Origin: Elusimicrobiota bacterium
Lineage (GTDB): Bacteria > Elusimicrobiota > Elusimicrobia > UBA1565
Direction of reading: 5' to 3'
Assembly: GCA_016196755.1 (NCBI GenBank)
Contig: JACPXC010000019.1
Span: 62,001 to 126,000, forward strand
Length of the DNA: 64,000 nt
Position numbers and translations under genes: made by a program. Within the stretch, counting starts at the first letter, position 1, and each line of letters starts with the position of its first letter. The notes beneath the pieces are model-generated. The model had not been told where the DNA came from. It did no database searches and worked only from the letters and a program-made list of their open reading frames with translations. Shown here one piece after another: positions 1 to 64,000 of the stretch.

Positions 1-1
1 G

Positions 2-1063
2 GGCGACTCGGGAACCGGCCTGCCCGGCGTGGCCGGCGGGGCCGGCACGACCTATTCGGCCAACCTCGGCCCCGCGGGGACCTTCGCCGGCGCGGTGCTC
101 TCCTCGACGAGCATCTCCTGGACCTGGACGGCAGGGGCCGGCGCGCTCGAATACCGGGTGCTCGCCTCCACCGGCGGCGCCCGCTCCGGCGCGCTGCCCG
201 CCGGGACTCTGGCGTTTCTGTCCTCCGAGCTCCTGCCCAACTCGACCCACGGCGCCCTGGTCGCCGACAGCGGCTGCGGCCACCGCTTCGACAGCGCCGT
301 CTTCGTGACCACGACCCTGGCCCGGCCCGCCGGGGTCCTCGCCCAGCACTACCTCGGCGTGTTCGAGAGCTCGGCCACGGTGGCCTGGGGGGCCCTGCCG
401 GCCTCCCCGCCGGCCGCCGCCTCGGAGTCGGCCGCCAGCTACCTGCTGGAGGCGTCGACCGCGGCCGATTTCTCGGGGACCATACGCTCGTCGGCGACCA
501 CGGCCATGAGCCTGAGCACGCTGAGCGTCACCGGCCTCGGCATCGACGCCACCTATTACTTCCGCGTGGGGACGCTCAACATCGGCGGGGTCCCGAACTT
601 CCTGGCGCTGGGCTCGACGCGGACGTCCTTCACGGAGATCGGCGTCATCATCTCCACCGACGTCCTCGACGTCGGGGAGGTCAGCCTCAACACCGAGCTG
701 TTCATCTCGACCTCGCTGCTCGTGGAAAGCGTCGGCAACATCGCGCAGACCTACCGCATCACCGCGGCGACGATCACGGCCGGCAGCCCTTGGAGCGTGA
801 CGCTGAGCTCCGGCACCGACACCTTGACGGTCCAGGTGCTCTTCGACGACTTCCAGCCCGCGGCGGCGGCCTTCGGCGACGACGACAAGGCCACCGACGA
901 GGGGACGTCCTGCACCGGCGCGACGTTCAGCTCCGGCCAGACCTGCCACTCCGTGCCGCCCGGCGCCCAGCGGCTGATGTGGCTTAAGGTCGGCATGCCG
1001 AAGATAACGTCGACCGAGGACCCCCAGGAGATAGGAATCACCGTGACCGCGACACTCCCATGA
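2..1063 (+). CDS. Secreted/surface protein with fibronectin-like modules (5' partial)
   Basis: The reading frame is open to the left window edge, so the true start lies upstream; the first GTG at 29 is only an internal codon. The visible part is rich in Thr, Ser, Ala and Gly and shows at least two beta-sandwich-like modules with fibronectin III-style signatures (a 'YRVLAST' strand, a 'TYYFRVG' strand), then a module carrying three Cys near the C terminus. It has no membrane anchor at the C terminus. This composition is usual for large extracellular proteins of Elusimicrobiota-like genomes. It ends in an ATGA overlap with the cupin gene, so the two are probably co-transcribed. Function beyond surface or adhesion is not readable from the sequence. 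Confidence 0.75.
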   Translation, partial: GDSGTGLPGVAGGAGTTYSANLGPAGTFAGAVLSSTSISWTWTAGAGALEYRVLASTGGARSGALPAGTLAFLSSELLPNSTHGALVADSGCGHRFDSAVFVTTTLARPAGVLAQHYLGVFESSATVAWGALPASPPAAASESAASYLLEASTAADFSGTIRSSATTAMSLSTLSVTGLGIDATYYFRVGTLNIGGVPNFLALGSTRTSFTEIGVIISTDVLDVGEVSLNTELFISTSLLVESVGNIAQTYRITAATITAGSPWSVTLSSGTDTLTVQVLFDDFQPAAAAFGDDDKATDEGTSCTGATFSSGQTCHSVPPGAQRLMWLKVGMPKITSTEDPQEIGITVTATLP

Positions 1064-1518
1064 GAAAACTCCTGCCGCTCCTCCTCGCCGCCGCCGTGAC
1101 GGCGCCGGCCGCCGCCATCAGCATCCGCCTGCACAAAGGCGTCGCGGTGCGTTTCTCCGAGCGCCCTTCGGAATGGACTGCCCGGACCGACGCGCCTCCC
1201 GGCGCCGAATCCACCCTCGTGAGGGTCAATCCGGAGAACGGGTCGATCCACGAGCTCTGGCGCGCGCGCCGCGGCTGGGTCTGGCCGGAGCAGGTCCTGG
1301 AGCGAGACAGCGTCGTCATCGTCCTCAGCGGCAAGCTCTACGTGCGCACGGGGACGATACGGCGCGAGCTCAAGCCGGGCGGGTCGGCGGTCCTTCCGGC
1401 CGGCACGCCGTTCGAGCTGGGGTCTCTAGCCTGGTTTCGCCGGACGGTCTTCGTCTACGCCACCAACGCCCCGCTGCCGCAGACGCCGCAGCAGGACTCA
1501 TCCTCCCATCCGCACTGA
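1060..1518 (+). CDS. Secreted small cupin-domain protein
   Basis: 152 aa. A clear signal peptide (Lys/Arg start, then a run of Leu/Ala ending near residue 19) is followed by a single small beta-barrel with cupin-like features: 'VLSGKLYVRTG' followed by 'ELKPGGSAVLPAGTPF', which resemble cupin strands around motif 1 and motif 2. The usual metal-binding His residues are mostly missing, so metal binding is doubtful. The ATG overlaps the stop of the preceding surface protein by 4 nt. The 3' end overlaps the convergent methyltransferase gene by 21 nt. Likely exported; role unknown. Confidence 0.7.
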   Translation: MRKLLPLLLAAAVTAPAAAISIRLHKGVAVRFSERPSEWTARTDAPPGAESTLVRVNPENGSIHELWRARRGWVWPEQVLERDSVVIVLSGKLYVRTGTIRRELKPGGSAVLPAGTPFELGSLAWFRRTVFVYATNAPLPQTPQQDSSSHPH

Positions 1519-2142
1519 GAAGGGCAGCATTCGCCCGAGAACGTCGGGGTCCGTGACTCTCTTGTAGACGCTCAGATGTTGCGCCATCCACATAAACGGA
1601 GGCCGAACATCCCTCACGGCCTCGAAGACCCGGCCCGTGCACGGGCGGTCGTAGGCGAACCCCTTTTTTGCGAGACGGTCCACCCAGTACCGCTTCGGCC
1701 GCTCGTTGACGTGGTGATGGCCGCCCTGGTTAGGCGGCGCGGCGGACATGACGATCACGTCGCTGAAGCGGGCTAGGTTGTCCAGAAAGGCGTCCGAGAG
1801 CTCCTCGGGAATATGCTCGGCGACCTCCAGACAGAGCGCGAAGTCGAAGCGGCCCCACTCATTGGCGAATGGGACGGTCAAATCCTGGACGTGGACCGTG
1901 ACGGGGAAGGAGTGCGCGGGCGGAGGAGCCACCCCGTCGAGCGCGAACGTCTCGACCCCGTGCCGGGCGAACTCGTGCGCATAGACGCCGCAGCCGCAGC
2001 CTATGTCCGCGACGCGCTTGGGCTCGAACTCCCGGACCAAGGTCTCGGTCAAGACCTCCGCCGTCCGCATGTACGGTTCGTTGCTCCGTCCCCACTCAGA
2101 GAAGAAGGCTGCATCGTAGATCTCCGCCAGGTTCTGCATCAT
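1498..2142 (-). CDS. Class I SAM-dependent methyltransferase
   Basis: 214 aa. Motif I of Rossmann methyltransferases is clear near residue 45 ('VADIGCGCGVYAHEF'), with an acidic motif II ('TFALDG') after it and a motif IV-like 'FDFALCLEVAEHI' near residue 100. The N terminus ('YDAAFFSEWGRSNEPY') resembles small stand-alone methyltransferases of sugar or cell-surface contexts. The substrate cannot be read. The start could be Met1 or Met2. It lies 22 nt downstream of the DksA-like gene on the same strand, so the antiporter, DksA-like and methyltransferase genes may form one unit. Confidence 0.85.
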   Translation of the reverse strand: MMQNLAEIYDAAFFSEWGRSNEPYMRTAEVLTETLVREFEPKRVADIGCGCGVYAHEFARHGVETFALDGVAPPPAHSFPVTVHVQDLTVPFANEWGRFDFALCLEVAEHIPEELSDAFLDNLARFSDVIVMSAAPPNQGGHHHVNERPKRYWVDRLAKKGFAYDRPCTGRVFEAVRDVRPPFMWMAQHLSVYKRVTDPDVLGRMLPFSVRMGG

Positions 2143-2164
2143 TCGGCCGCCACGACGACGCGCT

Positions 2165-2497
2165 TCACGCGGAACACTCCACGCACAGCGGGGTCTCGGG
2201 GATGGCCTCGAGCCTCGCCTCGGCGATCGGCTCCTTGCACGCCACGCAGACGCCGTAGGTCCCTTTCGAGATCGAGTCCAACGCGCGGCGCACCATCTCC
2301 AGACGGCGGCGGATCGAGGCCTTGAGCCCGAGCGAGATCTCCTGCGACTGCAGGGCGTCGACGCGCGAGAGCCGGCCGATGGGGTCGTCCAACGAGACCA
2401 CGGCGGTCAGGTCCTTCCCGGAGTTCAGGGAGTTCTCGAGCTCCTCGGCCAGGGTTTCCAAATTCTGCCTAAAGCGATTGAGCTCATCTTCCTTCAA
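2165..2497 (-). CDS. DksA/TraR-family zinc-finger protein
   Basis: 110 aa, the family's short size. The C-terminal zinc finger is C-X2-C-X17-C-X2-C ('GVCVACKEPI' and 'PLCVECSA'), preceded by the typical 'SKGTYG' lead-in and an N-terminal helical hairpin. Members bind in the secondary channel of RNA polymerase and modulate transcription, often with ppGpp. The hairpin tip here ('DDPIGRLSRVDA') is not an exact copy of the E. coli DksA tip, so strength of ppGpp synergy is open. Start: TTG at 2497, chosen because AGAGG stands 6 nt upstream and no in-frame ATG fits. It overlaps the antiporter 3' end by 14 nt. Confidence 0.85.
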   Translation of the reverse strand: MKEDELNRFRQNLETLAEELENSLNSGKDLTAVVSLDDPIGRLSRVDALQSQEISLGLKASIRRRLEMVRRALDSISKGTYGVCVACKEPIAEARLEAIPETPLCVECSA

Positions 2498-3752
2498 GTC
2501 GAACCTCTAATACCCCTTCGTCGGGGGCGAAGTTCGACAACGCGGCCGCGTACGGCTTGCTGATGCTTCCACGCTCGAGCAGGAACGTGAGCAAGGTCGT
2601 CGCCCCGATCGAGAACAGGACGACGGCGTAGACCATGTCCTGGATGACGGCGCCGCTAGCCACTCCGGCCTGCAGCGGCATGGCGGCGAGGACGGCCGCG
2701 GCCAGTCCCTTCGGCGTCATCACGGCTGCCAGCGAGGCGTCGGACCGCGAGGTGCTCGGCGAAAGCGACCAGCGGACGACGGCCACCCGCGTCAAGAACA
2801 GGGCCGCCGTGAGCCCTAGGCCGGCCAGCACCGTGTACATGTGGGTGAACTGCATCGAGAGCCCGATATAGACGAAGAAGAACGTCTTGAGCAGAAACAC
2901 GATCTCGGCAAACAGCGCCTCCTCCGTCTTGTTGAGCTCGACGGGCTTAAGGCGGGAAAATAGCGGCCCGGGCATCTTGAGTCGCGCCAGCGTATCGACG
3001 TTGCCCAGGACGATGCCGAAGGCGAGCGCGGCGATCGCGCCGCTAAATCCCAGAAGCTCCGCCAAGCCGAAAACGATGCACACGAAGGCCGGGGTCATGA
3101 AAAGGCTGTTCTCGAGCTCCCTGACCCGCGCGAGGATGTTCGACCAGAAGACGGCGCCCACCGACCCGATCACGGAGGCCATCGTAAACGACGAGATGAT
3201 CTGCCCGGCCATGATGCCGGGCCTCAGCTCGTTGGAGCGGACCGATTGGAGCAGGGCGAGCGTCACGATGATGCAGAGGACGTCGCTGAACGCGCTCTCG
3301 AGAAACAGCGCGGTCCGGGTCCGCTCTTGGAGCCGGAGCTTGGCGACCATGGGGATGACGACGGCGGAGGATGTCCCGCCGACGATCGAGCCCGCCATGA
3401 AGGACTCGAGCCAGCCCAGGCCCAATAGCGCGTGCGCCAAGGGCCCCACGACGGCCGCCGAGAGGATGAAGTTCACGAAGGTCAGCCGCGATCCTTGGCC
3501 CACCGAATCGCGCAGCGCCGCGAAGTTGAGCCCCAGGCCGCCCTGGAAGAGGATGATGACGAGCGCCAGGGTCGTGAAGACGCCGCCGATCTTGCCGAAC
3601 GCCGCCGGCCCCACGAGCCCGAAGACGGGGCCCACGGCAAGTCCGAGGAGCACGAGCGGCACCACGTCCGGGACGCGCGTCTTCTCGAAGAGGGCGGCGA
3701 AAAGGTGCGCGAGGAAGGTCAGGACGCCGATGCCGATGATGACGAGTTCCAT
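2484..3752 (-). CDS. CPA1-type cation/proton antiporter
   Basis: 422 aa, nearly all hydrophobic, with about 12 membrane segments. The CPA1 signature is present as 'ESAFSDVLCII' (the E-S-x-x-x-D of the transport core), and 'GGTSSAVVIPM' and 'VMTPKGLAAAVLA' match other conserved segments. It should exchange Na+ or K+ for H+ across the inner membrane. It has no clear C-terminal regulatory domain. The frame is open far upstream, but the ATG at 3752 begins exactly at the first membrane helix and has a GAGAGA-type ribosome site upstream. A TACAAT-like -10 lies about 20 nt upstream in the divergent region 3753-3821. Confidence 0.9.
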   Translation of the reverse strand: MELVIIGIGVLTFLAHLFAALFEKTRVPDVVPLVLLGLAVGPVFGLVGPAAFGKIGGVFTTLALVIILFQGGLGLNFAALRDSVGQGSRLTFVNFILSAAVVGPLAHALLGLGWLESFMAGSIVGGTSSAVVIPMVAKLRLQERTRTALFLESAFSDVLCIIVTLALLQSVRSNELRPGIMAGQIISSFTMASVIGSVGAVFWSNILARVRELENSLFMTPAFVCIVFGLAELLGFSGAIAALAFGIVLGNVDTLARLKMPGPLFSRLKPVELNKTEEALFAEIVFLLKTFFFVYIGLSMQFTHMYTVLAGLGLTAALFLTRVAVVRWSLSPSTSRSDASLAAVMTPKGLAAAVLAAMPLQAGVASGAVIQDMVYAVVLFSIGATTLLTFLLERGSISKPYAAALSNFAPDEGVLEVRLEGR

Positions 3753-3821
3753 CCGGGCATTCTCTCTTAATTGTATTATCGGCGAAAGGGTTCGAGGAAG
3801 CATGCATGTGACCCGGACAGA

Positions 3822-4883
3822 GTGAGCTCGAAGCTGCTCCTTTCGGCCTGCGCCGCGGCCCTCCTGGCGGCTCCCCCCCAAGCGGGCGAACGCGAGGCGG
3901 CCGAAGCGCAAGGCCTGGTACCGGTCGCCGTCGACCGTCGGCCGACGGTCGAGCTGGTCAAGCCGGGAGGGCTCAGGTTCGCCGACCCCGGCAGCCAGCC
4001 GTTGGTCACCGGAGACCGGGACTTCGAGCCCGACACCAGCGGCGAGCGCATGCTGGCCGGCCGCCTCAAGCGGCGCCGCGACCTGCGCGAGCTCGTCCTG
4101 CGGACCGTGAAAGGCTCGGGCGCGCCGTTCGTCGACCTGCCGACCCTGCTCCTCTCGGGCGCACGCCTCAAGGGCCGCAAGGTCTGGACGGGGGGCTACC
4201 CCACCGACATCGTCTACGATGGGTCCCGCCCGCGCTTCATCCTCCACGACGCCATCCACGCCGGCGACGAGTTCCCGGTCGCGATGGGCGCGGTCGACGG
4301 CGCCGCGCGCTCGGCGGTGGAGAACCCCGGCGGCGACCGCGCCGCCCTCGCCCTAGGCATGGTAGCTCTGACCAAGGCGGGAGAGCCCTATCTCGAGGCC
4401 TTCCGCCTCGTCGCCCTGGGCTCCCCCGGCCTGCCGTGCACGCTCTCCTTCTTCGTGGCCCATGGCCCGGACGTCGACCCGCCCTCAAGAGAGCTCCAGC
4501 GCGCCGCCTTCCTGCGCGCCCAGCGGCGGCTCAAGGCCGAGCGCGGGCGGCTGCACGTCGAGGTCGCCGACCTCCTGCTGACGCCGTCGGAGTACTCCGG
4601 CCGGGAGGTCTCGGTGCTCGGCATCGCGAAGAACGCCGTCGCCAGCCGCGCCAACGTCCGCTTCGCGCTGGGCAACGGCGAAGGCGCGTTCAACACGATC
4701 CAGGTCGTCACCGACCGGCTGGGCCTGGAGCGCAACGCCGAGATCCGCCGCTTCCAGACCCCCTCGGCATTGGTCGCCGTGCGCGCCCGCGTGGCCAAGA
4801 CCTCCCAGGGCGCCTATTTCCTCGACGCCGCCTCGGTCGACTACGTCACGCGGGCCCGCGACCTCGCGGAGCTGTCCCCATGA
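3822..4883 (+). CDS. Secreted two-half (OB-like) protein, paralog 1 of 3
   Basis: 353 aa from a GTG start chosen because it opens a good signal peptide (Ser-Lys, then Leu/Ala-rich); ATGs just upstream are out of frame, and no strong ribosome site is visible, so the start is uncertain. The mature part consists of two similar halves. Each has a pattern 'P-x-L-x-L ... G-x-x-V ... F-x-L-x-D ... V-x-G ... G-x-x-Y-L-E-A-x-x-V', which looks like a small OB-type barrel. The second half starts near residue 215 ('LTPSEYSGREVSVLGIA'). It overlaps paralog 2 by 4 nt (ATGA). A third copy lies at 10679-11731. I do not recognise a named family. Confidence 0.7.
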   Translation: MSSKLLLSACAAALLAAPPQAGEREAAEAQGLVPVAVDRRPTVELVKPGGLRFADPGSQPLVTGDRDFEPDTSGERMLAGRLKRRRDLRELVLRTVKGSGAPFVDLPTLLLSGARLKGRKVWTGGYPTDIVYDGSRPRFILHDAIHAGDEFPVAMGAVDGAARSAVENPGGDRAALALGMVALTKAGEPYLEAFRLVALGSPGLPCTLSFFVAHGPDVDPPSRELQRAAFLRAQRRLKAERGRLHVEVADLLLTPSEYSGREVSVLGIAKNAVASRANVRFALGNGEGAFNTIQVVTDRLGLERNAEIRRFQTPSALVAVRARVAKTSQGAYFLDAASVDYVTRARDLAELSP

Positions 4884-5941
4884 GGGCGGTGCTGTTGTCC
4901 CTCTTGGCCGCCGCCGGGCTGGCTCAGTCCGACCGCGAGCGCGACCGCAGCTCCGCCGAGGGCCAGGAGCTGGCGCCGTGGACACCCGTCGCCCGGCCGC
5001 GCGCCGCCGCTCCCACTCCGCCGCCCCCGACCGCCGCGGCGGTCGCTCTCAAGCCGATGAGCGTCGCCAAGGCGGAGATGGACCGCATCACCGAGCGGCG
5101 CGCCGGCTGGACCGAGTCGCTCAACCTGCGCCGCGAACAGCTCCTGCGCGACGTGGGCCGCTACGTGAGCGCCTCCTCCCCGCTGGCCGACGTGCCCACC
5201 ATCCTCCTGGCCGCCGACCGGCTGGCGGGCAAGGAGGTCGTCACGGCCGGCCAGCTCTACGCGATGGAGTTCGGCGGCAGCCGCCCGAACTTCCTGCTCG
5301 GCGACTGCGGCGCGGGGCCGAACCTGCCGGTGTCGCTGGCCAAACTGCCGAAGGGCGTCCTAAAGGAGGTGCTCAAGCTCGACGGGATCGGCGGCTGGGT
5401 CGTCCTCGTCAGAGGCCGGGTGGCGCTGACCGACAAGCGCAGGCCCTACCTCGAGGCCTCCGTGGTCGAGTCGGTCGGCGACATGGTCCAGAATCCGACC
5501 ATCTCGCGCTTCCTCCAAAAGCCCTTCAAGGAGGAGCTCGACGTCGCCTCGGCCAAGGACCTCCTGCGCCGCAACGCCGCGGCCTTGGCGCGCCAGGGCG
5601 GCCGGACCTACGTGCGCATCCAGGCCTTGGTGGCCGACCCGGCCGCCTACACGGGGCGGCCGATATCGACGATCGGGGTCTCCAACGACATGAAGCTGGC
5701 CGACGGAAGGCTCGTCCTGAGCTTCGGCGACTCCTACGCCAACCAGAACCGGCTCGATGTCCTGGCCGCCGGCCTCCCGCTGGAGACCAAGGTCGAGCTC
5801 CTGCGTCATTTCAGCCCGACCCCGGTCATCGCCGTCCAAGGCGTCGTGCGGCGCACCGCCCAGGGTGCCTTCTACCTCGAGGCGGCCGGGGCGCAGGTCC
5901 TGCGCAAGGTCTACGACCTCTTCGAGGTCGTCGTCGACTAG
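4880..5941 (+). CDS. Secreted two-half (OB-like) protein, paralog 2 of 3
   Basis: 353 aa with a signal peptide ('MRAVLLSLLAAAGLAQS'), a Pro/Ala-rich linker containing 'LAPWTPVARP', then the same two-half architecture as the neighbours: first half with 'LAGKEVVTAGQLYAMEFGG' and 'YLEASVVESV', second half with 'YTGRPISTIGVS' and 'GAFYLEAAGAQV'. The linker motif 'PWTP' is shared with paralog 3 ('VPWTPTQAPA'), so these two are closest. Translation is probably coupled to paralog 1 through the ATGA overlap. The 3' end overlaps the convergent CxxC membrane gene by 4 nt. Export across the inner membrane is likely; function unknown. Confidence 0.75.
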   Translation: MRAVLLSLLAAAGLAQSDRERDRSSAEGQELAPWTPVARPRAAAPTPPPPTAAAVALKPMSVAKAEMDRITERRAGWTESLNLRREQLLRDVGRYVSASSPLADVPTILLAADRLAGKEVVTAGQLYAMEFGGSRPNFLLGDCGAGPNLPVSLAKLPKGVLKEVLKLDGIGGWVVLVRGRVALTDKRRPYLEASVVESVGDMVQNPTISRFLQKPFKEELDVASAKDLLRRNAAALARQGGRTYVRIQALVADPAAYTGRPISTIGVSNDMKLADGRLVLSFGDSYANQNRLDVLAAGLPLETKVELLRHFSPTPVIAVQGVVRRTAQGAFYLEAAGAQVLRKVYDLFEVVVD

Positions 5942-6603
5942 GGTTTCTCGGGCGGGCAGTAGGTCCAGTCGGCGGGGGCGGAATTGCCGGAGCCGTCGGA
6001 GCTGAAGGCCGGCGGTCTGCCCGGCTCGTAGCCCCCGCCCCCACCGCCGCCCTGCTGGTACCACGAGGCGGGCACCCCTCCCAACGGAGCCCCGTCATCG
6101 AAACGCGCGTCGGTGGAGTTGGCGCAGCCGTCGCAGTCAGCGGCGGGCTTCGCGTCCGAAGGCACCCGCATCGGCACCTTGCCGGCCAGCCCGCGCATGG
6201 GGGTCAGCCTTGGCCGAGCGGCGGCCGGAGGCGGCGGGGCCGCATCGTCGACCACGAGGCGCGGCAGGTCGAGGACGGGCTCTGGGGCCGGCGCGGGCTC
6301 GGGCCGGGAAAACAACCTGGGCTCGGGTGCGCGGACCGGGGGGCTGTAGGGCACCAGGTCGTCGGTCTCCTCCACGACTGCCGGCGACCGAGCGCTATCG
6401 CGAGGAAGTGCCGCTTCCGAGGCCGTGGGAGCGGCCGCCGGCGCTCGCATCGTCACGACGGCCGCCATCCCGGCTCCGGCCAGGAGCAGGACTGCGAGGA
6501 GCTCGATGCCTACGCCCGAGCGGCTCCGGGCGGGACCTCCGGCGATGGCCGGGGCAGCTCGAACCGGCGCCGGCTGCGGCCGCGGTTCCGGCGACATCTC
6601 CAT
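5938..6603 (-). CDS. Single-pass membrane protein with CxxC motif, A
   Basis: 221 aa. A Pro/Arg-rich cytoplasmic N terminus (about 30 residues) is followed by one membrane segment ('IELLAVLLLAGAGMAAVV'), a Pro/Ala-rich outside linker, then a C-terminal part with 'PMRGLAGKVPMRVP', a CxxC motif ('DCDGCANSTDARFDD') and a Gly-rich stretch of about eight Gly before an acidic end. Its layout parallels the next gene upstream (6643-7431), which has 'RCSNCSDAATSHDSAP' at the matching place; I infer distant paralogy. It is the last gene of the AAA+ locus. No family recognised. Confidence 0.7.
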   Translation of the reverse strand: MEMSPEPRPQPAPVRAAPAIAGGPARSRSGVGIELLAVLLLAGAGMAAVVTMRAPAAAPTASEAALPRDSARSPAVVEETDDLVPYSPPVRAPEPRLFSRPEPAPAPEPVLDLPRLVVDDAAPPPPAAARPRLTPMRGLAGKVPMRVPSDAKPAADCDGCANSTDARFDDGAPLGGVPASWYQQGGGGGGGYEPGRPPAFSSDGSGNSAPADWTYCPPEKP

Positions 6604-6642
6604 GGTCCTATTAGGATAACCGGCAAGCGGACGACGTCAAGC

Positions 6643-7431
6643 TCATTCGAGCCGGCCCTTGAGCGGACCGCTGAGCAGCTGACGGCTCTTGATGACCTTC
6701 GCGCCTCCGGGCGGAAGGTCCAAGTCCCAGGCCTCCCCCGAAGCGCTGGTCAACTTGGTGCGGAGCCGCCCCTTGCTCGTGTTCACGATCGAATAGGCGT
6801 ACGTCCCGTCCGCACAGACGCCGATGTAGCGCTTCGAGGCCATCGCCGGGAAGCTGCCCTGGACCGGAGCGCTGTCGTGGGAGGTGGCCGCGTCGGAGCA
6901 GTTGCTGCATCGGGCGGAGTCGACGGCCTGGATCCATGCGCCCGTCTTCGGGTTCGCGTCCCTGACGAGGCTCATCCCGCGGAAGTCCCCGCGCTCCCCA
7001 CCCTCGAGCTTGGCCACGCTCATGATGCTCCCGACCCGGCGCAGCCGCGGCTTCGGCCCGGCGGGCGCCCGGGGAACCGCGCCCGCAGCGGGCTCCGCCG
7101 TCGCGGCGGGACGCTCTTCGCGCGTCAGGATCAGCGGCACCAGCCGTGCCTCCTCCGGCGACGCCGGCTTCAAAATCTGCAGGAGCTCTTCCTCGGATGA
7201 GGGCTCGGAAGGCGCGGAGACCTCGGCGGGCGGCGGCTCCGCTCCGGAAGGCGCGACCGCGCGCTCCCGCGAAGCGATGAAGTGCCCCAGCGAGCCTAGG
7301 GCGACGAGGACCGCCGCGGCGGCGGCCAGCCCCACGGTCCGCGAGGGCTCGGGACGCGGGCCGGGGATGGGGAGCCCGGCCGCCCGTGCCGGGGAAGGCT
7401 CCGGCCTTCCCGCCGGCTCTGGTTCGGGCAT
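6643..7431 (-). CDS. Single-pass membrane protein with CxxC motif, B
   Basis: 262 aa. Pro-rich N terminus, one membrane segment at about residues 32-50 ('TVGLAAAAAVLVALGSLG'), a linker, then a C-terminal part with 'MSVAKLEGGERGDFRGMSL', the CxxC motif 'CSNC', and a beta-rich tail ('IGVCADGTYAYSIVNTS'). The CxxC could bind metal, form a disulfide or take part in thiol exchange outside the membrane; the sequence does not decide. It starts 13 nt downstream of the AAA+ ATPase at 7445-8443, so it is in the same transcript. Confidence 0.7.
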   Translation of the reverse strand: MPEPEPAGRPEPSPARAAGLPIPGPRPEPSRTVGLAAAAAVLVALGSLGHFIASRERAVAPSGAEPPPAEVSAPSEPSSEEELLQILKPASPEEARLVPLILTREERPAATAEPAAGAVPRAPAGPKPRLRRVGSIMSVAKLEGGERGDFRGMSLVRDANPKTGAWIQAVDSARCSNCSDAATSHDSAPVQGSFPAMASKRYIGVCADGTYAYSIVNTSKGRLRTKLTSASGEAWDLDLPPGGAKVIKSRQLLSGPLKGRLE

Positions 7432-7444
7432 GGCGGCTCGCCCC

Positions 7445-8443
7445 CTACGCGTCCACCGCCTTGCAGACGATCCGACCCGACGCGTCGGCCTCGAAGGTCA
7501 CGCTCTTCGCTTTCTTGTCGCGCATCTCGACGAGCGACGGGGCGAAGATGTCGAAGAGGATGCGCTCGAGTTCGCGGATGCCGAATTTGCTCACCTTGAC
7601 GTTGGCTTCCAGAGCTTTCATGACGAGCTCGGGTGCCACGAAGCGGACCGACAGGCCGTACTCCTTGCCGAGCTTGGCGATCTTGAGGAGCGCTATCTCG
7701 GCCACCACCATGCCCTCGAGCGGCTTGAACATGTAGACCTTGTCGATGCGGCCGAGGATCTCGGGCCGGAAGGTCCCCGATTCGGCCAGCAGGGTCTTGA
7801 GGGCGTTTACGACCTCGTGGTAGTCCTTCATCCCCTTGGTGGCGCGCGACATCTGGTCGGCTATGGCGTTGCTCGTCAGGACGACGATCGACTGCGTGAA
7901 GTCCGCGGTCTTGCCGGAGCCCTGCTCGCTCAGGCGCCCGTCGCCCAAAAGCTGGAGGAGGAGGTCGAACACCAGCGAGTGGGCCTTCTCGATCTCGTCG
8001 AAGAGGATGAGGCGGCGCGGGTTGGCGAACATCGGGCGGGTCAGCTGGCCGCCGGTCTCCGAGTCCCGGTAGCCCGACGCCGAGCCGGTCAGGCGCGCCT
8101 TGGCCATCTCGGGGTTCGAGAGCTCGGAGCAGTCGAAGCGGATCATGTCGCGCTCGTCGCCGTAGAGGAACTCGGTGATCGCCTTGGCCAGCTCGGTCTT
8201 TCCGGTGCCGGTGGGCCCGAGGAACAGGAGACTGCAGATCGGCCGCTGGCGTTCCTGCTTTTTCCAGCTCAGGCGGATGAGCTTGGCCACGTCGTTGAGG
8301 ATCTCGTCCTGACCCTTGACCCGCGCTCCGAGGTGGTCCAGGAGCTTCCCCTCGTCGACCTCGCGGCTCTTGTCGCCCAACTCCGAGTCGGCGATCATGC
8401 CCTTGAGCTTGCTCCAATCGGTCATCTTGTCGAGCTCTGACAT
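7445..8443 (-). CDS. Single-module ClpB/ClpA D2-like AAA+ ATPase (cytosolic)
   Basis: 332 aa. One AAA+ module of the Clp D2 kind: Walker A 'GPTGTGKT' (about 76-83), Walker B 'LILFDEIEKAH' (about 145), sensor 1 'VVLTSNAIAD', an arginine-finger region 'FRPEILGRIDKV', then a small C-terminal helical domain. The N domain, D1 module and coiled-coil arm of ClpB are absent, and no ClpP loop is evident. It should unfold or remodel a protein partner using ATP. Its partner may be the second, membrane-bound ATPase of the same operon (9503-10621), which has the same module. Confidence 0.85.
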   Translation of the reverse strand: MSELDKMTDWSKLKGMIADSELGDKSREVDEGKLLDHLGARVKGQDEILNDVAKLIRLSWKKQERQRPICSLLFLGPTGTGKTELAKAITEFLYGDERDMIRFDCSELSNPEMAKARLTGSASGYRDSETGGQLTRPMFANPRRLILFDEIEKAHSLVFDLLLQLLGDGRLSEQGSGKTADFTQSIVVLTSNAIADQMSRATKGMKDYHEVVNALKTLLAESGTFRPEILGRIDKVYMFKPLEGMVVAEIALLKIAKLGKEYGLSVRFVAPELVMKALEANVKVSKFGIRELERILFDIFAPSLVEMRDKKAKSVTFEADASGRIVCKAVDA

Positions 8444-8460
8444 CTAGCCTCCTGCCGCAT

Positions 8461-9501
8461 TCATTGCGTCGGCTCCGGGATGGACAGGCCGTAGTTGTCC
8501 TTTCCCTTCACGGTGATCTTGCCGGCCAGCCCGGGCTTGACCGCGATGGCCCCCATGCTGAGCTCGAGGAACCGGCTGTTGTCGACGGTCAGCATCCCCG
8601 CTCCGACGAAGCCCACCCCGCACTGGTTGCGCTGGAGCAGGACGTTATCGAGCTTGACCTGGGCGTCGCCGAGGCGCACGCCGCAGCCCTGGTTGTCGCG
8701 CAGCTCCGAGCCGGATACGCTGACCTCGGCCCCGGTCAGCGCCAGGACGCCCGAGGAGCGGCTCCCGGAGACCGTGCTGCGCGAGAGCCTCACCCGGGCG
8801 AAGCGGCTCACGGCCAGGCCCGTGCCCTCCGGCGACTCGAGGCGGCCGCGCTCGATGGCGACGTTCACGTCGCTGCCCGTCGCCGTGACCGCCGCCTCCC
8901 GGCCGGTCACCGAGGTCAGCTGGATCGAACCGCGCGCGCCGGCCTCGATGAGCACGCCCACGCGCCCGGAGATCTCGGCCGAGACCAGCTGGAGGTTCGA
9001 GCCCACCGCCCAGACCCCTGTACCACTCGAGCGGATGGTCACCTGGCGCGTGGCCACCGTGCCGCCCGAGGCGTAGACCGCCGCGCCCCCGGCGCCGCCC
9101 TCGTTCTCGACGGTGAGGTTGATGAGCATGGCCGAGACCCCGGAGACGGTGATCGTCCGCGGCCCCGCGGCCGAGATGACGACGTCGTCCGGGGAACTCC
9201 CGCCGCCCCGCAGGACGACGTACTTCGTGAGCTCGATGGGCCCGGCGTAGCGCCCGGGCGGCAGGACGACCGTGGCCCCGGCGGCCGCCTGCGCCACCAG
9301 GGCGGCCAGGTCTCTCTCCGCGCGCACCGCGGGGCGCACGGGCGCGGGGAGCGGCGCCGCCGGCGGGGCCGGGGCGGGAACCGCGGGCGGGGAGGTGTAG
9401 ACCCCCGCCGCGTAGCTGCGGACGGTGTAGATCCCCGAGATCAGGGCCAGGATCGCCAGCGCCTGCACCCAGGCGTCCTCGTAGGCGCGCGGTTCGGCCA
9501 T
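8461..9501 (-). CDS. Membrane-anchored right-handed beta-helix protein
   Basis: 346 aa. A hydrophobic segment near residues 12-30 acts as an uncleaved anchor, followed by a Pro/Ala linker and then a long repetitive domain rich in Val, Ser, Thr and Gly with the rungs of a parallel beta-helix ('TVVLPPGRYAGPIELTKYV', 'VLRGGG', repeated 'S-G-x-G-V'). Such folds occur in pectate lyase-like enzymes and in passive carbohydrate- or protein-binding scaffolds; I see no clear catalytic residues. It lies one nt after the membrane AAA+ gene and 17 nt before the second ATPase gene, so it works in the same system. Confidence 0.75.
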   Translation of the reverse strand: MAEPRAYEDAWVQALAILALISGIYTVRSYAAGVYTSPPAVPAPAPPAAPLPAPVRPAVRAERDLAALVAQAAAGATVVLPPGRYAGPIELTKYVVLRGGGSSPDDVVISAAGPRTITVSGVSAMLINLTVENEGGAGGAAVYASGGTVATRQVTIRSSGTGVWAVGSNLQLVSAEISGRVGVLIEAGARGSIQLTSVTGREAAVTATGSDVNVAIERGRLESPEGTGLAVSRFARVRLSRSTVSGSRSSGVLALTGAEVSVSGSELRDNQGCGVRLGDAQVKLDNVLLQRNQCGVGFVGAGMLTVDNSRFLELSMGAIAVKPGLAGKITVKGKDNYGLSIPEPTQ

Positions 9502-9502
9502 A

Positions 9503-10621
9503 TCAGCAGCCCGCCGCCGAGATGCGCTGGGTCGCCGCGTCGAGCTCGAGGCGGACCTTGCGGTAGCCGTCGCGGCGCGCGGCCTCGATCGACGGCGTCG
9601 TCATCTCCTGGATGAGGCGGGCCACCTGGCGCACGCCGTAGTCGCTGAACTCGACGTTGCGGCGCACCGCCTCGACGAGGATCTCCGGCGAGGCGTAGTC
9701 GACCTCGATCCCGAACTGGCGCCAATGCCGGGCGATCTGCAGGCAGGCCACCTCGGCGATGGTGACCGGCGGCAGGGTGTCGAGGAATAGGATCTCGTCG
9801 AACCGGGCCAGGAAGGGCTTCTCGAAACCGCAGCGCGCCAGCGCCTCGCGCGCCCGGCCGGTCCGGGTCAACGGGTCGGAGGAGTCGGCCCAGATCGGGC
9901 GCAGGGCCTCCACCCCGGCGTTGCAGGTGGCAAAGAAGACGGTTGCGCCGAAATGCACGGTCTTGCCCGAGCTCTTCTCGCGGCACAGGCCGGTGTCGAG
10001 GATGTCGTAGAGGCAGTGGCGGACGTCGGGATGGGCCTTGTCGATCTCGTCGAAGATGACCACCCGATAGGGGGATTCGAGCACAGGCCGGGTCAGGGCG
10101 CCGCCCACCTCGAAACCGGGGTGGCCCGGCGGCGGACCCAGCAGGGTGAACACGTCGGCGTGGTCCTTGTACTGGTTCATGCGCAAAAGGACGGGCTCCT
10201 CCTCCGGGTAGATGGTCTTGGCCACCAGCTGGGCCATGAAGGTCTTGCCGGTGCCGGTCGGGCCGGCCAGGAGGAAGGAGCCCAGCGAGCGGCCGGGGCC
10301 GGCCAGGCGCAGGCCGCGCTGGATGCGGGTCAGGACCTGGTCGACGGCGGCGTCGTGGCCGCGCATCTCGCGCTTGATGCCGGGGGCGCAGATGAGCACC
10401 TCGCCGGCGTGCAGGCGCTGGAAGTCGACGGCCGCGTCGGCGCTGACCTGCTTGCGGCGCTCGCCGCGCAGCATCAGCAGGCGGGCCAGCAGGCCCACCG
10501 TGCTCACCGCGAAGATGATCGGCATGCTGAGCGGGAAGATCGAGTTGAGCTTGTGCAGCCCGGTGACGATGCCCACCAGAGCCAACAGGAGGAAAAAGGG
10601 GTGCAGGGTCATCGGTCCCAT
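9503..10621 (-). CDS. Membrane-anchored ClpB-D2-like AAA+ ATPase
   Basis: 372 aa from ATG 10621. Two hydrophobic segments at the N terminus (about 6-21 and 30-48) anchor it, then a linker and one AAA+ module: Walker A 'GPTGTGKT' (120-127), Walker B 'VVIFDEIDKAH', sensor 1 'FFATCNAG', a finger region 'FLARFDEILFLD' and a small C-terminal domain. A longer frame (to 10657) exists, but it would overlap the promoter TGGACA-N17-TATAAT, whose predicted start site falls on ATG 10621 itself. ATG 10612 is the alternative. It heads a five-gene operon running to 5938. Confidence 0.8.
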   Translation of the reverse strand: MGPMTLHPFFLLLALVGIVTGLHKLNSIFPLSMPIIFAVSTVGLLARLLMLRGERRKQVSADAAVDFQRLHAGEVLICAPGIKREMRGHDAAVDQVLTRIQRGLRLAGPGRSLGSFLLAGPTGTGKTFMAQLVAKTIYPEEEPVLLRMNQYKDHADVFTLLGPPPGHPGFEVGGALTRPVLESPYRVVIFDEIDKAHPDVRHCLYDILDTGLCREKSSGKTVHFGATVFFATCNAGVEALRPIWADSSDPLTRTGRAREALARCGFEKPFLARFDEILFLDTLPPVTIAEVACLQIARHWRQFGIEVDYASPEILVEAVRRNVEFSDYGVRQVARLIQEMTTPSIEAARRDGYRKVRLELDAATQRISAAGC

Positions 10622-10627
10622 CGCTGG

Positions 10628-10656
10628 ATTATAGACGGGCACCGTAAGGCTGTCCA
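10628..10656 (-). promoter_or_regulatory. Sigma70-type promoter of the AAA+ operon
   Basis: On the minus strand TGGACA (10656-10651), a 17-nt spacer and a perfect TATAAT (10633-10628). Six nt separate the -10 box from ATG 10621, so the transcript would be leaderless or nearly so. The divergent gene at 10679 starts 23 nt beyond the -35 box. Confidence 0.75.
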
Positions 10657-10678
10657 CGTGGCGAGCACCGCTCCGGTT

Positions 10679-11731
10679 ATGCCAGACTTTCTCATGCTCC
10701 TAACGGCGCTCATCCTACTCCTGGCAGGACCCGGCGCGGCCCAGCAGGACCCGACCGCCGCCGAGGACGAGACGCTGGTCCCCTGGACCCCCACGCAGGC
10801 CCCGGCGCGGCCCGTTCCGACCACCGAGGCCGTGGACCCGGCCCCGATCGGCCTGGACGCCTTCGCTCCCCGCTTCGGCGGCGACCGCAAGGCCTTCAAC
10901 CGAGAGCTCAACACCAAGCGCGACGCCGTCCTCCAGGCCCTCTCGCGCTTCACCAAGAGCGAGGGCGGCCGATTCGCCGACCTCCCGATGCTCGTCCTCC
11001 AGGGAAAGAGCCTGGTCGGCAAGGAAGTCGTCACCGCCGGCGCCCCGTTCTTCATCAACCTCCACGGCAGCCGGCCGAACCTGACCCTGGGCGACCACTT
11101 CGGCTCCGGGGCCCGCATGGCGGTGTCGATCGCCGGCCTGTCCGAAACTCAGCGCAAGGAAGTCCTGCGCTCGGACAACCTCAACAATACCTTGGCCGCC
11201 GTGAAGGGCCGGCTGGCGGTGACGCCCAAGGGGGAGCGCTATCTGGAGGCCTCGTCCTATGTCCGCCTCGGAGAACTGCCCACCAGCGTGGCGTTCTCCC
11301 AGGTCGTGCGCCAGCGCCTCCCGCTCGAGCCTACCGACGCGCCCGCCGTCCGCGGCCTCATAGACGCCGCGCGCGAGCGGCTCAAGCGCGAGCGCGGCCA
11401 CCGCTACGTCCCGCTCGAGGACCTTATCCTGGCTCCGTCGCGCTACAAGGGGCAGGACGTCTCGACGCTGGCCATCGCCGACCAGCCCGTGGCCACGGAG
11501 AAGGAGGCCTTCTTCTCCGCCCAGAACTACTGGGGGTCGCGCAGCACCATCCAAGTCCTCCTGAGCCGCCTCCCCTCCGAGGCCCAGATGGATGTTTTCC
11601 GTACCGCCTTCCCTCCAGCCGTGTTCGCCATCAAGGCGCAGGTCAGGACCACGTCGCAGGGGGCGTATTTCCTCGAGGCCGCGAAGGTGACCCGGGTCGG
11701 GCCGCTGGCGCCGCTCAGGGAGCTGCCGTAA
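10679..11731 (+). CDS. Secreted two-half (OB-like) protein, paralog 3 of 3
   Basis: 350 aa. Signal peptide 'MPDFLMLLTALILLLAGPGA', then a linker with 'VPWTPTQAPA' as in paralog 2, then two similar halves: 'LVGKEVVTAGAPFFINLHG' to 'RYLEASSYV', and 'YKGQDVSTLAIADQP' to 'GAYFLEAAKVTRV'. Phrases such as 'GKEVVTAG' and 'SQGAYFL' are shared with the copies at 3822-5941. It is divergent from the AAA+ operon and shares its upstream region, while the other two copies converge on the operon's end, so the operon is framed by its likely partners or substrates. No strong ribosome site is visible. Function unknown. Confidence 0.75.
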   Translation: MPDFLMLLTALILLLAGPGAAQQDPTAAEDETLVPWTPTQAPARPVPTTEAVDPAPIGLDAFAPRFGGDRKAFNRELNTKRDAVLQALSRFTKSEGGRFADLPMLVLQGKSLVGKEVVTAGAPFFINLHGSRPNLTLGDHFGSGARMAVSIAGLSETQRKEVLRSDNLNNTLAAVKGRLAVTPKGERYLEASSYVRLGELPTSVAFSQVVRQRLPLEPTDAPAVRGLIDAARERLKRERGHRYVPLEDLILAPSRYKGQDVSTLAIADQPVATEKEAFFSAQNYWGSRSTIQVLLSRLPSEAQMDVFRTAFPPAVFAIKAQVRTTSQGAYFLEAAKVTRVGPLAPLRELP

Positions 11732-13571
11732 AGCCGGCCGACAGGATAGGAAACCGAAACCACCCCCGCGGGTCCAGACTCTCGTCATCTAGGTGGAACG
11801 ACGGGGCGTAGCGCTCCCGCTTCCACTGGTTCCGGCACCAGAGCCGGTAGAACTTCCCCACCCACGTCCTCAGGCGCTCCGAATCGCACTCCGGGAATTC
11901 GACGGCTACGACGGCGGCAGTCTCCTCCGGTCCTCGCTTGTCGCGCACGAACGCGCGCTCGATGGCGTCGAGCACCGGATAGGGCATCAGATCGCCCTCG
12001 GAAGTCTGTCCAGGCTTGAGCTCCGGCGACGGCTTGAGCTTGGCGACTGACGCCAGAGCCGGGATCGCTCCCAGTCCTTCGGGACCAGTCGTTCCCATCC
12101 ACTCGAGCCAACGGAGCAAAAACGCCTTGTCGATGCCGGCGATCGGCGCCAGGCCGCCGGCCGTGTCGCCGTCCATCGTCGCATAGCCTACCGCGGCCTC
12201 CGATCGGTCGCTCGTGCACAGGAGCAGGGCGTTGCGCGCGTTAGCCAGGAGCCAGGGCCCCGGCGCCCTGACGCGCGCCTGGATGTTCTGAAGGGTGATG
12301 TCGTCGTCATCCCACGTGAGCGTCCGTCCCAGCGCCTTCTCGGCCCGTTTCGTGAAGCCCGCGACCAGGTCGTCGACCTCCCATTCCACGTGCGTCGCCC
12401 CCAACTCCGCCGCCACCGTGCGCGCCGACGCCCGCGTCGCCGGCGAGCTATGCTCCGTGCCCTGGAACACGGTCAGGAGCCCATCCTTGCGCCGCTCCGG
12501 CCCGAGCGCCAGCGCCGCCAGCGCCGCGGTCGCCGAGGAGTCCGCGCCGCCCGACAGCGACACGACGAACCCCGAACAGCCGCTCTTGCGCAGGTAGTCG
12601 CGAAGACCCAAGCTTACCGCGCGCGTGAACTCCTCCTCCTTGAGGCGCGGGCTCCGCTCCCAAGCCGCCAATGCCGGCGCCGCGGCTTTCGACGCCGCCA
12701 ACGCGGGCCAATCGAACGGGACGGAGACTGTCCCCTCGCCGCCCAGCTCCGGCTTGAACGAAGCCGTCTTCGCGCGCAGCATCCGGTTCACCTCCACGTC
12801 GACGTCGGCCCAGACGAGGGTCCCCTCCTCGCTCGAGAACCTCTCCCCTTCCGCCGCCACCGCCCCGGCCGTGGCGACGAGCAGAGCCCCGTCGTAGATG
12901 ACCCGCCCCGCCTCGTTTCCCAGCAGGTTCGCGTAGGCGTAGGCGACCCCGAACGCCCGCGAGCCCTCGGCGACGAAGCGCCGACGGGTCTCCTGCTTGC
13001 CGAAGGCGAAATGGCTGGCCGAGGGGTTGAGCAGGATGTCGGCGCCGCGCCTGGAGAGCGAGCCGCCGGGCCGCGCCGGCACCCAGGCGTCCTCGCAGAC
13101 CTCGAAGCCGACGCCCACCCCGCCGACCACGAGCAGCAGGTCGCCCATCGGCACGCCTTCGTGCAGGACCCGGGCCCCCGCCGGCCAGGCCTTGAACCAG
13201 CGCGGCTCGTAGTGGAGGCCGTCCCCGGCCAAGTTCTGCTTTGGGACCAGCCCCTCGAGCTTGCCGTCGACGAGCAGGGCGGCGGCGTCGAACAACGCCC
13301 CGCCGTGAAAGACCGGCAGGCCCACGCCGACCGCCATGCCTTCGGTGGCCGCGGCCAGCGTCTCCAAGGAGCGCCAGGCCGCGCGCTGGACGGCCGCCAT
13401 GTGGAAGGCGTCCTCGCAGCCGTAGCCCGAAAGGGCCAGTTCCGGCAGGCAGAGGATACTCACGCCGGCCGCTCTCGCTTGTTCCACGGCCTCTAGGCAG
13501 CGGCGCAGGTTTCCGGACCAGTCCAGCGGCGTCTGGTTGAGCGCGGCCGTCGCCAGCCGTATGAGCTTCAT
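11715..13571 (-). CDS. nadE: Glutamine-dependent NAD+ synthetase
   Basis: 618 aa, two domains. The N-terminal nitrilase-like glutaminase has the E-K-C triad: Glu44 ('[12 protein letters not shown]'), Lys111 ('VPKQNL') and Cys159 ('FEVCEDAW'). The C-terminal synthetase domain carries the P-loop 'SLSGGADSS' (near 340) and a conserved '[15 protein letters not shown]' segment. It makes NAD+ from deamido-NAD+, ATP and glutamine, the last step of the salvage route. It is the last gene of the seven-gene operon and overlaps pncB by 4 nt. The domain lengths are normal and no key residue is missing. Confidence 0.95.
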
Positions 13572-14932
13572 GGCGCGGCTTCCTCTAAGTCGAGCTCGAG
13601 GCTGACCGGGTAGACGCGCGGGGACTTGAAGCGCAGGAGCTCTTTGGGCAGCAGTGCCAACTGCGTCTTGGCACGGGCACGGATGGCCGCCAAGTCGGGC
13701 GACGGACAGACCCGCTCGCCGTTGCGGAACACCGGCACGAGCAGGTCCTCATAGGGACTCTCCCCGTACGGCGGGCACCCGAGCAGGTCGAAGATGGCGT
13801 CATGGGAGGGGCGGCCCTCCTTGAAGAAACGCCGGACCTGCAGGGCCCCGGGATAGGACGATTTGCCCGCCTCGCTCGAGATCTTGCGGGTCCGCCGCCA
13901 CTCGCCGTGGAGCGTCTTTATCGCCGAGAGCTTATATACCCCGCCCAACGCCGCCTGGTCGCCGCCCGTGACCAGCCGGGTGCCGACGCCCCAAACGCCT
14001 ATCGGCGCCCCCTTCTCGACGAGTTCGGCGATACGATGCTCGTCTAAGTCGCTCGAGGCCGTTATCACCGCGTCCACGAATCCCGCCTCATCGAGGATGC
14101 GCCGCGCCTTGAGGCTCAGGTCGGCCAAGTCTCCCGAGTCGAGGCGCACGCCCGCCAGTCGGCGTCCGCGAGCCTTGAGCCATTCCCCCACCTCGACGGC
14201 ATGCCTGACGCCGGCTAAGGTGTCGTAGGTGTCGACCAGGAACGCGCAGTCGCCGGGCATCGCTTCGGCGTAAGCCTGAAAAGCCTCGAGCTCGTCGCCG
14301 AAGGCCATCACCCAGGAATGCGCATGCGTCCCGCGGACAGGGATCCCCAAAAGCTTGCCCGCCAGGAGGTTCGAGGTCGCCGCACACCCTCCAATATAGG
14401 AGGCCCTGCTTGCGCTCACCCCCCCGTCGACGCCCTGGGCGCGCCGCAGGCCGAACTCGAGCACCGGCGCCCCGCCGGCAGCCGCGGCCACGCGGGAGGC
14501 CTTGGTGGCGATCAGGGTCTGGAAGTTCATGATGTTGAGCAAGGCCGTCTCCAGGAGCTGGCACTGCAGGAGCGGCCCCTGCGCGCGCATCATCGGCTCC
14601 GGAGCGAAGATCGCCGTCCCTTCGGGGACGGCGTCTACGTCAAGCGAGAGCTTGAGGCCCTTGAGATAGGCGAGGAAGCCCGGCTCGAAGAGCCCCAGCG
14701 ACTTGAGGTAGGCCAGGTCGTCCTTCGTGAATCGGAAGGCCTCGATGTACTCGGCCGCCAAAGCCAAGCCGCAGGCCACGGCGTAGCCGCCGCCGAAGGG
14801 GTTCTTTCGGAAGTAGAGCTGGAACACGGCCTCGTCGTCGTGCCGGCCGGACTTCCAGTAGCCCTGCGCCATGGTCAGCTGGTACAGGTCCGTGAGCAGC
14901 GACAACGACGTGCCGTAAAGAGACCCGATCAT
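13568..14932 (-). CDS. pncB: Nicotinate phosphoribosyltransferase
   Basis: 454 aa. The N terminus ('[15 protein letters not shown]') and the region around '[20 protein letters not shown]' are diagnostic for bacterial NAPRTase; the catalytic-His region is recognisable in '[15 protein letters not shown]', and '[13 protein letters not shown]' is the PRPP-side motif. It converts nicotinate and PRPP to nicotinate mononucleotide, usually with ATP hydrolysis. The frame is open upstream, but ATG 14932 gives the exact family N terminus and an ATGA overlap with the kinase gene. No NaMN adenylyltransferase (nadD) is in the window, so that step must be encoded elsewhere. Confidence 0.95.
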
Positions 14933-15780
14933 AACCCCTCCATGCCGACGACGTGCAGCGGATGCTTCGACAGGCGGACCTCGGCCTGCGCGGCGAACGT
15001 GAAAGGCGTCTCCTCGAGCGAGTCGACCGCCACGATGCCCTCGGCGTCGTTGAGCGAGCGGACCTTGAGCGTCCGGTCCTTGGTGAGCACCCCCCGGCCC
15101 AGGCGCAGGCGCCCCCCTCTCGGGAAGGGCTCGGTCAGGACCCAGCGCGCGTCGGCCGTGAAAGGCTTCCCGTAGTGTCCGTACCAGCCCGTGGAGCCCG
15201 CCGGCGTGCTGACCAAGAGCCCCGAGGACTTGTGCTCCTCCTCGAGCTCCCCGACCCTCAGCACGTGCCGGCTCATGTGCTTGCGCTGCCGCTCGCCGAT
15301 GAAGAGCTCGCTGGTGGCCAGGCCGGCGAAGCGCCCGCCGACGCGCACCTCGAGCCGCGGCCACGCCGACACGCTCCCCCAGCCCGCGCGCAGCACGTCG
15401 GAGGCGGCCTCGAGCTGGCGCTCGTCGAGCTCGAGCAGCCCCCCGTGGCTGCGGACGCGGTCGGCGTTGACGCCCAGGATCGGCGCCTTGCGCAGGAAAT
15501 GCGAGACGTAGATGAAGTGGTTGTCCCCGCCCAGCGCGATGACGAGCGAGGCCTTGTCGATGCCGGCATCGACCATCTCCCGAGGGACCACCCGGCACTC
15601 GGGGAAGAGCTCCAACAGGCGCTGGCGGACGGCCAACTGCCTGTCGTGGGAGTCCACGATGACCCCCGCGCGGTCCCGGTACCAGGAGAGCAGCCTCTGG
15701 CGCGACCAGCCGAGACGCCGCTGGTCGTACTCGAGCTTGCTCTCCTTGGGCACCAGGACCGCGCGCCGCAGCCAGTTCAT
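14929..15780 (-). CDS. NAD kinase-like protein (atypical GGD motif)
   Basis: 283 aa. The NAD kinase core is visible: '[10 protein letters not shown]' (GGD at 84-86) in the place of the usual GGDGT, 'ILGVNADR' for the NxD segment, and '[15 protein letters not shown]', the hallmark S-T-P-x-G-S-T strand. The enzyme phosphorylates NAD(H) to NADP(H). The replacement of GGDG(T/N) by GGDNHF is unusual and could alter phosphate-donor use. The start at 15780 gives a 4-nt overlap with the vWA gene. Sitting between salvage genes and a signalling triad, it suggests joint control of NAD and NADP pools. Confidence 0.8.
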
Positions 15781-16559
15781 GGCGTCCCGAACCCGCCCAC
15801 CGAGGCCGTGGTGAACTGCCCCGCGCCCTGGCTGGCCCGCACCGCCGACTGCGAGAACACCGCGAAGGCGCGACGGATCTCCCCGGCCCCCGCTCCGGGG
15901 GTCAGGATCCATTTGTCCTCGATCCCCATCTCCCGGAAGACCTTCCGGAAGTCGGTGCTGCCGTCGTCGACGCCCAGCGCCGCCACGATGTGGCGCTCGG
16001 CGCGCAGCAGGTCCTTGACCAGCGCCGCCACGTCCTTGGCCTTCGAGCGCGAGGAGCCCTCGTCGGCCCCGTCGCTGAGCAGCAGGGTCACGGTGCGCGC
16101 CGGCACGCCGGCCTCGGCGAACTGCCGGCACTTGGCCAGCACCGTCCCCAGGAGCACCACCGCCTGGTCATACAGGGGCGTCCCCAGATTCGGGTCGAAG
16201 TTCTTCGAGTCCATACGCACCGCGCCCGAGAGGCCGCAGTACGGGTAGAGCACCGTCCCGTTCAAGTAGCGGGTGTGCACCAGCACCCCCTCCTTGGACT
16301 TGGAGCCCGCCAGGGCGTCGAGCACGTGGTTGTGCCCGTCGCGCAGGGCCTGGGCGTTGCCTCCGAAACGTATGGAGCCCGAATCGTCAGGCATCATCGT
16401 CACCAGCAGGACCTCGCTGGCGGCGACGTCGTCGGGCAGCACCCCCAGCCCGGCCTGGATCTGCGCCCCCAGGTCCGGGATCGACAGGGCCGACATCGCG
16501 GCGTCGGACAGCTCCCCGTCGGCCTTCGCTCCGTTAAACAGCTCTTTCGGGTCGTTCAT
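15777..16559 (-). CDS. vWA-domain protein (TerY-like)
   Basis: 260 aa. A von Willebrand A domain with a complete MIDAS start, D-D-S-G-S ('[13 protein letters not shown]', near residue 55), a later Thr-containing loop ('NLGTPLYDQ') and the Asp loop '[12 protein letters not shown]'. The fold binds a divalent metal and partner proteins. Cytoplasmic, no signal peptide. With the PP2C and kinase genes of the same operon it matches the TerY-P triad described in tellurite-resistance-like signalling systems (family knowledge). It starts 11 nt after the hydrolase gene and ends in an ATGA overlap with the NAD kinase gene. Confidence 0.85.
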
Positions 16560-16570
16560 GGCATCCCCCC

Positions 16571-17629
16571 CTACAGCTCGATCCCCGGCCACGACTCCAC
16601 CGGGTCCGTCGACTTGACCAGCCGCATCCCCGCGTCGGCGAAGCGCTGGAAGGCCGCCTCGGCCTGGGCGGTGAAGTCCGCAACGAAGCCGCCCTTGCCG
16701 TCCGGCACCGTCACCGCCGACATGCAGTCGGTCAGGATGTAGACCTTGCGCGCCAGCGCCGGGTCCTGGGCGAGGATCTCGCCCAGCAGGTCGTCGATCG
16801 AGCTTTTCACGCAGTGGCTCGACGCCTGTCCCGCGATGACGACCGCGTCCGACGACAGCAGGGTCTTGAGGAACAAGGAGTTCCTCTGGGCCAGCGGCGC
16901 CCCGTCGTGGCGCGTCAGCACCTCCGGGCGCAGCACCGAGTAGTTCTCGGTCAGGGCGTTGCCGCCCTTGACCTCGACCCACGACTGCGCCCCGCGCACG
17001 AAGGAATGGAACATGCGCGCCTCGTGCAGGACGCCGGTCAGGGCGTGACCATCCGAGCCCAAGAGGCAGTGCGGCGGCCAGAGGTAGAGCTTGTATTTCC
17101 CGGCCTTCTCGAGCTCGGTGCAGTAGTGCAGGGCCTGCTTCACGAGCCAGGAGTAGTTCCCCCCGCACAGCCACTTGGCTACCGCCGGCGACGGCCGCAC
17201 CTCCCCGCGTCCCACCTCGTCGGCGGTGATCTCGCGGAACGCGCCCAACGGGCGGTCCTCCCGGTCGATCCAGAACGACGGGAAGAAGATCTGATAGGCG
17301 AAGTGCGTGTCCATCGTCGTCGTCACGTTGGTGATCCGACCCAGCTCGCGGTACATGAACTCCGCGATGCGGCGGCTGTCGGCGATCGCCCCCTGTCCCG
17401 AGCGGCCCGCGACGTAGAGCGTGCCCCCCGGGAAGCAGAAGTCCTTCTGCGCGTCGATGAGGAGGAGATGGATGCCGAAGCGGTCCGAGGCCGCGGGCAG
17501 GATGCCCTGGCTCCGGCGCCACTCCGACGCCTCCGTGAAGAGCTTCTGCTGGTCCGGCCGGTACTCCCACCTCGCGGCGTTGGCCGGGTCGTAGAACCCC
17601 GGCAGGGCCGACGGTGCCTTGACGATCAT
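16571..17629 (-). CDS. Nicotinamidase-like cysteine hydrolase (isochorismatase fold)
   Basis: 352 aa, much longer than ordinary PncA (about 200). Catalytic Asp59 is in 'LLLIDAQKDFCFPGG', a metal-binding D-x-H follows in 'TTTMDTHFAYQ', the Lys is in 'VEVKGGNALTENYS', and the nucleophile Cys with its cis-peptide motif is in 'VIAGQASSHCVKSS'. The extra length is an N-terminal extension of about 50 residues plus inserts. Nicotinamide deamidation to nicotinate would feed directly into pncB and nadE of the same operon, which is why I prefer nicotinamidase over other isochorismatase-fold hydrolases. ATGA overlap with the kinase gene. Confidence 0.75.
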   Translation of the reverse strand: MIVKAPSALPGFYDPANAARWEYRPDQQKLFTEASEWRRSQGILPAASDRFGIHLLLIDAQKDFCFPGGTLYVAGRSGQGAIADSRRIAEFMYRELGRITNVTTTMDTHFAYQIFFPSFWIDREDRPLGAFREITADEVGRGEVRPSPAVAKWLCGGNYSWLVKQALHYCTELEKAGKYKLYLWPPHCLLGSDGHALTGVLHEARMFHSFVRGAQSWVEVKGGNALTENYSVLRPEVLTRHDGAPLAQRNSLFLKTLLSSDAVVIAGQASSHCVKSSIDDLLGEILAQDPALARKVYILTDCMSAVTVPDGKGGFVADFTAQAEAAFQRFADAGMRLVKSTDPVESWPGIEL

Positions 17630-19386
17630 ATGCGCGCCTCCTGTTTTACTTCGAGTTTGACGACCTCGCGGCGGTTGGCGGCCATCAGGCCGCCCGCTCC
17701 CGCCGCCAGCCGGGTGCTGGCGTCCACGAACGGCTCGGTCTCCGAGTATTCGACCGCGCCGCAGAGCGTCTCCGTGACCCGGACGATGCCGCGGTCGGTG
17801 GGGATGAAGAGATGGGCGCCGGCCGCGCAGGCCCCGCGCGCACCCTCGAGCCAGGGAGCGTCGTCGATGCTGGCCTTGACCGCCCCGTCCTTGCCGACGA
17901 CGACCAGCCGCCGGGTCAGCGTACCGCCGCGCTCGAGCTCGAGGGTGAGCCAGGCCAGCCCCGCGCCGAACTTGCAGTCGGCGTGGAGCAGGCGGCCGCG
18001 CATGGCGGGCAGCTGGACGCCGTCGGCCAGGCCGCGGCGATGCGCGTCGAATAGGAAGGCCACGGACACGCCCCCGGCCCGGTAGAAGCCAAAGCCGAAC
18101 TCGGGGCCCGCCCAGAGCCGGGTCTGCCCGGCCAGCACCTCGCCGAAGCGCTCGTCGCCGTGCGCGCCCTCGCGCCAGAGCGCCCCGTCGCGCTCCCAGT
18201 ACGAGCGGCCGCCCGCGAAGGCCACCGCCTCGTCCTTGCCCACCGCCATGGTCTGCTTGCCGTGCAGGAAGTAGCGCGTCCCGGGACGCAGCGGCCCGCG
18301 CAGGGCCACCGTCCCGTCCTCGCGCCGGAACTCCCCTCCTTCATAGACGAGCCAGCCGTCGGGCGAGACCGCCACGACCTCGCCGTCGGTGTCGAGCAGG
18401 CGGGTGGCGGTGACCGCCCCGCGCACCGTGACGACGCGTTTCTTGCCCGCGGCCCCCGGCAGGGCGCAGGCCGGGCAGGCCGCGCGCGCGTGGGTCAGCC
18501 CGCAGGCCGCGCAGCGCGTCCAGCGCAGGTCGTCGAGCAGGGGGCGAGGGAACGGCCCGCGCCGGTCCTGGACGAAGGTCTCGTGGAAACGCTGGAGCAG
18601 GTCGTCAGGCAGGACCTTCCAGGGCAGGGCCGCCTTGGGGACCTTCACGCGCGGGTCGAATATGGTGACGCGCTGGAGCGCGCGGTCGCAGGGCCGGCCC
18701 CCGCCTGGCAGGACGCCCCCGTAGGGATGGACGTAGAGCAAACACTGGAACAGGAGGGTCTCGAAGGCGTACCAGTCGCTGGCGCTGGTATGGCAGGCGG
18801 TGAGCCGCAGGGCGTTGGGCTCGCAGCAGAGCGGGTCGACGAAGCGCTCGGTGTAAGCCAGGCAAGGATGGGGGCCGAACTGGAAGCTGTCGGCGTCGAT
18901 GAGGTGGGCGAGGCCGCCCGCCGCGAGGACGTTCAAGTCGTTGAAGTCCCCGATGACCACCCCGGCCTCGTGCACCCGGGCCACCGTGGCCAGCAGGTCG
19001 GTGAAGAGCGGGGTCAGCGCCGCCGGGGGGATGGCGCGCCGGAAGGCCGGCTCGGCCCAGCGCAGCAGGGGCTCGGCGTCGCCGATGAGCTTCATCGTGT
19101 AGCCGGCGGCCTGCCCCTTGCGGTCGAGCGCCACCTCGAGCGGGGCCACGACGCGCGGCGGGAGAGCCCTCGGGAACTCGCGCAGCTTCTGTCCCCGGGT
19201 GGCCAGGCGCTCGCGCGCGGCGCGCTGCTCGTCGGGCAGGCCGCGGTAGTCGGGGTGGTCCGGTCCCTTGTAGAGCTTGAGCGCCAGCCCAGAGCCGATG
19301 TCGTAGACGTCGGCCTCGCCGCCGGAGCCGATCAGGGCCGAGGGCGCCAGGCGCAGGCGGCGGCCGCCGAGCATCACCTCATTCAT
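17626..19386 (-). CDS. Protein kinase-like protein with zinc ribbon and C-terminal beta-rich domain
   Basis: 586 aa. N-terminal kinase fold: Gly-rich loop 'IGSGGEADVYDI', the ATP-binding Lys in 'LALKLYKG', catalytic loop 'VIGDFNDLNVL' (Asp and Asn in the right spacing, but no classical HRD), and 'LIDADSFQF' where DFG would be. Then a zinc ribbon 'CAACGLTHARAACPAC' (about 290-305), then about 270 residues of beta-rich repeats that resemble a propeller. This kinase plus ribbon arrangement is the kind found in TerY-P triads. It probably phosphorylates a protein in this operon, opposed by the PP2C encoded just upstream. ATGA overlaps on both sides. Confidence 0.8.
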   Translation of the reverse strand: MNEVMLGGRRLRLAPSALIGSGGEADVYDIGSGLALKLYKGPDHPDYRGLPDEQRAARERLATRGQKLREFPRALPPRVVAPLEVALDRKGQAAGYTMKLIGDAEPLLRWAEPAFRRAIPPAALTPLFTDLLATVARVHEAGVVIGDFNDLNVLAAGGLAHLIDADSFQFGPHPCLAYTERFVDPLCCEPNALRLTACHTSASDWYAFETLLFQCLLYVHPYGGVLPGGGRPCDRALQRVTIFDPRVKVPKAALPWKVLPDDLLQRFHETFVQDRRGPFPRPLLDDLRWTRCAACGLTHARAACPACALPGAAGKKRVVTVRGAVTATRLLDTDGEVVAVSPDGWLVYEGGEFRREDGTVALRGPLRPGTRYFLHGKQTMAVGKDEAVAFAGGRSYWERDGALWREGAHGDERFGEVLAGQTRLWAGPEFGFGFYRAGGVSVAFLFDAHRRGLADGVQLPAMRGRLLHADCKFGAGLAWLTLELERGGTLTRRLVVVGKDGAVKASIDDAPWLEGARGACAAGAHLFIPTDRGIVRVTETLCGAVEYSETEPFVDASTRLAAGAGGLMAANRREVVKLEVKQEARI

Positions 19387-20039
19387 GGCAGCCTCCGGAT
19401 GACGGCCGCGGTGGCGTCGTCGGCCAGACGCTGGAGCTTGAGGGCCCGGCGCAGGAGGTCGGGGTTCTTGAGGAAGCGGTCTTCGGTCCAGAACGGGGTC
19501 AACTCGCCGTCCGCCGCCCCGTCGGTGCCGACCAAGACGCGCTCAGCGGGCCCTTGGTAGAGGCGCTGAAGGCCCACCGCGCCGTCCTCGAGGCCGTAGG
19601 CCAGATAGGGCGGGGCGTTGCCTGGGAACGGGCCCAGACGCGTCACGTTCCCGTCCACGACGGCCACCCCGTCGCCGCAGGCGAACACCGTGGCGGTCTC
19701 CCCGGCCAGGGCCGCGCCGACGATCGTGAATAGGAAGTGGGCCCGGAAATCCAGCCCGGCGGTCTCCGCGATGCGGCAGAGCCCGCCCAGGACCTCGCCT
19801 CCCAGCGCCGCCAAGTCGAGGCTTCCGGTCGTCTCGAGCTGACGTGCCGCCGCGCGGGCCGTCAGGGAGGCCCCCAGGGCCGCCCCCAGGCCGCTGCCCG
19901 GCTCGGAGCCGCAGCCGTCGCAGACCACCGCCACGGCGCCCCAGGGGCCCTGCCGGAGGCCGCAGGCGTCCTGGTTAGGACGCTCGGCGAGGAGGTGGAG
20001 TCGTCCCGGGGTGGTGCCCGCGGCGAGTAAGTGTCTCAT
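19383..20039 (-). CDS. PP2C-family protein phosphatase
   Basis: 218 aa. Short PP2C domain: 'RPNQDACGL' (the early Asp), 'VAVVCDGCGSEPGSGLGA' (the D-G-x-G metal motif), 'FACGDGVAVVDG' and 'VLVGTDGAADGEL'. It should remove phosphate from Ser/Thr residues using two metal ions, and is the natural antagonist of the adjacent kinase. The start at ATG 20039 is preferred over an upstream in-frame codon (20060), because the promoter's -10 box ends only 8 nt before it; the mRNA would then be leaderless. It is the first gene of the NAD/TerY-P operon. Confidence 0.8.
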   Translation of the reverse strand: MRHLLAAGTTPGRLHLLAERPNQDACGLRQGPWGAVAVVCDGCGSEPGSGLGAALGASLTARAAARQLETTGSLDLAALGGEVLGGLCRIAETAGLDFRAHFLFTIVGAALAGETATVFACGDGVAVVDGNVTRLGPFPGNAPPYLAYGLEDGAVGLQRLYQGPAERVLVGTDGAADGELTPFWTEDRFLKNPDLLRRALKLQRLADDATAAVIRRLP

Positions 20040-20040
20040 A

Positions 20041-20057
20041 TACACCATTATGGTGTA
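20041..20057. promoter_or_regulatory. Operator-like 17-bp inverted repeat
   Basis: TACACCAT-T-ATGGTGTA: two perfect 8-bp arms around one base. It covers the -10 box (20047-20052) and the predicted transcription start of the NAD/TerY-P operon, so a bound repressor would block transcription. NAD operons are often repressed by palindrome-binding regulators such as NrtR or NiaR; which protein acts here cannot be told. Confidence 0.7.
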
Positions 20058-20075
20058 CAATTGACACTATGTCAA
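20047..20075 (-). promoter_or_regulatory. Promoter of the NAD salvage/TerY-P operon
   Basis: Minus strand: perfect TTGACA (20075-20070), 17-nt spacer, CATAAT (20052-20047), then 7 nt to ATG 20039. Confidence 0.8.
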
Positions 20076-20091
20076 GACCCAGGACTGGGTC
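20061..20091. other. Two further adjacent inverted repeats upstream of the NAD operon
   Basis: TTGACA-CTA-TGTCAA (20061-20075) is a palindrome containing the -35 box. It is directly followed by GACCCAG-GA-CTGGGTC (20076-20091), which in RNA could also form a six-pair stem with a four-base loop at the end of the TPR lipoprotein gene; no U-run follows, so it is a weak terminator at best. Confidence 0.55.
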
Positions 20092-20096
20092 CTCGC

Positions 20097-21026
20097 CTAA
20101 CGACGCCGGTATTTTTTTTCCGCGTACCCTATGACGACCGCCAGCTCCCCGGTCAGCGCCGGACGCAGACGGACCGCTTCCTTCCAGTCGGCGACCGCCT
20201 GCGGGTACTGCTTGGCTTGATAATGCGCGTATCCCCGGCCGCTATGGTGCGACGCCTCGCCGCCCTCGAGCTTGATGGCGACGGTATAGTCGGCGACCGC
20301 CTCGCCCTCGCGTGTCGCCGCAACGAGAGCGCCGGCCCGGGATGAATAGCCGACGGGCTGCTCGGGCGCCAGACTGATGGCCCGGCCATAGTCCGCGATC
20401 GCTCCCTCATGCTCGAACAGCGCCAGCTTCGCGTCGCCGCGAGCCTTCCAGGCCTCGAAACTCCGAGGTTCCCGCTCGAGCATCTTGTCGAAAAGCTCCA
20501 CCGCTCGCTCATGATCGGACAACCGGCGCAATTGGTCTCCCCTGCGCAGATACGCCTGGACCATCGCCGGATCCCATTCCAGCGCCATCCGGAACGTCTC
20601 CTGGGCTCCGTGGTGGTCGCCCATACGAGCCTTCGCCAGGCCGGCACTGTATGCAGCCCCGGTAAGACCGGGGTCCAGCCGGATCGCCTGCTCCAAGTCG
20701 CTAACAGCCTCCCCGTACTCCCCCAGGTCGAGCCGCGCGTTCCCCCTGTTGTACCACGCAACCGCCAGGCGAGGATCCATACGGATCGCTTCCGTAAAGT
20801 CTTCGATTGCGCCATGAAAATCCAACTGCTCCAAGCGGTACCGGCCACGCCAGTTGCGGGCCAAGGCATCGGCCGGACTCTCCGCGATACGAGCGGAGAG
20901 CGCTTCTTCGACATCCGCCCGTTCTATGAGCCACTTCCGCAGGGCCGTCGAGTCCACAGCTCGCGGACGACGCCCGCAAGCGGAGATCGCGAGCACGGCC
21001 AGAGCGGTGATGATAAGCCGTCTCAC
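20097..21026 (-). CDS. TPR-repeat lipoprotein
   Basis: 309 aa. The N terminus is a lipoprotein signal: 'ALAVLAISACGRRPR', lipobox I-S-A-C, so the mature protein would be lipid-anchored at Cys17 or close to it. The rest is about seven tetratricopeptide repeats ('AVAWYNRGNARLDLGEYGEA' is typical). TPRs bind other proteins. It overlaps the upstream TPR gene by 4 nt, so both are made together and probably act in one envelope complex. Confidence 0.85.
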   Translation of the reverse strand: MRRLIITALAVLAISACGRRPRAVDSTALRKWLIERADVEEALSARIAESPADALARNWRGRYRLEQLDFHGAIEDFTEAIRMDPRLAVAWYNRGNARLDLGEYGEAVSDLEQAIRLDPGLTGAAYSAGLAKARMGDHHGAQETFRMALEWDPAMVQAYLRRGDQLRRLSDHERAVELFDKMLEREPRSFEAWKARGDAKLALFEHEGAIADYGRAISLAPEQPVGYSSRAGALVAATREGEAVADYTVAIKLEGGEASHHSGRGYAHYQAKQYPQAVADWKEAVRLRPALTGELAVVIGYAEKKYRRR

Positions 21027-22432
21027 GGAGCCGCCGCCGGCAGGCCTTTCTTCAGGTCCGCGATGATCGGTTCCAGATTGAGACTGGGATTGAGGCGGAA
21101 GGCTTCTTTGTAGTCGGACAGCGCTCGGAGCCGCTCCTTCCGCTTTACGTGAAGTTCCCCACGGATGGTGAAAGCCTGGTCCAAGCTCGGGTTAAGCTCG
21201 ATCGCCAAATCGCAGTCCGCCAAGGCTTCCGTCAGCCGGTCCAACCACATGTAAGTCGCACAACGATGCCGATATGCTTCGAAACTCCGAGGCGCGAGGT
21301 CTATCGCCTTGTTGCAGTGCGGGAGGGACTTGTCAAAGTTGCCCTCGGTTCGCTCGATATTGCAGAGGTTGATCTCGGGTTGAGGGTCCTTCGGGCTGAG
21401 TTTCATGTGCGTCTTGGCATCGGCGCGCGCCCCGTCAAAGTCATCCAGCACCATGCGGATGTTCGAGCGTCCCGCGTAGGCGTCGGCGAACCTCGGAGCA
21501 AGCTCAATCGCCCGCTCGAGGTCCGCCAGCGCCGCTCTTTCCTTGGAGAGCTTCTCTTCAGAGAGCTCTCCAACCGCGTAGCTGGCGGCATGGAGCGCTC
21601 TGGCGCGATCGAAGTATCCCGACGGATCTTTGGGCGTAGCTTCGATCACGGCGGAGAGGTCGCGAAGCTGTGCATCGAAATCATAGAGAGCCCCTTCGAC
21701 TTCCGCCCGCTCGCTCAAGAGATACGGATTTCGCGGCAGGAGCGCTATTGCCTGGTCCAGATCCTTGATAGCGGCCGGGTAACCGGTACGGGAGCCTCTG
21801 CTATAGAGAGTTTGCGCGCGACCGAGAAGAGCCGGCGCGGAGCGTCCGTTGACATTCAACACAGCGCTGAAATCGAGAAGTGCCTCGTCATAGGCCATCC
21901 GCCCCCGCCGCAGGCTTCCCCGCTCCAAGAGCGCCGGTTCGAAGCCCGGTCGGACGTCCAAGGCCTGGTCGAGGTCTTTCTCGGCGGCAGCCGAGCGCCC
22001 CAGGCCGCGCAAGATGGCCGCACGGACGGCCAAGAGCTCCGGCGCTTTGGGACGGAGCGAAGCGGCTTTCTCGATGTCGAGCAGCGCCCCGGGCAGGTCA
22101 CCGAGCTCCTTGCGCGCCAGAGAGCGCTGAAAATAGACCCCCGAAAGGGCCGGCTCGAGCTCCAGCGCCCGGCCGAAATCCGCGACCGCGTCCGGAAGCC
22201 GCCGCAGCTCCTTATTGAGGAAACCGCGGAAGTAATAGGCCTTGGCGTTGTCCGGCTGCTTTTTGAGGATGGCGCTGAAGTCCTTCAGTGCTGTCTGGTA
22301 CTCGCTGCGATACACGCCATCGACGGCGCGCTCCATCAAGCGCTGAGGCGTCGGATGGCGCTCACGATAAAAGAACGCCCCTCCACCTAGCATGAGGAGA
22401 GCGGCACCACTTAACAGGATACGGCGCAACAT
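21023..22432 (-). CDS. Membrane-anchored TPR-repeat protein
   Basis: 469 aa. A short basic N terminus and one hydrophobic segment ('ILLSGAALLMLGGGAFFY') anchor the protein, followed by about eleven TPRs over the whole length ('AKAYYFRGFLNKELRRLPDA', 'AFTIRGELHVKRKERLRALS'). Orientation suggests the repeats are outside the cytoplasm. A TATGCT hexamer stands six nt before the ATG, but no matching -35 is visible, so the promoter is uncertain. Unlike the TPR giants at 23-36 kb, its repeats lack the 'WAWRGE' signature. Confidence 0.85.
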   Translation of the reverse strand: MLRRILLSGAALLMLGGGAFFYRERHPTPQRLMERAVDGVYRSEYQTALKDFSAILKKQPDNAKAYYFRGFLNKELRRLPDAVADFGRALELEPALSGVYFQRSLARKELGDLPGALLDIEKAASLRPKAPELLAVRAAILRGLGRSAAAEKDLDQALDVRPGFEPALLERGSLRRGRMAYDEALLDFSAVLNVNGRSAPALLGRAQTLYSRGSRTGYPAAIKDLDQAIALLPRNPYLLSERAEVEGALYDFDAQLRDLSAVIEATPKDPSGYFDRARALHAASYAVGELSEEKLSKERAALADLERAIELAPRFADAYAGRSNIRMVLDDFDGARADAKTHMKLSPKDPQPEINLCNIERTEGNFDKSLPHCNKAIDLAPRSFEAYRHRCATYMWLDRLTEALADCDLAIELNPSLDQAFTIRGELHVKRKERLRALSDYKEAFRLNPSLNLEPIIADLKKGLPAAAP

Positions 22433-22635
22433 CGCTTCAGCATAGCGACGAACTGGGCCGGCCGATACCCCCTTTCGGCCAGGATGCTGTCTGGGCCATC
22501 AGGCCCAATGATCTAGAACCCTCCGTTTCCGCGCCCGCTCTGGAGCCAGCCTAGCCGCCCCCCATATAAAGGCCCCAAGGCCATCATCGTCCGCTTCGGG
22601 GGCCGCACGCCCAAGGCACGGGCGATGCGCTCCTC
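22433..22635. other. Intergenic region with small inverted repeat
   Basis: About 200 bases between a minus-strand TPR gene and the plus-strand HEPN-like gene. It holds a perfect hairpin TGGGCC-ATCA-GGCCCA at 22492-22507 without a T-run, and a CATATAAA stretch near 22563. The reading frame of the HEPN-like gene continues upstream only to a stop at 22567. Nothing else recognised. Confidence 0.4.
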
Positions 22636-22866
22636 GTGGCGAAAGCCGGCCTGCGCTCGAGCTCAAAATCCCACGAGGACGCGGCCGACCTGATCGCCCT
22701 TCATGTCAACGACCCGCAGACCAAAGAGCAGGCCCGACGTCTTCGTCGCATCCTCGAAGAAAAGAACCTCATAGAGTACGTGGACAAGAGCTATCGAGAG
22801 GACGACGCGATCGAACTGCTAAAGCACGTCGAACGCTTCACTTCCTGGGTCAGAGACCTGCTCTAA
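22636..22866 (+). CDS. Short HEPN-like protein, probably N-terminally truncated
   Basis: 76 aa from a GTG. 'GLRSSSKSHEDAADLIALHV' and the end 'KNLIEYVDKSYREDDAIELLKHVERFTSWVRDLL' (given in parts: 'NLIEYVDK', 'ERFTSWV') resemble the second half of small HEPN-fold toxins that usually have 120-140 residues. In-frame codons upstream of the GTG ('GDALL') also fit the family, but a stop at 22567 ends the frame, so the N-terminal helices are missing. It may be a relic of a HEPN/MNT-type toxin-antitoxin pair. Its 3' end overlaps the convergent gene by 17 nt. Confidence 0.5.
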   Translation: MAKAGLRSSSKSHEDAADLIALHVNDPQTKEQARRLRRILEEKNLIEYVDKSYREDDAIELLKHVERFTSWVRDLL

Positions 22867-23191
22867 GCGCCGCGGCGCGCTCTCTAGCCGAAGCGGCCTC
22901 CGAATTTCGACCCGAAGACTCCAAGAGCGCCGCGTATTCCGTGAAGAGCCTGCTCAACGCGTCCAAGAGCTCGGGAGAAGCCTTCTCGCCGCGCAAGGCG
23001 AGAGACAGGAACTGCTCCAGCGGGAAAGCCAGGGCCAACTGACCGTTCATGCCGAAGGCCTTCTCGAGCGCGCTCTCCAGAGCGGCTATCGACGCCTGGA
23101 CCTCGCCCCTTCCCTTGAGTCCAAGCACGGTGCCGAGCGCCTGGGTCAGGATTTCGAGGTGCCTCTTGAACCATTCGCGGCGGATCGACAC
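22850..23191 (-). CDS. Small helical protein ending the TPR gene train
   Basis: 113 aa from GTG 23191, which lies one nt after the stop of the 1020-aa TPR gene; longer starts would run inside that gene. All-helical: 'REWFKRHLEILTQALGTVLG', then a TPR-like C-terminal hairpin 'LFTEYAALLESSGRNSEAA'. The pattern resembles DUF6483-type proteins (from memory, not verified). It probably functions with the TPR proteins. The last gene of the minus-strand train. Confidence 0.65.
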   Translation of the reverse strand: MSIRREWFKRHLEILTQALGTVLGLKGRGEVQASIAALESALEKAFGMNGQLALAFPLEQFLSLALRGEKASPELLDALSRLFTEYAALLESSGRNSEAASARERAAALRAGL

Positions 23192-23192
23192 C

Positions 23193-26100
23193 CTAGACCA
23201 CCCTGTTCCCGCCGGCGCGCTCGAGGAGGGCGCGGGCGGCTTTCTCGGCGGCCGCGCCTTTTCGGCGCCGGAAATTGTCGCCAAACAGCGTCCCGCGCAG
23301 AGCGACGAGGTCTCTCTCCTTTCGAAGGAGCAGGAACCGGTGGAGCAGGGCCCAGCGGTGCCCCGGCACGAGACGCAGGACCTCACCTATATCCTTGAGC
23401 GCCCCCGAAGGGTTTCCGACCGCCAGTCGAGCCTCGGCGCGCCAGATCCGGGCCTCGACGTCGCGCGGGTCCAGCGTCAGGCCCTTATCCAAGGCTTTGA
23501 GGGCCCCGCGCGCGTCGCCGCCCAGGAGCCTGCACGCGCCGAGCCAGCCGTGCGACCAGGCGTGCTTGGGATCGAGCTTGAGAGCGCGCTCCAAGTCCTT
23601 CGCGGCGGCCTTCGGGTCGCCGGTCCGCAGGAGGAACTGCCCTCGCCAAGCCAGGGCCCAAGCCTCCCCGGACGCGGCCACCGCGCGGTCGAAGGCCTTC
23701 TTCGCCTCGGCGCTCCGCCCCAGCCTCCAGCGCGCCTCGGCGAGGAAGGCCCAGGTCTTGGCGTGGCCGGGGACGCGCCGCGCCGCCGCGCCCAAGTCGC
23801 GCGCCGCCTCGCTCCAGCGCCCGGTCTTGAGCGCGGCCTCGCCGCGCAGGCGCCGGGCCCAGAACGCCGGCACCTTGCCCTCCAAGAGGCCGTCTAGGGT
23901 CGCGAACATACGCTCGTAGTCTTCCTCGCCGAGCATCCTGCGTTCAGCCAGTCCGCCGGGACCGGCCGCCGCGCGGCGCAGGAGGCCCTTCAGCTTCCCG
24001 CCCGGCTCGATGAGCCAGAGCCAGACCGCGTACTCGCCGAGCTCCCAGGCCTTGCCGAGCGCGGCCACGACGCCGTCCGCGTCCCTGCCGCGCAGCGCCT
24101 CGGCCAGCGCCAGCCAGCCGCCCTGGCACCCCGGATCGGCGCCGACCGCGGCGCGCGCCGCGGCCTCGCCCCCGAGCTCGGCCAACTGCTGCGCCAACTG
24201 TCGGCGCGGCGCGGGAGCCAGGAGACCCGGCGATGCCTTCACGGCGGCCGCGAAATCGAACAGGCTGTCCTCGTGGCGCCCCAGATCCTGGCGTGCCAGA
24301 GCGCGGGCTACGAGCGCGCGAGGGTCGCCGGGCGCCGTCGCCACCGCCGTATCGAGCTCAGCCGCCGCCTCGGCGGCCTTGCCCAGGGCGCGCAGGGCCT
24401 CGCCGCGCCCTCGCCGCGCCTCGAACGAGCGCGGGTCCAAGCTCAGCGCGCGGCCGTAGTCCGATACGGCGCCGGCGGCGTCGCCGCCGCGCAGGCGAGC
24501 CTCGGCGCGCCACGCCCAGGCCCAGGCCGTCTTCTGGTCGAGCTTGAGCGAGGCGTCGAAGGAGTCGAGCGCCTCGGGGAGCCGGCCCAGCGCCGCCAGC
24601 GCCACGCCCTTCCAGGCCCAGGCCCGCGGGTACTCGGGGTCGAGCTTGGCGGCGCGCTCGAGAGCCCGGATGGCCTCCCGGTGTCGGCCGCCGCGAACCA
24701 GCGCCTCGCCGAGCCAGGCATGGGCCCAGCCCCAACGCGGAGCCCGGCGCGCCGCGGCGCTCAAGTCCCGCACCGCGCCGTCCAAGTCGCCGGTCTTGAG
24801 CCGCGTCTCGCCGAGCCAGGCCAGGGAACGCCCGCTGTCGTCGCGGCGCGCCGCCTTCGCCAAAGAGGCCAGCACCTCCCTTGCCTCGGCCTCGCGACCC
24901 GCCGCCGGCCCGTCGAACCAGGCGTACTTCGGGTTCATGCGCGCGGCGCGCTCCATGTCGAGCATGGCGTCGGCCTCCTCGCCGCTAGCGAGCAGGGCCA
25001 AAGCGCGGTTGTGGTAGGAGAGATCGTAGAGCGGGTTCAAGTCCACGGCCCGGTCGAGGTCGGCCACCGCCGCGCGCGCCCGGCCGAGCTGGCGGTACAG
25101 GGTACCGCGCCAGGCCCAGGCATGGATGTAGCCCGGCGAGAGCTCGACGGCGCGCGTCAGCGCGGCCTCGGCCTCCTCGAAGCGGCGCGCCTTGCGCAGG
25201 GCCTCGCCGCGCCAGCCATGCAGCCAGCCGCAGTCCGGGTCGAGACGGATGGCCTCGTCGATGCGCTCGAGGCCCTCCGGGCCGCGCCCGGTGTTGCCCA
25301 GCGAGCGGCCCAGGAAGGCCTGCAGCCAAGGCGAGCGCGGCCTCAGCGCGCAAGCTTTGCGCAGGTCAGCCGTGGCCTCGTCGTAGAGCGCCAGGTTCGG
25401 CATGCGCTTGAGCTCGCCGCGCAGGGCCCAGGTCCAGGGCGCCTCGGGCCGTCCGCGCACCGCGGCGTCGAGGGTGGAGAGTCCCTCCGGCGTGTCGGGC
25501 AGGTCGCCGCAGCCGAGGAACGAGTAGTAGGCCACCTTGCAGTCGTGGTCGACGCGAACCGCGGCCTCGAAGTCGGCCGCGGCCGCGGCTTCGGCGCCGT
25601 CCCATAACCGGGCCTGCCCGCGCATGACCAGCGCCCCCGGGCACGAGGGGTCGAGCCCGGCCGCGGCGTCGAACTCGGCGGCCGCGCCCTTGAAGTCGCG
25701 CAGGCGCACCGCGAGGATCCCGCTCAGGACGCGGCCGAGGAACAGACCGCGGCCCGTATCCCCGGCGGCTTCGAGGTCCTTCTGGGCGTCGCCTAGGCGC
25801 CCCTCCTTCAGAGAGCCCCCCGCGCGCCAGAGATAGGTCCATGGCATCGACGGGTCGGTTTTCGCCGCCGCCTCGAAGGCCGCCTCCCAGCCCGCCTCGC
25901 CGGTCTCCCGGTCGAGCTCGCCCAGGGCCGCGCGCGCGTAGGCCAGGCGTCCGTCGAGACGCAGGGCCGCGCGCAGGTCGCGGCGCGCGCCGGCCGCGTC
26001 GCCGGCCAGGCGCCGCGCGCGGCCGCGCCAGGCCAAGGCTTCCGCGTCGCCCGGCGCGGCGGCCACCGCGGCGTCGAGGAGCCTCGGCGCCCCGCCCAGG

Positions 26101-26255
26101 CGGCGCGGGTCGTAGCTCGGCCCGCGCCACAAGCAGTAGCCGCCCCAGTGCTTGGCGTCGACCGAGGTCCCGTGGTCGAGACCGGCCACGACTTGCTCGG
26201 CGCGCACCGCGTCGAGCTTGCGGCGCGCCTGGGCCTTGAGGGTCCCGGCCTTCAC
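23193..26255 (-). CDS. Giant TPR-repeat protein (1020 aa)
   Basis: Almost wholly tetratricopeptide repeats of about 34 residues, more than 20 of them, many with the special signature W-A-W-R-G-E/Q ('AWAWRAEARLRGGDAAGA', 'AWAWRGTLYRQLGR'). No signal peptide and no catalytic domain, so it should be a cytoplasmic protein scaffold. GTG start at 26255 with a GTGA overlap to the upstream TPR gene. The strong W-x-W-R-G-E bias is common to all five TPR proteins between 23 and 36.5 kb, pointing to descent by duplication. Confidence 0.85.
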   Translation of the reverse strand: MKAGTLKAQARRKLDAVRAEQVVAGLDHGTSVDAKHWGGYCLWRGPSYDPRRLGGAPRLLDAAVAAAPGDAEALAWRGRARRLAGDAAGARRDLRAALRLDGRLAYARAALGELDRETGEAGWEAAFEAAAKTDPSMPWTYLWRAGGSLKEGRLGDAQKDLEAAGDTGRGLFLGRVLSGILAVRLRDFKGAAAEFDAAAGLDPSCPGALVMRGQARLWDGAEAAAAADFEAAVRVDHDCKVAYYSFLGCGDLPDTPEGLSTLDAAVRGRPEAPWTWALRGELKRMPNLALYDEATADLRKACALRPRSPWLQAFLGRSLGNTGRGPEGLERIDEAIRLDPDCGWLHGWRGEALRKARRFEEAEAALTRAVELSPGYIHAWAWRGTLYRQLGRARAAVADLDRAVDLNPLYDLSYHNRALALLASGEEADAMLDMERAARMNPKYAWFDGPAAGREAEAREVLASLAKAARRDDSGRSLAWLGETRLKTGDLDGAVRDLSAAARRAPRWGWAHAWLGEALVRGGRHREAIRALERAAKLDPEYPRAWAWKGVALAALGRLPEALDSFDASLKLDQKTAWAWAWRAEARLRGGDAAGAVSDYGRALSLDPRSFEARRGRGEALRALGKAAEAAAELDTAVATAPGDPRALVARALARQDLGRHEDSLFDFAAAVKASPGLLAPAPRRQLAQQLAELGGEAAARAAVGADPGCQGGWLALAEALRGRDADGVVAALGKAWELGEYAVWLWLIEPGGKLKGLLRRAAAGPGGLAERRMLGEEDYERMFATLDGLLEGKVPAFWARRLRGEAALKTGRWSEAARDLGAAARRVPGHAKTWAFLAEARWRLGRSAEAKKAFDRAVAASGEAWALAWRGQFLLRTGDPKAAAKDLERALKLDPKHAWSHGWLGACRLLGGDARGALKALDKGLTLDPRDVEARIWRAEARLAVGNPSGALKDIGEVLRLVPGHRWALLHRFLLLRKERDLVALRGTLFGDNFRRRKGAAAEKAARALLERAGGNRVV

Positions 26256-28750
26256 GCGGCCTTCCTGTAGGTCCGGTTGCCGCGCCGCTCGGCGCGCAGG
26301 GCTTCCAGCGCCGCGCGCGCCCGCGCGGCGTCGGCCGGCGGCGGCAGGAGAGGGGCGTGCAAGCGCGCCGCCTTGTAGTCCGAGAGCAGGCCCTTCTCGT
26401 CGCCGAGGCGGCCCTTCACCCAGGCGCGCAGCGCCCAGGCCCAGAACTGGCCGGGGTCGCGGCGCAGAGCCTCGTCGAGCGCGCCGCGCGCCGCGGTCAG
26501 CTTCCCCGACAGCGCCAAGGCCTCGCCGAGAAACAGACGCGCCTCGTGATCGGCGGGGTCGAGCGAGAGCGCATGCTCCAAGTCCTTAAGGGCGGGGGCA
26601 TGCCGTCCCTGCAGGGCGCGCGCGGCCCCCCGCCAGCCCCAGGCCCAGCCTTGTCCAGGGTCGACGGCCAGCGCGGCGCCCAGCTCGCTCTCCGCCTCGC
26701 CATAGCGCCCGAGCCACAAGAGCAGCTGGCCGCGCCAGGCCCGCGCCCAGGCCGCGGCCGGCGCCGCGCGCAAGGCGTCCAAGGCTGATGCCTCGGCCTC
26801 GGGATGACGGTCCAGCCAATAGAGCGCCTCGGCGCGCCAAAGCCGTGGTCGCGCCTGAGCGGGGGCCAAGGCCGCCGCGCGCTCGAGAGGGGCCAGCGCC
26901 GCCTCGAAGCGGCCCGATTTGAGCGCCGCCTCGCCGCGCGCGCATTCCAAGAACCACGGACAGCCGGCGAACAGGGACTTGGCGGCCTCGATGTGGCGCG
27001 AGAACTCGCGGGTCTCGTCGAGCGTCAGGGCCAGGCGCGCGAGGATGTAGCGCCGTACCGCCTCGGCCCCGCCGTGGGCTCTCACTCTCCTCAGCGCCGC
27101 CGCGCGCTTGGGCGACGCGGAGTCGGCCGCCTGCGCGCTCGAGGTGGCCGGCCAAGCCGCATGCTCCCAGGCGTTGGCGGGGTCGAGCCGGGCCGCGCGC
27201 AGAAGGAAGTCGAGGCCTTCGCGCCAGCGTCGGCGCTCGAGGCGCGAGCGGCCCAACCAGGCGCAGACCTCGGCGGTGTCGACGCCGAGCTCGGCGGCGC
27301 GCTCGAGCAGGGCGGTCTTGGCCGGGTCGCCGAGGCCGGAGGGGCCAGACGCCCGCCAAGCCAGCAGATGGAGCGAGCCCGAGCTCGGGCGCCGCCGCAG
27401 GTCGGCCTCGAGGACGGAGCGCACGGAGGACCCTCGGCCCTTCGAAAACTGGTCCTCCGCCCAGAGCCGCCGGTCGCGCTCGCTGGGCTCGGGCGGAGCC
27501 GCCAACGAACGCGCGAGCGCGCGCGTCATCTCCCCGTCGAGGCCGGCCGGCGCGCCGTCGCGCGCCGCGGGGGGCAGGAGGCGCAGGCCGGCGGCCAGGT
27601 CGCAGACCGCTTCGTCCTTCGCGCCCAAGCTCAAGAGGACCATGGCCCGGCTGACGCGCGCGAAGCCGTAGAGCGCGTCGCGGCCGTCGTGGGCGGGCTC
27701 CAGGTGCATGAGGAGGTTCAAGTCCTTGAGCGCGCCTTTGTGATCCTTCAGATTGCGCCGCGCCTCGCCGCGCCAGAACAGCGCGCGCGGGTCCAAGGGA
27801 CGCGCCGCCAGAGCGCGGTCCAGCTCACGGGCGGCGGGCTTCCAGCATCCGGAGCGAGCCAGTGCCTCGCCGAGTCGGGCGCGGATCCAGGCGCTCTTGG
27901 GATCGAGGGCGGCGGCGCGGGAAAGGTCCTGGGGGTCGGAACCGGCCACGCCGCGCCAAGCCCAGACCCATGCCGAAGATCTCTGGCGGGACAACCCGCT
28001 CTTCCCGTCACCGAGAAAGTCATAGGCGCCCGAGGCCCGCGGGTCCATGCCGAAGGCCGCATCGAGGTCGCGTCCCGCCCCGGCCTCGTCGCCGGTCTCG
28101 GAGGCCAGCTGACCACGCAGGGCGAAGGCCCAGGCGCAGGACGGCTCGAGGCGCAGGGCCGCGTCGAGGGCCGAGCGCGCCTCGTCGGCCCGGCCCAGCG
28201 CGCGCAGGGTCTCGCCGCGCCAGGCATGGGCGAGGTAGTGCTCGGGCTCGTGATGGACGGCGGCTTCGAGCTCCTTGAGCGCTTCGGCGTCGCGGTTAAC
28301 CGCGCGCAGGGCCTTCGCGCGCACGATGCGGGGCCAGGATTGCCGCGGGGCTCTTCTTATCGCCTCGGCTGCGGCTTTAAGAGCGGCGGGCAGGCGGCCG
28401 GAACAGCGCAGGGCCTCGGCTAACGCACCGGGGCCGGCGGGCTCGGGACTGGATTCGGCGAGGGCCCGGGCGTCGGCGATGGCGCCGGGCCAGTCGCTCA
28501 AGCGCCGGCGGAGCTCGGCGCGGGCGCCCAGGAAGCGCGGCGCGGCCGGCGAGAGCGTCAACGCCTGGTCGAGGTCGGCGAGGGCCCCGGGGAGATCGTT
28601 GAGCCGACGGCGGGCTTCCGCGCGCAAGGCCCAGCAGTCGGGGGCCTGGGGACTCTCATCGACGGCGCGCGAGGCGGCGACCAGGGCCTCCTCGAAACGG
28701 CGCGCCTCGAGCGCGGCGCCGGCGGCCAGGATGGAGGCGGAGCCTTTCAT
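26252..28750 (-). CDS. Large TPR-repeat protein (832 aa)
   Basis: About 18 TPRs of the same W-A-W-R-G type ('AHAWRGETLRALGRADEA', 'GWAWGWRGAARALQGRHA'), interrupted near residue 380 by a less regular segment. Start at ATG 28750: the frame is open further upstream, but that stretch belongs to the AbiEi gene in another frame. Only 14 nt separate it from the end of the AbiEi gene, so it is probably transcribed from the AbiE promoter at 30.15 kb now that a terminator-like hairpin stands upstream of that cassette. Confidence 0.85.
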   Translation of the reverse strand: MKGSASILAAGAALEARRFEEALVAASRAVDESPQAPDCWALRAEARRRLNDLPGALADLDQALTLSPAAPRFLGARAELRRRLSDWPGAIADARALAESSPEPAGPGALAEALRCSGRLPAALKAAAEAIRRAPRQSWPRIVRAKALRAVNRDAEALKELEAAVHHEPEHYLAHAWRGETLRALGRADEARSALDAALRLEPSCAWAFALRGQLASETGDEAGAGRDLDAAFGMDPRASGAYDFLGDGKSGLSRQRSSAWVWAWRGVAGSDPQDLSRAAALDPKSAWIRARLGEALARSGCWKPAARELDRALAARPLDPRALFWRGEARRNLKDHKGALKDLNLLMHLEPAHDGRDALYGFARVSRAMVLLSLGAKDEAVCDLAAGLRLLPPAARDGAPAGLDGEMTRALARSLAAPPEPSERDRRLWAEDQFSKGRGSSVRSVLEADLRRRPSSGSLHLLAWRASGPSGLGDPAKTALLERAAELGVDTAEVCAWLGRSRLERRRWREGLDFLLRAARLDPANAWEHAAWPATSSAQAADSASPKRAAALRRVRAHGGAEAVRRYILARLALTLDETREFSRHIEAAKSLFAGCPWFLECARGEAALKSGRFEAALAPLERAAALAPAQARPRLWRAEALYWLDRHPEAEASALDALRAAPAAAWARAWRGQLLLWLGRYGEAESELGAALAVDPGQGWAWGWRGAARALQGRHAPALKDLEHALSLDPADHEARLFLGEALALSGKLTAARGALDEALRRDPGQFWAWALRAWVKGRLGDEKGLLSDYKAARLHAPLLPPPADAARARAALEALRAERRGNRTYRKAA

Positions 28751-28764
28751 CGCCGATTCCCGGT

Positions 28765-29373
28765 TCAGAGCAGCCGCCGACGCCTGAGCCAGAGCGTCAC
28801 CTTGGGGACCGCGAATCGGCGGGCGAAGCGGCGCAGCAGAGCACGGTCGAGCGCCCAACCGTCCTCGCGCGCGGCGGGATACCCGATGGGTGAGCGCGGG
28901 ACCCCGGCAAGATAGACGGTGTCGAGGAGGGCCTTCTCGGGCAGAGCCAGGGGATAGACCGCCTTCTCGGTCCGGCGCGATTCGAATCCCCACATGAAAC
29001 GCGTCGGCAGGTGATGGAAGGAGTAGTCCGCCAAGGGAGTCCCGAGGCGCAGGCTCGGCCCGGCGGTGGCGGCGAAGACGGTCCTTGGCGTCTCCTCGAG
29101 GACTCCGTGCGCGGAGAGGGCGCTGTAGAGCGAGACGTAAGCGGGCCAAGGGGCGCGCAGATAGGGCACCGGCTCGAAGGGATGCGGAGGAGCCGCCAGC
29201 AAGCTCGCCCACACGCCGCGCTTGAGCTGGGCGGCCAGCTCGAGGTCGCCGGCCCGCTTGAGGACCCGGGCCAGGGTGTGGGCCGGCAACGCCGTCTCGA
29301 CCGCGGCGTCGCGGGTCAGGAACACCCGGCGGCGGCGCAGGTAGCCCAGAAGAGCCGCATCCGACGAGTTCAT
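28765..29373 (-). CDS. AbiEi-family antitoxin of a type IV toxin-antitoxin pair
   Basis: 202 aa. An N-terminal winged-helix-like part is followed by the AbiEi C-terminal domain with the family phrases 'YVSLYSALSAHGVLEETP' and 'YPLALPEKALLDTVYL'. In AbiE systems this protein represses its own operon and neutralises the nucleotidyltransferase toxin. Here it is encoded after the toxin gene (ATGA overlap), the reverse of the usual order. The cassette lies between two paralogous TPR genes, suggesting insertion into a pre-existing gene train. Confidence 0.85.
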   Translation of the reverse strand: MNSSDAALLGYLRRRRVFLTRDAAVETALPAHTLARVLKRAGDLELAAQLKRGVWASLLAAPPHPFEPVPYLRAPWPAYVSLYSALSAHGVLEETPRTVFAATAGPSLRLGTPLADYSFHHLPTRFMWGFESRRTEKAVYPLALPEKALLDTVYLAGVPRSPIGYPAAREDGWALDRALLRRFARRFAVPKVTLWLRRRRLL

Positions 29374-30128
29374 GCGCGGACCGCCCGGAGATTCCTGCAG
29401 ACGGACGCCTTGAGGCCCTCGAACGCGTCCCGCCCGTAGGCCCGCCGGGCCGGACTCTCGAGATAGGGCAGGACTTGGCCCTGGAAATCTCCCCAGGCGA
29501 AGCGCTCCGCCTTGGCGGCGGCGGCCTCGGCGGCGGCGGGGTCGGCGGCTACCGCGGCGGATGTCTCCGTCGGATTCCGGCTCCAGAGCAGGTCGAGGTC
29601 ATAGAGGTCGCGGACGGCGTTCCGGCCCTCGGACGCCAAGGCCGCCGTCTTCTGGCGGGCCATCTCGGCAGCCCCGTAGTGCCTGGCCGCGAACTGGGTC
29701 ACGCCGTAACGGTCGAGCAGTTGCGGAGCCGGGGCGCCGGACTCGGACCCGGGGACGTCCCGGCGCCGGCTGAACTCCAGCTTTGTCTGGACGGCCTCCC
29801 CCGCCAGCGCGAGCTCGACCTTCCAGCGCTGGGTGGTCTCCGTCTGCTTGGGCTTGGAGACGCGCTGGACCGCCAACCCCTCGCGCACGAGGTCCGCGCG
29901 CAGCGCGGCCGAACCCAGCACGGCGTCGATGCCTTTCTCCAGCGTGGCGCGCCGCACCCGGGGGTCGACGTCGAGGTCCATGTCCTCCGAGAGCCGGGCC
30001 GAGCCGTGGAAGAGCCGCAGGCAGACCCCTCCCTTGAGCGCCCAGGCGCGGCCGCTAAGGCGCCCAGAGAGATGGCGGAGTGCCACGAGATGGAAAAACT
30101 CCCGCGCGGAGAAGGGGTCGAACGCCAT
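29370..30128 (-). CDS. AbiEii-family nucleotidyltransferase toxin
   Basis: 252 aa from ATG 30128. The nucleotidyltransferase motif is intact: 'ALKGGVCLRLFHGSARLSED' continuing into 'MDLDVD' (G33-G34, Ser47, Asp49, Asp51), as in AbiEii/MenA toxins, followed by the conserved helical part 'LYDLDLLW'. Members block growth by transferring nucleotides to RNA targets such as tRNA ends. A longer start (30152) would lie inside the promoter, whose -10 box ends 5 nt before ATG 30128, so a leaderless transcript is predicted. Confidence 0.85.
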   Translation of the reverse strand: MAFDPFSAREFFHLVALRHLSGRLSGRAWALKGGVCLRLFHGSARLSEDMDLDVDPRVRRATLEKGIDAVLGSAALRADLVREGLAVQRVSKPKQTETTQRWKVELALAGEAVQTKLEFSRRRDVPGSESGAPAPQLLDRYGVTQFAARHYGAAEMARQKTAALASEGRNAVRDLYDLDLLWSRNPTETSAAVAADPAAAEAAAAKAERFAWGDFQGQVLPYLESPARRAYGRDAFEGLKASVCRNLRAVRA

Positions 30129-30133
30129 TCTTA

Positions 30134-30162
30134 TATATAGGCTTAAAGACAATAATTGTCAA
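30134..30162 (-). promoter_or_regulatory. Promoter and palindromic operator of the AbiE cassette
   Basis: Minus strand TTGACA (30162-30157), 17-nt spacer, TATATA (30139-30134), 5 nt to the ATG. GACAAT-A-ATTGTC (30148-30160), a perfect 13-bp palindrome, overlaps the -35 box, fitting autorepression by AbiEi. Confidence 0.75.
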
Positions 30163-30188
30163 TAACTCGATTTATTAAAAACGGCCAG

Positions 30189-30206
30189 GCCCGGTGCGGA
30201 CCGGGC
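30189..30206 (-). terminator. Terminator-like hairpin after the 892-aa TPR gene
   Basis: Perfect 7-bp stem GCCCGGT-GCGG-ACCGGGC directly behind the TAA at 30208. On the minus strand a run of five T follows the stem after 7 nt (30181-30177). The gap is longer than in ideal intrinsic terminators. Confidence 0.5.
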
Positions 30207-30207
30207 A

Positions 30208-32886
30208 TTACGACGCCAAGGCCTCCGCCAGCCGCCGCGCGTCGGCATACCCCGGGTCGAGGTTGAGCGCCTCGCGCAGGTCCGCCTTGGCCCCCGCCTT
30301 GTCGCCGCGCGCCGCGCGCAATTCGGCCCGCCACGCCCAGCTCCAGGCCGCGCGCGGGTCGAGCGCCAACGCCCGCGTCAGCGCCGCCTCCGCCTCTTTT
30401 TTTCGGCCCAAGAGCGCCAACGCCCCGCCGCTCAAGGCATGAGCCGGCGCGTACTCGGGCGCCTCGCGCGCCGCCAGACCGAGGAACTTCCGCGCCTCCT
30501 CGGCCTTCCCCGACCTGAGCAGCGCCTCGCCGAGCCAGCTCCGGGCCCAGCCGCGCAGCTCGCCGCGCGGCAAAAGCTCCAGCGCGCGGCGCAGCGCCTT
30601 CTCGGCCCCGGCCGCGTCGCCGGCGTCGCCTGCCGCCTGTCCCAGCCAAGCCCAGGCGCGTCCGTCGTGGGGACGGAGCTTCACGAAGCGCGCCAGCGCG
30701 TCCCGCGCGGCCGTCGCCTGCGACGGATGCTCGGTCCAGCGGTGCTTGGGGTCGCGCCGCGCCGCCGCGGCCAGGTCCTCGAAGGCGCCCGACAGGTCCC
30801 CCAAGTCGCGCCGCACCCGCGCGCGCTCGGCGAACGCCCAGGGATAGTTCTCCTGGAGCCGCACGGCCTCGTCCAGATCCATTCGTGAGCCTTTCAAGTC
30901 GCCGAGCGAGCGCCTGACCCCGCCGCGCCAGGCCCAGGCCCAGGAGTAGTCGGGGTCGAGCGCTAAAGAGCGGTCCAGGTCCGCCCGCGAGGCGGCAAGT
31001 CTCCCCAGGCGTCTGTTGATCTCCCCGCGCCAACCCCAAGCCCAGCCCAACAGCGGCCCACGGCGCAAGGCTTTCCCAAGATTGGCCAACCCTTCCTTCT
31101 TATAGCGGTACACCGCCTGCGCCCGCCCCAAGAGCGCGAGCGACCACGCCGCCCCGCCGGAGGCCTTGGCCGCGCGGCGCAGGTGCGCGATCGCGTCTTC
31201 ATAACGCCGCTGTTTGCGCGAGAGCTCGCTGCGCGTGACGTGCACCCAGGCCCAATCGGCATCGGTACGCGCCGCGAAATCCAGGAGCTCCGAGGCGCGC
31301 GCGAAGTTCCCGCGCTTGCGCTCCACCTCGGCCAGCACGGTGACCGACCAGGCCACCGGCGCGCCGTTCTCGGCGGCCCAGGTCAGCTCGAGCGCCGCCT
31401 CATCCCAGCGCTTGAGCCGCCTCAAAGCCTCGCCGTACCAGGAACGCACCCAGGCCGACTTCGGCCCCAAGGCCAGGGCGCGGCCGTAAAGCAGGAACGC
31501 GGTCTCGAGGTGGGCCGGCGTGAAATCCGTCCAGGCCCGCGCCTCCAAGGCCAGCACCCAAGCCTCGCCGGCCAAAGCGTCGGAAGCTTTCGCTAGGACC
31601 TCGCGCGCCTCCGCGGCGCGCGAGAGGTCGCGCAGGGCTTCGCCGCGCCAGGCCAGGGCCGGCGAGTAACCCGGGTCGAGGGCCAGGGCACGCTCGAGCA
31701 GCGTCAACGCCTCGTCGGGCTTGCCGAGCTTGCGCGCCAGCTCCCCGCGCCAAGCCCAGACCTCGGCGCGCGCGTCGGGCCTGCGCGACGCCGCGGCCAG
31801 CGAGGCCTCGAGGCGCTTATGGGTGGCGACGTCGCCCAACGGCGCCCCGCTCCAGGCATAGATCCAGCCGCGCGCCGGGTCCACGCGCAGCGCCGCCGCG
31901 CGGGCCGGCTGCCACCACGGCTCGGACTCCAAAGGCCCCGCCAGATCGACCAAGCGGTCCCCGCCTTGGACCGCCGTAGGCCGTGGGGCCCGGTTGCCGG
32001 CCGCAAGCGATAGGGCCGCGCGCGCGGCGCGCGCCGGGTCCGTCCCCGCGCGGTCCTCGCAGTAGTCGGCGAAGCGCGGCGCCAAACGGCGGACTTCGTT
32101 CCAACCCGCTCGCCCGCAAAGGACGTTGATCACGCCCGGCCAGGGCGACTCCGGCGAGACTTCGGCCAAGCGCGCGGCTAGGCGGAGCGCCTCGGCGCGC
32201 CGGCCGCGGGTCCAGGCCGCCTCGGCCGCTCCTGCCAGGGCCTCGGCGTCGCGCGGATCGAGCGCCAACGCGGCTTTGAAACCCGCCGCGGCTCCGCGCG
32301 CGTCGCCGCGCTTGAGACGGACCAGCGCCCTCCAACCTACCGCCCAAGGCTGAGAACCGAGGCTCCAATCCGTCTTCCCCTTGAACGCCTTATTAAGGAA
32401 AGCTTCCGCTTGGTCCAAGTCTCCAAGCCACAGAGCCGCCTCGGCGCGCCAGGCCAGGGTCCAGGCGGCGTTGCCGGTCAACCGGGCCGCGTCCTCGAAG
32501 GCCGCAAAGGCCGTCCGGGTCTGCCCACGCCGGATGGCGGCCTCGGCCTGCCAACAGCGCAATTTCGCGGTCCAACCCTTCGCCCAACGCGCCGATGACG
32601 GCGCCAGGCGCGCCGCGCGCTCCAGCGCCGCGCGGCCCTCGTCCCAACGCTCGGCGGCATGCGCGGCAAGGCCGGCCAACGCCGCGGCGGCCGCGTCCTG
32701 CGGCCGGCGCCGGCGCAACGCCTCGAGCGCCCGCCACTCCGAGAGTCCCGCCCCCGGCAGGCGGCGGCGCTCCTCATATCCGAATCCGCGCCGCCAAGCT
32801 TCGTCCGGGTCCGACGAGAGAAGCACCCCCGCGGCGGCGACCGCCTCCTCGAACCGTCCCGCCGCCCTCAACTCAGCGACATTCAT
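30208..32886 (-). CDS. Large TPR-repeat protein (892 aa)
   Basis: About 20 TPRs, most with the W-A-W-R-G-E signature ('GWAWGWRGEINRRLGRLAAS', 'AWSWAWRAELRAARGDKAGA'). The N-terminal 100 residues are less regular. Cytoplasmic, no signal. ATG 32886 overlaps the upstream TPR gene stop by 4 nt. It ends 80 nt before the AbiE promoter and is the last gene before the terminator-like hairpin, so it may be the present end of the HXS-linked transcript. Confidence 0.85.
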   Translation of the reverse strand: MNVAELRAAGRFEEAVAAAGVLLSSDPDEAWRRGFGYEERRRLPGAGLSEWRALEALRRRRPQDAAAAALAGLAAHAAERWDEGRAALERAARLAPSSARWAKGWTAKLRCWQAEAAIRRGQTRTAFAAFEDAARLTGNAAWTLAWRAEAALWLGDLDQAEAFLNKAFKGKTDWSLGSQPWAVGWRALVRLKRGDARGAAAGFKAALALDPRDAEALAGAAEAAWTRGRRAEALRLAARLAEVSPESPWPGVINVLCGRAGWNEVRRLAPRFADYCEDRAGTDPARAARAALSLAAGNRAPRPTAVQGGDRLVDLAGPLESEPWWQPARAAALRVDPARGWIYAWSGAPLGDVATHKRLEASLAAASRRPDARAEVWAWRGELARKLGKPDEALTLLERALALDPGYSPALAWRGEALRDLSRAAEAREVLAKASDALAGEAWVLALEARAWTDFTPAHLETAFLLYGRALALGPKSAWVRSWYGEALRRLKRWDEAALELTWAAENGAPVAWSVTVLAEVERKRGNFARASELLDFAARTDADWAWVHVTRSELSRKQRRYEDAIAHLRRAAKASGGAAWSLALLGRAQAVYRYKKEGLANLGKALRRGPLLGWAWGWRGEINRRLGRLAASRADLDRSLALDPDYSWAWAWRGGVRRSLGDLKGSRMDLDEAVRLQENYPWAFAERARVRRDLGDLSGAFEDLAAAARRDPKHRWTEHPSQATAARDALARFVKLRPHDGRAWAWLGQAAGDAGDAAGAEKALRRALELLPRGELRGWARSWLGEALLRSGKAEEARKFLGLAAREAPEYAPAHALSGGALALLGRKKEAEAALTRALALDPRAAWSWAWRAELRAARGDKAGAKADLREALNLDPGYADARRLAEALAS

Positions 32887-34304
32887 CGCAGAGCCTCTCC
32901 CGCCGCGGCAAGGTCGCGCGCCGAGACGTCGAAGTCGCGGCTGCCTATCGCGGCCAGCCCGCGGCCGAGACGGGCCAGACGATGGTTCGGCGAGACCGAT
33001 AGCGCCCTGTCGTAGGCAGCGCGCGCCTCGGCGAGCCGCCCCAGGCGCCGCAGCGCCTCGCCGCTCCAAGCCCAGGCGTCCGCGAAGTTTCCGTCGAGCT
33101 CTTGCGCGCGCGAGAGCGCGGATAGCGCCCGGCGCGGTTCGCCCGCGGCCAAGAGCGCCTCGCCGTGCCAGGCGTGGAGCCAGGAGGCCGACGTCCCGGG
33201 GCCGGCGGCGCGCGCGAACGAGCGCGCGGCGGCCTTCGCATCGCCCGCCCGGCGTTGGAGGAGTCCTTTGATCGCCCAGGCGCGCGGGAAGGCGGGGTCG
33301 AGGCGGACCGCCGCCTCGGCGTCGGCGCACGCCTCGGCGATGCGGCCCAGGGCCAGAAGAGCCTCGGCGCGCCAGGCCAGCGCCCAAGCGTCGGAAGGAC
33401 GGATCTCCAGGGCCCTGGTCAGGGCGGCCTCGGCGGACGCGTACTTACCAAGACGCAGAAACGCCTCGCCCTGCCAGGCCCAAGACCCAAGGCGCCCGAA
33501 GTCGCGCGCGGCCTCGGCGGCCTGACGGCGGTCGAACGCCGAGACGCGCCCCCCGCCCGGAGCGGCACCCAAGTCCCGGCGCGCCGAGCGGCGCAGGACG
33601 GCGTCGGCGCGGGCGGCGTCCCCGAGCCGACGATACGCCTCCGCCAGGGCGCGCCAAGCCCAGGGGTAGTTCTTCTCGGCGGCAAGGAAGCGCTCGAGAT
33701 CCTTGAGGGCCTCGCGCGGCCTCCCGACGGCCAGCCGCGCCCCGGCGCGCCATACGTAGGTCCAGACGTAAGCCGGGTCGAGAAGCGCCGCGGCGTCGAA
33801 GCGGCCCAGCGCCGGACGCGGACGGCCCGAGGCGCGCAGAGCCTCTCCCTGCCAGGCGCGGACCCAGCCGCAAGCCGGATCGAGCCTCGCCGCGCGCTCT
33901 AAGGCGACTAGCCCCGCCGCGCGGCGCCCGGAGTGGAACAACGCGCGACCCAGATACGCCGAGATCCATGAAGAGCCCGGCTCGAGGCGCGCGGCACGCG
34001 CAAGCTCGGCCAGCGCCTCGGTGTTGCGGGCCAGGGCGGGAAGCCGCAGTCCCTCGCCGCGTACAGCGCGCAGCCAGGCTTCAGGAAGCGACCCTTTGGA
34101 CGAAAGCAGACGGTCGAGACGGGCGACCACGGCGCGCGCGTCTCCGCGCGCCGAAGCGCGGTCGACGGCGAGGTCTAGCCGCCAGGCCGCGTTGGGGTCG
34201 GAGCGCACCGCCGGGGCCAGCGCGGCGCGAGCGCCGGCCTCGTCTCCGCGCGCGAACGCGGCACGAGCCTTTCGCGCGGCCGCGCGGACCAGGCCGGGAG
34301 TCAC
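32883..34304 (-). CDS. TPR-repeat protein (473 aa)
   Basis: About ten TPRs of the same family ('AWALAWRAEALLALGRIAEA', 'ADAWAWSGEALRRLGRLAEA'). GTG start at 34304, chosen for the GTGA overlap with the upstream TPR gene; the frame upstream of it is the shadow of that gene. The N terminus ('RAAARKARAAFARGDEAGA') is itself a TPR. No catalytic domain. Confidence 0.85.
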   Translation of the reverse strand: MTPGLVRAAARKARAAFARGDEAGARAALAPAVRSDPNAAWRLDLAVDRASARGDARAVVARLDRLLSSKGSLPEAWLRAVRGEGLRLPALARNTEALAELARAARLEPGSSWISAYLGRALFHSGRRAAGLVALERAARLDPACGWVRAWQGEALRASGRPRPALGRFDAAALLDPAYVWTYVWRAGARLAVGRPREALKDLERFLAAEKNYPWAWRALAEAYRRLGDAARADAVLRRSARRDLGAAPGGGRVSAFDRRQAAEAARDFGRLGSWAWQGEAFLRLGKYASAEAALTRALEIRPSDAWALAWRAEALLALGRIAEACADAEAAVRLDPAFPRAWAIKGLLQRRAGDAKAAARSFARAAGPGTSASWLHAWHGEALLAAGEPRRALSALSRAQELDGNFADAWAWSGEALRRLGRLAEARAAYDRALSVSPNHRLARLGRGLAAIGSRDFDVSARDLAAAGEALR

Positions 34305-36502
34305 TGCATCCCCCCGCCTGCCGCCGAGCTCAAGAGGCCGGGCGCCGCGCGCTCGAGCGCCTGGAAATCCGCCAACTGACCCGCGCGGTCGCCCTTCTCG
34401 CCGCGCGCCACGGCGCGCGAGAGCAGGGCCCAAGGCGAGGCCGGATCCAGAGCCAAGGCGCGGTCCAAGTCTTTTACGGAACCCAGGGCCCTGCCGCGCC
34501 AAGCGAGGAGGACGGCGTGATCAGAACCGAGGTCGGCCAGCGCCTCGCAGCGAGGATTGAGGCGAACCGCGGTCTTGAAATCCTCGAGCCCGTCGCGGAC
34601 CCGGCCGAGCGAGCGTTTGACCTCGGCTCGGACCGCATAGACCCAGGCCGTGCCGGGCTCGGCGGCGGCGGCCGCGTCGAGCGACGCCAGGGCCTCCCGC
34701 GCCCGCCCCGCACGGCGCAGGACCTCGCCGCGCCAGGCCAGCGCCTTGGCCGAGCCGGGCTCGAGCCGCAGCGCGGCGGAGAGCAGGGCCAAGGCGCGGC
34801 CGTAGGCCCCGCGCCCCGCCTCAGCTTTGGCGCCGACGACGAGCGGCCAGGCCCCGGCGCCGGGCAAGCGCGCCGCCTTGGCCGCGTCGCTCGACGAGCG
34901 ACGGGCCTCCGATAAGGCGACCCAAGCGCCAGCGAACCGCGGGGCCAAGGCGACGGCGCGGACCGCGTCGGCGCGCGCCCCGCGCAGATCCCCCGACATG
35001 CGCCGCGCCTCAGAGCGCCACGCCCAAGCCTCGGCGCGCAAAGGAGCCGCGGCCAGCGCGGCGCCCAGCGCGCGCACGGCGCCGGCGTGGTCGCCGGCCG
35101 CGCGCAGGAGGGCGGCCTCGGCCAGGCGCGCTTCAGGGTCGCGCGGCGAGAGGTTTAGGGCGCGCTGCGCGTCCGCGCCGGCTTTCTCGGAGTCGCCGGC
35201 GGCCAGGCGCAGGCGCGCGCGCACCCCGTAGCCCGCGGCATGGTCGGGGTGGAGGCGCACGGCTTCGTCGGCGTCGCCCAGCGCTCCGGGCAAATCACCC
35301 AAGCGCCCGCGCGCTTCCGCGCGCCACAGCCAGGCGTCGGGATGGCGGCGCCCCAACCCCACGGCGCGGTCCAAGGCGGGCATAGCGCGGTCGGGGCGGC
35401 CGAGGTCGAGCTCTGCGCGTCCAAGCCACAGCCAGGCCTGCGAGCATTTAGGATCGAGGCGTCCCGCGGCCTTGAGGTCGCTTTGCGCCGCGGTGGGACG
35501 GCCGAGGCGCACGCGCGCCTCGCCGCGCCAGGCCAGCGCGAACGGGTTCCGGCGCAGGCGCAGGGCCGCGGTCAGACCGTGTTCGGCGGCACGGGTCTCG
35601 CCCAAGCGCAGAAGGACCTCGGCCTTCCAGAGCGTCGACAGCCAGCGCGGGAACGCGCCCTTGGCGGCGGCGGAGAAATCGCCCAGGGCCGCCCGGTATT
35701 CGCGGCGCAAGCGGCGGGCCCAGCCGCGCCAAGCCCGGGCCGGAGCCCCGCCGCCGGCGCGAAGGGCTGCGTCAAAGAGCGTCTCGAGACGCTGCGCCTC
35801 GGAGGGGTCGTCGGCGTCGAAGACCTGCAGGCGACCCGAGTCGTCTTCGGCTGCGCGCGTGAACTCGGCCAAACCCTCATCGAAGCGCCCCAGGGCGAGC
35901 AGGCATTTGCCGCGCTCTTGGCGGGCGAGCCCGTTCTCAGGAGAAAGCTCGAGAGCCCGCTCGAGGCGCGGCAGGGCCTCGGCCGGCCGGCCGAGCTGGC
36001 GCAGGGCCGCTCCCCACCAGGCATGGACCAAGGGGTCCTTCGGGTCGAGAGCCGCGGCCCGCGCGTAAGCCGCCGCCGCCTCCTCGCGCCGGCCGAGCTG
36101 GCGGCAGATCTCGCCGCGCCAAGAGTGAAGCCAAGCGGCATCGGGCTCGAGACGGCAGGCGCGCTCCAGATCCGACAGCGCCTCGGCCCCGCGTCCGAGG
36201 CCGAAGCGCGCGCGCGCGGCCAGGGCATGGGTCCAAGCGTCGCGTCCGCCGAGGCGCAGCGCGCGCTCGAAGTCGGCCAGCGCCTCCGCGTAGCGCCCCT
36301 GGTCGCGCCGGATCTCGCCGCGCCAGGCGTAGGGCCAGGCCCGGCGGGGCCAGCGCGCTAAGACCGAGGTCAGCGCGGCGGCGGCGCGCTCGTAGGCTTC
36401 CGGCCGCGCCCGACCGCCCCAGGCGTCGGCGCCCCAGGCCGCGCGCGGATCGCGTTTGAGCGCGGCCTCGATGCGGCGTACGCGCGCCTCAAGAGCGTTC
36501 AT
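34301..36502 (-). CDS. Large TPR-repeat protein (733 aa)
   Basis: About 17 TPRs ('AWPYAWRGEIRRDQGRYAEA', 'AWLHSWRGEICRQLGRREEA'). A region near residues 230-270 containing 'RLQVFDADDPSEAQRLET' departs from the repeat. ATG 36502 overlaps the FAD-oxidase stop by 4 nt, which ties the TPR genes to the flavoenzyme part of the locus in one transcript. Probably a scaffold for a multi-enzyme assembly; that is inference from context. Confidence 0.85.
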   Translation of the reverse strand: MNALEARVRRIEAALKRDPRAAWGADAWGGRARPEAYERAAAALTSVLARWPRRAWPYAWRGEIRRDQGRYAEALADFERALRLGGRDAWTHALAARARFGLGRGAEALSDLERACRLEPDAAWLHSWRGEICRQLGRREEAAAAYARAAALDPKDPLVHAWWGAALRQLGRPAEALPRLERALELSPENGLARQERGKCLLALGRFDEGLAEFTRAAEDDSGRLQVFDADDPSEAQRLETLFDAALRAGGGAPARAWRGWARRLRREYRAALGDFSAAAKGAFPRWLSTLWKAEVLLRLGETRAAEHGLTAALRLRRNPFALAWRGEARVRLGRPTAAQSDLKAAGRLDPKCSQAWLWLGRAELDLGRPDRAMPALDRAVGLGRRHPDAWLWRAEARGRLGDLPGALGDADEAVRLHPDHAAGYGVRARLRLAAGDSEKAGADAQRALNLSPRDPEARLAEAALLRAAGDHAGAVRALGAALAAAPLRAEAWAWRSEARRMSGDLRGARADAVRAVALAPRFAGAWVALSEARRSSSDAAKAARLPGAGAWPLVVGAKAEAGRGAYGRALALLSAALRLEPGSAKALAWRGEVLRRAGRAREALASLDAAAAAEPGTAWVYAVRAEVKRSLGRVRDGLEDFKTAVRLNPRCEALADLGSDHAVLLAWRGRALGSVKDLDRALALDPASPWALLSRAVARGEKGDRAGQLADFQALERAAPGLLSSAAGGGMQ

Positions 36503-37854
36503 TTCGTCCCTCGCCGCAACGCGGCATCCACCACGCCGACGCCGGGGTTGAGGATGCCGTCGGGATCGAAGAGCGTCTTCACGGACCGAAGCGTGCCCGC
36601 GTAGACCGGGTCGAGGCGCCCGTCGAGGGCGGCCCTCCAGACCGTGCCGGCCCGATAAGGGATGCCCAGCGGGCCCAACAGGGTCCGCAGTCCGCGCTCC
36701 ACCTCGGCGCTGGAGGCCGCCGCCGCCTCGCCGGCCGGGAAGCTCCAACCGAACAGCGATGCGCAGCCGTAGGCGTTGAGATAGGTGCGCAGGAAGCCCT
36801 CGGGGCTGGCCACGCCCGCCACGCGTCCGCGCAAGCGCGTGACCCACAGGTCATAGACCCTGCCGGCGTTGGCGTGCGGCACCTGGAGCGAGACGCCCTT
36901 CCAGCTCTCTTTGCCTAGCGGGCGCTCCTGCCAGCGACTCTTGCCGGATCCGGCGGGCTCGGGTTCCGGCAGGCCCTCGGCCTTGAACGCGGCCGCGACG
37001 CGGCGTGCCGCCGCGCGGAGGGCCTCGTCGTCAGGGCCGGCCAGCTCCACGCGCGCCTCATCGGGGCGCATCGTCACCCAGCTCTCGACGAGGAAGCGGT
37101 CGATGCCCGGCGTCCCGCGCAGCGCCCGTGCGGCGGCGGCCAGGCGCGCGAAGTCCTTGCTCGACGAGGGCCGGCGCAGGACCAGCGCCGAGCGTTTCGG
37201 ACGCGGCGACGCCCTGAGCAGCAGCTCCGTGACGATGCCGAGGCTCCCCTCGGAGGCGAGGAAGAGGCCGGTGGGGTCGGGCACTCCCTGCAGGGCGAAG
37301 GCAGGCAGGCCGAGGACCGAGGAGGCGCCGGTGCGCAGAATCTCGCCGGTGCCGAGCACCACGGTCAGGCCGACGAGTTGGCTCGTGGCCGGCGCGGCGA
37401 ATTGGCCGAGACCGGCCACGGTGTCGTTGGCGGCCAGGGAGCCCAGCGTGGCGTCTCCGAAGCCGTCGGGAGCCGCGGCCAAGGTCAGCCCCTTCTTGGA
37501 GAGCGCGGCGTCGAAAGCGGCCACGCTCATCCCCGCCTGAGCATGGGCCACGCCTTCCAGGGCATCGACAGAAAGGAGCCTGGAGAGCCCCCGCAGGTCG
37601 AGCGCGACGCGGCCCGCGGCGCGCGTGGCGGCCCAGAAGCTGCTCAAGGCCCCCATCGGGGTCAGCGCCGTCTTCGCTTTGCGCGCCCAGAGCACGGTCT
37701 TGCGCACGTCCTCGGTGTCGGCGGGGCGAACCACACAGAGCGCCCGGCCGAGGTCGTTTCCGGCGAAGTCGCGCGCGGCGCGGGCTAGGTCCGCGGGCTT
37801 GACCGATGCTTTGGAGGCTCCGAGCAGGCGGGCCAGTTCTTTGGGCGCTTTCAT
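36499..37854 (-). CDS. FAD-linked oxidase (GlcD/PCMH-type)
   Basis: 451 aa. The FAD-binding domain of the vanillyl-alcohol-oxidase/GlcD superfamily is visible from 'ALCVVRPADTEDVRKTVLWA' through 'TLGSLAANDTVAGLGQFA' and 'GLFLASEGSLGIVTELLLR'; the C-terminal substrate domain ends with the family hallmark 'FDPDGILNPGVGV'. Such enzymes oxidise alpha-hydroxy acids, alcohols or amines. The context of halogenase-like and ABBA-like genes suggests a tailoring role rather than glycolate metabolism. ATGA overlaps on both sides. Confidence 0.85.
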   Translation of the reverse strand: MKAPKELARLLGASKASVKPADLARAARDFAGNDLGRALCVVRPADTEDVRKTVLWARKAKTALTPMGALSSFWAATRAAGRVALDLRGLSRLLSVDALEGVAHAQAGMSVAAFDAALSKKGLTLAAAPDGFGDATLGSLAANDTVAGLGQFAAPATSQLVGLTVVLGTGEILRTGASSVLGLPAFALQGVPDPTGLFLASEGSLGIVTELLLRASPRPKRSALVLRRPSSSKDFARLAAAARALRGTPGIDRFLVESWVTMRPDEARVELAGPDDEALRAAARRVAAAFKAEGLPEPEPAGSGKSRWQERPLGKESWKGVSLQVPHANAGRVYDLWVTRLRGRVAGVASPEGFLRTYLNAYGCASLFGWSFPAGEAAAASSAEVERGLRTLLGPLGIPYRAGTVWRAALDGRLDPVYAGTLRSVKTLFDPDGILNPGVGVVDAALRRGTK

Positions 37855-38777
37855 GCCTGACCCCCGATGCCGCGCCAGCCCAGCGACGGCTTGCCGAAGT
37901 AGACCTCGATCTTCGGTCCTTCGGCCCCCACATAGTCGAGGAACTGTCCCTCGGCCGACTCCCCGATGGCGGCGAAGAAATCTTTGAGCGGACCGGGCCG
38001 CGCCGCCTTCCCCATCGCGGCCACGGTCGTCCCCTCGGTGACCGAGCGGCGTTCGAGGTAGGGCAGATAGACCTTGCGGGTATCCTCGAAAGGGCCGCCC
38101 TCGGACTTGCGGCGCAGGACCAGGTACTCCGCGGGCCACAGGCGGCGCGGCAAAGTGAAGTAAGGCTTGGCCGAGGCGTAGCGCCGCAGGCGTTCGGGCG
38201 TCACCGGTTGGGCGTGGTAGAGCTTGAAGCGCGAGGGCTTGCCGGGCCGGAAGTCGTAGCCCACCGCGAACACGCGCTCGAGGCCCAGGGTCCTCTCGAG
38301 CTTGTCGCGCGGCACCCCCAGGCCGCGGCCGATCGCCGCGGCGATCTGGGGCGACTGCGGCTCGCAGTAGAGGCTGACCTCCTCGAAGCGCCGCGCGGCC
38401 AGGTCCCACTCGACGGAGGCCACCGGGTAGAACTCGTGGAGGCCGTGGGCCAGGACGTGGTCGTACATGCGCTCGAAGGGCTCGGTGTCGAGGCCGCCGC
38501 GGTCGAAGAGCTCGCGCAGGCTGTCGCGCCGCCGGCGCGCCAGGTCGCGCTTGCGCCCGCTGGAGAGGTGCTCGAGGAACTGCGCCACGTGGACGAGCTT
38601 CACGCGCCCGAACAGGGTCTCGTTGTTGACCGCGGCCTCGAAGAAGTCGATGAAGAACGAGCCCTCCTCGGTGGCGCGGGTCAAGAGCTCGACCTGGCGG
38701 GTCAGCTCGGGCAGGATCGGCGCGGCGGCCGGCCCGCACCAGCGCCGGGTCCACTCGAGGGCCTCGACACGGTTCAC
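37851..38777 (-). CDS. Putative ABBA-prenyltransferase-like protein, paralog 1
   Basis: 308 aa, soluble. Repeating strands each end in an aromatic after a charged residue: 'EVSLYCEP' (133-140), 'AVGYDFRPGKPSRFKLYHA' (171-189), 'TRKVYLPY' (233-240) and 'KIEVYFGK' near 294. This K-x-Y/E-x-Y pattern in alternating helix pairs and strand pairs is what ABBA-fold prenyltransferases (NphB/DMATS or cyanobactin TruF/PatF type) show, where Lys/Arg and Tyr line the diphosphate site. I infer the fold from this pattern alone. Two paralogs follow upstream. GTG start at 38777 with GTGA overlap. Confidence 0.45.
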   Translation of the reverse strand: MNRVEALEWTRRWCGPAAAPILPELTRQVELLTRATEEGSFFIDFFEAAVNNETLFGRVKLVHVAQFLEHLSSGRKRDLARRRRDSLRELFDRGGLDTEPFERMYDHVLAHGLHEFYPVASVEWDLAARRFEEVSLYCEPQSPQIAAAIGRGLGVPRDKLERTLGLERVFAVGYDFRPGKPSRFKLYHAQPVTPERLRRYASAKPYFTLPRRLWPAEYLVLRRKSEGGPFEDTRKVYLPYLERRSVTEGTTVAAMGKAARPGPLKDFFAAIGESAEGQFLDYVGAEGPKIEVYFGKPSLGWRGIGGQA

Positions 38778-39664
38778 TCGGGCTCTCCCGCGCCGAAGTA
38801 GACCTCGGTCTTCTCCGACGAAGCGCCGATATAGAAGAGGTGCTGGCCGGCCACCGCCCGCGCCACGGTCCGCGCGAAGGTCCCTAGGCTCCCTCGCGCC
38901 GCGCCTGGAAACTCGTCGCCGGAGAGCGCGGTGACGCGCCCCGACGTCACCGCCGGCAGCGGCAGGTAGGCTTTCGAGCTGGTCTCAAAGCCCCCCTCCG
39001 GCTTGGTGCGCAGCAGGCTCAACGAGCGCGGCGGGCAGAGCCGGCCGTCCAAGTCCTTGAGGAGCCCTCCGGCCGCGCCGGGCGGGGCCGAGAAGTAGAG
39101 CTTGAGCCGCGAGCGTCCATCGGCCAGGAGGTCGAGCCCCAAGGCGAAGAGCGGGGCGTCGCCGAGTCGGGCCAGCGCCTCGGGCGCCATGAGCCGCGCG
39201 GCCGCCGCCGCGGCGCGCGGCGCGCGGTGCTCGGCGTAGAGGCTGACCTCCGGGAACGCGCCGTCGGCGACGTGGTGCTCGAAACCCACGATCGGGTACC
39301 AGCCCCCGGCCCCGGCGGCCAGGACGGCGTCCCAGACGCGCGAGACGAGCCCGGCGTCGAAGCGCGTCTTGGCGGAGCTGTTGAGCCCTTTGAGGAACGC
39401 GGCCACCGCGCGGCGGCGCGCCGACACGCGCGCCCAGCCGCCCAGCTCGTCGCCGGGCTCGGCGCACTCGGCCACATGGACGAGCTTCACCACCCTAAAG
39501 AGGTCGCGGCTGTTGAGGCAGGCCTGGAAATGGTCGGTGACCAGCGGACGACGGCCCGCCGAGGCGGCCAGCGCCGCCACGCCGGCCGAGAGCGCGCGCG
39601 TGGCCGGCCCGGCCTTGAGGCCGTGCCAGCGCCGCGCCCAAGCCAGCACGGCGGCGGGGGTCAT
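38774..39664 (-). CDS. Putative ABBA-prenyltransferase-like protein, paralog 2
   Basis: 296 aa. Clear paralog of the downstream gene: both have 'RVVKLVHVAE'/'GRVKLVHVAQ' near residue 60, then 'PEVSLYAEHRAP', 'ALGLDLLADGRSRLKLYFS', 'SSKAYLPLP' and a final 'KTEVYFGAG'. The same ladder of K-x-Y and E-V-Y-F strands is kept, so the putative active-site lining is conserved in both. ATG 39664 overlaps the flavoprotein stop by 4 nt. Prenyl transfer is a hypothesis; the family could be something else with the same fold. Confidence 0.45.
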   Translation of the reverse strand: MTPAAVLAWARRWHGLKAGPATRALSAGVAALAASAGRRPLVTDHFQACLNSRDLFRVVKLVHVAECAEPGDELGGWARVSARRRAVAAFLKGLNSSAKTRFDAGLVSRVWDAVLAAGAGGWYPIVGFEHHVADGAFPEVSLYAEHRAPRAAAAAARLMAPEALARLGDAPLFALGLDLLADGRSRLKLYFSAPPGAAGGLLKDLDGRLCPPRSLSLLRTKPEGGFETSSKAYLPLPAVTSGRVTALSGDEFPGAARGSLGTFARTVARAVAGQHLFYIGASSEKTEVYFGAGEPE

Positions 39665-41037
39665 GCGGCCCTCTTGCGCGGCTCGGGCAGCGGGTCGTCG
39701 ATCAGGGCCAGGTCGGGGCGGCCCGAGGCGGCCAGCGCGGCCAAAAAGCGCCGGTCGCGGCGCAGGCGCGCGGGCACGCCGAGCGGCGAGAAGAAGCGCT
39801 TGAAATAGCCGCGCGCGTAGAGCGAGTCCCAGTGCGGATGGCCGGAGACCAGGAAGGTGAAGGCCGCCTTCGCGTAGCGGTTCTTGGCGTGGTCGGCGAT
39901 TCGGCGCGCCTTCCAGAAGTAGCTCTCGCGCCGGCGGTTGCCGTCGTAGAAGAACTTGGTGAAGTCGCGCAGCTCGTCGAAGCGCGCGCCGTGGGCCGCG
40001 TCGTAATGGGCGAAGAGCGCCTCGCGCTTGGCCGGCGCCGCCAGGGCCCCGTCGGCGCAGTCGGCGGCCAGCTCGGCCGAGTGCATGGCCAGCGTCACCC
40101 CGTAGGACAGCAGCGGGTCGATGAAGGCCGCGGCGTCGCCCAGGAGCAGGAAGTTCTCGCCCGCGAAGCGCCGGCTGCGGTAGGACCAGTCGCGCTCGAG
40201 GCGGAACGGCTCCACGCGGCGCGCCTTGGCCGTGCGGGCGGAGGCCTCTTTCGTGCGCGCGAGCCTGGCCAGGAAGAAGGCTTCGAGCCCGGCGCGCGCC
40301 TGCGGCGCGTTCGAGAGCGAGGTGACCACGCCCACGCTGACGCGCCGCTCGGAGAGCGGGATGAACCATACCCAGCCGTCCTCGATGTTCTCGATGAAGA
40401 TATGGTTGCGGCGCGGACCCGTGAAGAGCCGGGCGCCCTCGTAGTAGGTGTAGACCGCCATGTTGCGCAGCTGGCCGTCGAAGCGCCGCCAGCCCAGGCG
40501 CGAAGCCAACAGGCCGGCCTGCCCGCTGGCGTCGAGGTAGAGCGCGGCGCGCTCGGTGCGGGTCCTGCCGTCTGGCCCGCGCACGCTCAGCCCGTCCACG
40601 CGCCCTCCGGAGAGCGCGACGTCGAGCACCGAGGCCGGTTGGCGCACCACGGCGCCGCGCCTGCGCGCGGCGTTCAACAGCAGTTCGTCGAAGCGCGCGC
40701 GCTCGACATGCCAGGCCCAGGTCTCGTCACGCCCGACCATGTAGCCGGGCGCCTCCTCGAGGTCGGCGAAGGTGATCGACCACGGCGCGCGCGAGCGGCC
40801 CCACAGATACGAGCCGCCGGTCTTGACGAAGAACTTCGCGCGGCGCAGGTCCCCCACGACGCCGAGGCGCTTGAACAGGGGAGAAAGGCCCGGCAGGAGC
40901 GACTCGCCGATGTGGTGGCGCGGGAAGGGCGCCTTCTCGAGCACCAGAACGCGCCGACCGGCTTTGGCCAACAGGCTCCCCGCCGTGCTGCCGGCCGGAC
41001 CGCCGCCGATGACGATGGCGTCCCAGCGCTCGCTCAC
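39661..41037 (-). CDS. Flavin-dependent halogenase/monooxygenase-like protein
   Basis: 458 aa. FAD-binding 'VIGGGPAGS' (about 10-17), the halogenase-type 'FPRHHIGESLLPG' (39-51), Lys72 in 'FVKTGGSYLWG', the halogenase hallmark W-x-W-x-I-P as 'WVWFIP' (222-227) and the later FAD motif 'LLLGDAAAFIDPLLSYGV'. With Lys72 and W-x-W-x-I-P present, halogenation of an aromatic substrate is possible; related flavoproteins without halogenase activity, such as those that hydroxylate protein residues, also share the fold. It would need a flavin reductase, not found here. GTG start, GTGA overlap. Confidence 0.75.
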   Translation of the reverse strand: MSERWDAIVIGGGPAGSTAGSLLAKAGRRVLVLEKAPFPRHHIGESLLPGLSPLFKRLGVVGDLRRAKFFVKTGGSYLWGRSRAPWSITFADLEEAPGYMVGRDETWAWHVERARFDELLLNAARRRGAVVRQPASVLDVALSGGRVDGLSVRGPDGRTRTERAALYLDASGQAGLLASRLGWRRFDGQLRNMAVYTYYEGARLFTGPRRNHIFIENIEDGWVWFIPLSERRVSVGVVTSLSNAPQARAGLEAFFLARLARTKEASARTAKARRVEPFRLERDWSYRSRRFAGENFLLLGDAAAFIDPLLSYGVTLAMHSAELAADCADGALAAPAKREALFAHYDAAHGARFDELRDFTKFFYDGNRRRESYFWKARRIADHAKNRYAKAAFTFLVSGHPHWDSLYARGYFKRFFSPLGVPARLRRDRRFLAALAASGRPDLALIDDPLPEPRKRAA

Positions 41038-41915
41038 GCGGCCGCCTCCGCGGGACCGAAGCCCGCGGCGTCGAAATAGACCTCGAAGGCGCCGTCGTCG
41101 ACGCCCACGAAGCGGGCACGGGCGCCGGGAACGGCCTTGGCCGCCGCGCAGAGCCAGCCGCGCTCGCCGAAAAAGCGCAGGCGCGACAGGTCCGAGAGCG
41201 GCGCCCCGCGCGAGAAGCCCAGGTAGGCCTTGGGCGGCGAGGCGGAGCCGACGCGCGTCAGGGTGGTCAGGTCGCGCAGCGGGGCCACCTCACTCAGCGA
41301 TTGGGCCGCCCTGGCCAACGTCCCGGGTAGGGTGGGGCCCGGCAAGAGCGCTTTGTTGTAGAGCTTGAGCGCGGCAGGAGCCCCGGGTGCTAAGTCCAGG
41401 CCGAAGAACGCCAGGTCCTCCCCGGCCAGGCGGCGCAAGCCCGGCTCGTCGGCCTCGCGCCCGACGACGGAGAGCAGCTCCCTCAGCGCCTTGACCCCCG
41501 GCAGGTAGCCGTAGAGCGAGAGCTTGTCGAGCGCTTCGCGCGGACGGTCGTAATCGAGACTGAGCATGAGCGAGCCGCGCAGCTCCCAACGGGCCAGGGC
41601 GGCCAGCGCGGCGCGCGCCGGGGCGGCGTCGTAGGCCTCCCCCAGCGCCGTCAGCAGGTCCGCCGCCGCCTTGGCCTTACCCGGAGCGTCGCGGCGCTTG
41701 GCGTCGCGCTCCAACGCGGGCCGGTCTTCGTCGAGGATGAGCGCGAGCTTTACGCGCTCGAGGCCGCGCGCCGAACCCACCGAGGACTCGAGGAAGTGTC
41801 CGGGCCCCGCCGCGCCGAGCAGGGCCTCGGGCAGGCCGAGAAAGAACTTTCCGACGGCGGGAACGGGCAGGCCCAACAGCGGCCGCGCCCAGGCCAGGTA
41901 CTGGACGGCGTTCAC
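41034..41915 (-). CDS. Putative ABBA-prenyltransferase-like protein, paralog 3 (divergent)
   Basis: 293 aa. More divergent than the other two, but it begins alike ('AVQYLAWARPLLGLP' versus 'VEALEWTRRWCGP') and keeps the strand ladder: 'SLMLSLDYDRP', 'FFGLDLAPGAPAALKLYNK', 'PKAYLGFSRG' and the ending 'GAFEVYFDAAGF'. Charged residues are replaced in several strands, so it may be a non-catalytic subunit. It lies between the halogenase-like gene and the FG-GAP gene with GTGA overlaps. Confidence 0.4.
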   Translation of the reverse strand: MNAVQYLAWARPLLGLPVPAVGKFFLGLPEALLGAAGPGHFLESSVGSARGLERVKLALILDEDRPALERDAKRRDAPGKAKAAADLLTALGEAYDAAPARAALAALARWELRGSLMLSLDYDRPREALDKLSLYGYLPGVKALRELLSVVGREADEPGLRRLAGEDLAFFGLDLAPGAPAALKLYNKALLPGPTLPGTLARAAQSLSEVAPLRDLTTLTRVGSASPPKAYLGFSRGAPLSDLSRLRFFGERGWLCAAAKAVPGARARFVGVDDGAFEVYFDAAGFGPAEAAA

Positions 41916-44365
41916 GGCGCGCCCTCCCCTTGCTTGAGAAGGACGCTCGAGCCGGCCCGGATGGGCCCAAACGACTCGCGGGTCCCGCCCGGCCAGGCCA
42001 CCGACACGCCGTCGAGCTGCTCGGCTCCGCCCAGGCCCACGAGGAGCTCGCCGCAGCCCGAGACCGTCTGCCCGCCGCCCTGGCGCCCCCAGGCGAAGAC
42101 CTGCTCCCGCCCCCCGGCGCGTGCGCCGAGGATGGCACCCAGCGCCTCACGATTGGGCCCGTCCTGCTCGAGCCGCAGGCGCGCCCAGCGCGGCCGTCCG
42201 GGGCAGAGCCCCTTGAGCAGGCGCGCGCCGTGCAGGCCGGTGACCAGAAGGTCGGGGCAGCCGTCGCGGTCGAAGTCCCCGGCCAGGCTGGCCCGCGAGC
42301 AGCCCGGGAAGTCGGCCCCGTGTCCGGCCGGCGGCGCCGCGAAGCGCCCCGCGGCGGCGTCGAAGAGCTTCAGGCTCTTGCGCTCGTCGTGATAGAACAG
42401 CGTGTCGGGATAGAAGCCGTTGACGACGTAGAGGTCCTGGCGGCCGTCGAGGTCGAGGTCGTAGAGCAGGCCGTTCCAGCCGAAGCCCGCCCCGCGCGCG
42501 CCCAGCGCCGAGCCGCGCTCGGCGTAGCGCCCGCCGCCGGCCGGCGTGTAGAGCTGCTCGCCGAGCGTGGCCGTGGAGAGTATCCCCGACGTAAACGACG
42601 CGGCGGTGACCAGTCCTTCCTCGTCGCCGCTGGCGAAAGAGCGCCATACCGACTGCGGCCGGTCCAAAGAGCTCAGGAACAAGTCCAGGCGGCCGTCGCC
42701 GTCCGCGTCGCCCACCGACACGCCCTTGCAGAGCGCCGGCAGGTCGATCCCTGCCCGCCCCGTGACGTCCTCGAAGCGACCACCGCCGAGCGAGCGGAAC
42801 AGCCGGCTGGCCCCCCATAGGTTGCAGAGGAAGACGTCCTCGCGCCCGTCCGCGTCATAGTCGTAGGCCGCCGCGGCCCAGCCCCAATGCTCGTCGCCTA
42901 GGCCGGAGCCCGCGGTGGCCTCACGGAAGCGGCCGCCGTCGTTGAGAAAGAGCAGGTTCGGCGAGCCGTTGGCGCCGTCGGCCGCCGGCGTGACGCGGTC
43001 CACCGTGCGGGCAAGGTAGATCAAATAGAGGTCGAGGTCGCCGTCCTGGTCGGCGTCGAACCACAATCCGGATTCGACGAGGCCCCGCGGGGCGTTCAAC
43101 CCGCGCTCCAGCGAAACGTCGGCGAACCCCTTGCCCTCGAGGTTGCGCAGGAGCCGGGTATCGGTGGGCGGGTCGCCCAGGACCAGGAGGTCGGTCCAGC
43201 CGTCGCCGTCGAAATCCGCCGTCGAGGCGCGCTCGCCGAGCCCGCCGGGCACGAAGCCCGGCATCGCCTCGAAGCGCATTCCTCCGCGGTTGCGCCACAA
43301 GGCGCCGCCGTGCCCGCGCCCGCCGCCGATGAAGAGGTCGGGCAGGCCGTCGCGGTCGTAGTCGAGGCAGGCCGCCCCGATCGTGACGATGTCGAGCGCG
43401 TCGGCGTCCGGACGGGCGAAGTTGTCGGTCGAGGTGGCGTCGGCGAACAGCGGCGCCGGCGATCGGGCCGGCTTGGGACGCCGCTTGGCGGCCTTGGGCC
43501 AGCCGCGCGCCTCGAGCAGGGCCGCCGCCTCGGCCAGGGTGCGGGCGGCGTCGCCGTCGATGGCCAGCCGCAGGCCCGTGCCGGAAGCCAGGAGCTCGCG
43601 CCGCGCCAGCGCCTCGAGATCCGCCCAGGGCAGGGCCGTCTCGGCCGGCGCGCCGGCCTTGGCCCAAGCCTCGAGCTTGGGATAGAGCGCAAGCGCGGCG
43701 CTCCGCGCCTGCTCGCCGCTGAGCATGAACTGCGTCGCGTGGGCGCTCGCCTGGGCGGCCGACCAGATGGCGCGCAGGGCCTCGGCCCTCTTCGGGGAGG
43801 CCGGGGCGCCGCCCACGGCCAGAGAACCCAGCATTTTAAGGGTCTGGGCGCGCGCCCGAGCCGCGATGGACGGCAGGTCCTCGACCCCGCCGCGGCGAAA
43901 GCCGAAGAAACGCCAGTCGGCGATGACGTCGTCGGGCCGCTGCGCTGCGGCAAGCGAGAGGGCCGCCGACTGGGCCGCCAGCCATTCGCGCACCCCGGGC
44001 CCGAGCGGCAGACCGGGACGCTCCGCCAGCAGGGCGTCGAGCGCCGAAAGCTGGACGGCTTCCGCCGCGCGCGCCTTCGCGTAGTCCACCGTCACCGTCT
44101 CCCCCTTCAGATTGTGCACCCGGTAGACGCCGCCTCCCGACTCGACCGAGACCTTGAGCAAGACAGCCACCGCGGCATCCGCGTCGATGAGGCCCACCTG
44201 CGGCTGTCCGTCGCCCTCGGCCAGGTCGCGCGAGAAGAGCACCAACGGCGCCAGGACGCCCTCGGTCCAAGGATCGAGCGCCTGGGCGGACGGAGCGAGC
44301 AGCAGCAGCGCTACCAGCGCGCCGATGGGTCCCGGACCGCGTCGGCCGGGGGGGTGGGACGCCAT
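41912..44365 (-). CDS. Secreted FG-GAP/VCBS repeat protein with UnbV/ASPIC-type end
   Basis: 817 aa. N-terminal signal ('GALVALLLLAPSAQA'), about 250 residues of helical domain, then several FG-GAP/VCBS repeats with Ca-binding-like D-x-D-x-D-G loops ('DYDRDGLPDLFIGG', 'DFDGDGWTDLLVLG', 'DADGDGRLDLFLSS', 'DLDLDGRQDLYVVN'), and an ASPIC/UnbV-like C terminus ('GLGGAEQLDGVSVAWPGG'). Such propeller proteins lie outside the cell and bind partners. The start at 44365 overlaps the HxsC-like gene by 55 nt. It may display or receive the modified peptide; that is inference from position. Confidence 0.8.
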   Translation of the reverse strand: MASHPPGRRGPGPIGALVALLLLAPSAQALDPWTEGVLAPLVLFSRDLAEGDGQPQVGLIDADAAVAVLLKVSVESGGGVYRVHNLKGETVTVDYAKARAAEAVQLSALDALLAERPGLPLGPGVREWLAAQSAALSLAAAQRPDDVIADWRFFGFRRGGVEDLPSIAARARAQTLKMLGSLAVGGAPASPKRAEALRAIWSAAQASAHATQFMLSGEQARSAALALYPKLEAWAKAGAPAETALPWADLEALARRELLASGTGLRLAIDGDAARTLAEAAALLEARGWPKAAKRRPKPARSPAPLFADATSTDNFARPDADALDIVTIGAACLDYDRDGLPDLFIGGGRGHGGALWRNRGGMRFEAMPGFVPGGLGERASTADFDGDGWTDLLVLGDPPTDTRLLRNLEGKGFADVSLERGLNAPRGLVESGLWFDADQDGDLDLYLIYLARTVDRVTPAADGANGSPNLLFLNDGGRFREATAGSGLGDEHWGWAAAAYDYDADGREDVFLCNLWGASRLFRSLGGGRFEDVTGRAGIDLPALCKGVSVGDADGDGRLDLFLSSLDRPQSVWRSFASGDEEGLVTAASFTSGILSTATLGEQLYTPAGGGRYAERGSALGARGAGFGWNGLLYDLDLDGRQDLYVVNGFYPDTLFYHDERKSLKLFDAAAGRFAAPPAGHGADFPGCSRASLAGDFDRDGCPDLLVTGLHGARLLKGLCPGRPRWARLRLEQDGPNREALGAILGARAGGREQVFAWGRQGGGQTVSGCGELLVGLGGAEQLDGVSVAWPGGTRESFGPIRAGSSVLLKQGEGAP

Positions 44366-45333
44366 GGGAGGCTCTCCTGGTGCACTTCGGCGATGGGGTG
44401 GAAGGGGTTGCCGGTCTCGGTGACGTGCCGGCGCAGGGCGAAGGCGGCGAACTCGCCCTCGCCGAAAACGCCCGGGTACCAATCGTGCGGCCCCGCGCAG
44501 AGGTCGTTCATCGCGCAGGTCCGGCAGGCCGACACGTGGCGGATCTCGTAGCTGGGCAGGGCGCGCCAGGCCAGGGGCCAGAGCCCGGGCGGCAGGACGC
44601 AGAGCGGGAAGTGGTAGAGACGCGCCTCGGAAAAGCGCGCGATGAGGGCGGCGGCTGCCGCCACGCGGGCGGCGCAGTCCGAGAGCGAGATCTTGATGTG
44701 CTCGAGGTTCTTGGTCGCCTGGCCCTCGGACTCGAAGTAGACCAGGGTCAGACGGTAGGCGGCGGTGTCGGGAAACTCGGAGAGCAGGAAAGCCAAGGTC
44801 TCGGCCAGCCATTCCGAGGGGTGGCGGTGCAGGATGACGCGGACCTCGAGGCCCTGCCCGGCCCGGCGGTGCTTGAGCAGGTGCTTGAGCCCCGCCACGG
44901 TCTCCACGAAGCTGCCCGGCGCGCGCGTCACCGAGTCGTGGGTCTTGGCGTCCGGACCATGGACCGGCACGCAGAGGTCCAGCGGCGCCCCGCCCAGGAC
45001 CAAGGTGTTGCGCGCGAAGGCCTCGTCGCAGAACAGCCGGCCGTTGGTCAACAGCGTCATCGGGAAATCCGGGAACGCGGCGCGATATTCGGCCAGGAGG
45101 CGGAAGAACTCGGGATTGAGCGTCGGCTCGCCGCCGGTGAACAGGAAATAGCCGCCGTGCTCGCCGTTGCGGTAGTAGATCGTCCGGTCGCCGGGCCGGG
45201 CGATGTACTCCGCGATCTTCTCGCGATGCTTCTCGAGCGAGTATTTGGCGTCGGGCTCGTCGATGTAGGCGTCGGAGTTCGTGCACATCGTGCAGTGCGA
45301 GTTGCACTTCTGCCAGAAGGGGGCGTCAGGCAT
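44311..45333 (-). CDS. HxsC-like radical SAM protein, paralog
   Basis: 340 aa. Radical SAM cluster C10-x3-C14-x2-C17 ('KCNSHCTMC'), SAM motif 'YFLFTGGEPTLNPEF', and a C-terminal pair of Cys motifs 'CRTCAMNDLC' that could bind a second cluster. Residues around 'ARLYHFPLCVLPPGLWPLA' match the HxsC-like protein at 57146-58105 ('ARLYHFPLCTVPTRLWPYV'), and the cluster cysteines are at identical positions. It starts with the same 8-nt overlap (ATGCCTGA) as that gene. I read it as a duplicated HxsC. Confidence 0.75.
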   Translation of the reverse strand: MPDAPFWQKCNSHCTMCTNSDAYIDEPDAKYSLEKHREKIAEYIARPGDRTIYYRNGEHGGYFLFTGGEPTLNPEFFRLLAEYRAAFPDFPMTLLTNGRLFCDEAFARNTLVLGGAPLDLCVPVHGPDAKTHDSVTRAPGSFVETVAGLKHLLKHRRAGQGLEVRVILHRHPSEWLAETLAFLLSEFPDTAAYRLTLVYFESEGQATKNLEHIKISLSDCAARVAAAAALIARFSEARLYHFPLCVLPPGLWPLAWRALPSYEIRHVSACRTCAMNDLCAGPHDWYPGVFGEGEFAAFALRRHVTETGNPFHPIAEVHQESLPWRPTPPADAVRDPSARW

Positions 45334-46453
45334 GGGTCGCCTCCCCCAGCGGCTCGAGCCATTCCTCGCGGCCCTCGTGCACGCGCCCGGTCTCCGCGTC
45401 GAGCGTGACGACCAGGCGCTCGACCCGCAGGCCTGCCGGGTCGGCCGCCTGCCCGGCCACCGGCTGGACGGCCCGCGCCAGCTCGTGGCGTCCGGACTCG
45501 AAGGCGCCGCCGCCGCGGCGCAGGATGCGCGCGCCGGCCCGCGGCGCGGCCGGCCGCTCGGCCACGGGCGAGAGCCCCCCGCCCGCCGGGAAACGCTCCA
45601 GCCAACTGCGCTTAAATCCCAGACACTCGTCCTTAAGAGCGCAGGCCTCGCAGGGCCCCGTCCGAAGGCGGTCGTCGTGGGAGGCCATGTAGAGGTCGAC
45701 GGGCTTGCTCTCCGCGTCGAGGACGAGCAGGCTGTGGGCCGACCAGGCCAGCATGCGGTCGATGAGCTCGGGCGCGGCGCAGGGGGTGAGGTTGAGCAGG
45801 CGCGGACGCGGCGCCCCGCGCCGGTCGAAGGCCGCCACGGCGCGCCGGATGGCGGCGGCGGCGTCCTGTACCGTCAACGTCATCGCCGCTTCGTGGTGGA
45901 CCATGTCGCCCTCGAAGAGCGGATAGATGAGGACGAAGTCCGACACGCCGCGCTCGAGGAAGGCCTCGCAGGTCTCGGTCAAGAACGCCGCGTTGGCCTT
46001 GTTGAGCACGACGTTGACGCCGACTCCGAGCCCGCGGGCGCGGATGCGCTCGAGGCCGGCCACGGCCTTCGCGAACGCCCCGGGGACCTTCACGAGCTCA
46101 TCGTGGAGCTCGGGCGTGTGGCCGTGCAGCGAGACCCGGAAGTGCGTGGCCCCGGCCGCCTCGAGCGCCTCGACGGCGCCGGGCTCGCCGAGCTTGAGGC
46201 CGTTGGTCTGCACGCGGCGATACTCAAATCCCAGACGCCGGGCCAGGGCCAGCATCTCGGGAAGGTCCCGGCGCGAGGTCGGCTCGCCGCCCGTGAAGCA
46301 GACCGCGCGGTAGCCGTCCTTGGCGGCCTTGAAGAGCTCGCGCGCCACCAGCGCGAAGGGCATGCCCGGCGCGCGCCGCCAGGCGAGATCCTGGGAGCAG
46401 AACAGGCACTTCTCGTTGCAGCCGTAGCCGAGCAGGACCTCGAGCGCTTTCAC
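45326..46453 (-). CDS. Radical SAM protein, 'CLFCSQ' family, copy 1
   Basis: 375 aa from GTG 46453 (GTGA overlap). Cluster C12-x3-C16-x2-C19 in 'GYGCNEKCLFCSQDLAWRR', SAM-binding 'AVCFTGGEPTSRRDLPEM', and an auxiliary Cys group 'CEACALKDEC' near residue 290. It is paralogous to the proteins at 46450-47496 and 59941-61263, which share 'CLFCSQ-x-x-x-W-R' and 'GDM-x-x-x' segments. After the core there is a C-terminal extension of about 80 residues absent from the others. Substrate probably the HxS peptide or a cofactor for it, judged from position only. Confidence 0.8.
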   Translation of the reverse strand: MKALEVLLGYGCNEKCLFCSQDLAWRRAPGMPFALVARELFKAAKDGYRAVCFTGGEPTSRRDLPEMLALARRLGFEYRRVQTNGLKLGEPGAVEALEAAGATHFRVSLHGHTPELHDELVKVPGAFAKAVAGLERIRARGLGVGVNVVLNKANAAFLTETCEAFLERGVSDFVLIYPLFEGDMVHHEAAMTLTVQDAAAAIRRAVAAFDRRGAPRPRLLNLTPCAAPELIDRMLAWSAHSLLVLDAESKPVDLYMASHDDRLRTGPCEACALKDECLGFKRSWLERFPAGGGLSPVAERPAAPRAGARILRRGGGAFESGRHELARAVQPVAGQAADPAGLRVERLVVTLDAETGRVHEGREEWLEPLGEATHA

Positions 46454-47496
46454 CGCGAGCCTCTGAGAGCGGCATGCTCGCGGGGAGTCAGGACCCGCCG
46501 CCAGCCCTTCACGCCCTTCCAGCCGCGCGAGAACGGCGCCGGGACGCGCGCCAAGGGGGCGAGCTCGGCCGCCCCGAAGCGTTCCAGGTAGCGGTCGGCG
46601 ACGCCCAGGCAGCGCGCGGCGTAGACGCAGCGCGCGCAGGAGGCGGGCTTGGACTTCTGCTCGGCGGCGGCCTCGGCAAGGCCTTTGCCGCCCTCCGGGC
46701 GGTCCAGGCGGTAGGCCTCCGGGTCGACGAGCAGGGACTTGGCCCCGTCGTAGAGCGCCGCCGAGTCGCCCGACCAGCGCAGGATGCGCCCCTCGTAGCC
46801 GGGAAGGACGCAAGGGGGCATGTTGAGGAGGAACGGCGGCTCCGCGCCGCGCGCGCGGAACTCCTCGAAGGCGTCGCGCACCGCGGCCGCGGCGTCGGCC
46901 ATGGAGAGGGCCACGCGGTCGCCGTAGAAGGCCATGTCGCCCTCGTAGAGCGGGAAGATGAGGCCCAGGTCCGTCACGCCTCGGTCGAGGAACCAGGCGC
47001 AGGTCTCGCGCAGGCGCGGGGCGTTCATGCGGTTGAGCACGACGTTGACGCCGACGGCGACCCCGCGCGCGCGCAGGTTCTCGAGGCCGGCCCAGGCCTT
47101 GGCGAAGGCGCCGGGCACCTGGACCTGGGCGTCGTGGAGCTCGGCGCCGGGACCATGCATGGAGAACCGGGCCATGGTCAAGCCGGCGGCGGCCAACTCT
47201 CCCGCGTAGCCCGGCTCGGCCAGGCGCAGGCCGTTGGTCTGGATGTGCACCTCGGGGTAGCCGGTCTTGCGGGCCAGGGCGACCAGGCGCGTCAGGCCCT
47301 CATGGAGCGTGGGCTCGCCGCCGTTTAAGACCAGCACGCGGGCGCCGGCCTTGTAGGCCAGCCACTGCCGGCGGGCGGCCTCGGCGAACGGGGTGAAAGG
47401 CTGTCGCCGCCAGGCGAACTCCTGGGAGCAGAACAGGCAGCGCTCGTTGCAGGCGTAGCCTAGGAACAGTTCATGGACGCGGGCCGCGCGCCGCAC
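46450..47496 (-). CDS. Radical SAM protein, 'CLFCSQ' family, copy 2
   Basis: 348 aa if started at GTG 47496. Cluster C16-x3-C20-x2-C23 ('GYACNERCLFCSQEFAWRR'), 'VLVLNGGEPTLHEGL', auxiliary 'CARCVYAARC' near 295. A longer frame reaches ATG 47571, but those extra residues ('RTAATARTAATSR') are merely the His-Xaa-Ser repeat DNA read in another frame, so I prefer the GTG just after the precursor stop. It is the first gene downstream of the precursor and thus a strong candidate for its modifying enzyme. Confidence 0.75.
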   Translation of the reverse strand: MRRAARVHELFLGYACNERCLFCSQEFAWRRQPFTPFAEAARRQWLAYKAGARVLVLNGGEPTLHEGLTRLVALARKTGYPEVHIQTNGLRLAEPGYAGELAAAGLTMARFSMHGPGAELHDAQVQVPGAFAKAWAGLENLRARGVAVGVNVVLNRMNAPRLRETCAWFLDRGVTDLGLIFPLYEGDMAFYGDRVALSMADAAAAVRDAFEEFRARGAEPPFLLNMPPCVLPGYEGRILRWSGDSAALYDGAKSLLVDPEAYRLDRPEGGKGLAEAAAEQKSKPASCARCVYAARCLGVADRYLERFGAAELAPLARVPAPFSRGWKGVKGWRRVLTPREHAALRGSR

Positions 47497-47521
47497 GGCG
47501 GCGCGGCGGCGCGGCTTCGCG

Positions 47522-47860
47522 TCAGAACGAGAAGTGGCTGCCGTGCGAGCCGTGGCTGCCGTGCGACCCATGGCTGCCGTGCGACCCGTGGCTGCCGTGC
47601 GACCCGTGGCTGGCGTGGCTGACGTGCGAGCCCGAGCCGCCCGAGTTGTGCAGGTAGTTGTTGTGGGCGGCCGCGGGCAGCTCCTGCGCGCTCTTGAGGA
47701 GCGCGGTGCCGATGATGCCGAGAGCCATCGCGGTCTTGACCACGTCCTGCTTGACGACCTTGCCCTCTTCGCTGGTGAGGAACAGGGCCGCGCCCTTCTT
47801 GGCCTCGGGGAGCAGCTTCCGCTTCCCCTTCTTCGCGCCCTTCTTGGTCTTTTTAGCCAT
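47522..47860 (-). CDS. hxsA: His-Xaa-Ser repeat precursor peptide (HxsA-like)
   Basis: 112 aa. Basic N terminus (Lys-rich, residues 2-22), a leader with a hydrophobic helix 'TAMALGIIGTALLKSA', a short 'PAAAHNNYLHNSGG' linker, then ten successive His-Xaa-Ser units (H-V-S, H-A-S, seven H-G-S, H-F-S) ending in Phe. This is the layout of substrates of the HxsB/HxsC radical SAM pair in the predicted HXS system (family knowledge, named TIGRFAM HxsA-D). Radical SAM genes lie directly downstream and hxsB one gene upstream. The core would be the Ser/His/Gly tail; the modification is unknown. Confidence 0.75.
   Translation of the reverse strand: MAKKTKKGAKKGKRKLLPEAKKGAALFLTSEEGKVVKQDVVKTAMALGIIGTALLKSAQELPAAAHNNYLHNSGGSGSHVSHASHGSHGSHGSHGSHGSHGSHGSHGSHFSF
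47525..47620 (-). repeat. Coding tandem repeat of His-Xaa-Ser codons
   Basis: Ten 9-bp units inside the precursor gene. Ser codons alternate between TCG and AGC along the array, giving an 18-bp period in the DNA, which indicates growth by duplication of two-unit blocks. Confidence 0.85.
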
Positions 47861-47869
47861 GTGTCCCCC

Positions 47870-48814
47870 TCAGCGGCCGCCGCCGCCCTGCGGTCCGGAC
47901 TTCGGCGCCTTCTTGGCGCCGCGCTTCACATTCTTCAAGTCGTCGAGTTTCATCGTGCCGCGCTCGGTGCAGAACTCGCTCTGCAGCTCCTGCCAGGTCT
48001 GCGGCGCGCCGGGCGAGTCCTTGGTGCCGACCTTGGCCAGACAGATGCCGCGCTCGACGCCCGTCGACGGGCACATGCTGCGGTTCTTGTCGAGGAAGGC
48101 CAGGGTCAGCGCGGACTCGACCTGGCACTTGTCCTCGTCGCCCTTGCGCAGGTTGCAGAAACCGGTGTCGCCCGTGACCCACTGCTTGGCGGCCTCGCGG
48201 CAGTACTGCAACCCGGTCTCGTGCGGCACCTGCGGGCCCCAGTAGTATTTGATCCGCGGCTCGCAGATCTTATCGGCCGAGCCCGCCTTGAGGTTGTCGC
48301 TGAGCGAGCGCGAGAGGTTCCAGAAGCCGCCGTCGTTGTTGGGCTCCGGGGCGAGCAGCGCGCTCTGCGGGGCCTTGGCCTTGGTATTGAAGAACTTGAC
48401 CGGGGTGACCAGGCGGTCCAGATAGGCCTCGGTGGCCGGATAGGCCCGCTGGCCCTTCGCGGCTCCCTTGGCTTCCCACCAGAAGTTCGCGTAGGAGTTG
48501 AGCCACTCGCAGCGCGCCTTGGCGGTGCCGATCTCCTTCTCGTACTTGAACGCCGGGGCGATGCGGGCGAGCGCGGCGCAGGGGTTCTTCTCCTTGCGGT
48601 CGGCCGCGGCGGCCACGACGTGGGCCATCAGGCGCTGGGTCAGGCGGTCGACGGTCTTCATGTCCTTGACCCAGAAGAAGCCCTGCTGGATGAGGGTCTT
48701 GTCGTCCTTGACGTCCTGCAGACAGACCTGGTAGGGGTCGGCCTGGTGCCCGGTCTGGGCGTGGACCGGCGACGCGGCGAGGACCCAGGCGGCCAGAAGA
48801 GAGGTCATTGTCAT
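47870..48814 (-). CDS. Secreted Cys-rich protein of the HXS locus
   Basis: 314 aa. Signal peptide 'MTSLLAAWVLAASPVHAQ' (true start may be Met1 or Met3), then a soluble domain with about ten Cys, including 'NPCAALARI', 'ARCEWLNSYANFWWEAKG', 'GDTGFCNLRKGDEDKCQ' and 'SMCPSTGVERGICLAK'. An even Cys content fits disulfides outside the cytoplasm. A basic Gly-rich tail closes it. It sits between hxsB (ATGA overlap) and the precursor gene, so it may bind or process the exported peptide. No family recognised. Confidence 0.7.
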   Translation of the reverse strand: MTMTSLLAAWVLAASPVHAQTGHQADPYQVCLQDVKDDKTLIQQGFFWVKDMKTVDRLTQRLMAHVVAAAADRKEKNPCAALARIAPAFKYEKEIGTAKARCEWLNSYANFWWEAKGAAKGQRAYPATEAYLDRLVTPVKFFNTKAKAPQSALLAPEPNNDGGFWNLSRSLSDNLKAGSADKICEPRIKYYWGPQVPHETGLQYCREAAKQWVTGDTGFCNLRKGDEDKCQVESALTLAFLDKNRSMCPSTGVERGICLAKVGTKDSPGAPQTWQELQSEFCTERGTMKLDDLKNVKRGAKKAPKSGPQGGGGR

Positions 48815-50355
48815 GTCGGCTCCGTTGCGAGTACGGGATCTGAGCTGGGCGGCTCCGGCACCGCCCGCGGCGCGGCGTCCAGCCAGGACTCGAGGACCTT
48901 CCTGTCCTCGGGGTCCTGCAATTTCTCGAAGAGGGTATCAAACAAGCCCATATACAGGCGACAGCGCCCGTTATCGGGCATCCGGCCCCACAGCGAGCGC
49001 TGGGTGACGGCGTTGTAGACCGGGTCGACCCCGCACCACGGTCGGTGCGTGCACTGCGAGCAGAGCGGCTGGTGCTCGAGGGTCGAGGCCAGGGCGGCGG
49101 CGCGCACGAGCCGGCTGTCGAGGATCTCGTTATAGGAAGTCTTCCCGACTTCACCGACGCGGAACAAAGTCTCGCCGTCCTGCGCCACCATGCGCGCCTC
49201 GTCGCCGGTGTAGACCGACCCGTCGGCGTCGTAGGCCAGCACGCCGAAGCCGGCCCCCGACGGCGAGCGCAGGTCGACGTAGCCGGGGTCGCGCGAGAGC
49301 AGGACCTTGGTCAGCAGGGTCAGGATGTGGCGCTCGTAAAAATGGTTTCCGCGCTTGTTGACGAGCAGGATATAGTCGAGCGCGCGGCGGTAGAAATGCA
49401 GCCACTCGTCGACCGTGTAGCCGATCGTCCCCCAGGAGCGCTTGGCGAACCCCAGCGGGCTCAAGGGGCGCAGGAAGATCCCGGGCAGGCCGAGGGCGAC
49501 GTACTCGTCGACGATTCTTTCGGGCTGGGACAGGCTCAGGCGCGTCGTCGTCATGAGCGCCCCGGGCTTAAACCCGCCCTTGCCGCCCGGGCGCTCGGCC
49601 GCCTCGTCGAAGTGGCGCAGCCAGCGCACCGCCTCGGCATGGCTGGCCCCGCCCGACCACAGGCGGTTCTTGTCGTGCAGGGCGGCCGGCCCGTCGAGCG
49701 AGGTGCAGACCCCGACCTCGTGCTCGGCGAGAAAGGCCGCCTTCTCCTCGTCCATGAGGCTGAAGTTCGAGACCATCGTGATGAAGACGGTGCGTTTGGC
49801 GGCCTTGGCCTTGAGGCGCGCGTACTTGGTGACGAACTTGACCACCGGCCAGTTGAGCAGCGGCTCGCCGCCCTGGAACTCGATGATGAGGGCCGGGCTC
49901 GGGCACTCGAAGATGAGGTCGACGGTCTTCCTGGCGGTCTCCAGGGTCATGTCCTTGTCGACGCGGTCGACCCCGAAGACGCTCGAGTGGCAGTAGAGGC
50001 AGCGGTGGTTGCAGCGCAGGGTGGCGACGAGGATGTGCAGGTTCGGCGCGCGGAAGAGGTGGGCGTCCTTGGAGGCCCAAGAATCGGAGAGCGCCGCGAA
50101 GTCGAGCTGGTCGCGCACCAGGCCGCGGCCGCGCAGTTCGGCGTAGGCCGCGCCGCCCTTGTCGAGCTTGCCCTCGAGGTAGGCGCGCAGGTCGGGCTCC
50201 TCAAGCAGCGCGAAGCCGCCGTGGTCGGCGCTGATGAGCCACTTCTTGCCGACCTTGCGGTAGGCGGCGGCCAGCACGCCCTCGGGGGCGAGCCGGATCT
50301 TATCGGCGCCCGAAAGCGGCGTGAGCCGAGGCTTATCCCGTTCTAGGATGGCCAT
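48811..50355 (-). CDS. hxsB: HxsB-type radical SAM maturase
   Basis: 514 aa. An N-terminal domain of about 95 residues ('GGFALLEEPDLRAYLEGKL') that may recognise the peptide leader, then a radical SAM core with C115-x3-C119-x2-C122 ('LRCNHRCLYCHSS') and 'LIIEFQGGEPLLNWPVVKF', then a SPASM-like C terminus 'CSQCTHRPWCGV' with a later Cys in 'NGRCRLYMGLF'. 'EFQGGEPLL' and the overall plan match HxsB. It overlaps the hxsD gene by 23 nt. With HxsC it is expected to modify the His-Xaa-Ser repeats. Confidence 0.8.
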   Translation of the reverse strand: MAILERDKPRLTPLSGADKIRLAPEGVLAAAYRKVGKKWLISADHGGFALLEEPDLRAYLEGKLDKGGAAYAELRGRGLVRDQLDFAALSDSWASKDAHLFRAPNLHILVATLRCNHRCLYCHSSVFGVDRVDKDMTLETARKTVDLIFECPSPALIIEFQGGEPLLNWPVVKFVTKYARLKAKAAKRTVFITMVSNFSLMDEEKAAFLAEHEVGVCTSLDGPAALHDKNRLWSGGASHAEAVRWLRHFDEAAERPGGKGGFKPGALMTTTRLSLSQPERIVDEYVALGLPGIFLRPLSPLGFAKRSWGTIGYTVDEWLHFYRRALDYILLVNKRGNHFYERHILTLLTKVLLSRDPGYVDLRSPSGAGFGVLAYDADGSVYTGDEARMVAQDGETLFRVGEVGKTSYNEILDSRLVRAAALASTLEHQPLCSQCTHRPWCGVDPVYNAVTQRSLWGRMPDNGRCRLYMGLFDTLFEKLQDPEDRKVLESWLDAAPRAVPEPPSSDPVLATEPT

Positions 50356-50824
50356 AGCGCTCTTCCCAAGTCTTCTCGACTGCGGCCAGGACCCCGGTCT
50401 TGCGCCGCGCGGCGAGTTCCGCCTCGGCCTCGGCGATGAGCTTCTCCAGTTCGGCCTTCTGCTCCTTGGAGAGCTCGGCCCCGGTGGCCGGCTGGTCCTT
50501 GTCGTCGGGGTCGCGGCGCGCGGAGACGACGGCGCGCGAGACGATGTGCTCATAGACCGGGCGGGAGTTGGCGATCAGGCGCTGGCGCAGGGCCTGGTTG
50601 TGGAGCTCGTCGACGAACTCGCGGCCCAGGGCCATGAGGCCGGCCTGGTCCTCGGTGGTCTTGGCCGAGAGGGTCAGCTTCCAGGCGGTCTTGGTCTCGT
50701 CGACGAAGGCGGTGGCGCGGTCGCTCAACACATGCGCGGCGCCCTGGACCAGCTCCAAGGGATGGAGCTTGCGGGGGACGCTGAAGGAGACCTCGCGGGC
50801 CTTGAGCGAGACCGAGAATCTCAC
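50333..50824 (-). CDS. hxsD: HxsD-type small protein
   Basis: 163 aa, GTG start. N-terminal part with 'SFSVPRKLHPLELVQGAAHV' and 'WKLTLSAK', then 'GREFVDELHNQALRQRLIA', which matches the F-x-x-E-L-x-x-x-x-L-R stretch typical of HxsD, then a charged helix 'KLIAEAEAELAARRKTG' and 'EKTWEERYG'. HxsD is a small partner of unknown function in HXS loci, possibly a substrate chaperone. Five such proteins are in this locus; the one at 54592-55083 shares the C-terminal helix ('RLIAEVEVEIKELKSK'). Confidence 0.7.
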   Translation of the reverse strand: MRFSVSLKAREVSFSVPRKLHPLELVQGAAHVLSDRATAFVDETKTAWKLTLSAKTTEDQAGLMALGREFVDELHNQALRQRLIANSRPVYEHIVSRAVVSARRDPDDKDQPATGAELSKEQKAELEKLIAEAEAELAARRKTGVLAAVEKTWEERYGHPRTG

Positions 50825-50825
50825 G

Positions 50826-51329
50826 CTATTTCTTCTTAGCCTTCTTTGCCGTCTTACCCGCCGGGGCGAGGTTCTTGGGCTGGGGACCAGGCGAGGGCGC
50901 CCCCTTTTCGACGATGTCCTTGAACTTCTCCAAGTCGCGAAGGAGGTTCTTCTGCACCGTGCCGTAGGCGTCCTTGAGGCGCCGGCGCGGCATGGGCGGC
51001 GAGAGCAAGGTGAGGAGCACGACCGAGCGCTGCTCGCCTAGCGGCAGGATGCGCGAGTAGACCCGGAGGTCGCCGCCCTTGGGGAGGTGCACGGTCCAGT
51101 CGGCCACGCCGAGCTCGGCGTCGATCTTGCCTTCGCTTTGACAGCTGACGACGCCGTCGGGCAGAAGATAATCGACCTCTTGCTTGCCGTCCTTCATGCG
51201 GACTTCCTGGACCGGGTGGGCCCAGCGCGGCAGTTGGAAGTGGTCGGAGGCTACGGCGAACGCCTTGTTGGCGGGGGCCTCGAGTTCCATAGAGGCGGTG
51301 ACGGACGACACGATGTGTTCTTCGCTCAT
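50826..51329 (-). CDS. SRPBCC/START-like protein
   Basis: 167 aa from ATG 51329. Polyketide-cyclase/START-like helix-grip pattern: 'SVTASMELEAPANKAFAVAS' at the start, strands 'VDYLLPDGVVSCQSEG' and 'DWTVHLPKGGDLRVYSR', and a long final helix 'GTVQKNLLRDLEKFKDIVEK', then a Lys-rich tail. The fold holds hydrophobic ligands, which would suit a locus with putative prenyl-type enzymes. It is now the first gene after the AbiE cassette at 51.4-53.4 kb, with its own promoter-like sequence. Confidence 0.75.
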   Translation of the reverse strand: MSEEHIVSSVTASMELEAPANKAFAVASDHFQLPRWAHPVQEVRMKDGKQEVDYLLPDGVVSCQSEGKIDAELGVADWTVHLPKGGDLRVYSRILPLGEQRSVVLLTLLSPPMPRRRLKDAYGTVQKNLLRDLEKFKDIVEKGAPSPGPQPKNLAPAGKTAKKAKKK

Positions 51330-51338
51330 AATTAAGGA

Positions 51339-51353
51339 AGTATAGGAAGTATA
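51339..51353 (-). promoter_or_regulatory. Duplicated -10-like boxes before the SRPBCC gene
   Basis: A 9-bp direct repeat (51336-51344 and 51345-51353) gives TATACT twice on the minus strand. The nearer box ends 9 nt before ATG 51329. A TTGTTT about 16 nt upstream is a poor -35, so this promoter is tentative. Confidence 0.45.
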
Positions 51354-51411
51354 GAGCCCAAAACAAGGTCCCGCAAGGGCAAAAAACTGCCGCGCGCGAT
51401 AAAGGCGGGCA

Positions 51412-51440
51412 TTGACACCGATTGTTCTGTATATTATACT
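51412..51440 (+). promoter_or_regulatory. Promoter of the second AbiE-type cassette
   Basis: TTGACA (51412-51417), 17-nt spacer, TATACT (51435-51440). The ATG follows 11 nt later, leaving a leader of about five nt. An 11-bp palindrome GTATA-T-TATAC (51429-51439) overlaps the -10 box. Confidence 0.75.
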
Positions 51441-51457
51441 GTTCATTAGCAATGAAC
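51441..51457. promoter_or_regulatory. Operator-like inverted repeat over the start codon
   Basis: GTTCATT-AGC-AATGAAC: perfect 7-bp arms that include the ATG at 51452. Position and symmetry fit autoregulation by the encoded winged-helix antitoxin. Confidence 0.65.
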
Positions 51458-52534
51458 ACTACTAATACTGATAATAGAACCACCGACTACTGCCTAGGTT
51501 TCCTCAAAGAAATACTAGGGAAAGAGCCTATTCTCCTAAATCAACCATTTGCCCAGGGACCCTATCCAGAGTACGCAGTACAGCTGCCGACCGAGCCCCC
51601 AATCATCCTAGCGGTGCACAACAAGAACACCATCGCGACTCGAACCCAGGCTCTCCACATAGCCAACCAGTTAAAAGTCTATGGCCACAATCCCACTGAA
51701 TATCTTATCTGCGCCCAATGGATTGCAGAGACCGCCGCGGAAGAGTTTCGCAAAGCCGGCATCTGCTATGTCGATGCGGTCGGGAACCTATACCTCGCCC
51801 GCCGCCCGAAACTGTTGATCGACATCCGGGGCCGACGTCCCGAAGCGAAAATTCGCCCCGCCCCTGGCCGAATCGTAGAGGCGGGCGGGCTCAAGGTATG
51901 CCATCTCCTGCTCACCAAACCGGATATGCTCGAGCAGCCCCTACGCGTGATAGCGGAGCAGGCGGGAGTGGCGCTGGGAACGGCCCACATAGTCATGCGA
52001 GAGCTCGTCGCTGCCCGCCTGGTCCTCCTCGGACCTGGGAACAAACGCCGCTTCGGGAACGTCGAAGAGATGATCGACGCATTCGTCAGAGGCTACGCCA
52101 ATAAATTACGGCCGGCATGCTTCATCAAGCGCTATCGCCACAAGAAAACCCATCCAGCGGACATCCTCGAAGACTTCAAGAAGCGGCTGGCGGGGACGAA
52201 CGCACGCTGGGCGCTGACCGGCGGTATCGCGGGCAATCAAATGACTCACTTCATCGCACCCAACACGATCACAGTGTTCGCCGACCGACAGGCGGCACAA
52301 CTCCTGCAGGAAGGGCCGATGCTCCCAGACCGCAACGGCAACGTAACTCTCCTGGATTTCTTCGCCGACACAGCGATCGCAGGCTTCACAGACGTCGCCG
52401 CGCCCATGGCGACGCCCCTGCTCATCTATGCCGAGTTGCTCGACGAAGGCGGGCCGCGCGAAGCGGAGGCCGCGGAGATGATTCTGGAGAAGTACATCAT
52501 GCCCGGAGTGGGCCTTGAACGCCGCCCTATCTGA
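51452..52534 (+). CDS. AbiEi-type winged-helix antitoxin/regulator
   Basis: 360 aa. A winged-helix segment near residues 160-200 ('QPLRVIAEQAGVALGTAHIV') is followed by 'RELVAARLVLLGPG', then a C-terminal domain with 'ARWALTGGIAGNQMTHFIAP' as in long AbiEi-family antitoxins. It is transcribed opposite to the surrounding train and is visibly richer in A/T codons, so it looks like a late insertion. ATG 52-54 of the 51400s is chosen because the promoter excludes the longer frame. Overlaps the nucleotidyltransferase gene by 20 nt. Confidence 0.75.
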   Translation: MNTTNTDNRTTDYCLGFLKEILGKEPILLNQPFAQGPYPEYAVQLPTEPPIILAVHNKNTIATRTQALHIANQLKVYGHNPTEYLICAQWIAETAAEEFRKAGICYVDAVGNLYLARRPKLLIDIRGRRPEAKIRPAPGRIVEAGGLKVCHLLLTKPDMLEQPLRVIAEQAGVALGTAHIVMRELVAARLVLLGPGNKRRFGNVEEMIDAFVRGYANKLRPACFIKRYRHKKTHPADILEDFKKRLAGTNARWALTGGIAGNQMTHFIAPNTITVFADRQAAQLLQEGPMLPDRNGNVTLLDFFADTAIAGFTDVAAPMATPLLIYAELLDEGGPREAEAAEMILEKYIMPGVGLERRPI

Positions 52535-53390
52535 CGCGATCAAGGAAGTCCACGCCGTCGCCGAGTCGCTGGGGATCAAGGCCGTTCTGGTCGGCGCCCT
52601 CGTCATGGAGTTCACGACGGAGTTTCGGCAGGGCTATCCGCCCTACAAGAACACTAACGACGCCGACTTCGCCCTTTATGTGCATGATTGGGCTTCATTC
52701 GACAGCATCCACGGCGTCCTGCTTTCCAAAGGGTATGCACGGCATTCGAAGATCGAGCACCGCCTATGGAAAGGAACCGTCATCATCGACCTGATCCCTT
52801 ATGGAGAGGTCTCCCCCGAGGGAAAGCTCAAGTGGCCCATCTCCGGCCATGAGATGAATGTCATCGGTTTCGCTGAAGTCTGCGCCGCCGTTGCGCCCGA
52901 AGTACGGCCAGGCCTCCCCCGGATACCGGTCATCGGAGTCCCCGGCTTCGTCATCCTGAAGATGTTCGCCTTCCAGGACCGCCTCGCCCGTCAAGACCAA
53001 AAATATCGGAACGATGCCGAACACATCCGCTATTGGTTGGACAACTACGCGATGATCTCAGACGCCGACTATCGGAGATTCGACGTCGCCGCAGAACAGG
53101 GCTGGAAGGACATCGACGTCAACGACGCGGGCGCCGCCATCCTCGGCCTCGAGGCGTCCAAGGTGGCTTCTCCGGCCGCCATCACCGCCACCGAACGGTT
53201 CCTAACGGAGTCGATGGACCACTATTCTCCATTCATTGAAGCCCTTCTCAATACCCGGCACGGCATCGCGACAACCGAAGAACTCTCGGCAGAAGCGACA
53301 GAGCTCCAAGGCAGACTCGCCGCCTTCCGCAGAGGCTTCGCGGCTCGGCTGTTACGTCCCAGCAGCGGCAGGGCACAGTCGCAGCAATGA
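52515..53390 (+). CDS. Nucleotidyltransferase-fold toxin partner
   Basis: 291 aa from TTG 52515, supported by GGAG 7-8 nt upstream; the next in-frame Met is about 30 codons later. 'KAVLVGALVMEFTTEF' and 'NTNDADFALYVHDW' give the G-x-x-hydrophobic and D-x-D (D-A-D) motifs of nucleotidyltransferases, and 'HRLWKGTVIIDLIPYG' supplies the third acidic residue. Together with the upstream gene this matches an AbiE-type (MNT-like) toxin-antitoxin pair in the usual order. It converges on the HxsB-like gene at 53439, leaving 48 nt without a recognisable terminator. Confidence 0.75.
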   Translation: MNAALSDAIKEVHAVAESLGIKAVLVGALVMEFTTEFRQGYPPYKNTNDADFALYVHDWASFDSIHGVLLSKGYARHSKIEHRLWKGTVIIDLIPYGEVSPEGKLKWPISGHEMNVIGFAEVCAAVAPEVRPGLPRIPVIGVPGFVILKMFAFQDRLARQDQKYRNDAEHIRYWLDNYAMISDADYRRFDVAAEQGWKDIDVNDAGAAILGLEASKVASPAAITATERFLTESMDHYSPFIEALLNTRHGIATTEELSAEATELQGRLAAFRRGFAARLLRPSSGRAQSQQ

Positions 53391-53438
53391 TTGTCCGTCG
53401 GTTCATGAATTCGATGGCCCCAACCCTGGAGCCGAAGC

Positions 53439-54320
53439 CTAACGGATCAGCTCTTCGAAGATAACACCGAAGAGCCCCATCATGCGCCGGCAACGCTCGT
53501 TGGTGGGCATATGGCCGAACGGGCTACCCTGGGTGCGGTGGTTGAACTCGGCGCGCACCGGGCAATAGGGCGAGTAGGCGCACTGCGCGCACATCGGCTG
53601 AGCCAGGGCGGACTCGGCGAGCAAGAAGGCCCTCAACGCCGGATGCTCCAAGGCTTCGGGGTAGGGATTCTTGCCCGCCACACCGATGCGGAACAGTTCG
53701 GCATCCTCTTTGCGCGGCAGCTCGCCGCCGGTCCCGGCGTAGACCGAGCCGTCCGCGCCGTAGACGAAGCAGGATAGCGCGCCGTCATTGCGCGGCGTCT
53801 CGGGGTCCTTGACCCGCTGGGTCAGACCGGCCCGCTCATCCTCGGCCGAGGTCTTCACGCCGTCGACGACGTTAACGTGCCGCTTCCCGTCGGCGTTGAC
53901 GGTCGCCGCTTTGTGGGCGAAGAGCTCGTTGTGCCTCTCGAGCCGGATGGTCAGCTCCGGCGACGGGGAGGTCAGGATGAAATCGAGGACGGCCGCCGCG
54001 GTCTTCTCCGAGAGCTTGCCGTAGACGACGTGGACGCTCGGGCCTTTCGCGTTGAGCCCCAGGCGCTTGGCCGTCATGCGGCCCAGCGCGGCGAAATCGA
54101 GATAGTCGCGGAACAGCCCGCGCTTGCGCAGCTCCGAGCCCAGGGGCTCCTCGTTGGAGATCCCGCCCTTGAGATAGCGCTTATAGTCGTCCTCGGACAT
54201 GAAGAGCCATTGGCCCACCGGCGTCGTCACGAGGACCTTTCCCAACAGCGGCCGCGCGTAGTGCGCCGCCACGCGCTCGGCGTGCGGCGTCTCGACGGGC
54301 GTCAGCCCCAGCCGGCTCAT
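53439..54320 (-). CDS. HxsB-like protein lacking the radical SAM cluster, copy 1
   Basis: 293 aa. It keeps the HxsB N-terminal domain ('QWLFMSEDDYKRYLKGG', 'LFRDYLDFAALGRM') and the SPASM-like C terminus ('CAQCAYSPYCPVRAEF', 'TNERCRRMMGLFGVIFEEL'), almost word for word like hxsB at 48811-50355. The radical SAM barrel is shortened to about 100 residues and has no CX3CX2C. It can hardly be a radical enzyme, so a substrate-presenting or regulatory role is more likely. ATGA overlap with an HxsD-like gene. Confidence 0.75.
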   Translation of the reverse strand: MSRLGLTPVETPHAERVAAHYARPLLGKVLVTTPVGQWLFMSEDDYKRYLKGGISNEEPLGSELRKRGLFRDYLDFAALGRMTAKRLGLNAKGPSVHVVYGKLSEKTAAAVLDFILTSPSPELTIRLERHNELFAHKAATVNADGKRHVNVVDGVKTSAEDERAGLTQRVKDPETPRNDGALSCFVYGADGSVYAGTGGELPRKEDAELFRIGVAGKNPYPEALEHPALRAFLLAESALAQPMCAQCAYSPYCPVRAEFNHRTQGSPFGHMPTNERCRRMMGLFGVIFEELIR

Positions 54321-54595
54321 CCGCGCGCCGCCAGGAGCGCTTGGGTCACCAGAAGCGAGGAGGCGCCCTTGTTGAGCTCCGAGACCAGGATGCGGTACTC
54401 GTGGTTGAGCAGCTCGACGAGGAAGTCCCCCGCCAGAGCGTCCAGATCTTTTTCCGAGGACTCGAGCGTCAGGTCCCAGTCCTTCTTGGTCTCGTCGACC
54501 GATATCTCTGCGCGCGCTGCGAACACCTGGGCCGCTATCGTCAGCGCCGCCTCGGAGTAGACGGCCTTGGGGACCTTCAGCTCGACGGACTTCAC
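54317..54595 (-). CDS. HxsD-like small protein, short form
   Basis: 92 aa, GTG start with GTGA overlap. 'SVELKVPKAVYSEAALTIAA' at the N terminus and 'DWDLTLESS', 'GDFLVELLNHEYRILVSEL' correspond to the HxsD segments 'WKLTLSAK' and 'REFVDELHNQALRQRL'. The long charged C-terminal helix of hxsD is absent. It is paired with the cluster-less HxsB-like protein encoded directly after it, just as hxsD is next to hxsB, which suggests each HxsB-like protein has its own partner. Confidence 0.65.
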   Translation of the reverse strand: MKSVELKVPKAVYSEAALTIAAQVFAARAEISVDETKKDWDLTLESSEKDLDALAGDFLVELLNHEYRILVSELNKGASSLLVTQALLAARG

Positions 54596-55083
54596 TTCTT
54601 CTCCCCGTGCGTCTCTTCCCAGGTGGCCTTCACGTTGTCGGGGTCGGCCCCGGCGGGCTTGGACTTGAGCTCCTTGATCTCGACCTCCACCTCGGCGATG
54701 AGGCGGTCGATCTCGGCCTGCTGAGCGGCGGTCAGCGCGTCGCCGCCCCCCGTGGCGCCGGGCGGGCCCGACGACGGGGCGGGCGCCGCGGGCGCCATGC
54801 CGTTGGCGAAAAGCACCGCCTGGCGCGCCACGTGCTCGAGGACGGGGGCGTTGGCCTTGGCGATGGCCCAGCGGACCTTCTGGACCGCCAGCTCCGCCTC
54901 GAGCGCGGCCTTGAGGGTCTTGAGGTCGGTCTTGGGCTTGGGGGTCAGCGTCACGGTCAGCGATTTGGCGCGGTCGCCGTCCAAGCGCACCCAGGCGCGG
55001 TCGGTCATGAGGTAGGCGGCGCCGAGGATGGCCTCTAGGCCGTGCTCCTTGACCGACAGGGTCGTCGAAACGGTCTTGATCAT
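54592..55083 (-). CDS. HxsD-like small protein, long form
   Basis: 163 aa. 'KTVSTTLSVKEHGLEAILGA', 'LTVTLTPKPKTDLKTL' and a C-terminal 'EIDRLIAEVEVEIKELKSK' plus 'VKATWEETHGEKK', the latter clearly related to hxsD ('EKTWEERYG'). A Pro/Ala/Gly linker near 105-120 joins the two parts. The 'LR' core is changed ('RWAIAKANAPVLEHVARQAV'). ATGA overlap with the second cluster-less HxsB-like gene. Confidence 0.65.
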   Translation of the reverse strand: MIKTVSTTLSVKEHGLEAILGAAYLMTDRAWVRLDGDRAKSLTVTLTPKPKTDLKTLKAALEAELAVQKVRWAIAKANAPVLEHVARQAVLFANGMAPAAPAPSSGPPGATGGGDALTAAQQAEIDRLIAEVEVEIKELKSKPAGADPDNVKATWEETHGEKK

Positions 55084-56363
55084 AGCAGGGTCCAGGAGTC
55101 GGCCCAGCCCAGCAGGGCCTCGCGCGGCTCCGTCTCGGCCAAGCGTAGAAAAATGACGTCGAGCGCCGCCATCGCCGCAGCGCAGGCCGCGCTGGTCGGC
55201 AGATGCCCCCAGAACGAGCCCTGGCCTTCTTGATGACGGCTCGGCGCCACCGTGCAGGCCGGCTTGTAGGCGCACTGCGCGCAGAGCGGGTGATGGTCGC
55301 CCTCGGCCCCGGCCAAGATGGCGTGCACCGCCTGCTTGTCCGGCAGCTCCTCCCATGCCGTGCGTCCCACGGCGCCCAGCGAGTAGAGCCCGCGCTCGTC
55401 TGAGGGCAGGTCCAGCGCGCGCTCGGCGGCGACGAGCTCGCCCCAGGGCGCCACGCAGAGCTCGCCCGTGACGTCGACTCCGGGCAGCGGCCCGCCGCGC
55501 TCCTCGCGCGGGCGCCCGCCCTCGGGCGGCAGGCGACGCAGAGCGGCGGCGGCCCACTCCTCGCGCAGAGGCGGGCCGTCGGAGAGCGCGGCGTCGAGGA
55601 AGGCGGCGTAGAAGGCCCCAAACCCCTCCACATCCGACACGCCGTCGGGAGAGAGCATCACCGAGCCTACGCCTGCGGCGCGCAGGTCCTTAACCCACCC
55701 AGCCGCGTCCCTAGCCTTCGGAATCCATCTAAGGACCACGCGCGGCTCGGGGAACTTCGCGATGCCGGCCGGCAGCTTCCCCGCGGCGTCGAGCTCCAGC
55801 ATAAGCCCGAGCTTATGCTCGGCCATCTCGGCCGCGCGCGACGCCGCCGGGAGATTGGGGGTCCTCAGCCAGACCCGCGAACGCCGGCCGTTCCAGTCCG
55901 AGCGCTTGGCCGCGTAGCGCGCGATGAAGCGCGCCATCGGCCAGGCCGCCGCGGGGTCCTCGCAGGCCGCCTCCAATACGACGGCCGGCCCCGGCACCGT
56001 GAACGCGAAGTCCACCGCCTCGCGCGCCACGTCGCAATCCATCCGCTGACGGCCGCGCTCGAGCAGGAGCACGAAGCGCCGCGTCCCCTCCCAGGAGAGC
56101 AGGCTGCCCTCCATCGCCTCGGCGGCCAGGCGCTCGAAGTCGAGGTAGTGGCCGAGGAAGCCCTTCACGCGCAGCTCGTCGAAGCGCGGATGCGCGTCGC
56201 CCAGGCCCTTCAGATAGTCGCGATACTCGTCGTGGGAAAGGAACGCCCAATGCCCGGCCTCGGAGGTGGCCAGGACCTTGTCGCCGAGGCGCCGGAAGCG
56301 GTGCGGCGCCACCTTGGCCAGGTCCGGCTCCGGCAGGTCGCCCAACTCGGTCAGGACGCTCAT
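55080..56363 (-). CDS. HxsB-like protein lacking the radical SAM cluster, copy 2
   Basis: 427 aa. The N-terminal domain ('HWAFLSHDEYRDYLKGLG', 'GFLGHYLDFERLAAEA') and C-terminal 'CAQCAYKPACTVAPSR' with 'WGHLPTSAACAAAMAALDVI' align with hxsB. The middle has a full-length barrel-sized region, but the place of CX3CX2C reads 'FVLLLERGRQRMDCDVAREA' and the SAM motif is 'VVLEAACEDPAAAW' instead of E-F-Q-G-G-E-P-L. So the barrel is kept while the iron-sulfur and SAM sites are lost: a pseudoenzyme by sequence. Confidence 0.75.
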   Translation of the reverse strand: MSVLTELGDLPEPDLAKVAPHRFRRLGDKVLATSEAGHWAFLSHDEYRDYLKGLGDAHPRFDELRVKGFLGHYLDFERLAAEAMEGSLLSWEGTRRFVLLLERGRQRMDCDVAREAVDFAFTVPGPAVVLEAACEDPAAAWPMARFIARYAAKRSDWNGRRSRVWLRTPNLPAASRAAEMAEHKLGLMLELDAAGKLPAGIAKFPEPRVVLRWIPKARDAAGWVKDLRAAGVGSVMLSPDGVSDVEGFGAFYAAFLDAALSDGPPLREEWAAAALRRLPPEGGRPREERGGPLPGVDVTGELCVAPWGELVAAERALDLPSDERGLYSLGAVGRTAWEELPDKQAVHAILAGAEGDHHPLCAQCAYKPACTVAPSRHQEGQGSFWGHLPTSAACAAAMAALDVIFLRLAETEPREALLGWADSWTLL

Positions 56364-56740
56364 CGCTTGCGCCTCTTCGGGGTCTTGGGCTCCAAGGCCG
56401 CGGTCTCATCCGCCCGCGCCTTGGCCACCGCGGGATCCATTTCCTCGAGCGGGTCCTTGGGCACGGCGGTAAATCCCGCCGCCAGGACCTGGCCGAGGAC
56501 GGGGGCCGCGGCCGGGCGGTTCAAGGCCACCACCTCGGAGCGCAGTTGGGAGTTGAGCGCCTCGTCGAGGAACCTGCCGACGAGCGCGTCGAGGCCGCGC
56601 GCGGCGCTGAGGGTGACGAGATGGGCCGCCTTGGTCGAGACCACCGCGACGCGCCCGCGGCCCGAGACCGCCGCCGCGGCGGCCGCCAAGGCCTCGCGCC
56701 CGTACCAGGCCGTCTCGAGGCGCAGCTCGGCGACCTTCAC
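56360..56740 (-). CDS. HxsD-like small protein
   Basis: 126 aa, GTG start, GTGA overlap. 'KVAELRLETAWYGREALAAA' and 'HLVTLSAARGLDALVGRFLD' followed by 'EALNSQLRSEVVALNRP' reproduce the HxsD order of elements, including the L-x-x-x-L-R stretch. The C terminus is Lys/Arg/Pro-rich ('TPKPKR'-like). Assigned by position and pattern, because sequence identity among these small proteins is low. Confidence 0.6.
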   Translation of the reverse strand: MKVAELRLETAWYGREALAAAAAAVSGRGRVAVVSTKAAHLVTLSAARGLDALVGRFLDEALNSQLRSEVVALNRPAAAPVLGQVLAAGFTAVPKDPLEEMDPAVAKARADETAALEPKTPKRRKR

Positions 56741-57153
56741 TTCGGGCGCCTCAGCTGGCTCCAAGGCGTCTTGATACCGAGCGGGTCCTTTTCGGCCGTG
56801 CCCTTCTCGGCCAAGACCGCGGCCAAGCGCGCCGCGGCCTCGGGAGAGAGCGCCGCTTCCGCGGGGCGCCCCGCCCGGCGCGCCAGCTCGACCATCCGGC
56901 GGGTCAGTTCGGCCCGCACCGCCGCGCCGCGCTCGGCCACCGCCCCGCGGAGGCACTGATTCGCGAAAACCCGCAGGGCCTCCTCGATGAGGCCTTTGGC
57001 GTCGCGGCCGGCGCGCGGCCAGAGCTCGATGAGCGGCGCGCCGTTCTGGGTCCGGACCAAGGCATGGGCGCGGGTCGAGAGCGCGTAGGCCGTTCCGAGG
57101 ACGGCCAGCCGGGGAGCCCCGGCCGGCAAGGGAACGCGGACCGGCTCAGGCAA
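56737..57153 (-). CDS. HxsD-like small protein
   Basis: 138 aa from TTG 57153, which overlaps the hxsC stop by 8 nt (TTGCCTGA, mirroring ATGCCTGA at the hxsC starts). 'RLAVLGTAYALSTRAHALVR', 'LIEEALRVFANQCLRGAVAE' and 'KTPWSQLRRPK' give the HxsD order with the L-R stretch. This is the copy next to hxsC. Role as small partner protein inferred from family. Confidence 0.6.
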   Translation of the reverse strand: MPEPVRVPLPAGAPRLAVLGTAYALSTRAHALVRTQNGAPLIELWPRAGRDAKGLIEEALRVFANQCLRGAVAERGAAVRAELTRRMVELARRAGRPAEAALSPEAAARLAAVLAEKGTAEKDPLGIKTPWSQLRRPK

Positions 57154-58105
57154 CGCGCGCCTCCCGAGTCTCGTCGACGAAGGGATGGTAGCGGTCGCCG
57201 GTCTGCGGCACGCAGCGCGGCTCGACGATGGGTGCTATGTCCGGCGCGCCCATGTGCTTCTGATAGCTCTTGTGGACGCCCACGCACTGCGCGCGGTGCG
57301 CGCACTGCTCGCAGCCCTTGAGCCAGGTCACCTTGAACGGCGCCAGGGTATTGTAGACGTAAGGCCAGAGCCGGGTCGGCACCGTGCAGAGCGGGAAGTG
57401 GTAGAGCCGCGCCTGCGGCAGGCGGGCCAGCTTGTCGTGGACGTCGTCTAAGGCCTTGGCCGCGTCGCTCATCGTCCACATGACGCGGTCCCGGTACTGC
57501 TCGGCGAAGCCCTCGAGCTCGACGAATAGGAACACGACCTGGTCTACCCATGGGAGGCGCTCGGCGATCATGTCGAGCAGGCCGGCCAGGGACTTCCCCT
57601 GGATGCGCGTCATGATGACCCGGATCTCGACGCGCTGGCCGGGAGAGCGGTGCCGGCGCAGGTTCTCGAGCCCCGCCATCGTCTGCTCGAAGGAGCCCGG
57701 GGTCCGCGAGGTCGCCTCGTGGGTCTTGGCGTCGTAGCCGAACAAGGGTACGGCCACTTCGAACGGGGTCAGCCCCATCGCCATCGTGCGCCGCGCGAAG
57801 TCCTCGTAGGCGAACAAGCGGCCGTTCGAGAGCACGCGCACCAGCGCCTTCGGGAACTCGGTGCGCAGGAGCCCCACGATCTTGAGGAACTCGGGATGCA
57901 AAGTCGGCTCGCCGCCGGTCAGGTTGAAGTAGTCGCTGACGTCGTCGAACTTCACGAAGGTGCGCAGGCCGCGCTTGTACTTCTCCACCTTGCGCACCAT
58001 CTCGGCGTAGGAGTACTTGTCGGTGGTCTCGCGGAACCCGGAGACCGGGTTCGAGCAGAACACGCAGCCGATGTTGCACTGCGGCCAGATGGAGAAGTCA
58101 GGCAT
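57146..58105 (-). CDS. hxsC: HxsC-type radical SAM maturase
   Basis: 319 aa. Cluster C10-x3-C14-x2-C17 ('QCNIGCVFCSN'), SAM motif 'YFNLTGGEPTLHPEFLKI', then the HxsC-typical C terminus 'YHFPLCTVPTRLWPYV' and 'CEQCAHRAQCVGVHKS' before 'IAPIVEPR'. In the HXS system HxsC works with HxsB on the His-Xaa-Ser repeat protein. Overlap ATGCCTGA with the upstream radical SAM gene. The second copy at 44311-45333 is close enough that either could be the partner of HxsB. Confidence 0.75.
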   Translation of the reverse strand: MPDFSIWPQCNIGCVFCSNPVSGFRETTDKYSYAEMVRKVEKYKRGLRTFVKFDDVSDYFNLTGGEPTLHPEFLKIVGLLRTEFPKALVRVLSNGRLFAYEDFARRTMAMGLTPFEVAVPLFGYDAKTHEATSRTPGSFEQTMAGLENLRRHRSPGQRVEIRVIMTRIQGKSLAGLLDMIAERLPWVDQVVFLFVELEGFAEQYRDRVMWTMSDAAKALDDVHDKLARLPQARLYHFPLCTVPTRLWPYVYNTLAPFKVTWLKGCEQCAHRAQCVGVHKSYQKHMGAPDIAPIVEPRCVPQTGDRYHPFVDETREARVA

Positions 58106-59096
58106 GCGACTCTTTCCTCTGGAGCTCGGGCTTCTCGGGGATGGCGCGCCAATCCGGCATCGTCACCGGCCCTTTGATCGGCATGAACTCCGAGTCGTCA
58201 TAGCGCTTGAGGTACTCGGTCCAGAGACCCTCGCAGGAGTCGTAGAGCGCGCAGCCCTCGCAGCGCGCGGTCTTGGCGCGGCCGTGCTTGCCGCGCGAGC
58301 CGCCCACGTCGTCGTTCTTGAAGTCCGGGGCCCAGTGCCGGGTGTTGAAGATGGCCACCTCGCGGATCTCGGAGATCTGGTCGAGGTGGTCGGGGAAGTG
58401 GCAGAGCGGCACGTAGCGCACCGTCCAATGGCGGATGCCGGCCGCGCGGCCCACGTCGAGCGTCTCGCGCATGTACGGCGCGGCCTCGGCGATGCGCGGC
58501 ACCAGGCCATGGAAGTTCGAGTAGGCCCCGCCGTAGTTGGGGTCGACGAAGATGAACTCGACGTGCTGGATGTCGAGCTTGAGGAAGAGCCGGCCGATGT
58601 CGGGCAGGTGCCTCATGTTCGGCTTGACCACCGTGCAGTTGCCGAACACGCGCTTAAAGCCCGTCGCGCGCACGTTGGCCACGCCCTTGAGCAGCTGGTC
58701 GAAGGAGCCCGGCGCCACGGTCACCGCGTCGTGGAGCTTGGCGTCGTGGCCGTGGATCGAGAACACCAGGTCGGTGACGCCGGCGTCGACCGTGGCCTTG
58801 GCGAACTCCGGGTAGGCCAGCATGCGGCCGTTGGTGACGATGACGATGTCCTTGAACCCCAGCTTGTGGGCCGCGCGCACCAGGGGCAGGAAGTCGGCGC
58901 GGATCGTGGTCTCGCCGCCGATCATCTCGAGGTAGGTGACGCCCTTGTCCTTGGCCTCGACCATCTCGCGCAGGATCTGCTTGGTCGACTTGTCGGGGAC
59001 GTCGCGCTTGTTCAAGTCGATGCAGAAGTGGCAGTAGCTGTTGCAGGAGAAGCCGGTGAAGAGGACGAGCTTCTCGGTCTTGGGGCGCGGGCTCAC
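58098..59096 (-). CDS. Radical SAM protein of the HXS locus
   Basis: 332 aa, GTG start. Cluster C18-x3-C22-x2-C25 ('GFSCNSYCHFCIDLNKRD'), followed by 'YLEMIGGETTIRADFLPL', where G-G-E-T-T replaces the common G-G-E-P-T, and an auxiliary Cys group 'CEGCALYDSCEGL' near 285. Its core resembles neither HxsB nor the 'CLFCSQ' group closely. GTGA overlap with the transaldolase-like gene ties expression of the two. Confidence 0.8.
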   Translation of the reverse strand: MSPRPKTEKLVLFTGFSCNSYCHFCIDLNKRDVPDKSTKQILREMVEAKDKGVTYLEMIGGETTIRADFLPLVRAAHKLGFKDIVIVTNGRMLAYPEFAKATVDAGVTDLVFSIHGHDAKLHDAVTVAPGSFDQLLKGVANVRATGFKRVFGNCTVVKPNMRHLPDIGRLFLKLDIQHVEFIFVDPNYGGAYSNFHGLVPRIAEAAPYMRETLDVGRAAGIRHWTVRYVPLCHFPDHLDQISEIREVAIFNTRHWAPDFKNDDVGGSRGKHGRAKTARCEGCALYDSCEGLWTEYLKRYDDSEFMPIKGPVTMPDWRAIPEKPELQRKESHA

Positions 59097-59986
59097 GGCG
59101 CCGCCTCGAGCTCGGCGGCGATGCGGTCGAGGTCCAGCTGGTAGTTGGCCAGCTTGTCCAAGAGGCGCTTGGCGTCGTCGTAGCCGTCGTCGAGGGCCTT
59201 GCCCTCGGGCCGCGCGGGCAGGGCCAGGGCCGCCGCGTACGGCACCCCGAACGCGGTCTTCGGCGCGCCGCAGTCGGCCAGGCGCCCGGGCTCGGCGATG
59301 ACGAGCAGGACGGGCAGCGGGGCGCGCTTCTTCAAGAGGCCGTTGAGCCGGGCCCCGTTGGCCTCGGTGGCCAGGCGCCGGCGGCAGACCGCGGCCACGG
59401 CCCGGCCCACGCGGCCGAGGATGACGCGGTAGGCCGCGCGGATGAAATCGGTCTGCGCCCCGTCCATGCGCTGGAGCAGGATGGCGTCTAGCGTGCGGTC
59501 GATCCGGTCGGCGCGCACCTCGAGGACGGCGGCGACGTTCTCAAGCGGCTCGCCGCGGCCGGCGCGCTCGGCCAGGCCGTCGAGCCAGCCGTCGAATACT
59601 TCGCTAAAGCGCGCCGGGCTGTGGAGCAGCGGGAAATGCGCGCTGCGCCCCGCGGAAGCCAGCGCGCGCGCCGACGGGCCCGAAGCCTGGACCAGGAGGT
59701 TCGGCCGCCCGAGGCGGTCCAAGAACGCGCCCGCCTCCGTGCCCTTCGGCGGCGCCGCCGAGACCCAGCGCGGCGCGAAGGCGTCGGCCAAGGCGCGCAG
59801 GGAGGCCTCGCGGAGCGCGTCGCGCTGACCGCCGGCGCTCGCGCAGGAGGCCCCGGCCGCGCCGGGGACCCGGCCCAGCTCGACGGCCGCGCCGCCCAAG
59901 GTGTCGAGCGGGACGTCCGAGAGCCAGAGGCCGCGCTCGGTCAGGCCGGCGCCAAGGCTCTCAGCCTCGACTCGTCCAGCGACCAC
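59093..59986 (-). CDS. Degenerate transaldolase-like protein
   Basis: 297 aa. 'DRLGRPNLLVQASGP' (92-104) lines up with the transaldolase segment R-P-N-L-x-x-K-I-P, but the Schiff-base Lys is Gln100. 'FSEVFDGWLDGLAERAGRGE' and 'VAAVLEVRADRIDRTLDAIL' match the following transaldolase helices, whose usual S-V-A-S-F-F-V-S-R-V-D is eroded, and the end 'ANYQLDLDRIAAELEA' fits the last helix. A non-catalytic transaldolase fold is my reading. The start (GTG 59986) gives a 46-nt overlap; a CTG at 59944 in a CTGA overlap is an alternative. Confidence 0.55.
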   Translation of the reverse strand: MVAGRVEAESLGAGLTERGLWLSDVPLDTLGGAAVELGRVPGAAGASCASAGGQRDALREASLRALADAFAPRWVSAAPPKGTEAGAFLDRLGRPNLLVQASGPSARALASAGRSAHFPLLHSPARFSEVFDGWLDGLAERAGRGEPLENVAAVLEVRADRIDRTLDAILLQRMDGAQTDFIRAAYRVILGRVGRAVAAVCRRRLATEANGARLNGLLKKRAPLPVLLVIAEPGRLADCGAPKTAFGVPYAAALALPARPEGKALDDGYDDAKRLLDKLANYQLDLDRIAAELEAAP

Positions 59987-61263
59987 AGGTATCTCCCTTT
60001 GACGAACTTGCGCGCCACAACACCCATCTTGATGAGGGTCTCGGCGGCGTTTATGACGGCGTTCTCGTCCTTGCAGTCCTTGCAGATGGGGTACTTCTCG
60101 GCGCGCGAGAGGAACTCCTCGGTGCCGATGCCGCTCTTCTCCTTGAGCACGGTCAGCACGCAGGTCTCGTTGTCGGTCAGCACCGAGCGCCCCTCGTGGG
60201 CTTGGCGACGGGTGCCTTCGTCATAGCGCTTGGGCACGGCCAGGAGCGGGGCGATCTCGCTCGTGCCGAAGAAGCGCGCGTAGCTGGAATCAAAGCCGAT
60301 GCAGCGGTCGTTGTAGACGCACTTCTTGCACTCCTCGGTCTTGACCGTATGGTCCATCGCCGTGGAGTCGAGGTCCCGGTGCTTGCCCTGCGGGCTGACC
60401 ACCATGGTGTTGAACGCCGACCAGCCCAGCATCTGCTGCTCGTAGCCCGGCAGGACGCAGGGCGTAAAATGCAGGAGCAACGGGGGCTTGGGGAAGTTGA
60501 TGCGCGTGAAGACCTCGTAGGCCTTGCGGACGTGCGGGGCCACGTCGCTCAAGCGCACGCCCATCGCGGGGACGTGCAGGGTCATGTTGCCCTCGTAGAG
60601 CGGGGCGATGATGACGAAGTTCGAGAGATGGAGCTTGAGCAGGAAGAGCTTGTAGAAGTCCTCCAGGTGCTCGTAGTTGTCCTTGTTCAAGACGATGTTG
60701 ACGCCGATGCCGACGTTGAGGGCCTTCAAGTGCTCGATGGCCTCGAGGCAGGCGTCGAAGGAGCCCGGGATCATCGTCAGCTTGTCGTGCGTGGCGGCGT
60801 CGTGGCCGTGGATCGAGAACTTCACGAAGGTCAGGCCGGCGTCGGCCAGCTGCTTGGTGTAGGCGTAGTCGGCCATGCGGATGCCGTTGGTCTGGATGCG
60901 CACGTAGCCGTAGCCCACCTTGCGCGCCATCGCTATGAGCTGGGGCAGGTCTTTCCTGAGCGTCGGCTCGCCGCCGGTGAACCCCATGCGCCGGTAGCCG
61001 TTCTGGAAGGCCTTGTAGAGCGTCTCGACGGCCATCCGGTACGGCATCAGGTTCTTTTCCTTGCGCCACTCGAAGTCCTGCGAGCAGAACAGGCACTTGG
61101 CCTGGCAGGCGTAGTTGAGCAGGATGTCGAAGCACTTGGGCTCGTCGAAGGCGTCGCGGTCGACGTGCGTCTCCGCTTTAGGCTTGCGGACCTTCACGTC
61201 TCCCTGGGGGGCGCACTCGCCCGTGGTGCAATCCGGCTTCGGAGCGGTCTTGGCCTTGCTCAT
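59941..61263 (-). CDS. Radical SAM protein, 'CLFCSQ' family, copy 3
   Basis: 440 aa. N-terminal extension of about 45 residues with two extra Cys ('CTTGEC'), then cluster C53-x3-C57-x2-C60 ('NYACQAKCLFCSQDFEWRK'), 'RMGFTGGEPTLRKDL', auxiliary 'CKKCVYNDRC' and a C-terminal extension with another Cys pair ('YPICKDCKDE') leading into a winged-helix-like end ('INAAETLIKMGVVARKFVKG'). Paralog of the copies at 45326 and 46450, but with the longest extension. ATG 61263, ATGA overlap with the aminotransferase gene. Confidence 0.8.
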   Translation of the reverse strand: MSKAKTAPKPDCTTGECAPQGDVKVRKPKAETHVDRDAFDEPKCFDILLNYACQAKCLFCSQDFEWRKEKNLMPYRMAVETLYKAFQNGYRRMGFTGGEPTLRKDLPQLIAMARKVGYGYVRIQTNGIRMADYAYTKQLADAGLTFVKFSIHGHDAATHDKLTMIPGSFDACLEAIEHLKALNVGIGVNIVLNKDNYEHLEDFYKLFLLKLHLSNFVIIAPLYEGNMTLHVPAMGVRLSDVAPHVRKAYEVFTRINFPKPPLLLHFTPCVLPGYEQQMLGWSAFNTMVVSPQGKHRDLDSTAMDHTVKTEECKKCVYNDRCIGFDSSYARFFGTSEIAPLLAVPKRYDEGTRRQAHEGRSVLTDNETCVLTVLKEKSGIGTEEFLSRAEKYPICKDCKDENAVINAAETLIKMGVVARKFVKGRYLWSLDESRLRALAPA

Positions 61264-62525
61264 GATCGCGCCTCCGCCGCGTAGGACTTGAGGGCGTCGA
61301 GGAAGAGGTCGACTTCCTCCGCCGTGTTGTAGGCGAAGAAGGATACGCGCAGGGTCTCCTTGAGGCCCAGCGAGGCGTGAAGGAGATGCGCGCAGTGGTC
61401 GCCGGCGCGGACGGCGACGAAGCGCTCGCCTAACTCGTGGTTGAGATAGAGGTTGAAGTCCTTGATCGAGAACGACGGATGGACCGGCGCGAACGCCGCC
61501 AGAGAGCCTTCCATCAGGGCCGCGGGGTCGCCGACGACGGCGACCTCGGACACCTTCCCGAGCCCGGCGAGCAGGCGCTCGACCAAGCCCGACACATGGG
61601 CGCGCGCGGCGCCGGGGTCCCAGGACCCCAAGAGCTCGATGGCCGCGGCCAAGCCGACGGCGCCCGGGATGTTCGGCACGCCGGCCTCGTGGCGCATCGG
61701 GGAATCGAGCCAGCGCGGCACGGGACGGCCGCCCTCGAGCACGACCTCCTTTACCGTGCCGCCGCCGGGCGCGGCCGGACGCAGGGCGTTCATCGCGCGG
61801 TCCTCGCCCCACAAGACGCCCACGCCGAACGGGCCGCCCAGCTTGTGGGCCGAGAAGGCGACGAAGTCCGCGCCGCAGGCGCGCACGTCCTCGCGGTGCG
61901 AGGACAAGAACTGCGCGTCGTCGAGGAAGAGCTTGGCGCCTTTGCGCCGGCACAGCCTGCCGACCTGCGCCGCGGGCAGGACGCCGCCCAAGACGTTGGA
62001 GGAACGCGCCAGCGCCACAAGAGCGGTCTTGTCGGTGATGAGGCCTTCCAAGGCGTCGAGGTCGAGCCGCCCGTCCTTGACCGGACAGACGCGCACCGCG
62101 CAGGCCCCGCGCGCCTCGGCCTCGAGGAACGGCAGCAGCACCGAGTTGTGCTCCCAGGCCCCCACGACGACCTCGCGCCGCGCGCCGTCGAAGACGAAGC
62201 CGCGCGCGACCAGGTTGACCGCCTCGGTCGTGCCCGAGGTGAAGACGACGTCGCCCTCGCGCTCGGCGTTGAGGAAGCGCGCGACGCTCTTTCGGGCCGA
62301 TTGATAACGCTGCTCGATCTCCTGCGCCAAGAGATGCGTCGAGCGCCGCCCGCCGCAGGCGCCCCAGAGCTCGTGGGCCTCGGCCAAGGACGCCGCCACG
62401 CGCGAAGACTTGAGCGCGGTGCAGGCGTTGTCGAGATAGATGAGTTTTTTTCCGGCCACGCGTCGCTCGAGCGCCGGGAACCCGGCACGGGCGACGGCGG
62501 GGTCGAAGGCGGCAACGGCCTTCAT
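61260..62525 (-). CDS. Class V aminotransferase, cysteine desulfurase-like (SufS type)
   Basis: 421 aa. PLP-Lys in 'DFVAFSAHKLGGPFGVG', start 'KKLIYLDNACTALKSSRVA', cofactor strand 'KLFLDDAQFLSSH' and the SufS-type Cys in 'VRAGDHCAHLLHASLG'. It would release sulfur from cysteine (or selenium from selenocysteine), forming a persulfide. No SufU/SufE partner or SufBCD is nearby, so it may supply sulfur to the radical SAM clusters or to the peptide itself. ATGA overlaps on both sides. Confidence 0.85.
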   Translation of the reverse strand: MKAVAAFDPAVARAGFPALERRVAGKKLIYLDNACTALKSSRVAASLAEAHELWGACGGRRSTHLLAQEIEQRYQSARKSVARFLNAEREGDVVFTSGTTEAVNLVARGFVFDGARREVVVGAWEHNSVLLPFLEAEARGACAVRVCPVKDGRLDLDALEGLITDKTALVALARSSNVLGGVLPAAQVGRLCRRKGAKLFLDDAQFLSSHREDVRACGADFVAFSAHKLGGPFGVGVLWGEDRAMNALRPAAPGGGTVKEVVLEGGRPVPRWLDSPMRHEAGVPNIPGAVGLAAAIELLGSWDPGAARAHVSGLVERLLAGLGKVSEVAVVGDPAALMEGSLAAFAPVHPSFSIKDFNLYLNHELGERFVAVRAGDHCAHLLHASLGLKETLRVSFFAYNTAEEVDLFLDALKSYAAEARS

Positions 62526-63358
62526 GCGTGGAGCCCCCCGTAGAGCTCCACGTAATCGGTCCGCGGGCCCGGACAGTGCGCCCTGAGCGCGCAGTCGTCG
62601 CATTCGGCGGTCTTCTGCTTCTCTTTGAGGAACACGCCGGTCTGGGAGCGCAGCATCTTCTGATAGTCGACGTGGTGATCCAGGTGCCCGCGCACGAAGC
62701 AGGCCGGGATGTGGTCGACGTCGTAGCGCAGACCCAGCTCGCGGCAGCGGTCCATCGCGGCGTTCAAGGGGCCGGCGGCGTCCGCAAAGCGCGGGATGAT
62801 CGTGTCGTTGCCCTTGGCGCGGCCCATGCCTTTCACGTAGCTGAACTGGATCCAGGCCACCATCGGCAGCGCTTGGGCGACGAAGTCGACGAACTCCCGG
62901 CAGTGGGCGACGTTGGCCTTGTGGACGATGTAGGTGAGGCGGACCTTGGAGCCCAGCCCGGCCAGGTGCTTGATGCTCTCGATGCGGCGCGCGAAGCCGT
63001 CCGGGACCCCGGTGACCTCTACGTCGAGGGCGGGGGTGTGGGCCGAGAAGTTGACGTTGAAGAAGTCTACTAAGCGGCACAGGAGCTTGAGCCGCTCGGG
63101 GTCGTACTGCATGATGAGGACGGCGTTGGTCTGGAACTCGATGACCTTGCCCTTCTTGCGGCAGTGGGCCAGCAGGGCCAGGAGCTCGGCGGGGTCCTTT
63201 AAGAGGGGGTCGCCGCCGGAGATCTGGACGTGGCCGGTCTTGTCGGCGTCGACCTCGGCGGTCAGTCTTTTAAGCGAAAAGTCGCCGTTTCGGCCCGCGG
63301 CGGAACAGAACACGCATTGGATGTTGCACTCCGCGTTAATGGGAAGGTGGAGAGCCAT
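62522..63358 (-). CDS. Radical SAM protein, first gene of the train
   Basis: 278 aa, the smallest of the set. Cluster C11-x3-C15-x2-C18 ('AECNIQCVFCSAAGRNGD'), 'HVQISGGDPLLKDPAELLAL' where G-G-D replaces G-G-E, and an end with 'CDDCALRAHCPGP'. It has no N-terminal extension. Its ATG is preceded by GGGGG inside a leader of about 40 nt. It heads the minus-strand train and overlaps the aminotransferase gene by 4 nt. Confidence 0.8.
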   Translation of the reverse strand: MALHLPINAECNIQCVFCSAAGRNGDFSLKRLTAEVDADKTGHVQISGGDPLLKDPAELLALLAHCRKKGKVIEFQTNAVLIMQYDPERLKLLCRLVDFFNVNFSAHTPALDVEVTGVPDGFARRIESIKHLAGLGSKVRLTYIVHKANVAHCREFVDFVAQALPMVAWIQFSYVKGMGRAKGNDTIIPRFADAAGPLNAAMDRCRELGLRYDVDHIPACFVRGHLDHHVDYQKMLRSQTGVFLKEKQKTAECDDCALRAHCPGPRTDYVELYGGLHA

Positions 63359-63372
63359 GAGCGCCCCCGTCG

Positions 63373-63388
63373 GCGCGCGAACGCGCGC
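63373..63388 (-). other. Stable leader hairpin before the first radical SAM gene
   Basis: GCGCGC-GTTC-GCGCGC on the minus strand, a perfect 6-bp GC stem with a four-base loop, between the predicted transcription start (near 63399) and the ATG at 63358. It could limit access of ribosomes or act as an attenuator. Confidence 0.5.
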
Positions 63389-63405
63389 GTACGAGGGTAC
63401 TCATT

Positions 63406-63414
63406 CTTATAGCA
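63406..63414 (-). promoter_or_regulatory. Extended -10 promoter of the HXS gene train
   Basis: TGC-TATAAG on the minus strand fits the extended -10 type; the region 17 nt upstream (TGGCGG) is a poor -35. It is divergent from the RHH-Doc promoter at 63484. Confidence 0.5.
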
Positions 63415-63483
63415 GAATCCCTACCCCCCCGCCAGACCAGCCCATGTCCCCGAGGGGGCGCAGGTAGGCGGACGTTTTCTGTA

Positions 63484-63512
63484 TTGACACGACAATACTT
63501 GTACATTATTAT
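63484..63512 (+). promoter_or_regulatory. Promoter of the RHH-Doc pair
   Basis: TTGACA (63484-63489), 17-nt spacer, TATTAT (63507-63512), then 6 nt to ATG 63519: leaderless transcript predicted. Confidence 0.8.
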
Positions 63513-63518
63513 ATTACC

Positions 63519-63743
63519 ATGCCCCTTAAAGCTTTCACCACCAAGCTCGACGACAGGACCCTCAAGGCCCTCAAGGCGGTTTCGGCTCGCACCCGCATCC
63601 CGCAGTCGGAACTGGTGCGGGAAGGCATCGAGCTCGCCTTGCGCCGCCACGCCGAGGACATAGTCTCCCCCGCACTGCGCGGCGAGATAGAGGCCATCCT
63701 CCAGGAAGACCGCGGCCTCCTCAATCGCCTCGCCAAGGCTTGA
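63519..63743 (+). CDS. Ribbon-helix-helix antitoxin
   Basis: 74 aa. The RHH pattern is clear: strand 'KAFTTKLDDRTLKAL' then helices 'KAVSARTRIPQSELVREGIE' and 'LALRRHAEDI'; such proteins dimerise and bind operator DNA. The C-terminal tail ('EAILQEDRGLLNRLAKA') would cover the toxin. The stop overlaps the Doc start (TTGA), giving the usual antitoxin-toxin order. Confidence 0.85.
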   Translation: MPLKAFTTKLDDRTLKALKAVSARTRIPQSELVREGIELALRRHAEDIVSPALRGEIEAILQEDRGLLNRLAKA

Positions 63744-64000
63744 ACTACCTCTACCCCCACCAGGTCCTCTACCTCCATAAGCGCGTCGTCGAGACCTCGG
63801 GCGGCTCCCCCGGAGTACGGGACCAAGGGCTCCTCGAGTCGGCGGTCTACCGCCCGCAGGCCTCTTTCGGCGGAGCCGACCTCTACCCCGATCTCTTCGC
63901 GAAAGCCGCGGCCCTCGGGCATTCCATCATCAGCAACCATCCCTTCATCGACGGGAACAAGCGCACCGGCTTCGAGGCCATGCGCCTGATGCTCCGGATC
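63740..64000 (+). CDS. Doc/Fic-family toxin (3' truncated by window)
   Basis: 87 codons visible, starting at TTG 63740 in a 4-nt overlap with the antitoxin stop. 'NYLYPHQVLYLHKRVVETSG' is the Doc N terminus, 'GGSPGVRDQGLLESAVYRP' follows as in Doc, and the Fic motif is complete: 'HPFIDGNKRTGFEAM'. Doc phosphorylates elongation factor Tu and stops translation; other Fic proteins transfer AMP. The rest of the gene lies beyond the right edge. Confidence 0.85.
   Translation, partial: MNYLYPHQVLYLHKRVVETSGGSPGVRDQGLLESAVYRPQASFGGADLYPDLFAKAAALGHSIISNHPFIDGNKRTGFEAMRLMLRI

Follow-up and report, generated by a model that had tools for sequence, protein, structure and literature searches.

Destroying NAD is one of the main weapons in bacterial immunity. 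To our knowledge, the answers that phages are known to give to it are enzymes for which no signalling layer is known. NrtR regulons normally govern the salvage of NAD, NrtR being, as its NCBIfam name also indicates, an ADP-ribose-responsive repressor that is released by ADP-ribose. The known phage NAD systems include NARP1, with Adps and Namat, and salvage by NadV, NadM and NadR, as described in PMC12774641, PMC9503650 and PMC7824862. Another system of relevance is the TerY-P triad, which consists of a kinase, a PP2C and a TerY-like vWA protein (Anantharaman 2012, via PMC11090510); TerY-P-like triads accompany defence systems, and some of them act alone against phage (PMC11090510).

The window analysed, a 64,000-nucleotide stretch of an Elusimicrobiota bacterium MAG (GCA_016196755.1), includes seven minus-strand genes that lie head to tail from nucleotide 20039 to 11715 (Table 1) and are transcribed in the order PP2C, kinase with zinc ribbon, nicotinamidase, vWA, NAD-kinase-like, PncB and NadE. 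The genes are coupled: of their six junctions five are ATGA-type overlaps, and the remaining one is an 11-nt gap. An earlier note on this DNA had described seven coupled genes in this interval, including a PP2C, a kinase-like protein with a zinc ribbon and a vWA protein, all of which were found; the NAD genes and the triad, which it called fused, are adjacent and coupled genes with no fusion.

Table 1. Features of the operon and its upstream region, in order of transcription.
Feature	Coordinates	Strand	Basis or remark
Promoter and operator	20047..20075	-	TTGACA-17 bp-CATAAT, AGTGT/ACACT dyads
PP2C-type protein phosphatase, 218 aa	19383..20039	-	PF13672 1.4e-14
Ser/Thr-kinase-like protein, 586 aa	17626..19386	-	motifs, family alignments, AF2/Foldseek
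Nicotinamidase (predicted), PncA family, long form, 352 aa	16571..17629	-	residues and fold
vWA-domain protein, intact MIDAS	15777..16559	-	start codon at 16559
NAD-kinase-like protein	14929..15780	-	NCBIfam NAD kinase models, best 2.9e-9, below cut-offs
Nicotinate phosphoribosyltransferase PncB	13568..14932	-	NF006695 3.7e-161, TIGR01513 5e-156
NadE, glutamine-dependent NAD synthetase (CN hydrolase and NAD synthase)	11715..13571	-	second NadE copy of genome

By Pfam and NCBIfam the identities of PncB and NadE are certain and that of the PP2C is clear, while the nicotinamidase, the NAD-kinase-like protein, the vWA protein and the kinase all fall below the cut-offs of these collections; the kinase and the vWA protein were identified by motifs and family alignments, and the kinase by structure as well. 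In the nicotinamidase, residues D59/K221/C273 and D107/H109/H187, which from PncA structures we take to be the catalytic triad and the metal site respectively, are invariant in an alignment of 32 diverse homologues. Its AlphaFold2 model has a pLDDT of 94.9, and the top 24 fold matches of this model in the PDB are all nicotinamidase chains, ahead of other amidases. By these residues and the modelled fold the long PncA-family protein is a nicotinamidase, with hydrolysis of nicotinamide as its predicted reaction. The kinase includes a kinase domain, a CxxC...CxxC zinc ribbon and a C-terminal all-beta domain (about residues 318-580). Its GGE loop, K, GDxxxxN and D motifs are kept in alignments of 17-29 diverse homologues, and the best Foldseek matches of its AF2 model (pLDDT 88) are protein kinases. 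The MIDAS of the vWA protein (DxSxS...T...D) is conserved as D58, S60, S62, T127 and D163, and the metal-binding Asp residues of the PP2C (D24, D41, D123, D173, D207 and D208) are invariant in the family alignment. A NAD kinase had been listed earlier for this operon; the protein does resemble NCBIfam NAD kinase models, but at scores below the cut-offs, and its motif reads GGDN instead of the GGDG of NAD kinases, which makes this activity less certain.

The operon shares with TerY-P the three protein types with intact catalytic and MIDAS motifs, and most of the viral loci described below also have the order vWA-PP2C-kinase. The composition (vWA, PP2C and kinase) is the same as that of the TerY-P triads found on Rhizobium, Sphingomonas and Sinorhizobium plasmids, and in the operon the nicotinamidase gene sits between the kinase and vWA genes. 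Homology to canonical TerY-P proteins is remote but significant (2e-7 to 2e-13 for the vWA protein and 2e-27 to 8e-37 for the kinase), and the canonical kinases form a separate long branch of 3.1 changes per site with a support of 100, outside the clade of the operon's kinase. A difference from TerY-P is the C-terminal all-beta domain of the present kinase. For the C-terminal zinc ribbon (or OB fold) of TerY-P kinases the picture is mixed: a zinc ribbon is found in the operon's kinase and the related viral clade but is missing from most of the other viral kinases aligned. Moreover, TerY-P is tied to tellurite-resistance, McrBC/CoCoNuT or HxsABC genes, whereas the present triad is tied to nicotinamidase. 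The designation TerY-P-like triad made at the outset is therefore appropriate for the resemblance in parts, but the triad lies on a distinct and distant branch of which the canonical triads are remote homologues; on sequence comparison, the module is TerY-P-like in its parts and we do not class it as TerY-P.

A search with the nicotinamidase retrieved four phage records, with triad genes alongside each; three of these records are huge phages, at 462-595 kb. Scanning IMG/VR with the nicotinamidase alignment yielded 79 loci, 68 of which have nicotinamidase, vWA, PP2C and kinase on one strand, and these four-gene loci show two main gene orders. In the reciprocal direction, scanning viral sequences with a pair of kinase alignments yielded 95 loci, with nicotinamidase in 90 and all four genes in 88. 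Some viral contigs were reached by both scans, and the loci were pooled and reduced at 95% identity: all four core genes are present in 156 of the 174 pooled loci, 99 of which are distinct after the reduction. In twelve 20-kb control stretches taken outside the cassette from two core-bearing viral contigs there was one match, to a PncB; the reciprocal linkage and these controls rule out a chance adjacency of the core genes. The four core proteins also diverged together (Mantel r between their distance matrices 0.91, 0.89 and 0.82; permutation maxima under 0.17). The linkage of nicotinamidase and triad is near-obligate, and nicotinamidase is the one metabolic gene that accompanies the triad almost everywhere. 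The earlier note had named as a refutation of its proposal that the triad and the NAD genes occur together in this genome alone; this is decisively not the case, as the triad and the nicotinamidase are linked in eight more Elusimicrobiota genomes (one with a decayed copy) and in about 100 non-redundant viral loci. The cassette is real, widely conserved and unexpected, and its link to phages is stronger than was first guessed. The operon vWA used alone as a probe found no match in plasmid and phage searches, the core was not found in a collection of 50,697 records of cultured phages, and PHROGs had no useful match to the core proteins, as would follow if no cultured phage carries the core.

Many of the viruses also encode further enzymes leading to NAD. 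Among 42 whole virus records, PncB was found in 30, NadE in 26 and a HIGH-family nucleotidyltransferase in 27, the last being an upper figure because PF01467 spans other enzymes too; the one viral nucleotidyltransferase scanned is a NadD by NCBIfam. The intersection of these tables shows PncB, NadE and nucleotidyltransferase together in 19 of the 42 records, which amounts to a complete set from nicotinamide to NAD. Terminase (phrog_2) was detected in 20 of the 42, close relatives of the operon copy included, and together with the pathway genes this indicates that phages encode both the core and the enzymes leading to NAD. Only about a third of the viral loci have PncB and NadE near the core; in several viral records, some of which are fragments, no PncB or NadE was detected. 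Genes recurring beside the viral core, counted as clustered homologues with one representative scanned per cluster, are NMNAT-Nudix (10 loci), NADAR (6), NadD (6) and WGR-PARP (5), as well as RNA ligase and Thg1. Such neighbours fit the phage NAD and ADP-ribose conflict networks set out in PMC9503650.

These neighbours bear on a reading in which the role of the core is to remove nicotinamide and so to relieve the product inhibition of phage ADP-ribosyltransferases or PARPs, PncB and NadE being optional. We think it improbable: the frequent occurrence of the four-gene core without adjacent PncB or NadE and the five loci with WGR-PARP genes agree with it, but the frequencies of PncB and NadE among the virus records point to a completed route to NAD. 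Equally doubtful is a defence of the TerY-P type, in which the triad would sense infection and nicotinamidase would be the effector or the source of a signal, through depletion of nicotinamide or a signal derived from nicotinate. The antiphage activity of some TerY-P-like triads and their company of defence systems (PMC11090510), the similar gene composition and the patchy chromosomal presence speak for such a role; however, no PADLOC model was matched by the core apart from marginal matches to the kinase and the PP2C, and the main carriers are phages that often have the remaining enzymes of the NAD pathway too.

With phage NAD reconstitution the present system shares phage enzymes that would rebuild NAD after its depletion and the nearby Nudix, NADAR and other ADP-ribose genes. 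In contrast to NARP1 and NadV/NadM/NadR, the route is the deamidating one (Preiss-Handler), PncA-PncB-NadD-NadE, and the core comes with a protein kinase/phosphatase/vWA switch. Neither nicotinamidase nor TerY is mentioned in the passages and counts searched of PMC9503650 and PMC7824862; phage pncA/pncB genes may have been noticed before, and novelty is less secure for the enzymes than for the switch.

Among 295 Elusimicrobiota genomes the vWA protein was found in seven, all of one order, a count that leaves out an eighth weak match (5e-6) with internal stops; two genomes of the same genus lack the vWA. Later additions were an eighth full cassette (G335), whose NadE is 59% identical to that of the operon, and a decayed one (G283), so that nine genomes of the order carry the cassette, the source genome included. 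A kinase search of the genome contigs found one relative, and UBA9639 is the closest named relative of the source genome. The cassettes keep the gene order PP2C-kinase-nicotinamidase-vWA-(NadK)-PncB, and their nicotinamidase and vWA proteins are 76-83% identical; a comparison of the flanks of seven Elusimicrobiota loci found no common neighbours. The conserved gene order between unrelated flanking genes has the pattern of a mobile accessory cassette. A prophage at the present location of the operon was considered and rejected, as no terminase (PF03237, phrog_2) was found genome-wide and the flanks consist of TPR and AAA genes.

The source genome encodes, all outside the operon, NadA, NadD-type genes and a further NadE of canonical type. 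The operon was earlier noted to be missing NadD, which is correct for the operon itself, but PF01467 matches place NadD-type genes elsewhere in the genome. Since NadA and this other NadE are present, the operon is an accessory NAD route; its PncB is the genome's only PF17767 match. Among 56 genomes of the order NadA is found in 49 and PncB in 13, so that the cassette adds salvage of nicotinamide and nicotinate in a group that relies largely on de novo synthesis of NAD. The de novo synthesis that NadA provides in this host is an observation against the explanation we prefer, since the cassette may there be ordinary vitamin salvage.

Just before the PP2C gene is the one site that strongly resembles a promoter, TTGACA-17-CATAAT (11/12, against a mean of 0.2 in shuffles). 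The promoter and operator end 8 nt before the PP2C start, and the mRNA of the operon is possibly leaderless. Each of the nine cassette genomes has the promoter with three AGTGT/ACACT boxes in front of its PP2C gene, and the operator pattern occurs once in the source genome and at most twice in the other cassette genomes, zero being expected from shuffles of the window. The second copies lie upstream of an SPFH (Band 7)-NadK-like operon; in the genomes G277 and G210 this operon and the cassette are joined. An NrtR repressor gene (PF21906 9.7e-25; Nudix and winged helix) is present in eight of the nine cassette genomes and in none of the 47 others of the order (Fisher 6e-9). It adjoins the operator or the cassette in several genomes; in the source genome it is on another contig, absent from the immediate surroundings of the cassette. 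NrtR is also found in three phage loci, and a Variovorax megaplasmid encodes a Nudix protein of the same cluster. From this association we infer that the operator is probably bound by NrtR. As it is the case for NrtR regulons, a Nudix-winged-helix repressor gene accompanies pncA/pncB/nadE and is adjacent to a conserved operator; the present operon differs in adding the kinase/PP2C/vWA triad and in that operator and NrtR are matched by association alone.

The regulator and the enzymes could also be read as ordinary host salvage of vitamin B3, that is, as an NrtR-regulated pncA-pncB-nadE operon that acquired a signalling triad with no phage conflict. The normal role of NrtR regulons in NAD salvage, the operon's possession of the genome's only PncB and the dependence of most relatives on NadA alone are in accordance with this reading, which we nevertheless regard as unlikely: the triad is tied to nicotinamidase and not to the whole pathway, huge phages make up the bulk of the family found, and the bacterial copies are patchy with unrelated flanks.

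The explanation that we prefer, and consider reasonably probable, is that of an inducible NAD-restoring cassette with a TerY-P-like phospho-switch, shared by huge phages and bacteria. NAD-cleaving enzymes would release nicotinamide, which PncA would deamidate; PncB would join the deamidated product to PRPP, NadD encoded elsewhere would adenylate it and NadE would amidate it; NADP may come from the NAD-kinase-like protein. In Elusimicrobiota transcription would proceed from the one conserved promoter, and ADP-ribose, the other product of NAD cleavage, would free NrtR from the operator, so that the cassette would be turned on by the very destruction of NAD. A single reaction would then yield both the inducer and the first substrate of the operon. 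The kinase and the PP2C would act as a phospho-switch that works in both directions, and the vWA protein would serve as a docking partner that depends on metal. The most likely target of the switch would be the nicotinamidase because it is the entry enzyme and, of the metabolic genes, the only one linked with the triad almost everywhere, and we infer that the kinase phosphorylates PncA; the switch could also act on another target. As a whole, the mechanism is plausible.

In huge phages the core would most likely restore NAD or clear nicotinamide during infection, countering NAD-depleting defences. Such a counter to NAD depletion had been proposed from the operon, and the idea gains support from the huge-phage distribution, the NADAR, PARP and NMNAT-Nudix neighbours and NrtR. 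A more specific proposal, which we put forward tentatively and rate somewhat short of an even chance, is that this is an undescribed, phosphorylation-controlled NAD-restoring system of huge phages that counters NAD-depleting immunity and that bacteria captured under an ADP-ribose-responsive repressor. A kinase/phosphatase/vWA switch and a nicotinamidase are all but inseparable across about 100 diverse huge-phage loci, and in bacterial chromosomes an associated ADP-ribose sensor accompanies the cassette; if the proposal is true, viruses would have a regulated NAD economy, and the poorly understood TerY-P-like triads would gain a concrete biochemical partner and a directly testable function.

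The bacterial copies were probably exchanged with huge phages. The nicotinamidase tree places the Elusimicrobiota proteins as a single group within viral sequences with supports of 94-99, next to the viral locus L031, and the kinase tree agrees with weaker support. An exchange of the core between huge phages and Elusimicrobiota, in either direction, therefore appears likely. No housekeeping family was found among the Pfam matches of the 42 proteins scanned from the L031 contig, which includes terminase, DnaB, ERF and YqaJ recombinase genes and has a high G+C content, as in Elusimicrobiota.

In the window (20039-20075), as in the other eight genomes with the cassette, the PP2C start codon lies 8 nt past the end of the -10 hexamer, and because this distance is so short the operon mRNA may be leaderless. 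Several genes for TPR proteins are found upstream of the operon, and downstream of it a gene for a beta-helix protein is located between two genes for ClpA/ClpB-like AAA ATPases. In genome G283, the cassette has the operator and NrtR but only fragments of each of the genes for PP2C, kinase, nicotinamidase and PncB, a state that reflects decay or misassembly. The operator of the cassette is also common, in three genomes, to a gene pair made up of an SPFH/Band 7 gene and, after it, a divergent NadK-like gene, the product of which has the motif GQDG/GPDG; in two further genomes this pair is joined to the cassette locus.

Coordinates of the accessory and related features (L, locus)
Feature	Locus and position	Other loci
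SPFH/Band 7 and NadK-like pair	L213 1561-3022; L216 2-1461; L217 2-1461; L014 6604-8426; L017 17-1871	
WGR-PARP regulatory-PARP catalytic gene	L096 6087-7487	L054, L057, L058, L086
NADAR-domain gene	L045 5832-6533	
Fragmented cassette, G283	L232 9381-11660	
ClpA/ClpB-like AAA ATPases and beta-helix protein	window 7448-10657	
Variovorax 801-kb linear plasmid gene sets	L022 6528-12774 and L229 5058-9097	

Viral contigs include, near the NAD cassette, a gene for a protein with WGR, PARP regulatory and PARP catalytic domains, which makes it a phage-encoded poly(ADP-ribose) polymerase of eukaryote-like type. A NADAR-domain gene is found in the vicinity of the viral nicotinamidase-triad core at L045 and five more viral loci.

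An 801-kb linear plasmid of Variovorax includes a nicotinamidase-vWA-NAD kinase set accompanied by Nudix and macro genes; a PP2C-kinase-PncB set lies at a distance of 22 kb on the same plasmid. Since its kinase branches with phage kinases, this plasmid may be a phage-like element. The canonical TerY-P triads of rhizobial plasmids (loci L228 and L231) are adjoined by hxsABC, the genes of a His-Xaa-Ser radical-SAM system.

Follow-up and report, generated by a model that had tools for sequence, protein, structure and literature searches.

The 64,000-nt stretch of Elusimicrobiota DNA considered here (the window) raises the question of what three palindromes, placed side by side upstream of a set of NAD-related genes, are there for, and whether the palindromes themselves are the units that matter. 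A preliminary description of the locus had listed the following perfect inverted repeats, all of which are found where it placed them:

20041-20057, plus strand: 17-bp inverted repeat TACACCAT-T-ATGGTGTA
20061-20075, plus strand: 15-bp inverted repeat TTGACA-CTA-TGTCAA
20076-20091, read on the plus strand (no strand assigned as a feature): third palindrome GACCCAG-GA-CTGGGTC, an 8-bp hairpin, flanked by the -35 hexamer and by the stop codon of the upstream TPR gene

The window contains 172 perfect palindromes (arms of at least 6, loops of 1-3), and 20041-20091 is its sole place with three non-overlapping ones inside 55 bp; no such place arose in any of 12 dinucleotide shuffles.

Very probably, this region is the promoter-operator of a seven-gene operon, which carries two boxes for an NrtR-family regulator and would be repressed until ADP-ribose brings about release. 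The operon consists of the following genes:

19383-20039, minus strand: PP2C-type phosphatase, first gene of the operon (PF13672, 1.4e-14)
17626-19386, minus strand: kinase-like protein (weak match to the LanL kinase region, 2.7e-7, residues 105-226)
16571-17629, minus strand: nicotinamidase (pncA)-like protein/isochorismatase fold (weak, 2.5e-6; Pfam 0.0038)
15777-16559, minus strand: possible von Willebrand A (vWA) domain protein (weak, 0.045)
14929-15780, minus strand: NAD kinase-like protein, nadK (2.5e-9, under the family cut-off; Pfam 2.1e-4)
13568-14932, minus strand: nicotinate phosphoribosyltransferase, pncB (NF006695, 536.8 bits against a cut-off of 469)
11715-13571, minus strand: glutamine-dependent NAD synthetase, nadE (PF02540, 4.7e-35; PF00795, 4.2e-21)

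These genes overlap or nearly touch, the kinase-like gene overlapping the PP2C stop codon by 4 nt. Only PP2C, pncB, and nadE score above a curated family cut-off, and the four other names denote weak matches; the LanL match of the kinase-like protein, which has no Pfam match, lies far under the family cut-off. Large TPR-repeat proteins, with ORFs of 1020 and 986 aa, are encoded one after another on the operon's strand and upstream of it (21023-29212 of the window), and two minus-strand ORFs at 7445-8443 and 9503-10657 contain, by translation, the Walker-type AAA ATPase sequence GPTGTGKT.

The promoter itself is built from the following elements:

20070-20075, minus strand: -35 hexamer TTGACA, present in all nine Elusimicrobiota PP2C promoters
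20051-20069, minus strand: box 1 TAGTGTCAATTGTACACCA (AGTGT-N7-ACACY), an exact match and one of two in the genome
20047-20052, minus strand: -10 hexamer CATAAT, directly following box 1 (TATACT or similar in orthologues)
20029-20047, minus strand: box 2 TGGTGTATATGAGACACTT (reverse complement AAGTGTCTCATATACACCA), straddling the start codon
20037-20039, minus strand: ATG of the PP2C gene, 7 nt past the -10, predicted leaderless

On the minus strand, TTGACA (20075-20070), a spacer of 17 nt, and CATAAT (20052-20047) give 11 of 12 matches to a sigma-70-like promoter, the only such match in 1.2 kb as compared to 0.1 expected. The reading of this site as the promoter of an NAD-salvage operon is supported. 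The box is 19 bp long and its two copies lie with their centres 22 bp apart; the core GTGT-N7-ACAC of box 1 (20053-20067) plus 2 nt makes up the whole 17-nt spacer, while the right half of box 2 encodes codons 2-4 of PP2C.

The palindromes described earlier are real, but as a unit they were wrongly drawn: the 17-bp and 15-bp repeats are by-products of two AGTGT-N7-ACACY boxes plus the -35 hexamer. From the arrangement of half-sites, the 17-bp palindrome can be read as two half-sites that face each other, the right one of box 1 and the left one of box 2, and the 15-bp palindrome as the left half of box 1 together with the -35, a reading adopted because the promoters of PP2C orthologues show two boxes. 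Moreover, the repeat reaches beyond the interval originally named, to 20029, across the start codon and into coding sequence. A suggested search of the genome for other copies of the 17-bp repeat gave none at up to 2 mismatches and one place at 3 mismatches, the repeat being the wrong unit.

The third palindrome is probably unrelated to the boxes, its left arm occurring in the window alone among the nine Elusimicrobiota orthologues. It folds into an 8-bp stem of ordinary energy (z -1.2); a terminator scan returned no terminator here, the fold lacks a U-run, and this role was rejected. G189 has an unrelated, long and very strong hairpin at this position (L009:1102-1142), just upstream of the -35; its stem measures 19 bp and its energy is -32.8 kcal/mol (z -7.3), and it probably terminates the nrtR gene located before it. 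As a separate observation, TGGGYC directly before TTGACA recurs in most of the promoters compared (window 20076-20081, L058, L059, L060, L062, L007-L010, and L046), the corresponding 12-mer is found 13 times in the window at up to 2 mismatches as compared to 4.4 expected, and promoters of the lineage may share it more widely.

Within the 4.59-Mb genome, the pattern WAGTGTN7ACACYW has two exact matches, both at the PP2C promoter, and the full pattern TTGACANAGTGTYN6ACACYATAMT is confined to this promoter. A copy with one mismatch and with both GTGT and ACAC intact, unique in this respect among one-mismatch matches elsewhere, ends 3 nt 5' of the ATG of nrtR, the gene of the genome's own NrtR-like regulator. 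Ten further one-mismatch rows either lie elsewhere or repeat the boxes already named in reverse reading; with 6 rows for the reversed control pattern, the remaining places are taken as chance level.

The preliminary description had staked its reading on conservation upstream of orthologous operons, and such conservation is indeed observed. A PP2C orthologue is present in four of eight family genomes, in at least 9 of 340 Elusimicrobiota genomes (a floor, since the phylum-wide search scored just 8 first-look candidates per genome), and in L013, a record titled Deltaproteobacteria. All orthologue promoters share the order TTGACA, 2 bases, GTGT-N7-ACAC, and a -10-like hexamer, in most cases followed after 0-2 bases by a second GTGT-N7-ACAC that encloses the ATG. 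The core of box 1 is exact in 9/9 Elusimicrobiota PP2C promoters and that of box 2 in 7/9, as are both in L013 / G340; G003 and G213 retain just the right half of box 2, the left one being lost. The ATG lies 6-8 nt past the -10 in all nine, and the box centres, 22 bp apart in the window, are 21-23 bp apart elsewhere. (In the geometry comparison, the G006 row is an SPFH promoter, its PP2C promoter being covered separately; G642 shows no ATG within the stretch scanned; and G708, whose -35 is one base closer, has no row.) Base changes are symmetrical, ACACTA pairing with TAGTGT in G228 and G188 and ACACCA with TGGTGT in the window and L013. The PP2C orthologue of G189, as assembled, also contains an in-frame TAG (L009:1343-1345), which is either a sequencing error or the mark of a broken gene.

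The coding half of box 2 appears to be constrained at the DNA level. Codon 4 of PP2C is TTA in eight of nine Elusimicrobiota orthologues (TTT in G228), a codon used for 7 of the 563 leucines in ten genes of the window. N-terminal codons in bacteria tend to be AT-rich, which makes this argument weaker than that of the shifting half-site: ACAC lies 5 nt after the ATG in Elusimicrobiota and 4 or 3 nt after it in the second phylum (that of L013), so that the N-terminal peptide differs between lineages (MRHL, MNTK, MTRT) and the box is unchanged.

Searches at the DNA level in both phyla for two exact cores in tandem (GTGT-N7-ACAC-N6..8-GTGT-N7-ACAC), with the reversed pattern as control, delineate the regulon. 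Of 340 Elusimicrobiota genomes, 8 contain the tandem (control 0), and these coincide exactly with the genomes that have both this NrtR and the PP2C operon; their 11 sites comprise 7 PP2C and 4 SPFH/Band_7 promoters. In the second phylum, 18 of 377 genomes contain it (control 0), and the genes after their 19 sites are nine PP2C, seven nrtR, one SPFH, one pncB, and one low-complexity artefact (G496). The 30 sites in total, chosen by exact cores so that promoters with one mismatch are missed, thus divide into 16 PP2C, 7 nrtR, 5 SPFH, 1 pncB, and 1 repeat artefact, two of the PP2C calls being made without a Pfam scan (L068, the same gene as L013, and L114, recognised by its sequence). Eight of the nine second-phylum PP2C genes have an ATG inside box 2, and L067 has a GTG there. 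In front of SPFH and several nrtR genes, the tandem is likewise locked to the -35/-10 and is then followed by a leader with a ribosome site, which ties the tandem geometry to the promoter and not to the start codon. SPFH/Band_7 genes carry the twin boxes in five genomes of two phyla (L058, L059, L060, L062, and L071), and this membrane-scaffold protein accordingly seems to be part of the NAD regulon.

As to the regulator, an NrtR- or NiaR-like protein had been proposed. The 3H domain of NiaR (PF02829) is found in none of the eight family genomes, the source genome included, whereas an NrtR_WHD protein is encoded away from the operon on contig C5 (nrtR, L018:2830-3528), and this gene, too, is preceded by the box. 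It combines a Nudix domain (PF00293, 4.3e-23) with the NrtR winged helix (PF21906, 3.9e-24), both over cut-off; its score against the equivalog of ADP-ribose-responsive NrtR (NF050029) is 166.2 bits as compared to a cut-off of 400, and it is hence filed under the wider NrtR family only. The trait of this family, a palindromic site before NAD genes and before the regulator's own gene, is present. NrtR_WHD occurs in exactly the four of eight family genomes that have the operon and, over cut-off, in 11 of 340 Elusimicrobiota genomes. NrtR and the PP2C orthologue occur together in eight Elusimicrobiota genomes (hypergeometric 3.6e-13, ancestry not being controlled). In G003, nrtR is the last gene of the operon, and boxes overlap the nrtR starts of G188 and G189; G213 has the operon and box 1, and NrtR was not found in this genome (92 % complete). 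In the second phylum, NrtR is found in 17 of 18 tandem genomes (it is absent in G496) as compared to 13 of 45 sampled genomes without the tandem.

The best PDB match of the regulator is not the NrtR of Shewanella oneidensis (SoNrtR; PDB 3gz5/3gz6) but the arabinose regulator AraR of Bacteroides thetaiotaomicron (BtAraR, BT0354; 2.8e-43), another member of the NrtR family. According to the available excerpts of its report, Lys179, Arg180, and Asn181 of BtAraR read GTGT in a crystal with GTGT-TACTTTT-ACAC DNA, and its EMSA sites share the GTGT-N7-ACAC spacing, one operon (araM) being preceded by two in tandem (PMC4666351). By alignment to BtAraR, with one regulator taken per tandem genome (three second-phylum genomes have 2-3), these three GTGT-reading residues of the Bacteroides AraR branch are kept in 25 of 25 regulators, all with the recognition helix DKRNFR. 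Asp178, Arg183, and Arg205 of BtAraR are likewise identical, while Lys204 and Gly89 differ. The same helix also occurs in 4 of 16 regulators of genomes without the tandem (G338, below the profile used, was left out), and no exact box lies in the 3.2-kb nrtR loci of these four. SoNrtR shares the Nudix and winged-helix domains and the NAD gene targets; its recognition helix, however, is QGKSFRR.

The pocket, judged by the aligned residues, is mixed between SoNrtR and BtAraR features. An Arg is found in 25/25 at the SoNrtR Arg98 position (Gly89 in BtAraR), and the ADP-ribose contacts Asn43 and Lys76 of SoNrtR are not retained, the window's regulator having Val and Glu at these positions. The features of the L-arabinose pocket (Phe36, and Gly89 with the nucleotide cleft filled) are replaced by Val and Arg in this regulator. 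Of the 25 regulators, 24 (all but that of G677) have an intact Nudix motif, unlike most described NrtRs, where it is reported as impaired in the available part of PMC4666351, and the regulator may hence also hydrolyse ADP-ribose.

Could the palindromes nevertheless be operators in their own right, with dimers on the 17-bp dyad centred on the -10 and on the 15-bp dyad at the -35? Both repeats are perfect in the window and the -10 dyad is present in several orthologues. We regard this as very improbable, as G003 and G213 have lost the 17-bp palindrome while retaining box 1, its centre changes in length along with the distance between the boxes (21-23 bp), single boxes without it stand at nrtR in G000, G188, and G189, and the BtAraR site in the published crystal is, in the excerpted account, GTGT-N7-ACAC. 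A role of the repeats as RNA hairpins, in attenuation or in the control of translation, is less credible still: inverted repeats can fold, as the 8-bp hairpin of the third palindrome illustrates, but its energy is ordinary, a start at about 20039-20040 would leave box 1 and the left half of box 2 untranscribed from this promoter, and the SPFH and several nrtR promoters carry the tandem upstream of the leader.

More weight is due to the possibility, in our view a minority one, that boxes and regulator family are as proposed and the effector is something other than ADP-ribose, for example, a pentose as in BtAraR or NAD as in Corynebacterium NdnR. It draws on BtAraR being the closest solved relative, on the response of NdnR to NAD (in the available part of PMC4666351), and on Arg34, Arg86, and His131, positions common to BtAraR and the regulators, which are identical in SoNrtR as well and so do not discriminate effectors. 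Against it stand a regulon of NAD salvage and signalling genes, the Arg at the Gly89 position, and Val or other residues in place of Phe36.

With ADP-ribose as the preferred effector, two NrtR-family dimers would bind the two AGTGT-N7-ACACY boxes upstream of the PP2C operon, on the same face of the DNA since 22 bp correspond to about two helical turns. The dimer on box 1 would fill the whole -35/-10 spacer, that on box 2 would cover the transcription start and the start codon of the putative leaderless mRNA, and both together would exclude RNA polymerase. Upon NAD breakdown, ADP-ribose would bind the Nudix domain, the dimers would leave, and salvage would be switched on. For a regulated leaderless operon, acuR-acuI-dddL of Rhodobacter offers a parallel, with a regulator that presumably belongs to another family. 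It serves a different pathway (in the available part of PMC3017554).

Other known systems share parts of this arrangement. In Mycobacterium, as far as the excerpts of PMC6800001 extend, NrtR likewise has a palindrome with a 7-nt centre before NAD genes, represses its own gene, and is released from DNA by ADP-ribose; however, its half-site is GTTTTCGA instead of AGTGT, it controls de novo nadABC, and its Nudix motif is impaired. The BtAraR sites, which belong to arabinose genes with an L-arabinose response, are given as 3 bp apart (PMC4666351, excerpts), as compared to box centres 21-23 bp apart here, and differ from the present boxes, which precede NAD-salvage and PP2C genes and keep a fixed position relative to promoter and start codon. 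Earlier examples of the protein family, of the box, and of tandem sites come from Bacteroides, and the NAD role is known from other NrtRs. New within the literature searched are their joint occurrence in Elusimicrobiota and a second phylum, an operator held in register with spacer and start codon, and the inclusion of PP2C, kinase-like, and SPFH genes in the regulon. Among open-licence papers, none was found that links NrtR with Elusimicrobiota or PP2C, NrtR and leaderless genes were co-mentioned only incidentally and in a single paper, and a search for TerY/PP2C/vWA triads linked with NAD gave no useful result; an NrtR motif for comparison was absent from PMC6363681 and from the available parts of PMC5343134 and PMC12735969.

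A regulator, a candidate binding site, and a regulon are thus assigned to Elusimicrobiota and a second phylum from raw sequence, together with a sharp prediction that pairs NrtR residues with sites. The operator geometry is compact, one box exactly fitting the 17-nt spacer and the other lying on the start codon. NAD salvage is, in addition, tied to a set of PP2C, kinase-like, and SPFH genes. As a bolder and rather doubtful proposal, a leaderless start within box 2 would keep the operon under particularly tight repression, and both phyla might share a response to NAD breakdown, in which a regulator with an AraR-type reading head, an NrtR-type pocket, and an intact Nudix motif would both sense and destroy ADP-ribose, so that NAD cleavage (e. 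g., under stress or attack) would cause a time-limited release of a regulon joining NAD salvage, phospho-signalling (PP2C, kinase-like, and vWA-like proteins), and an SPFH membrane protein.
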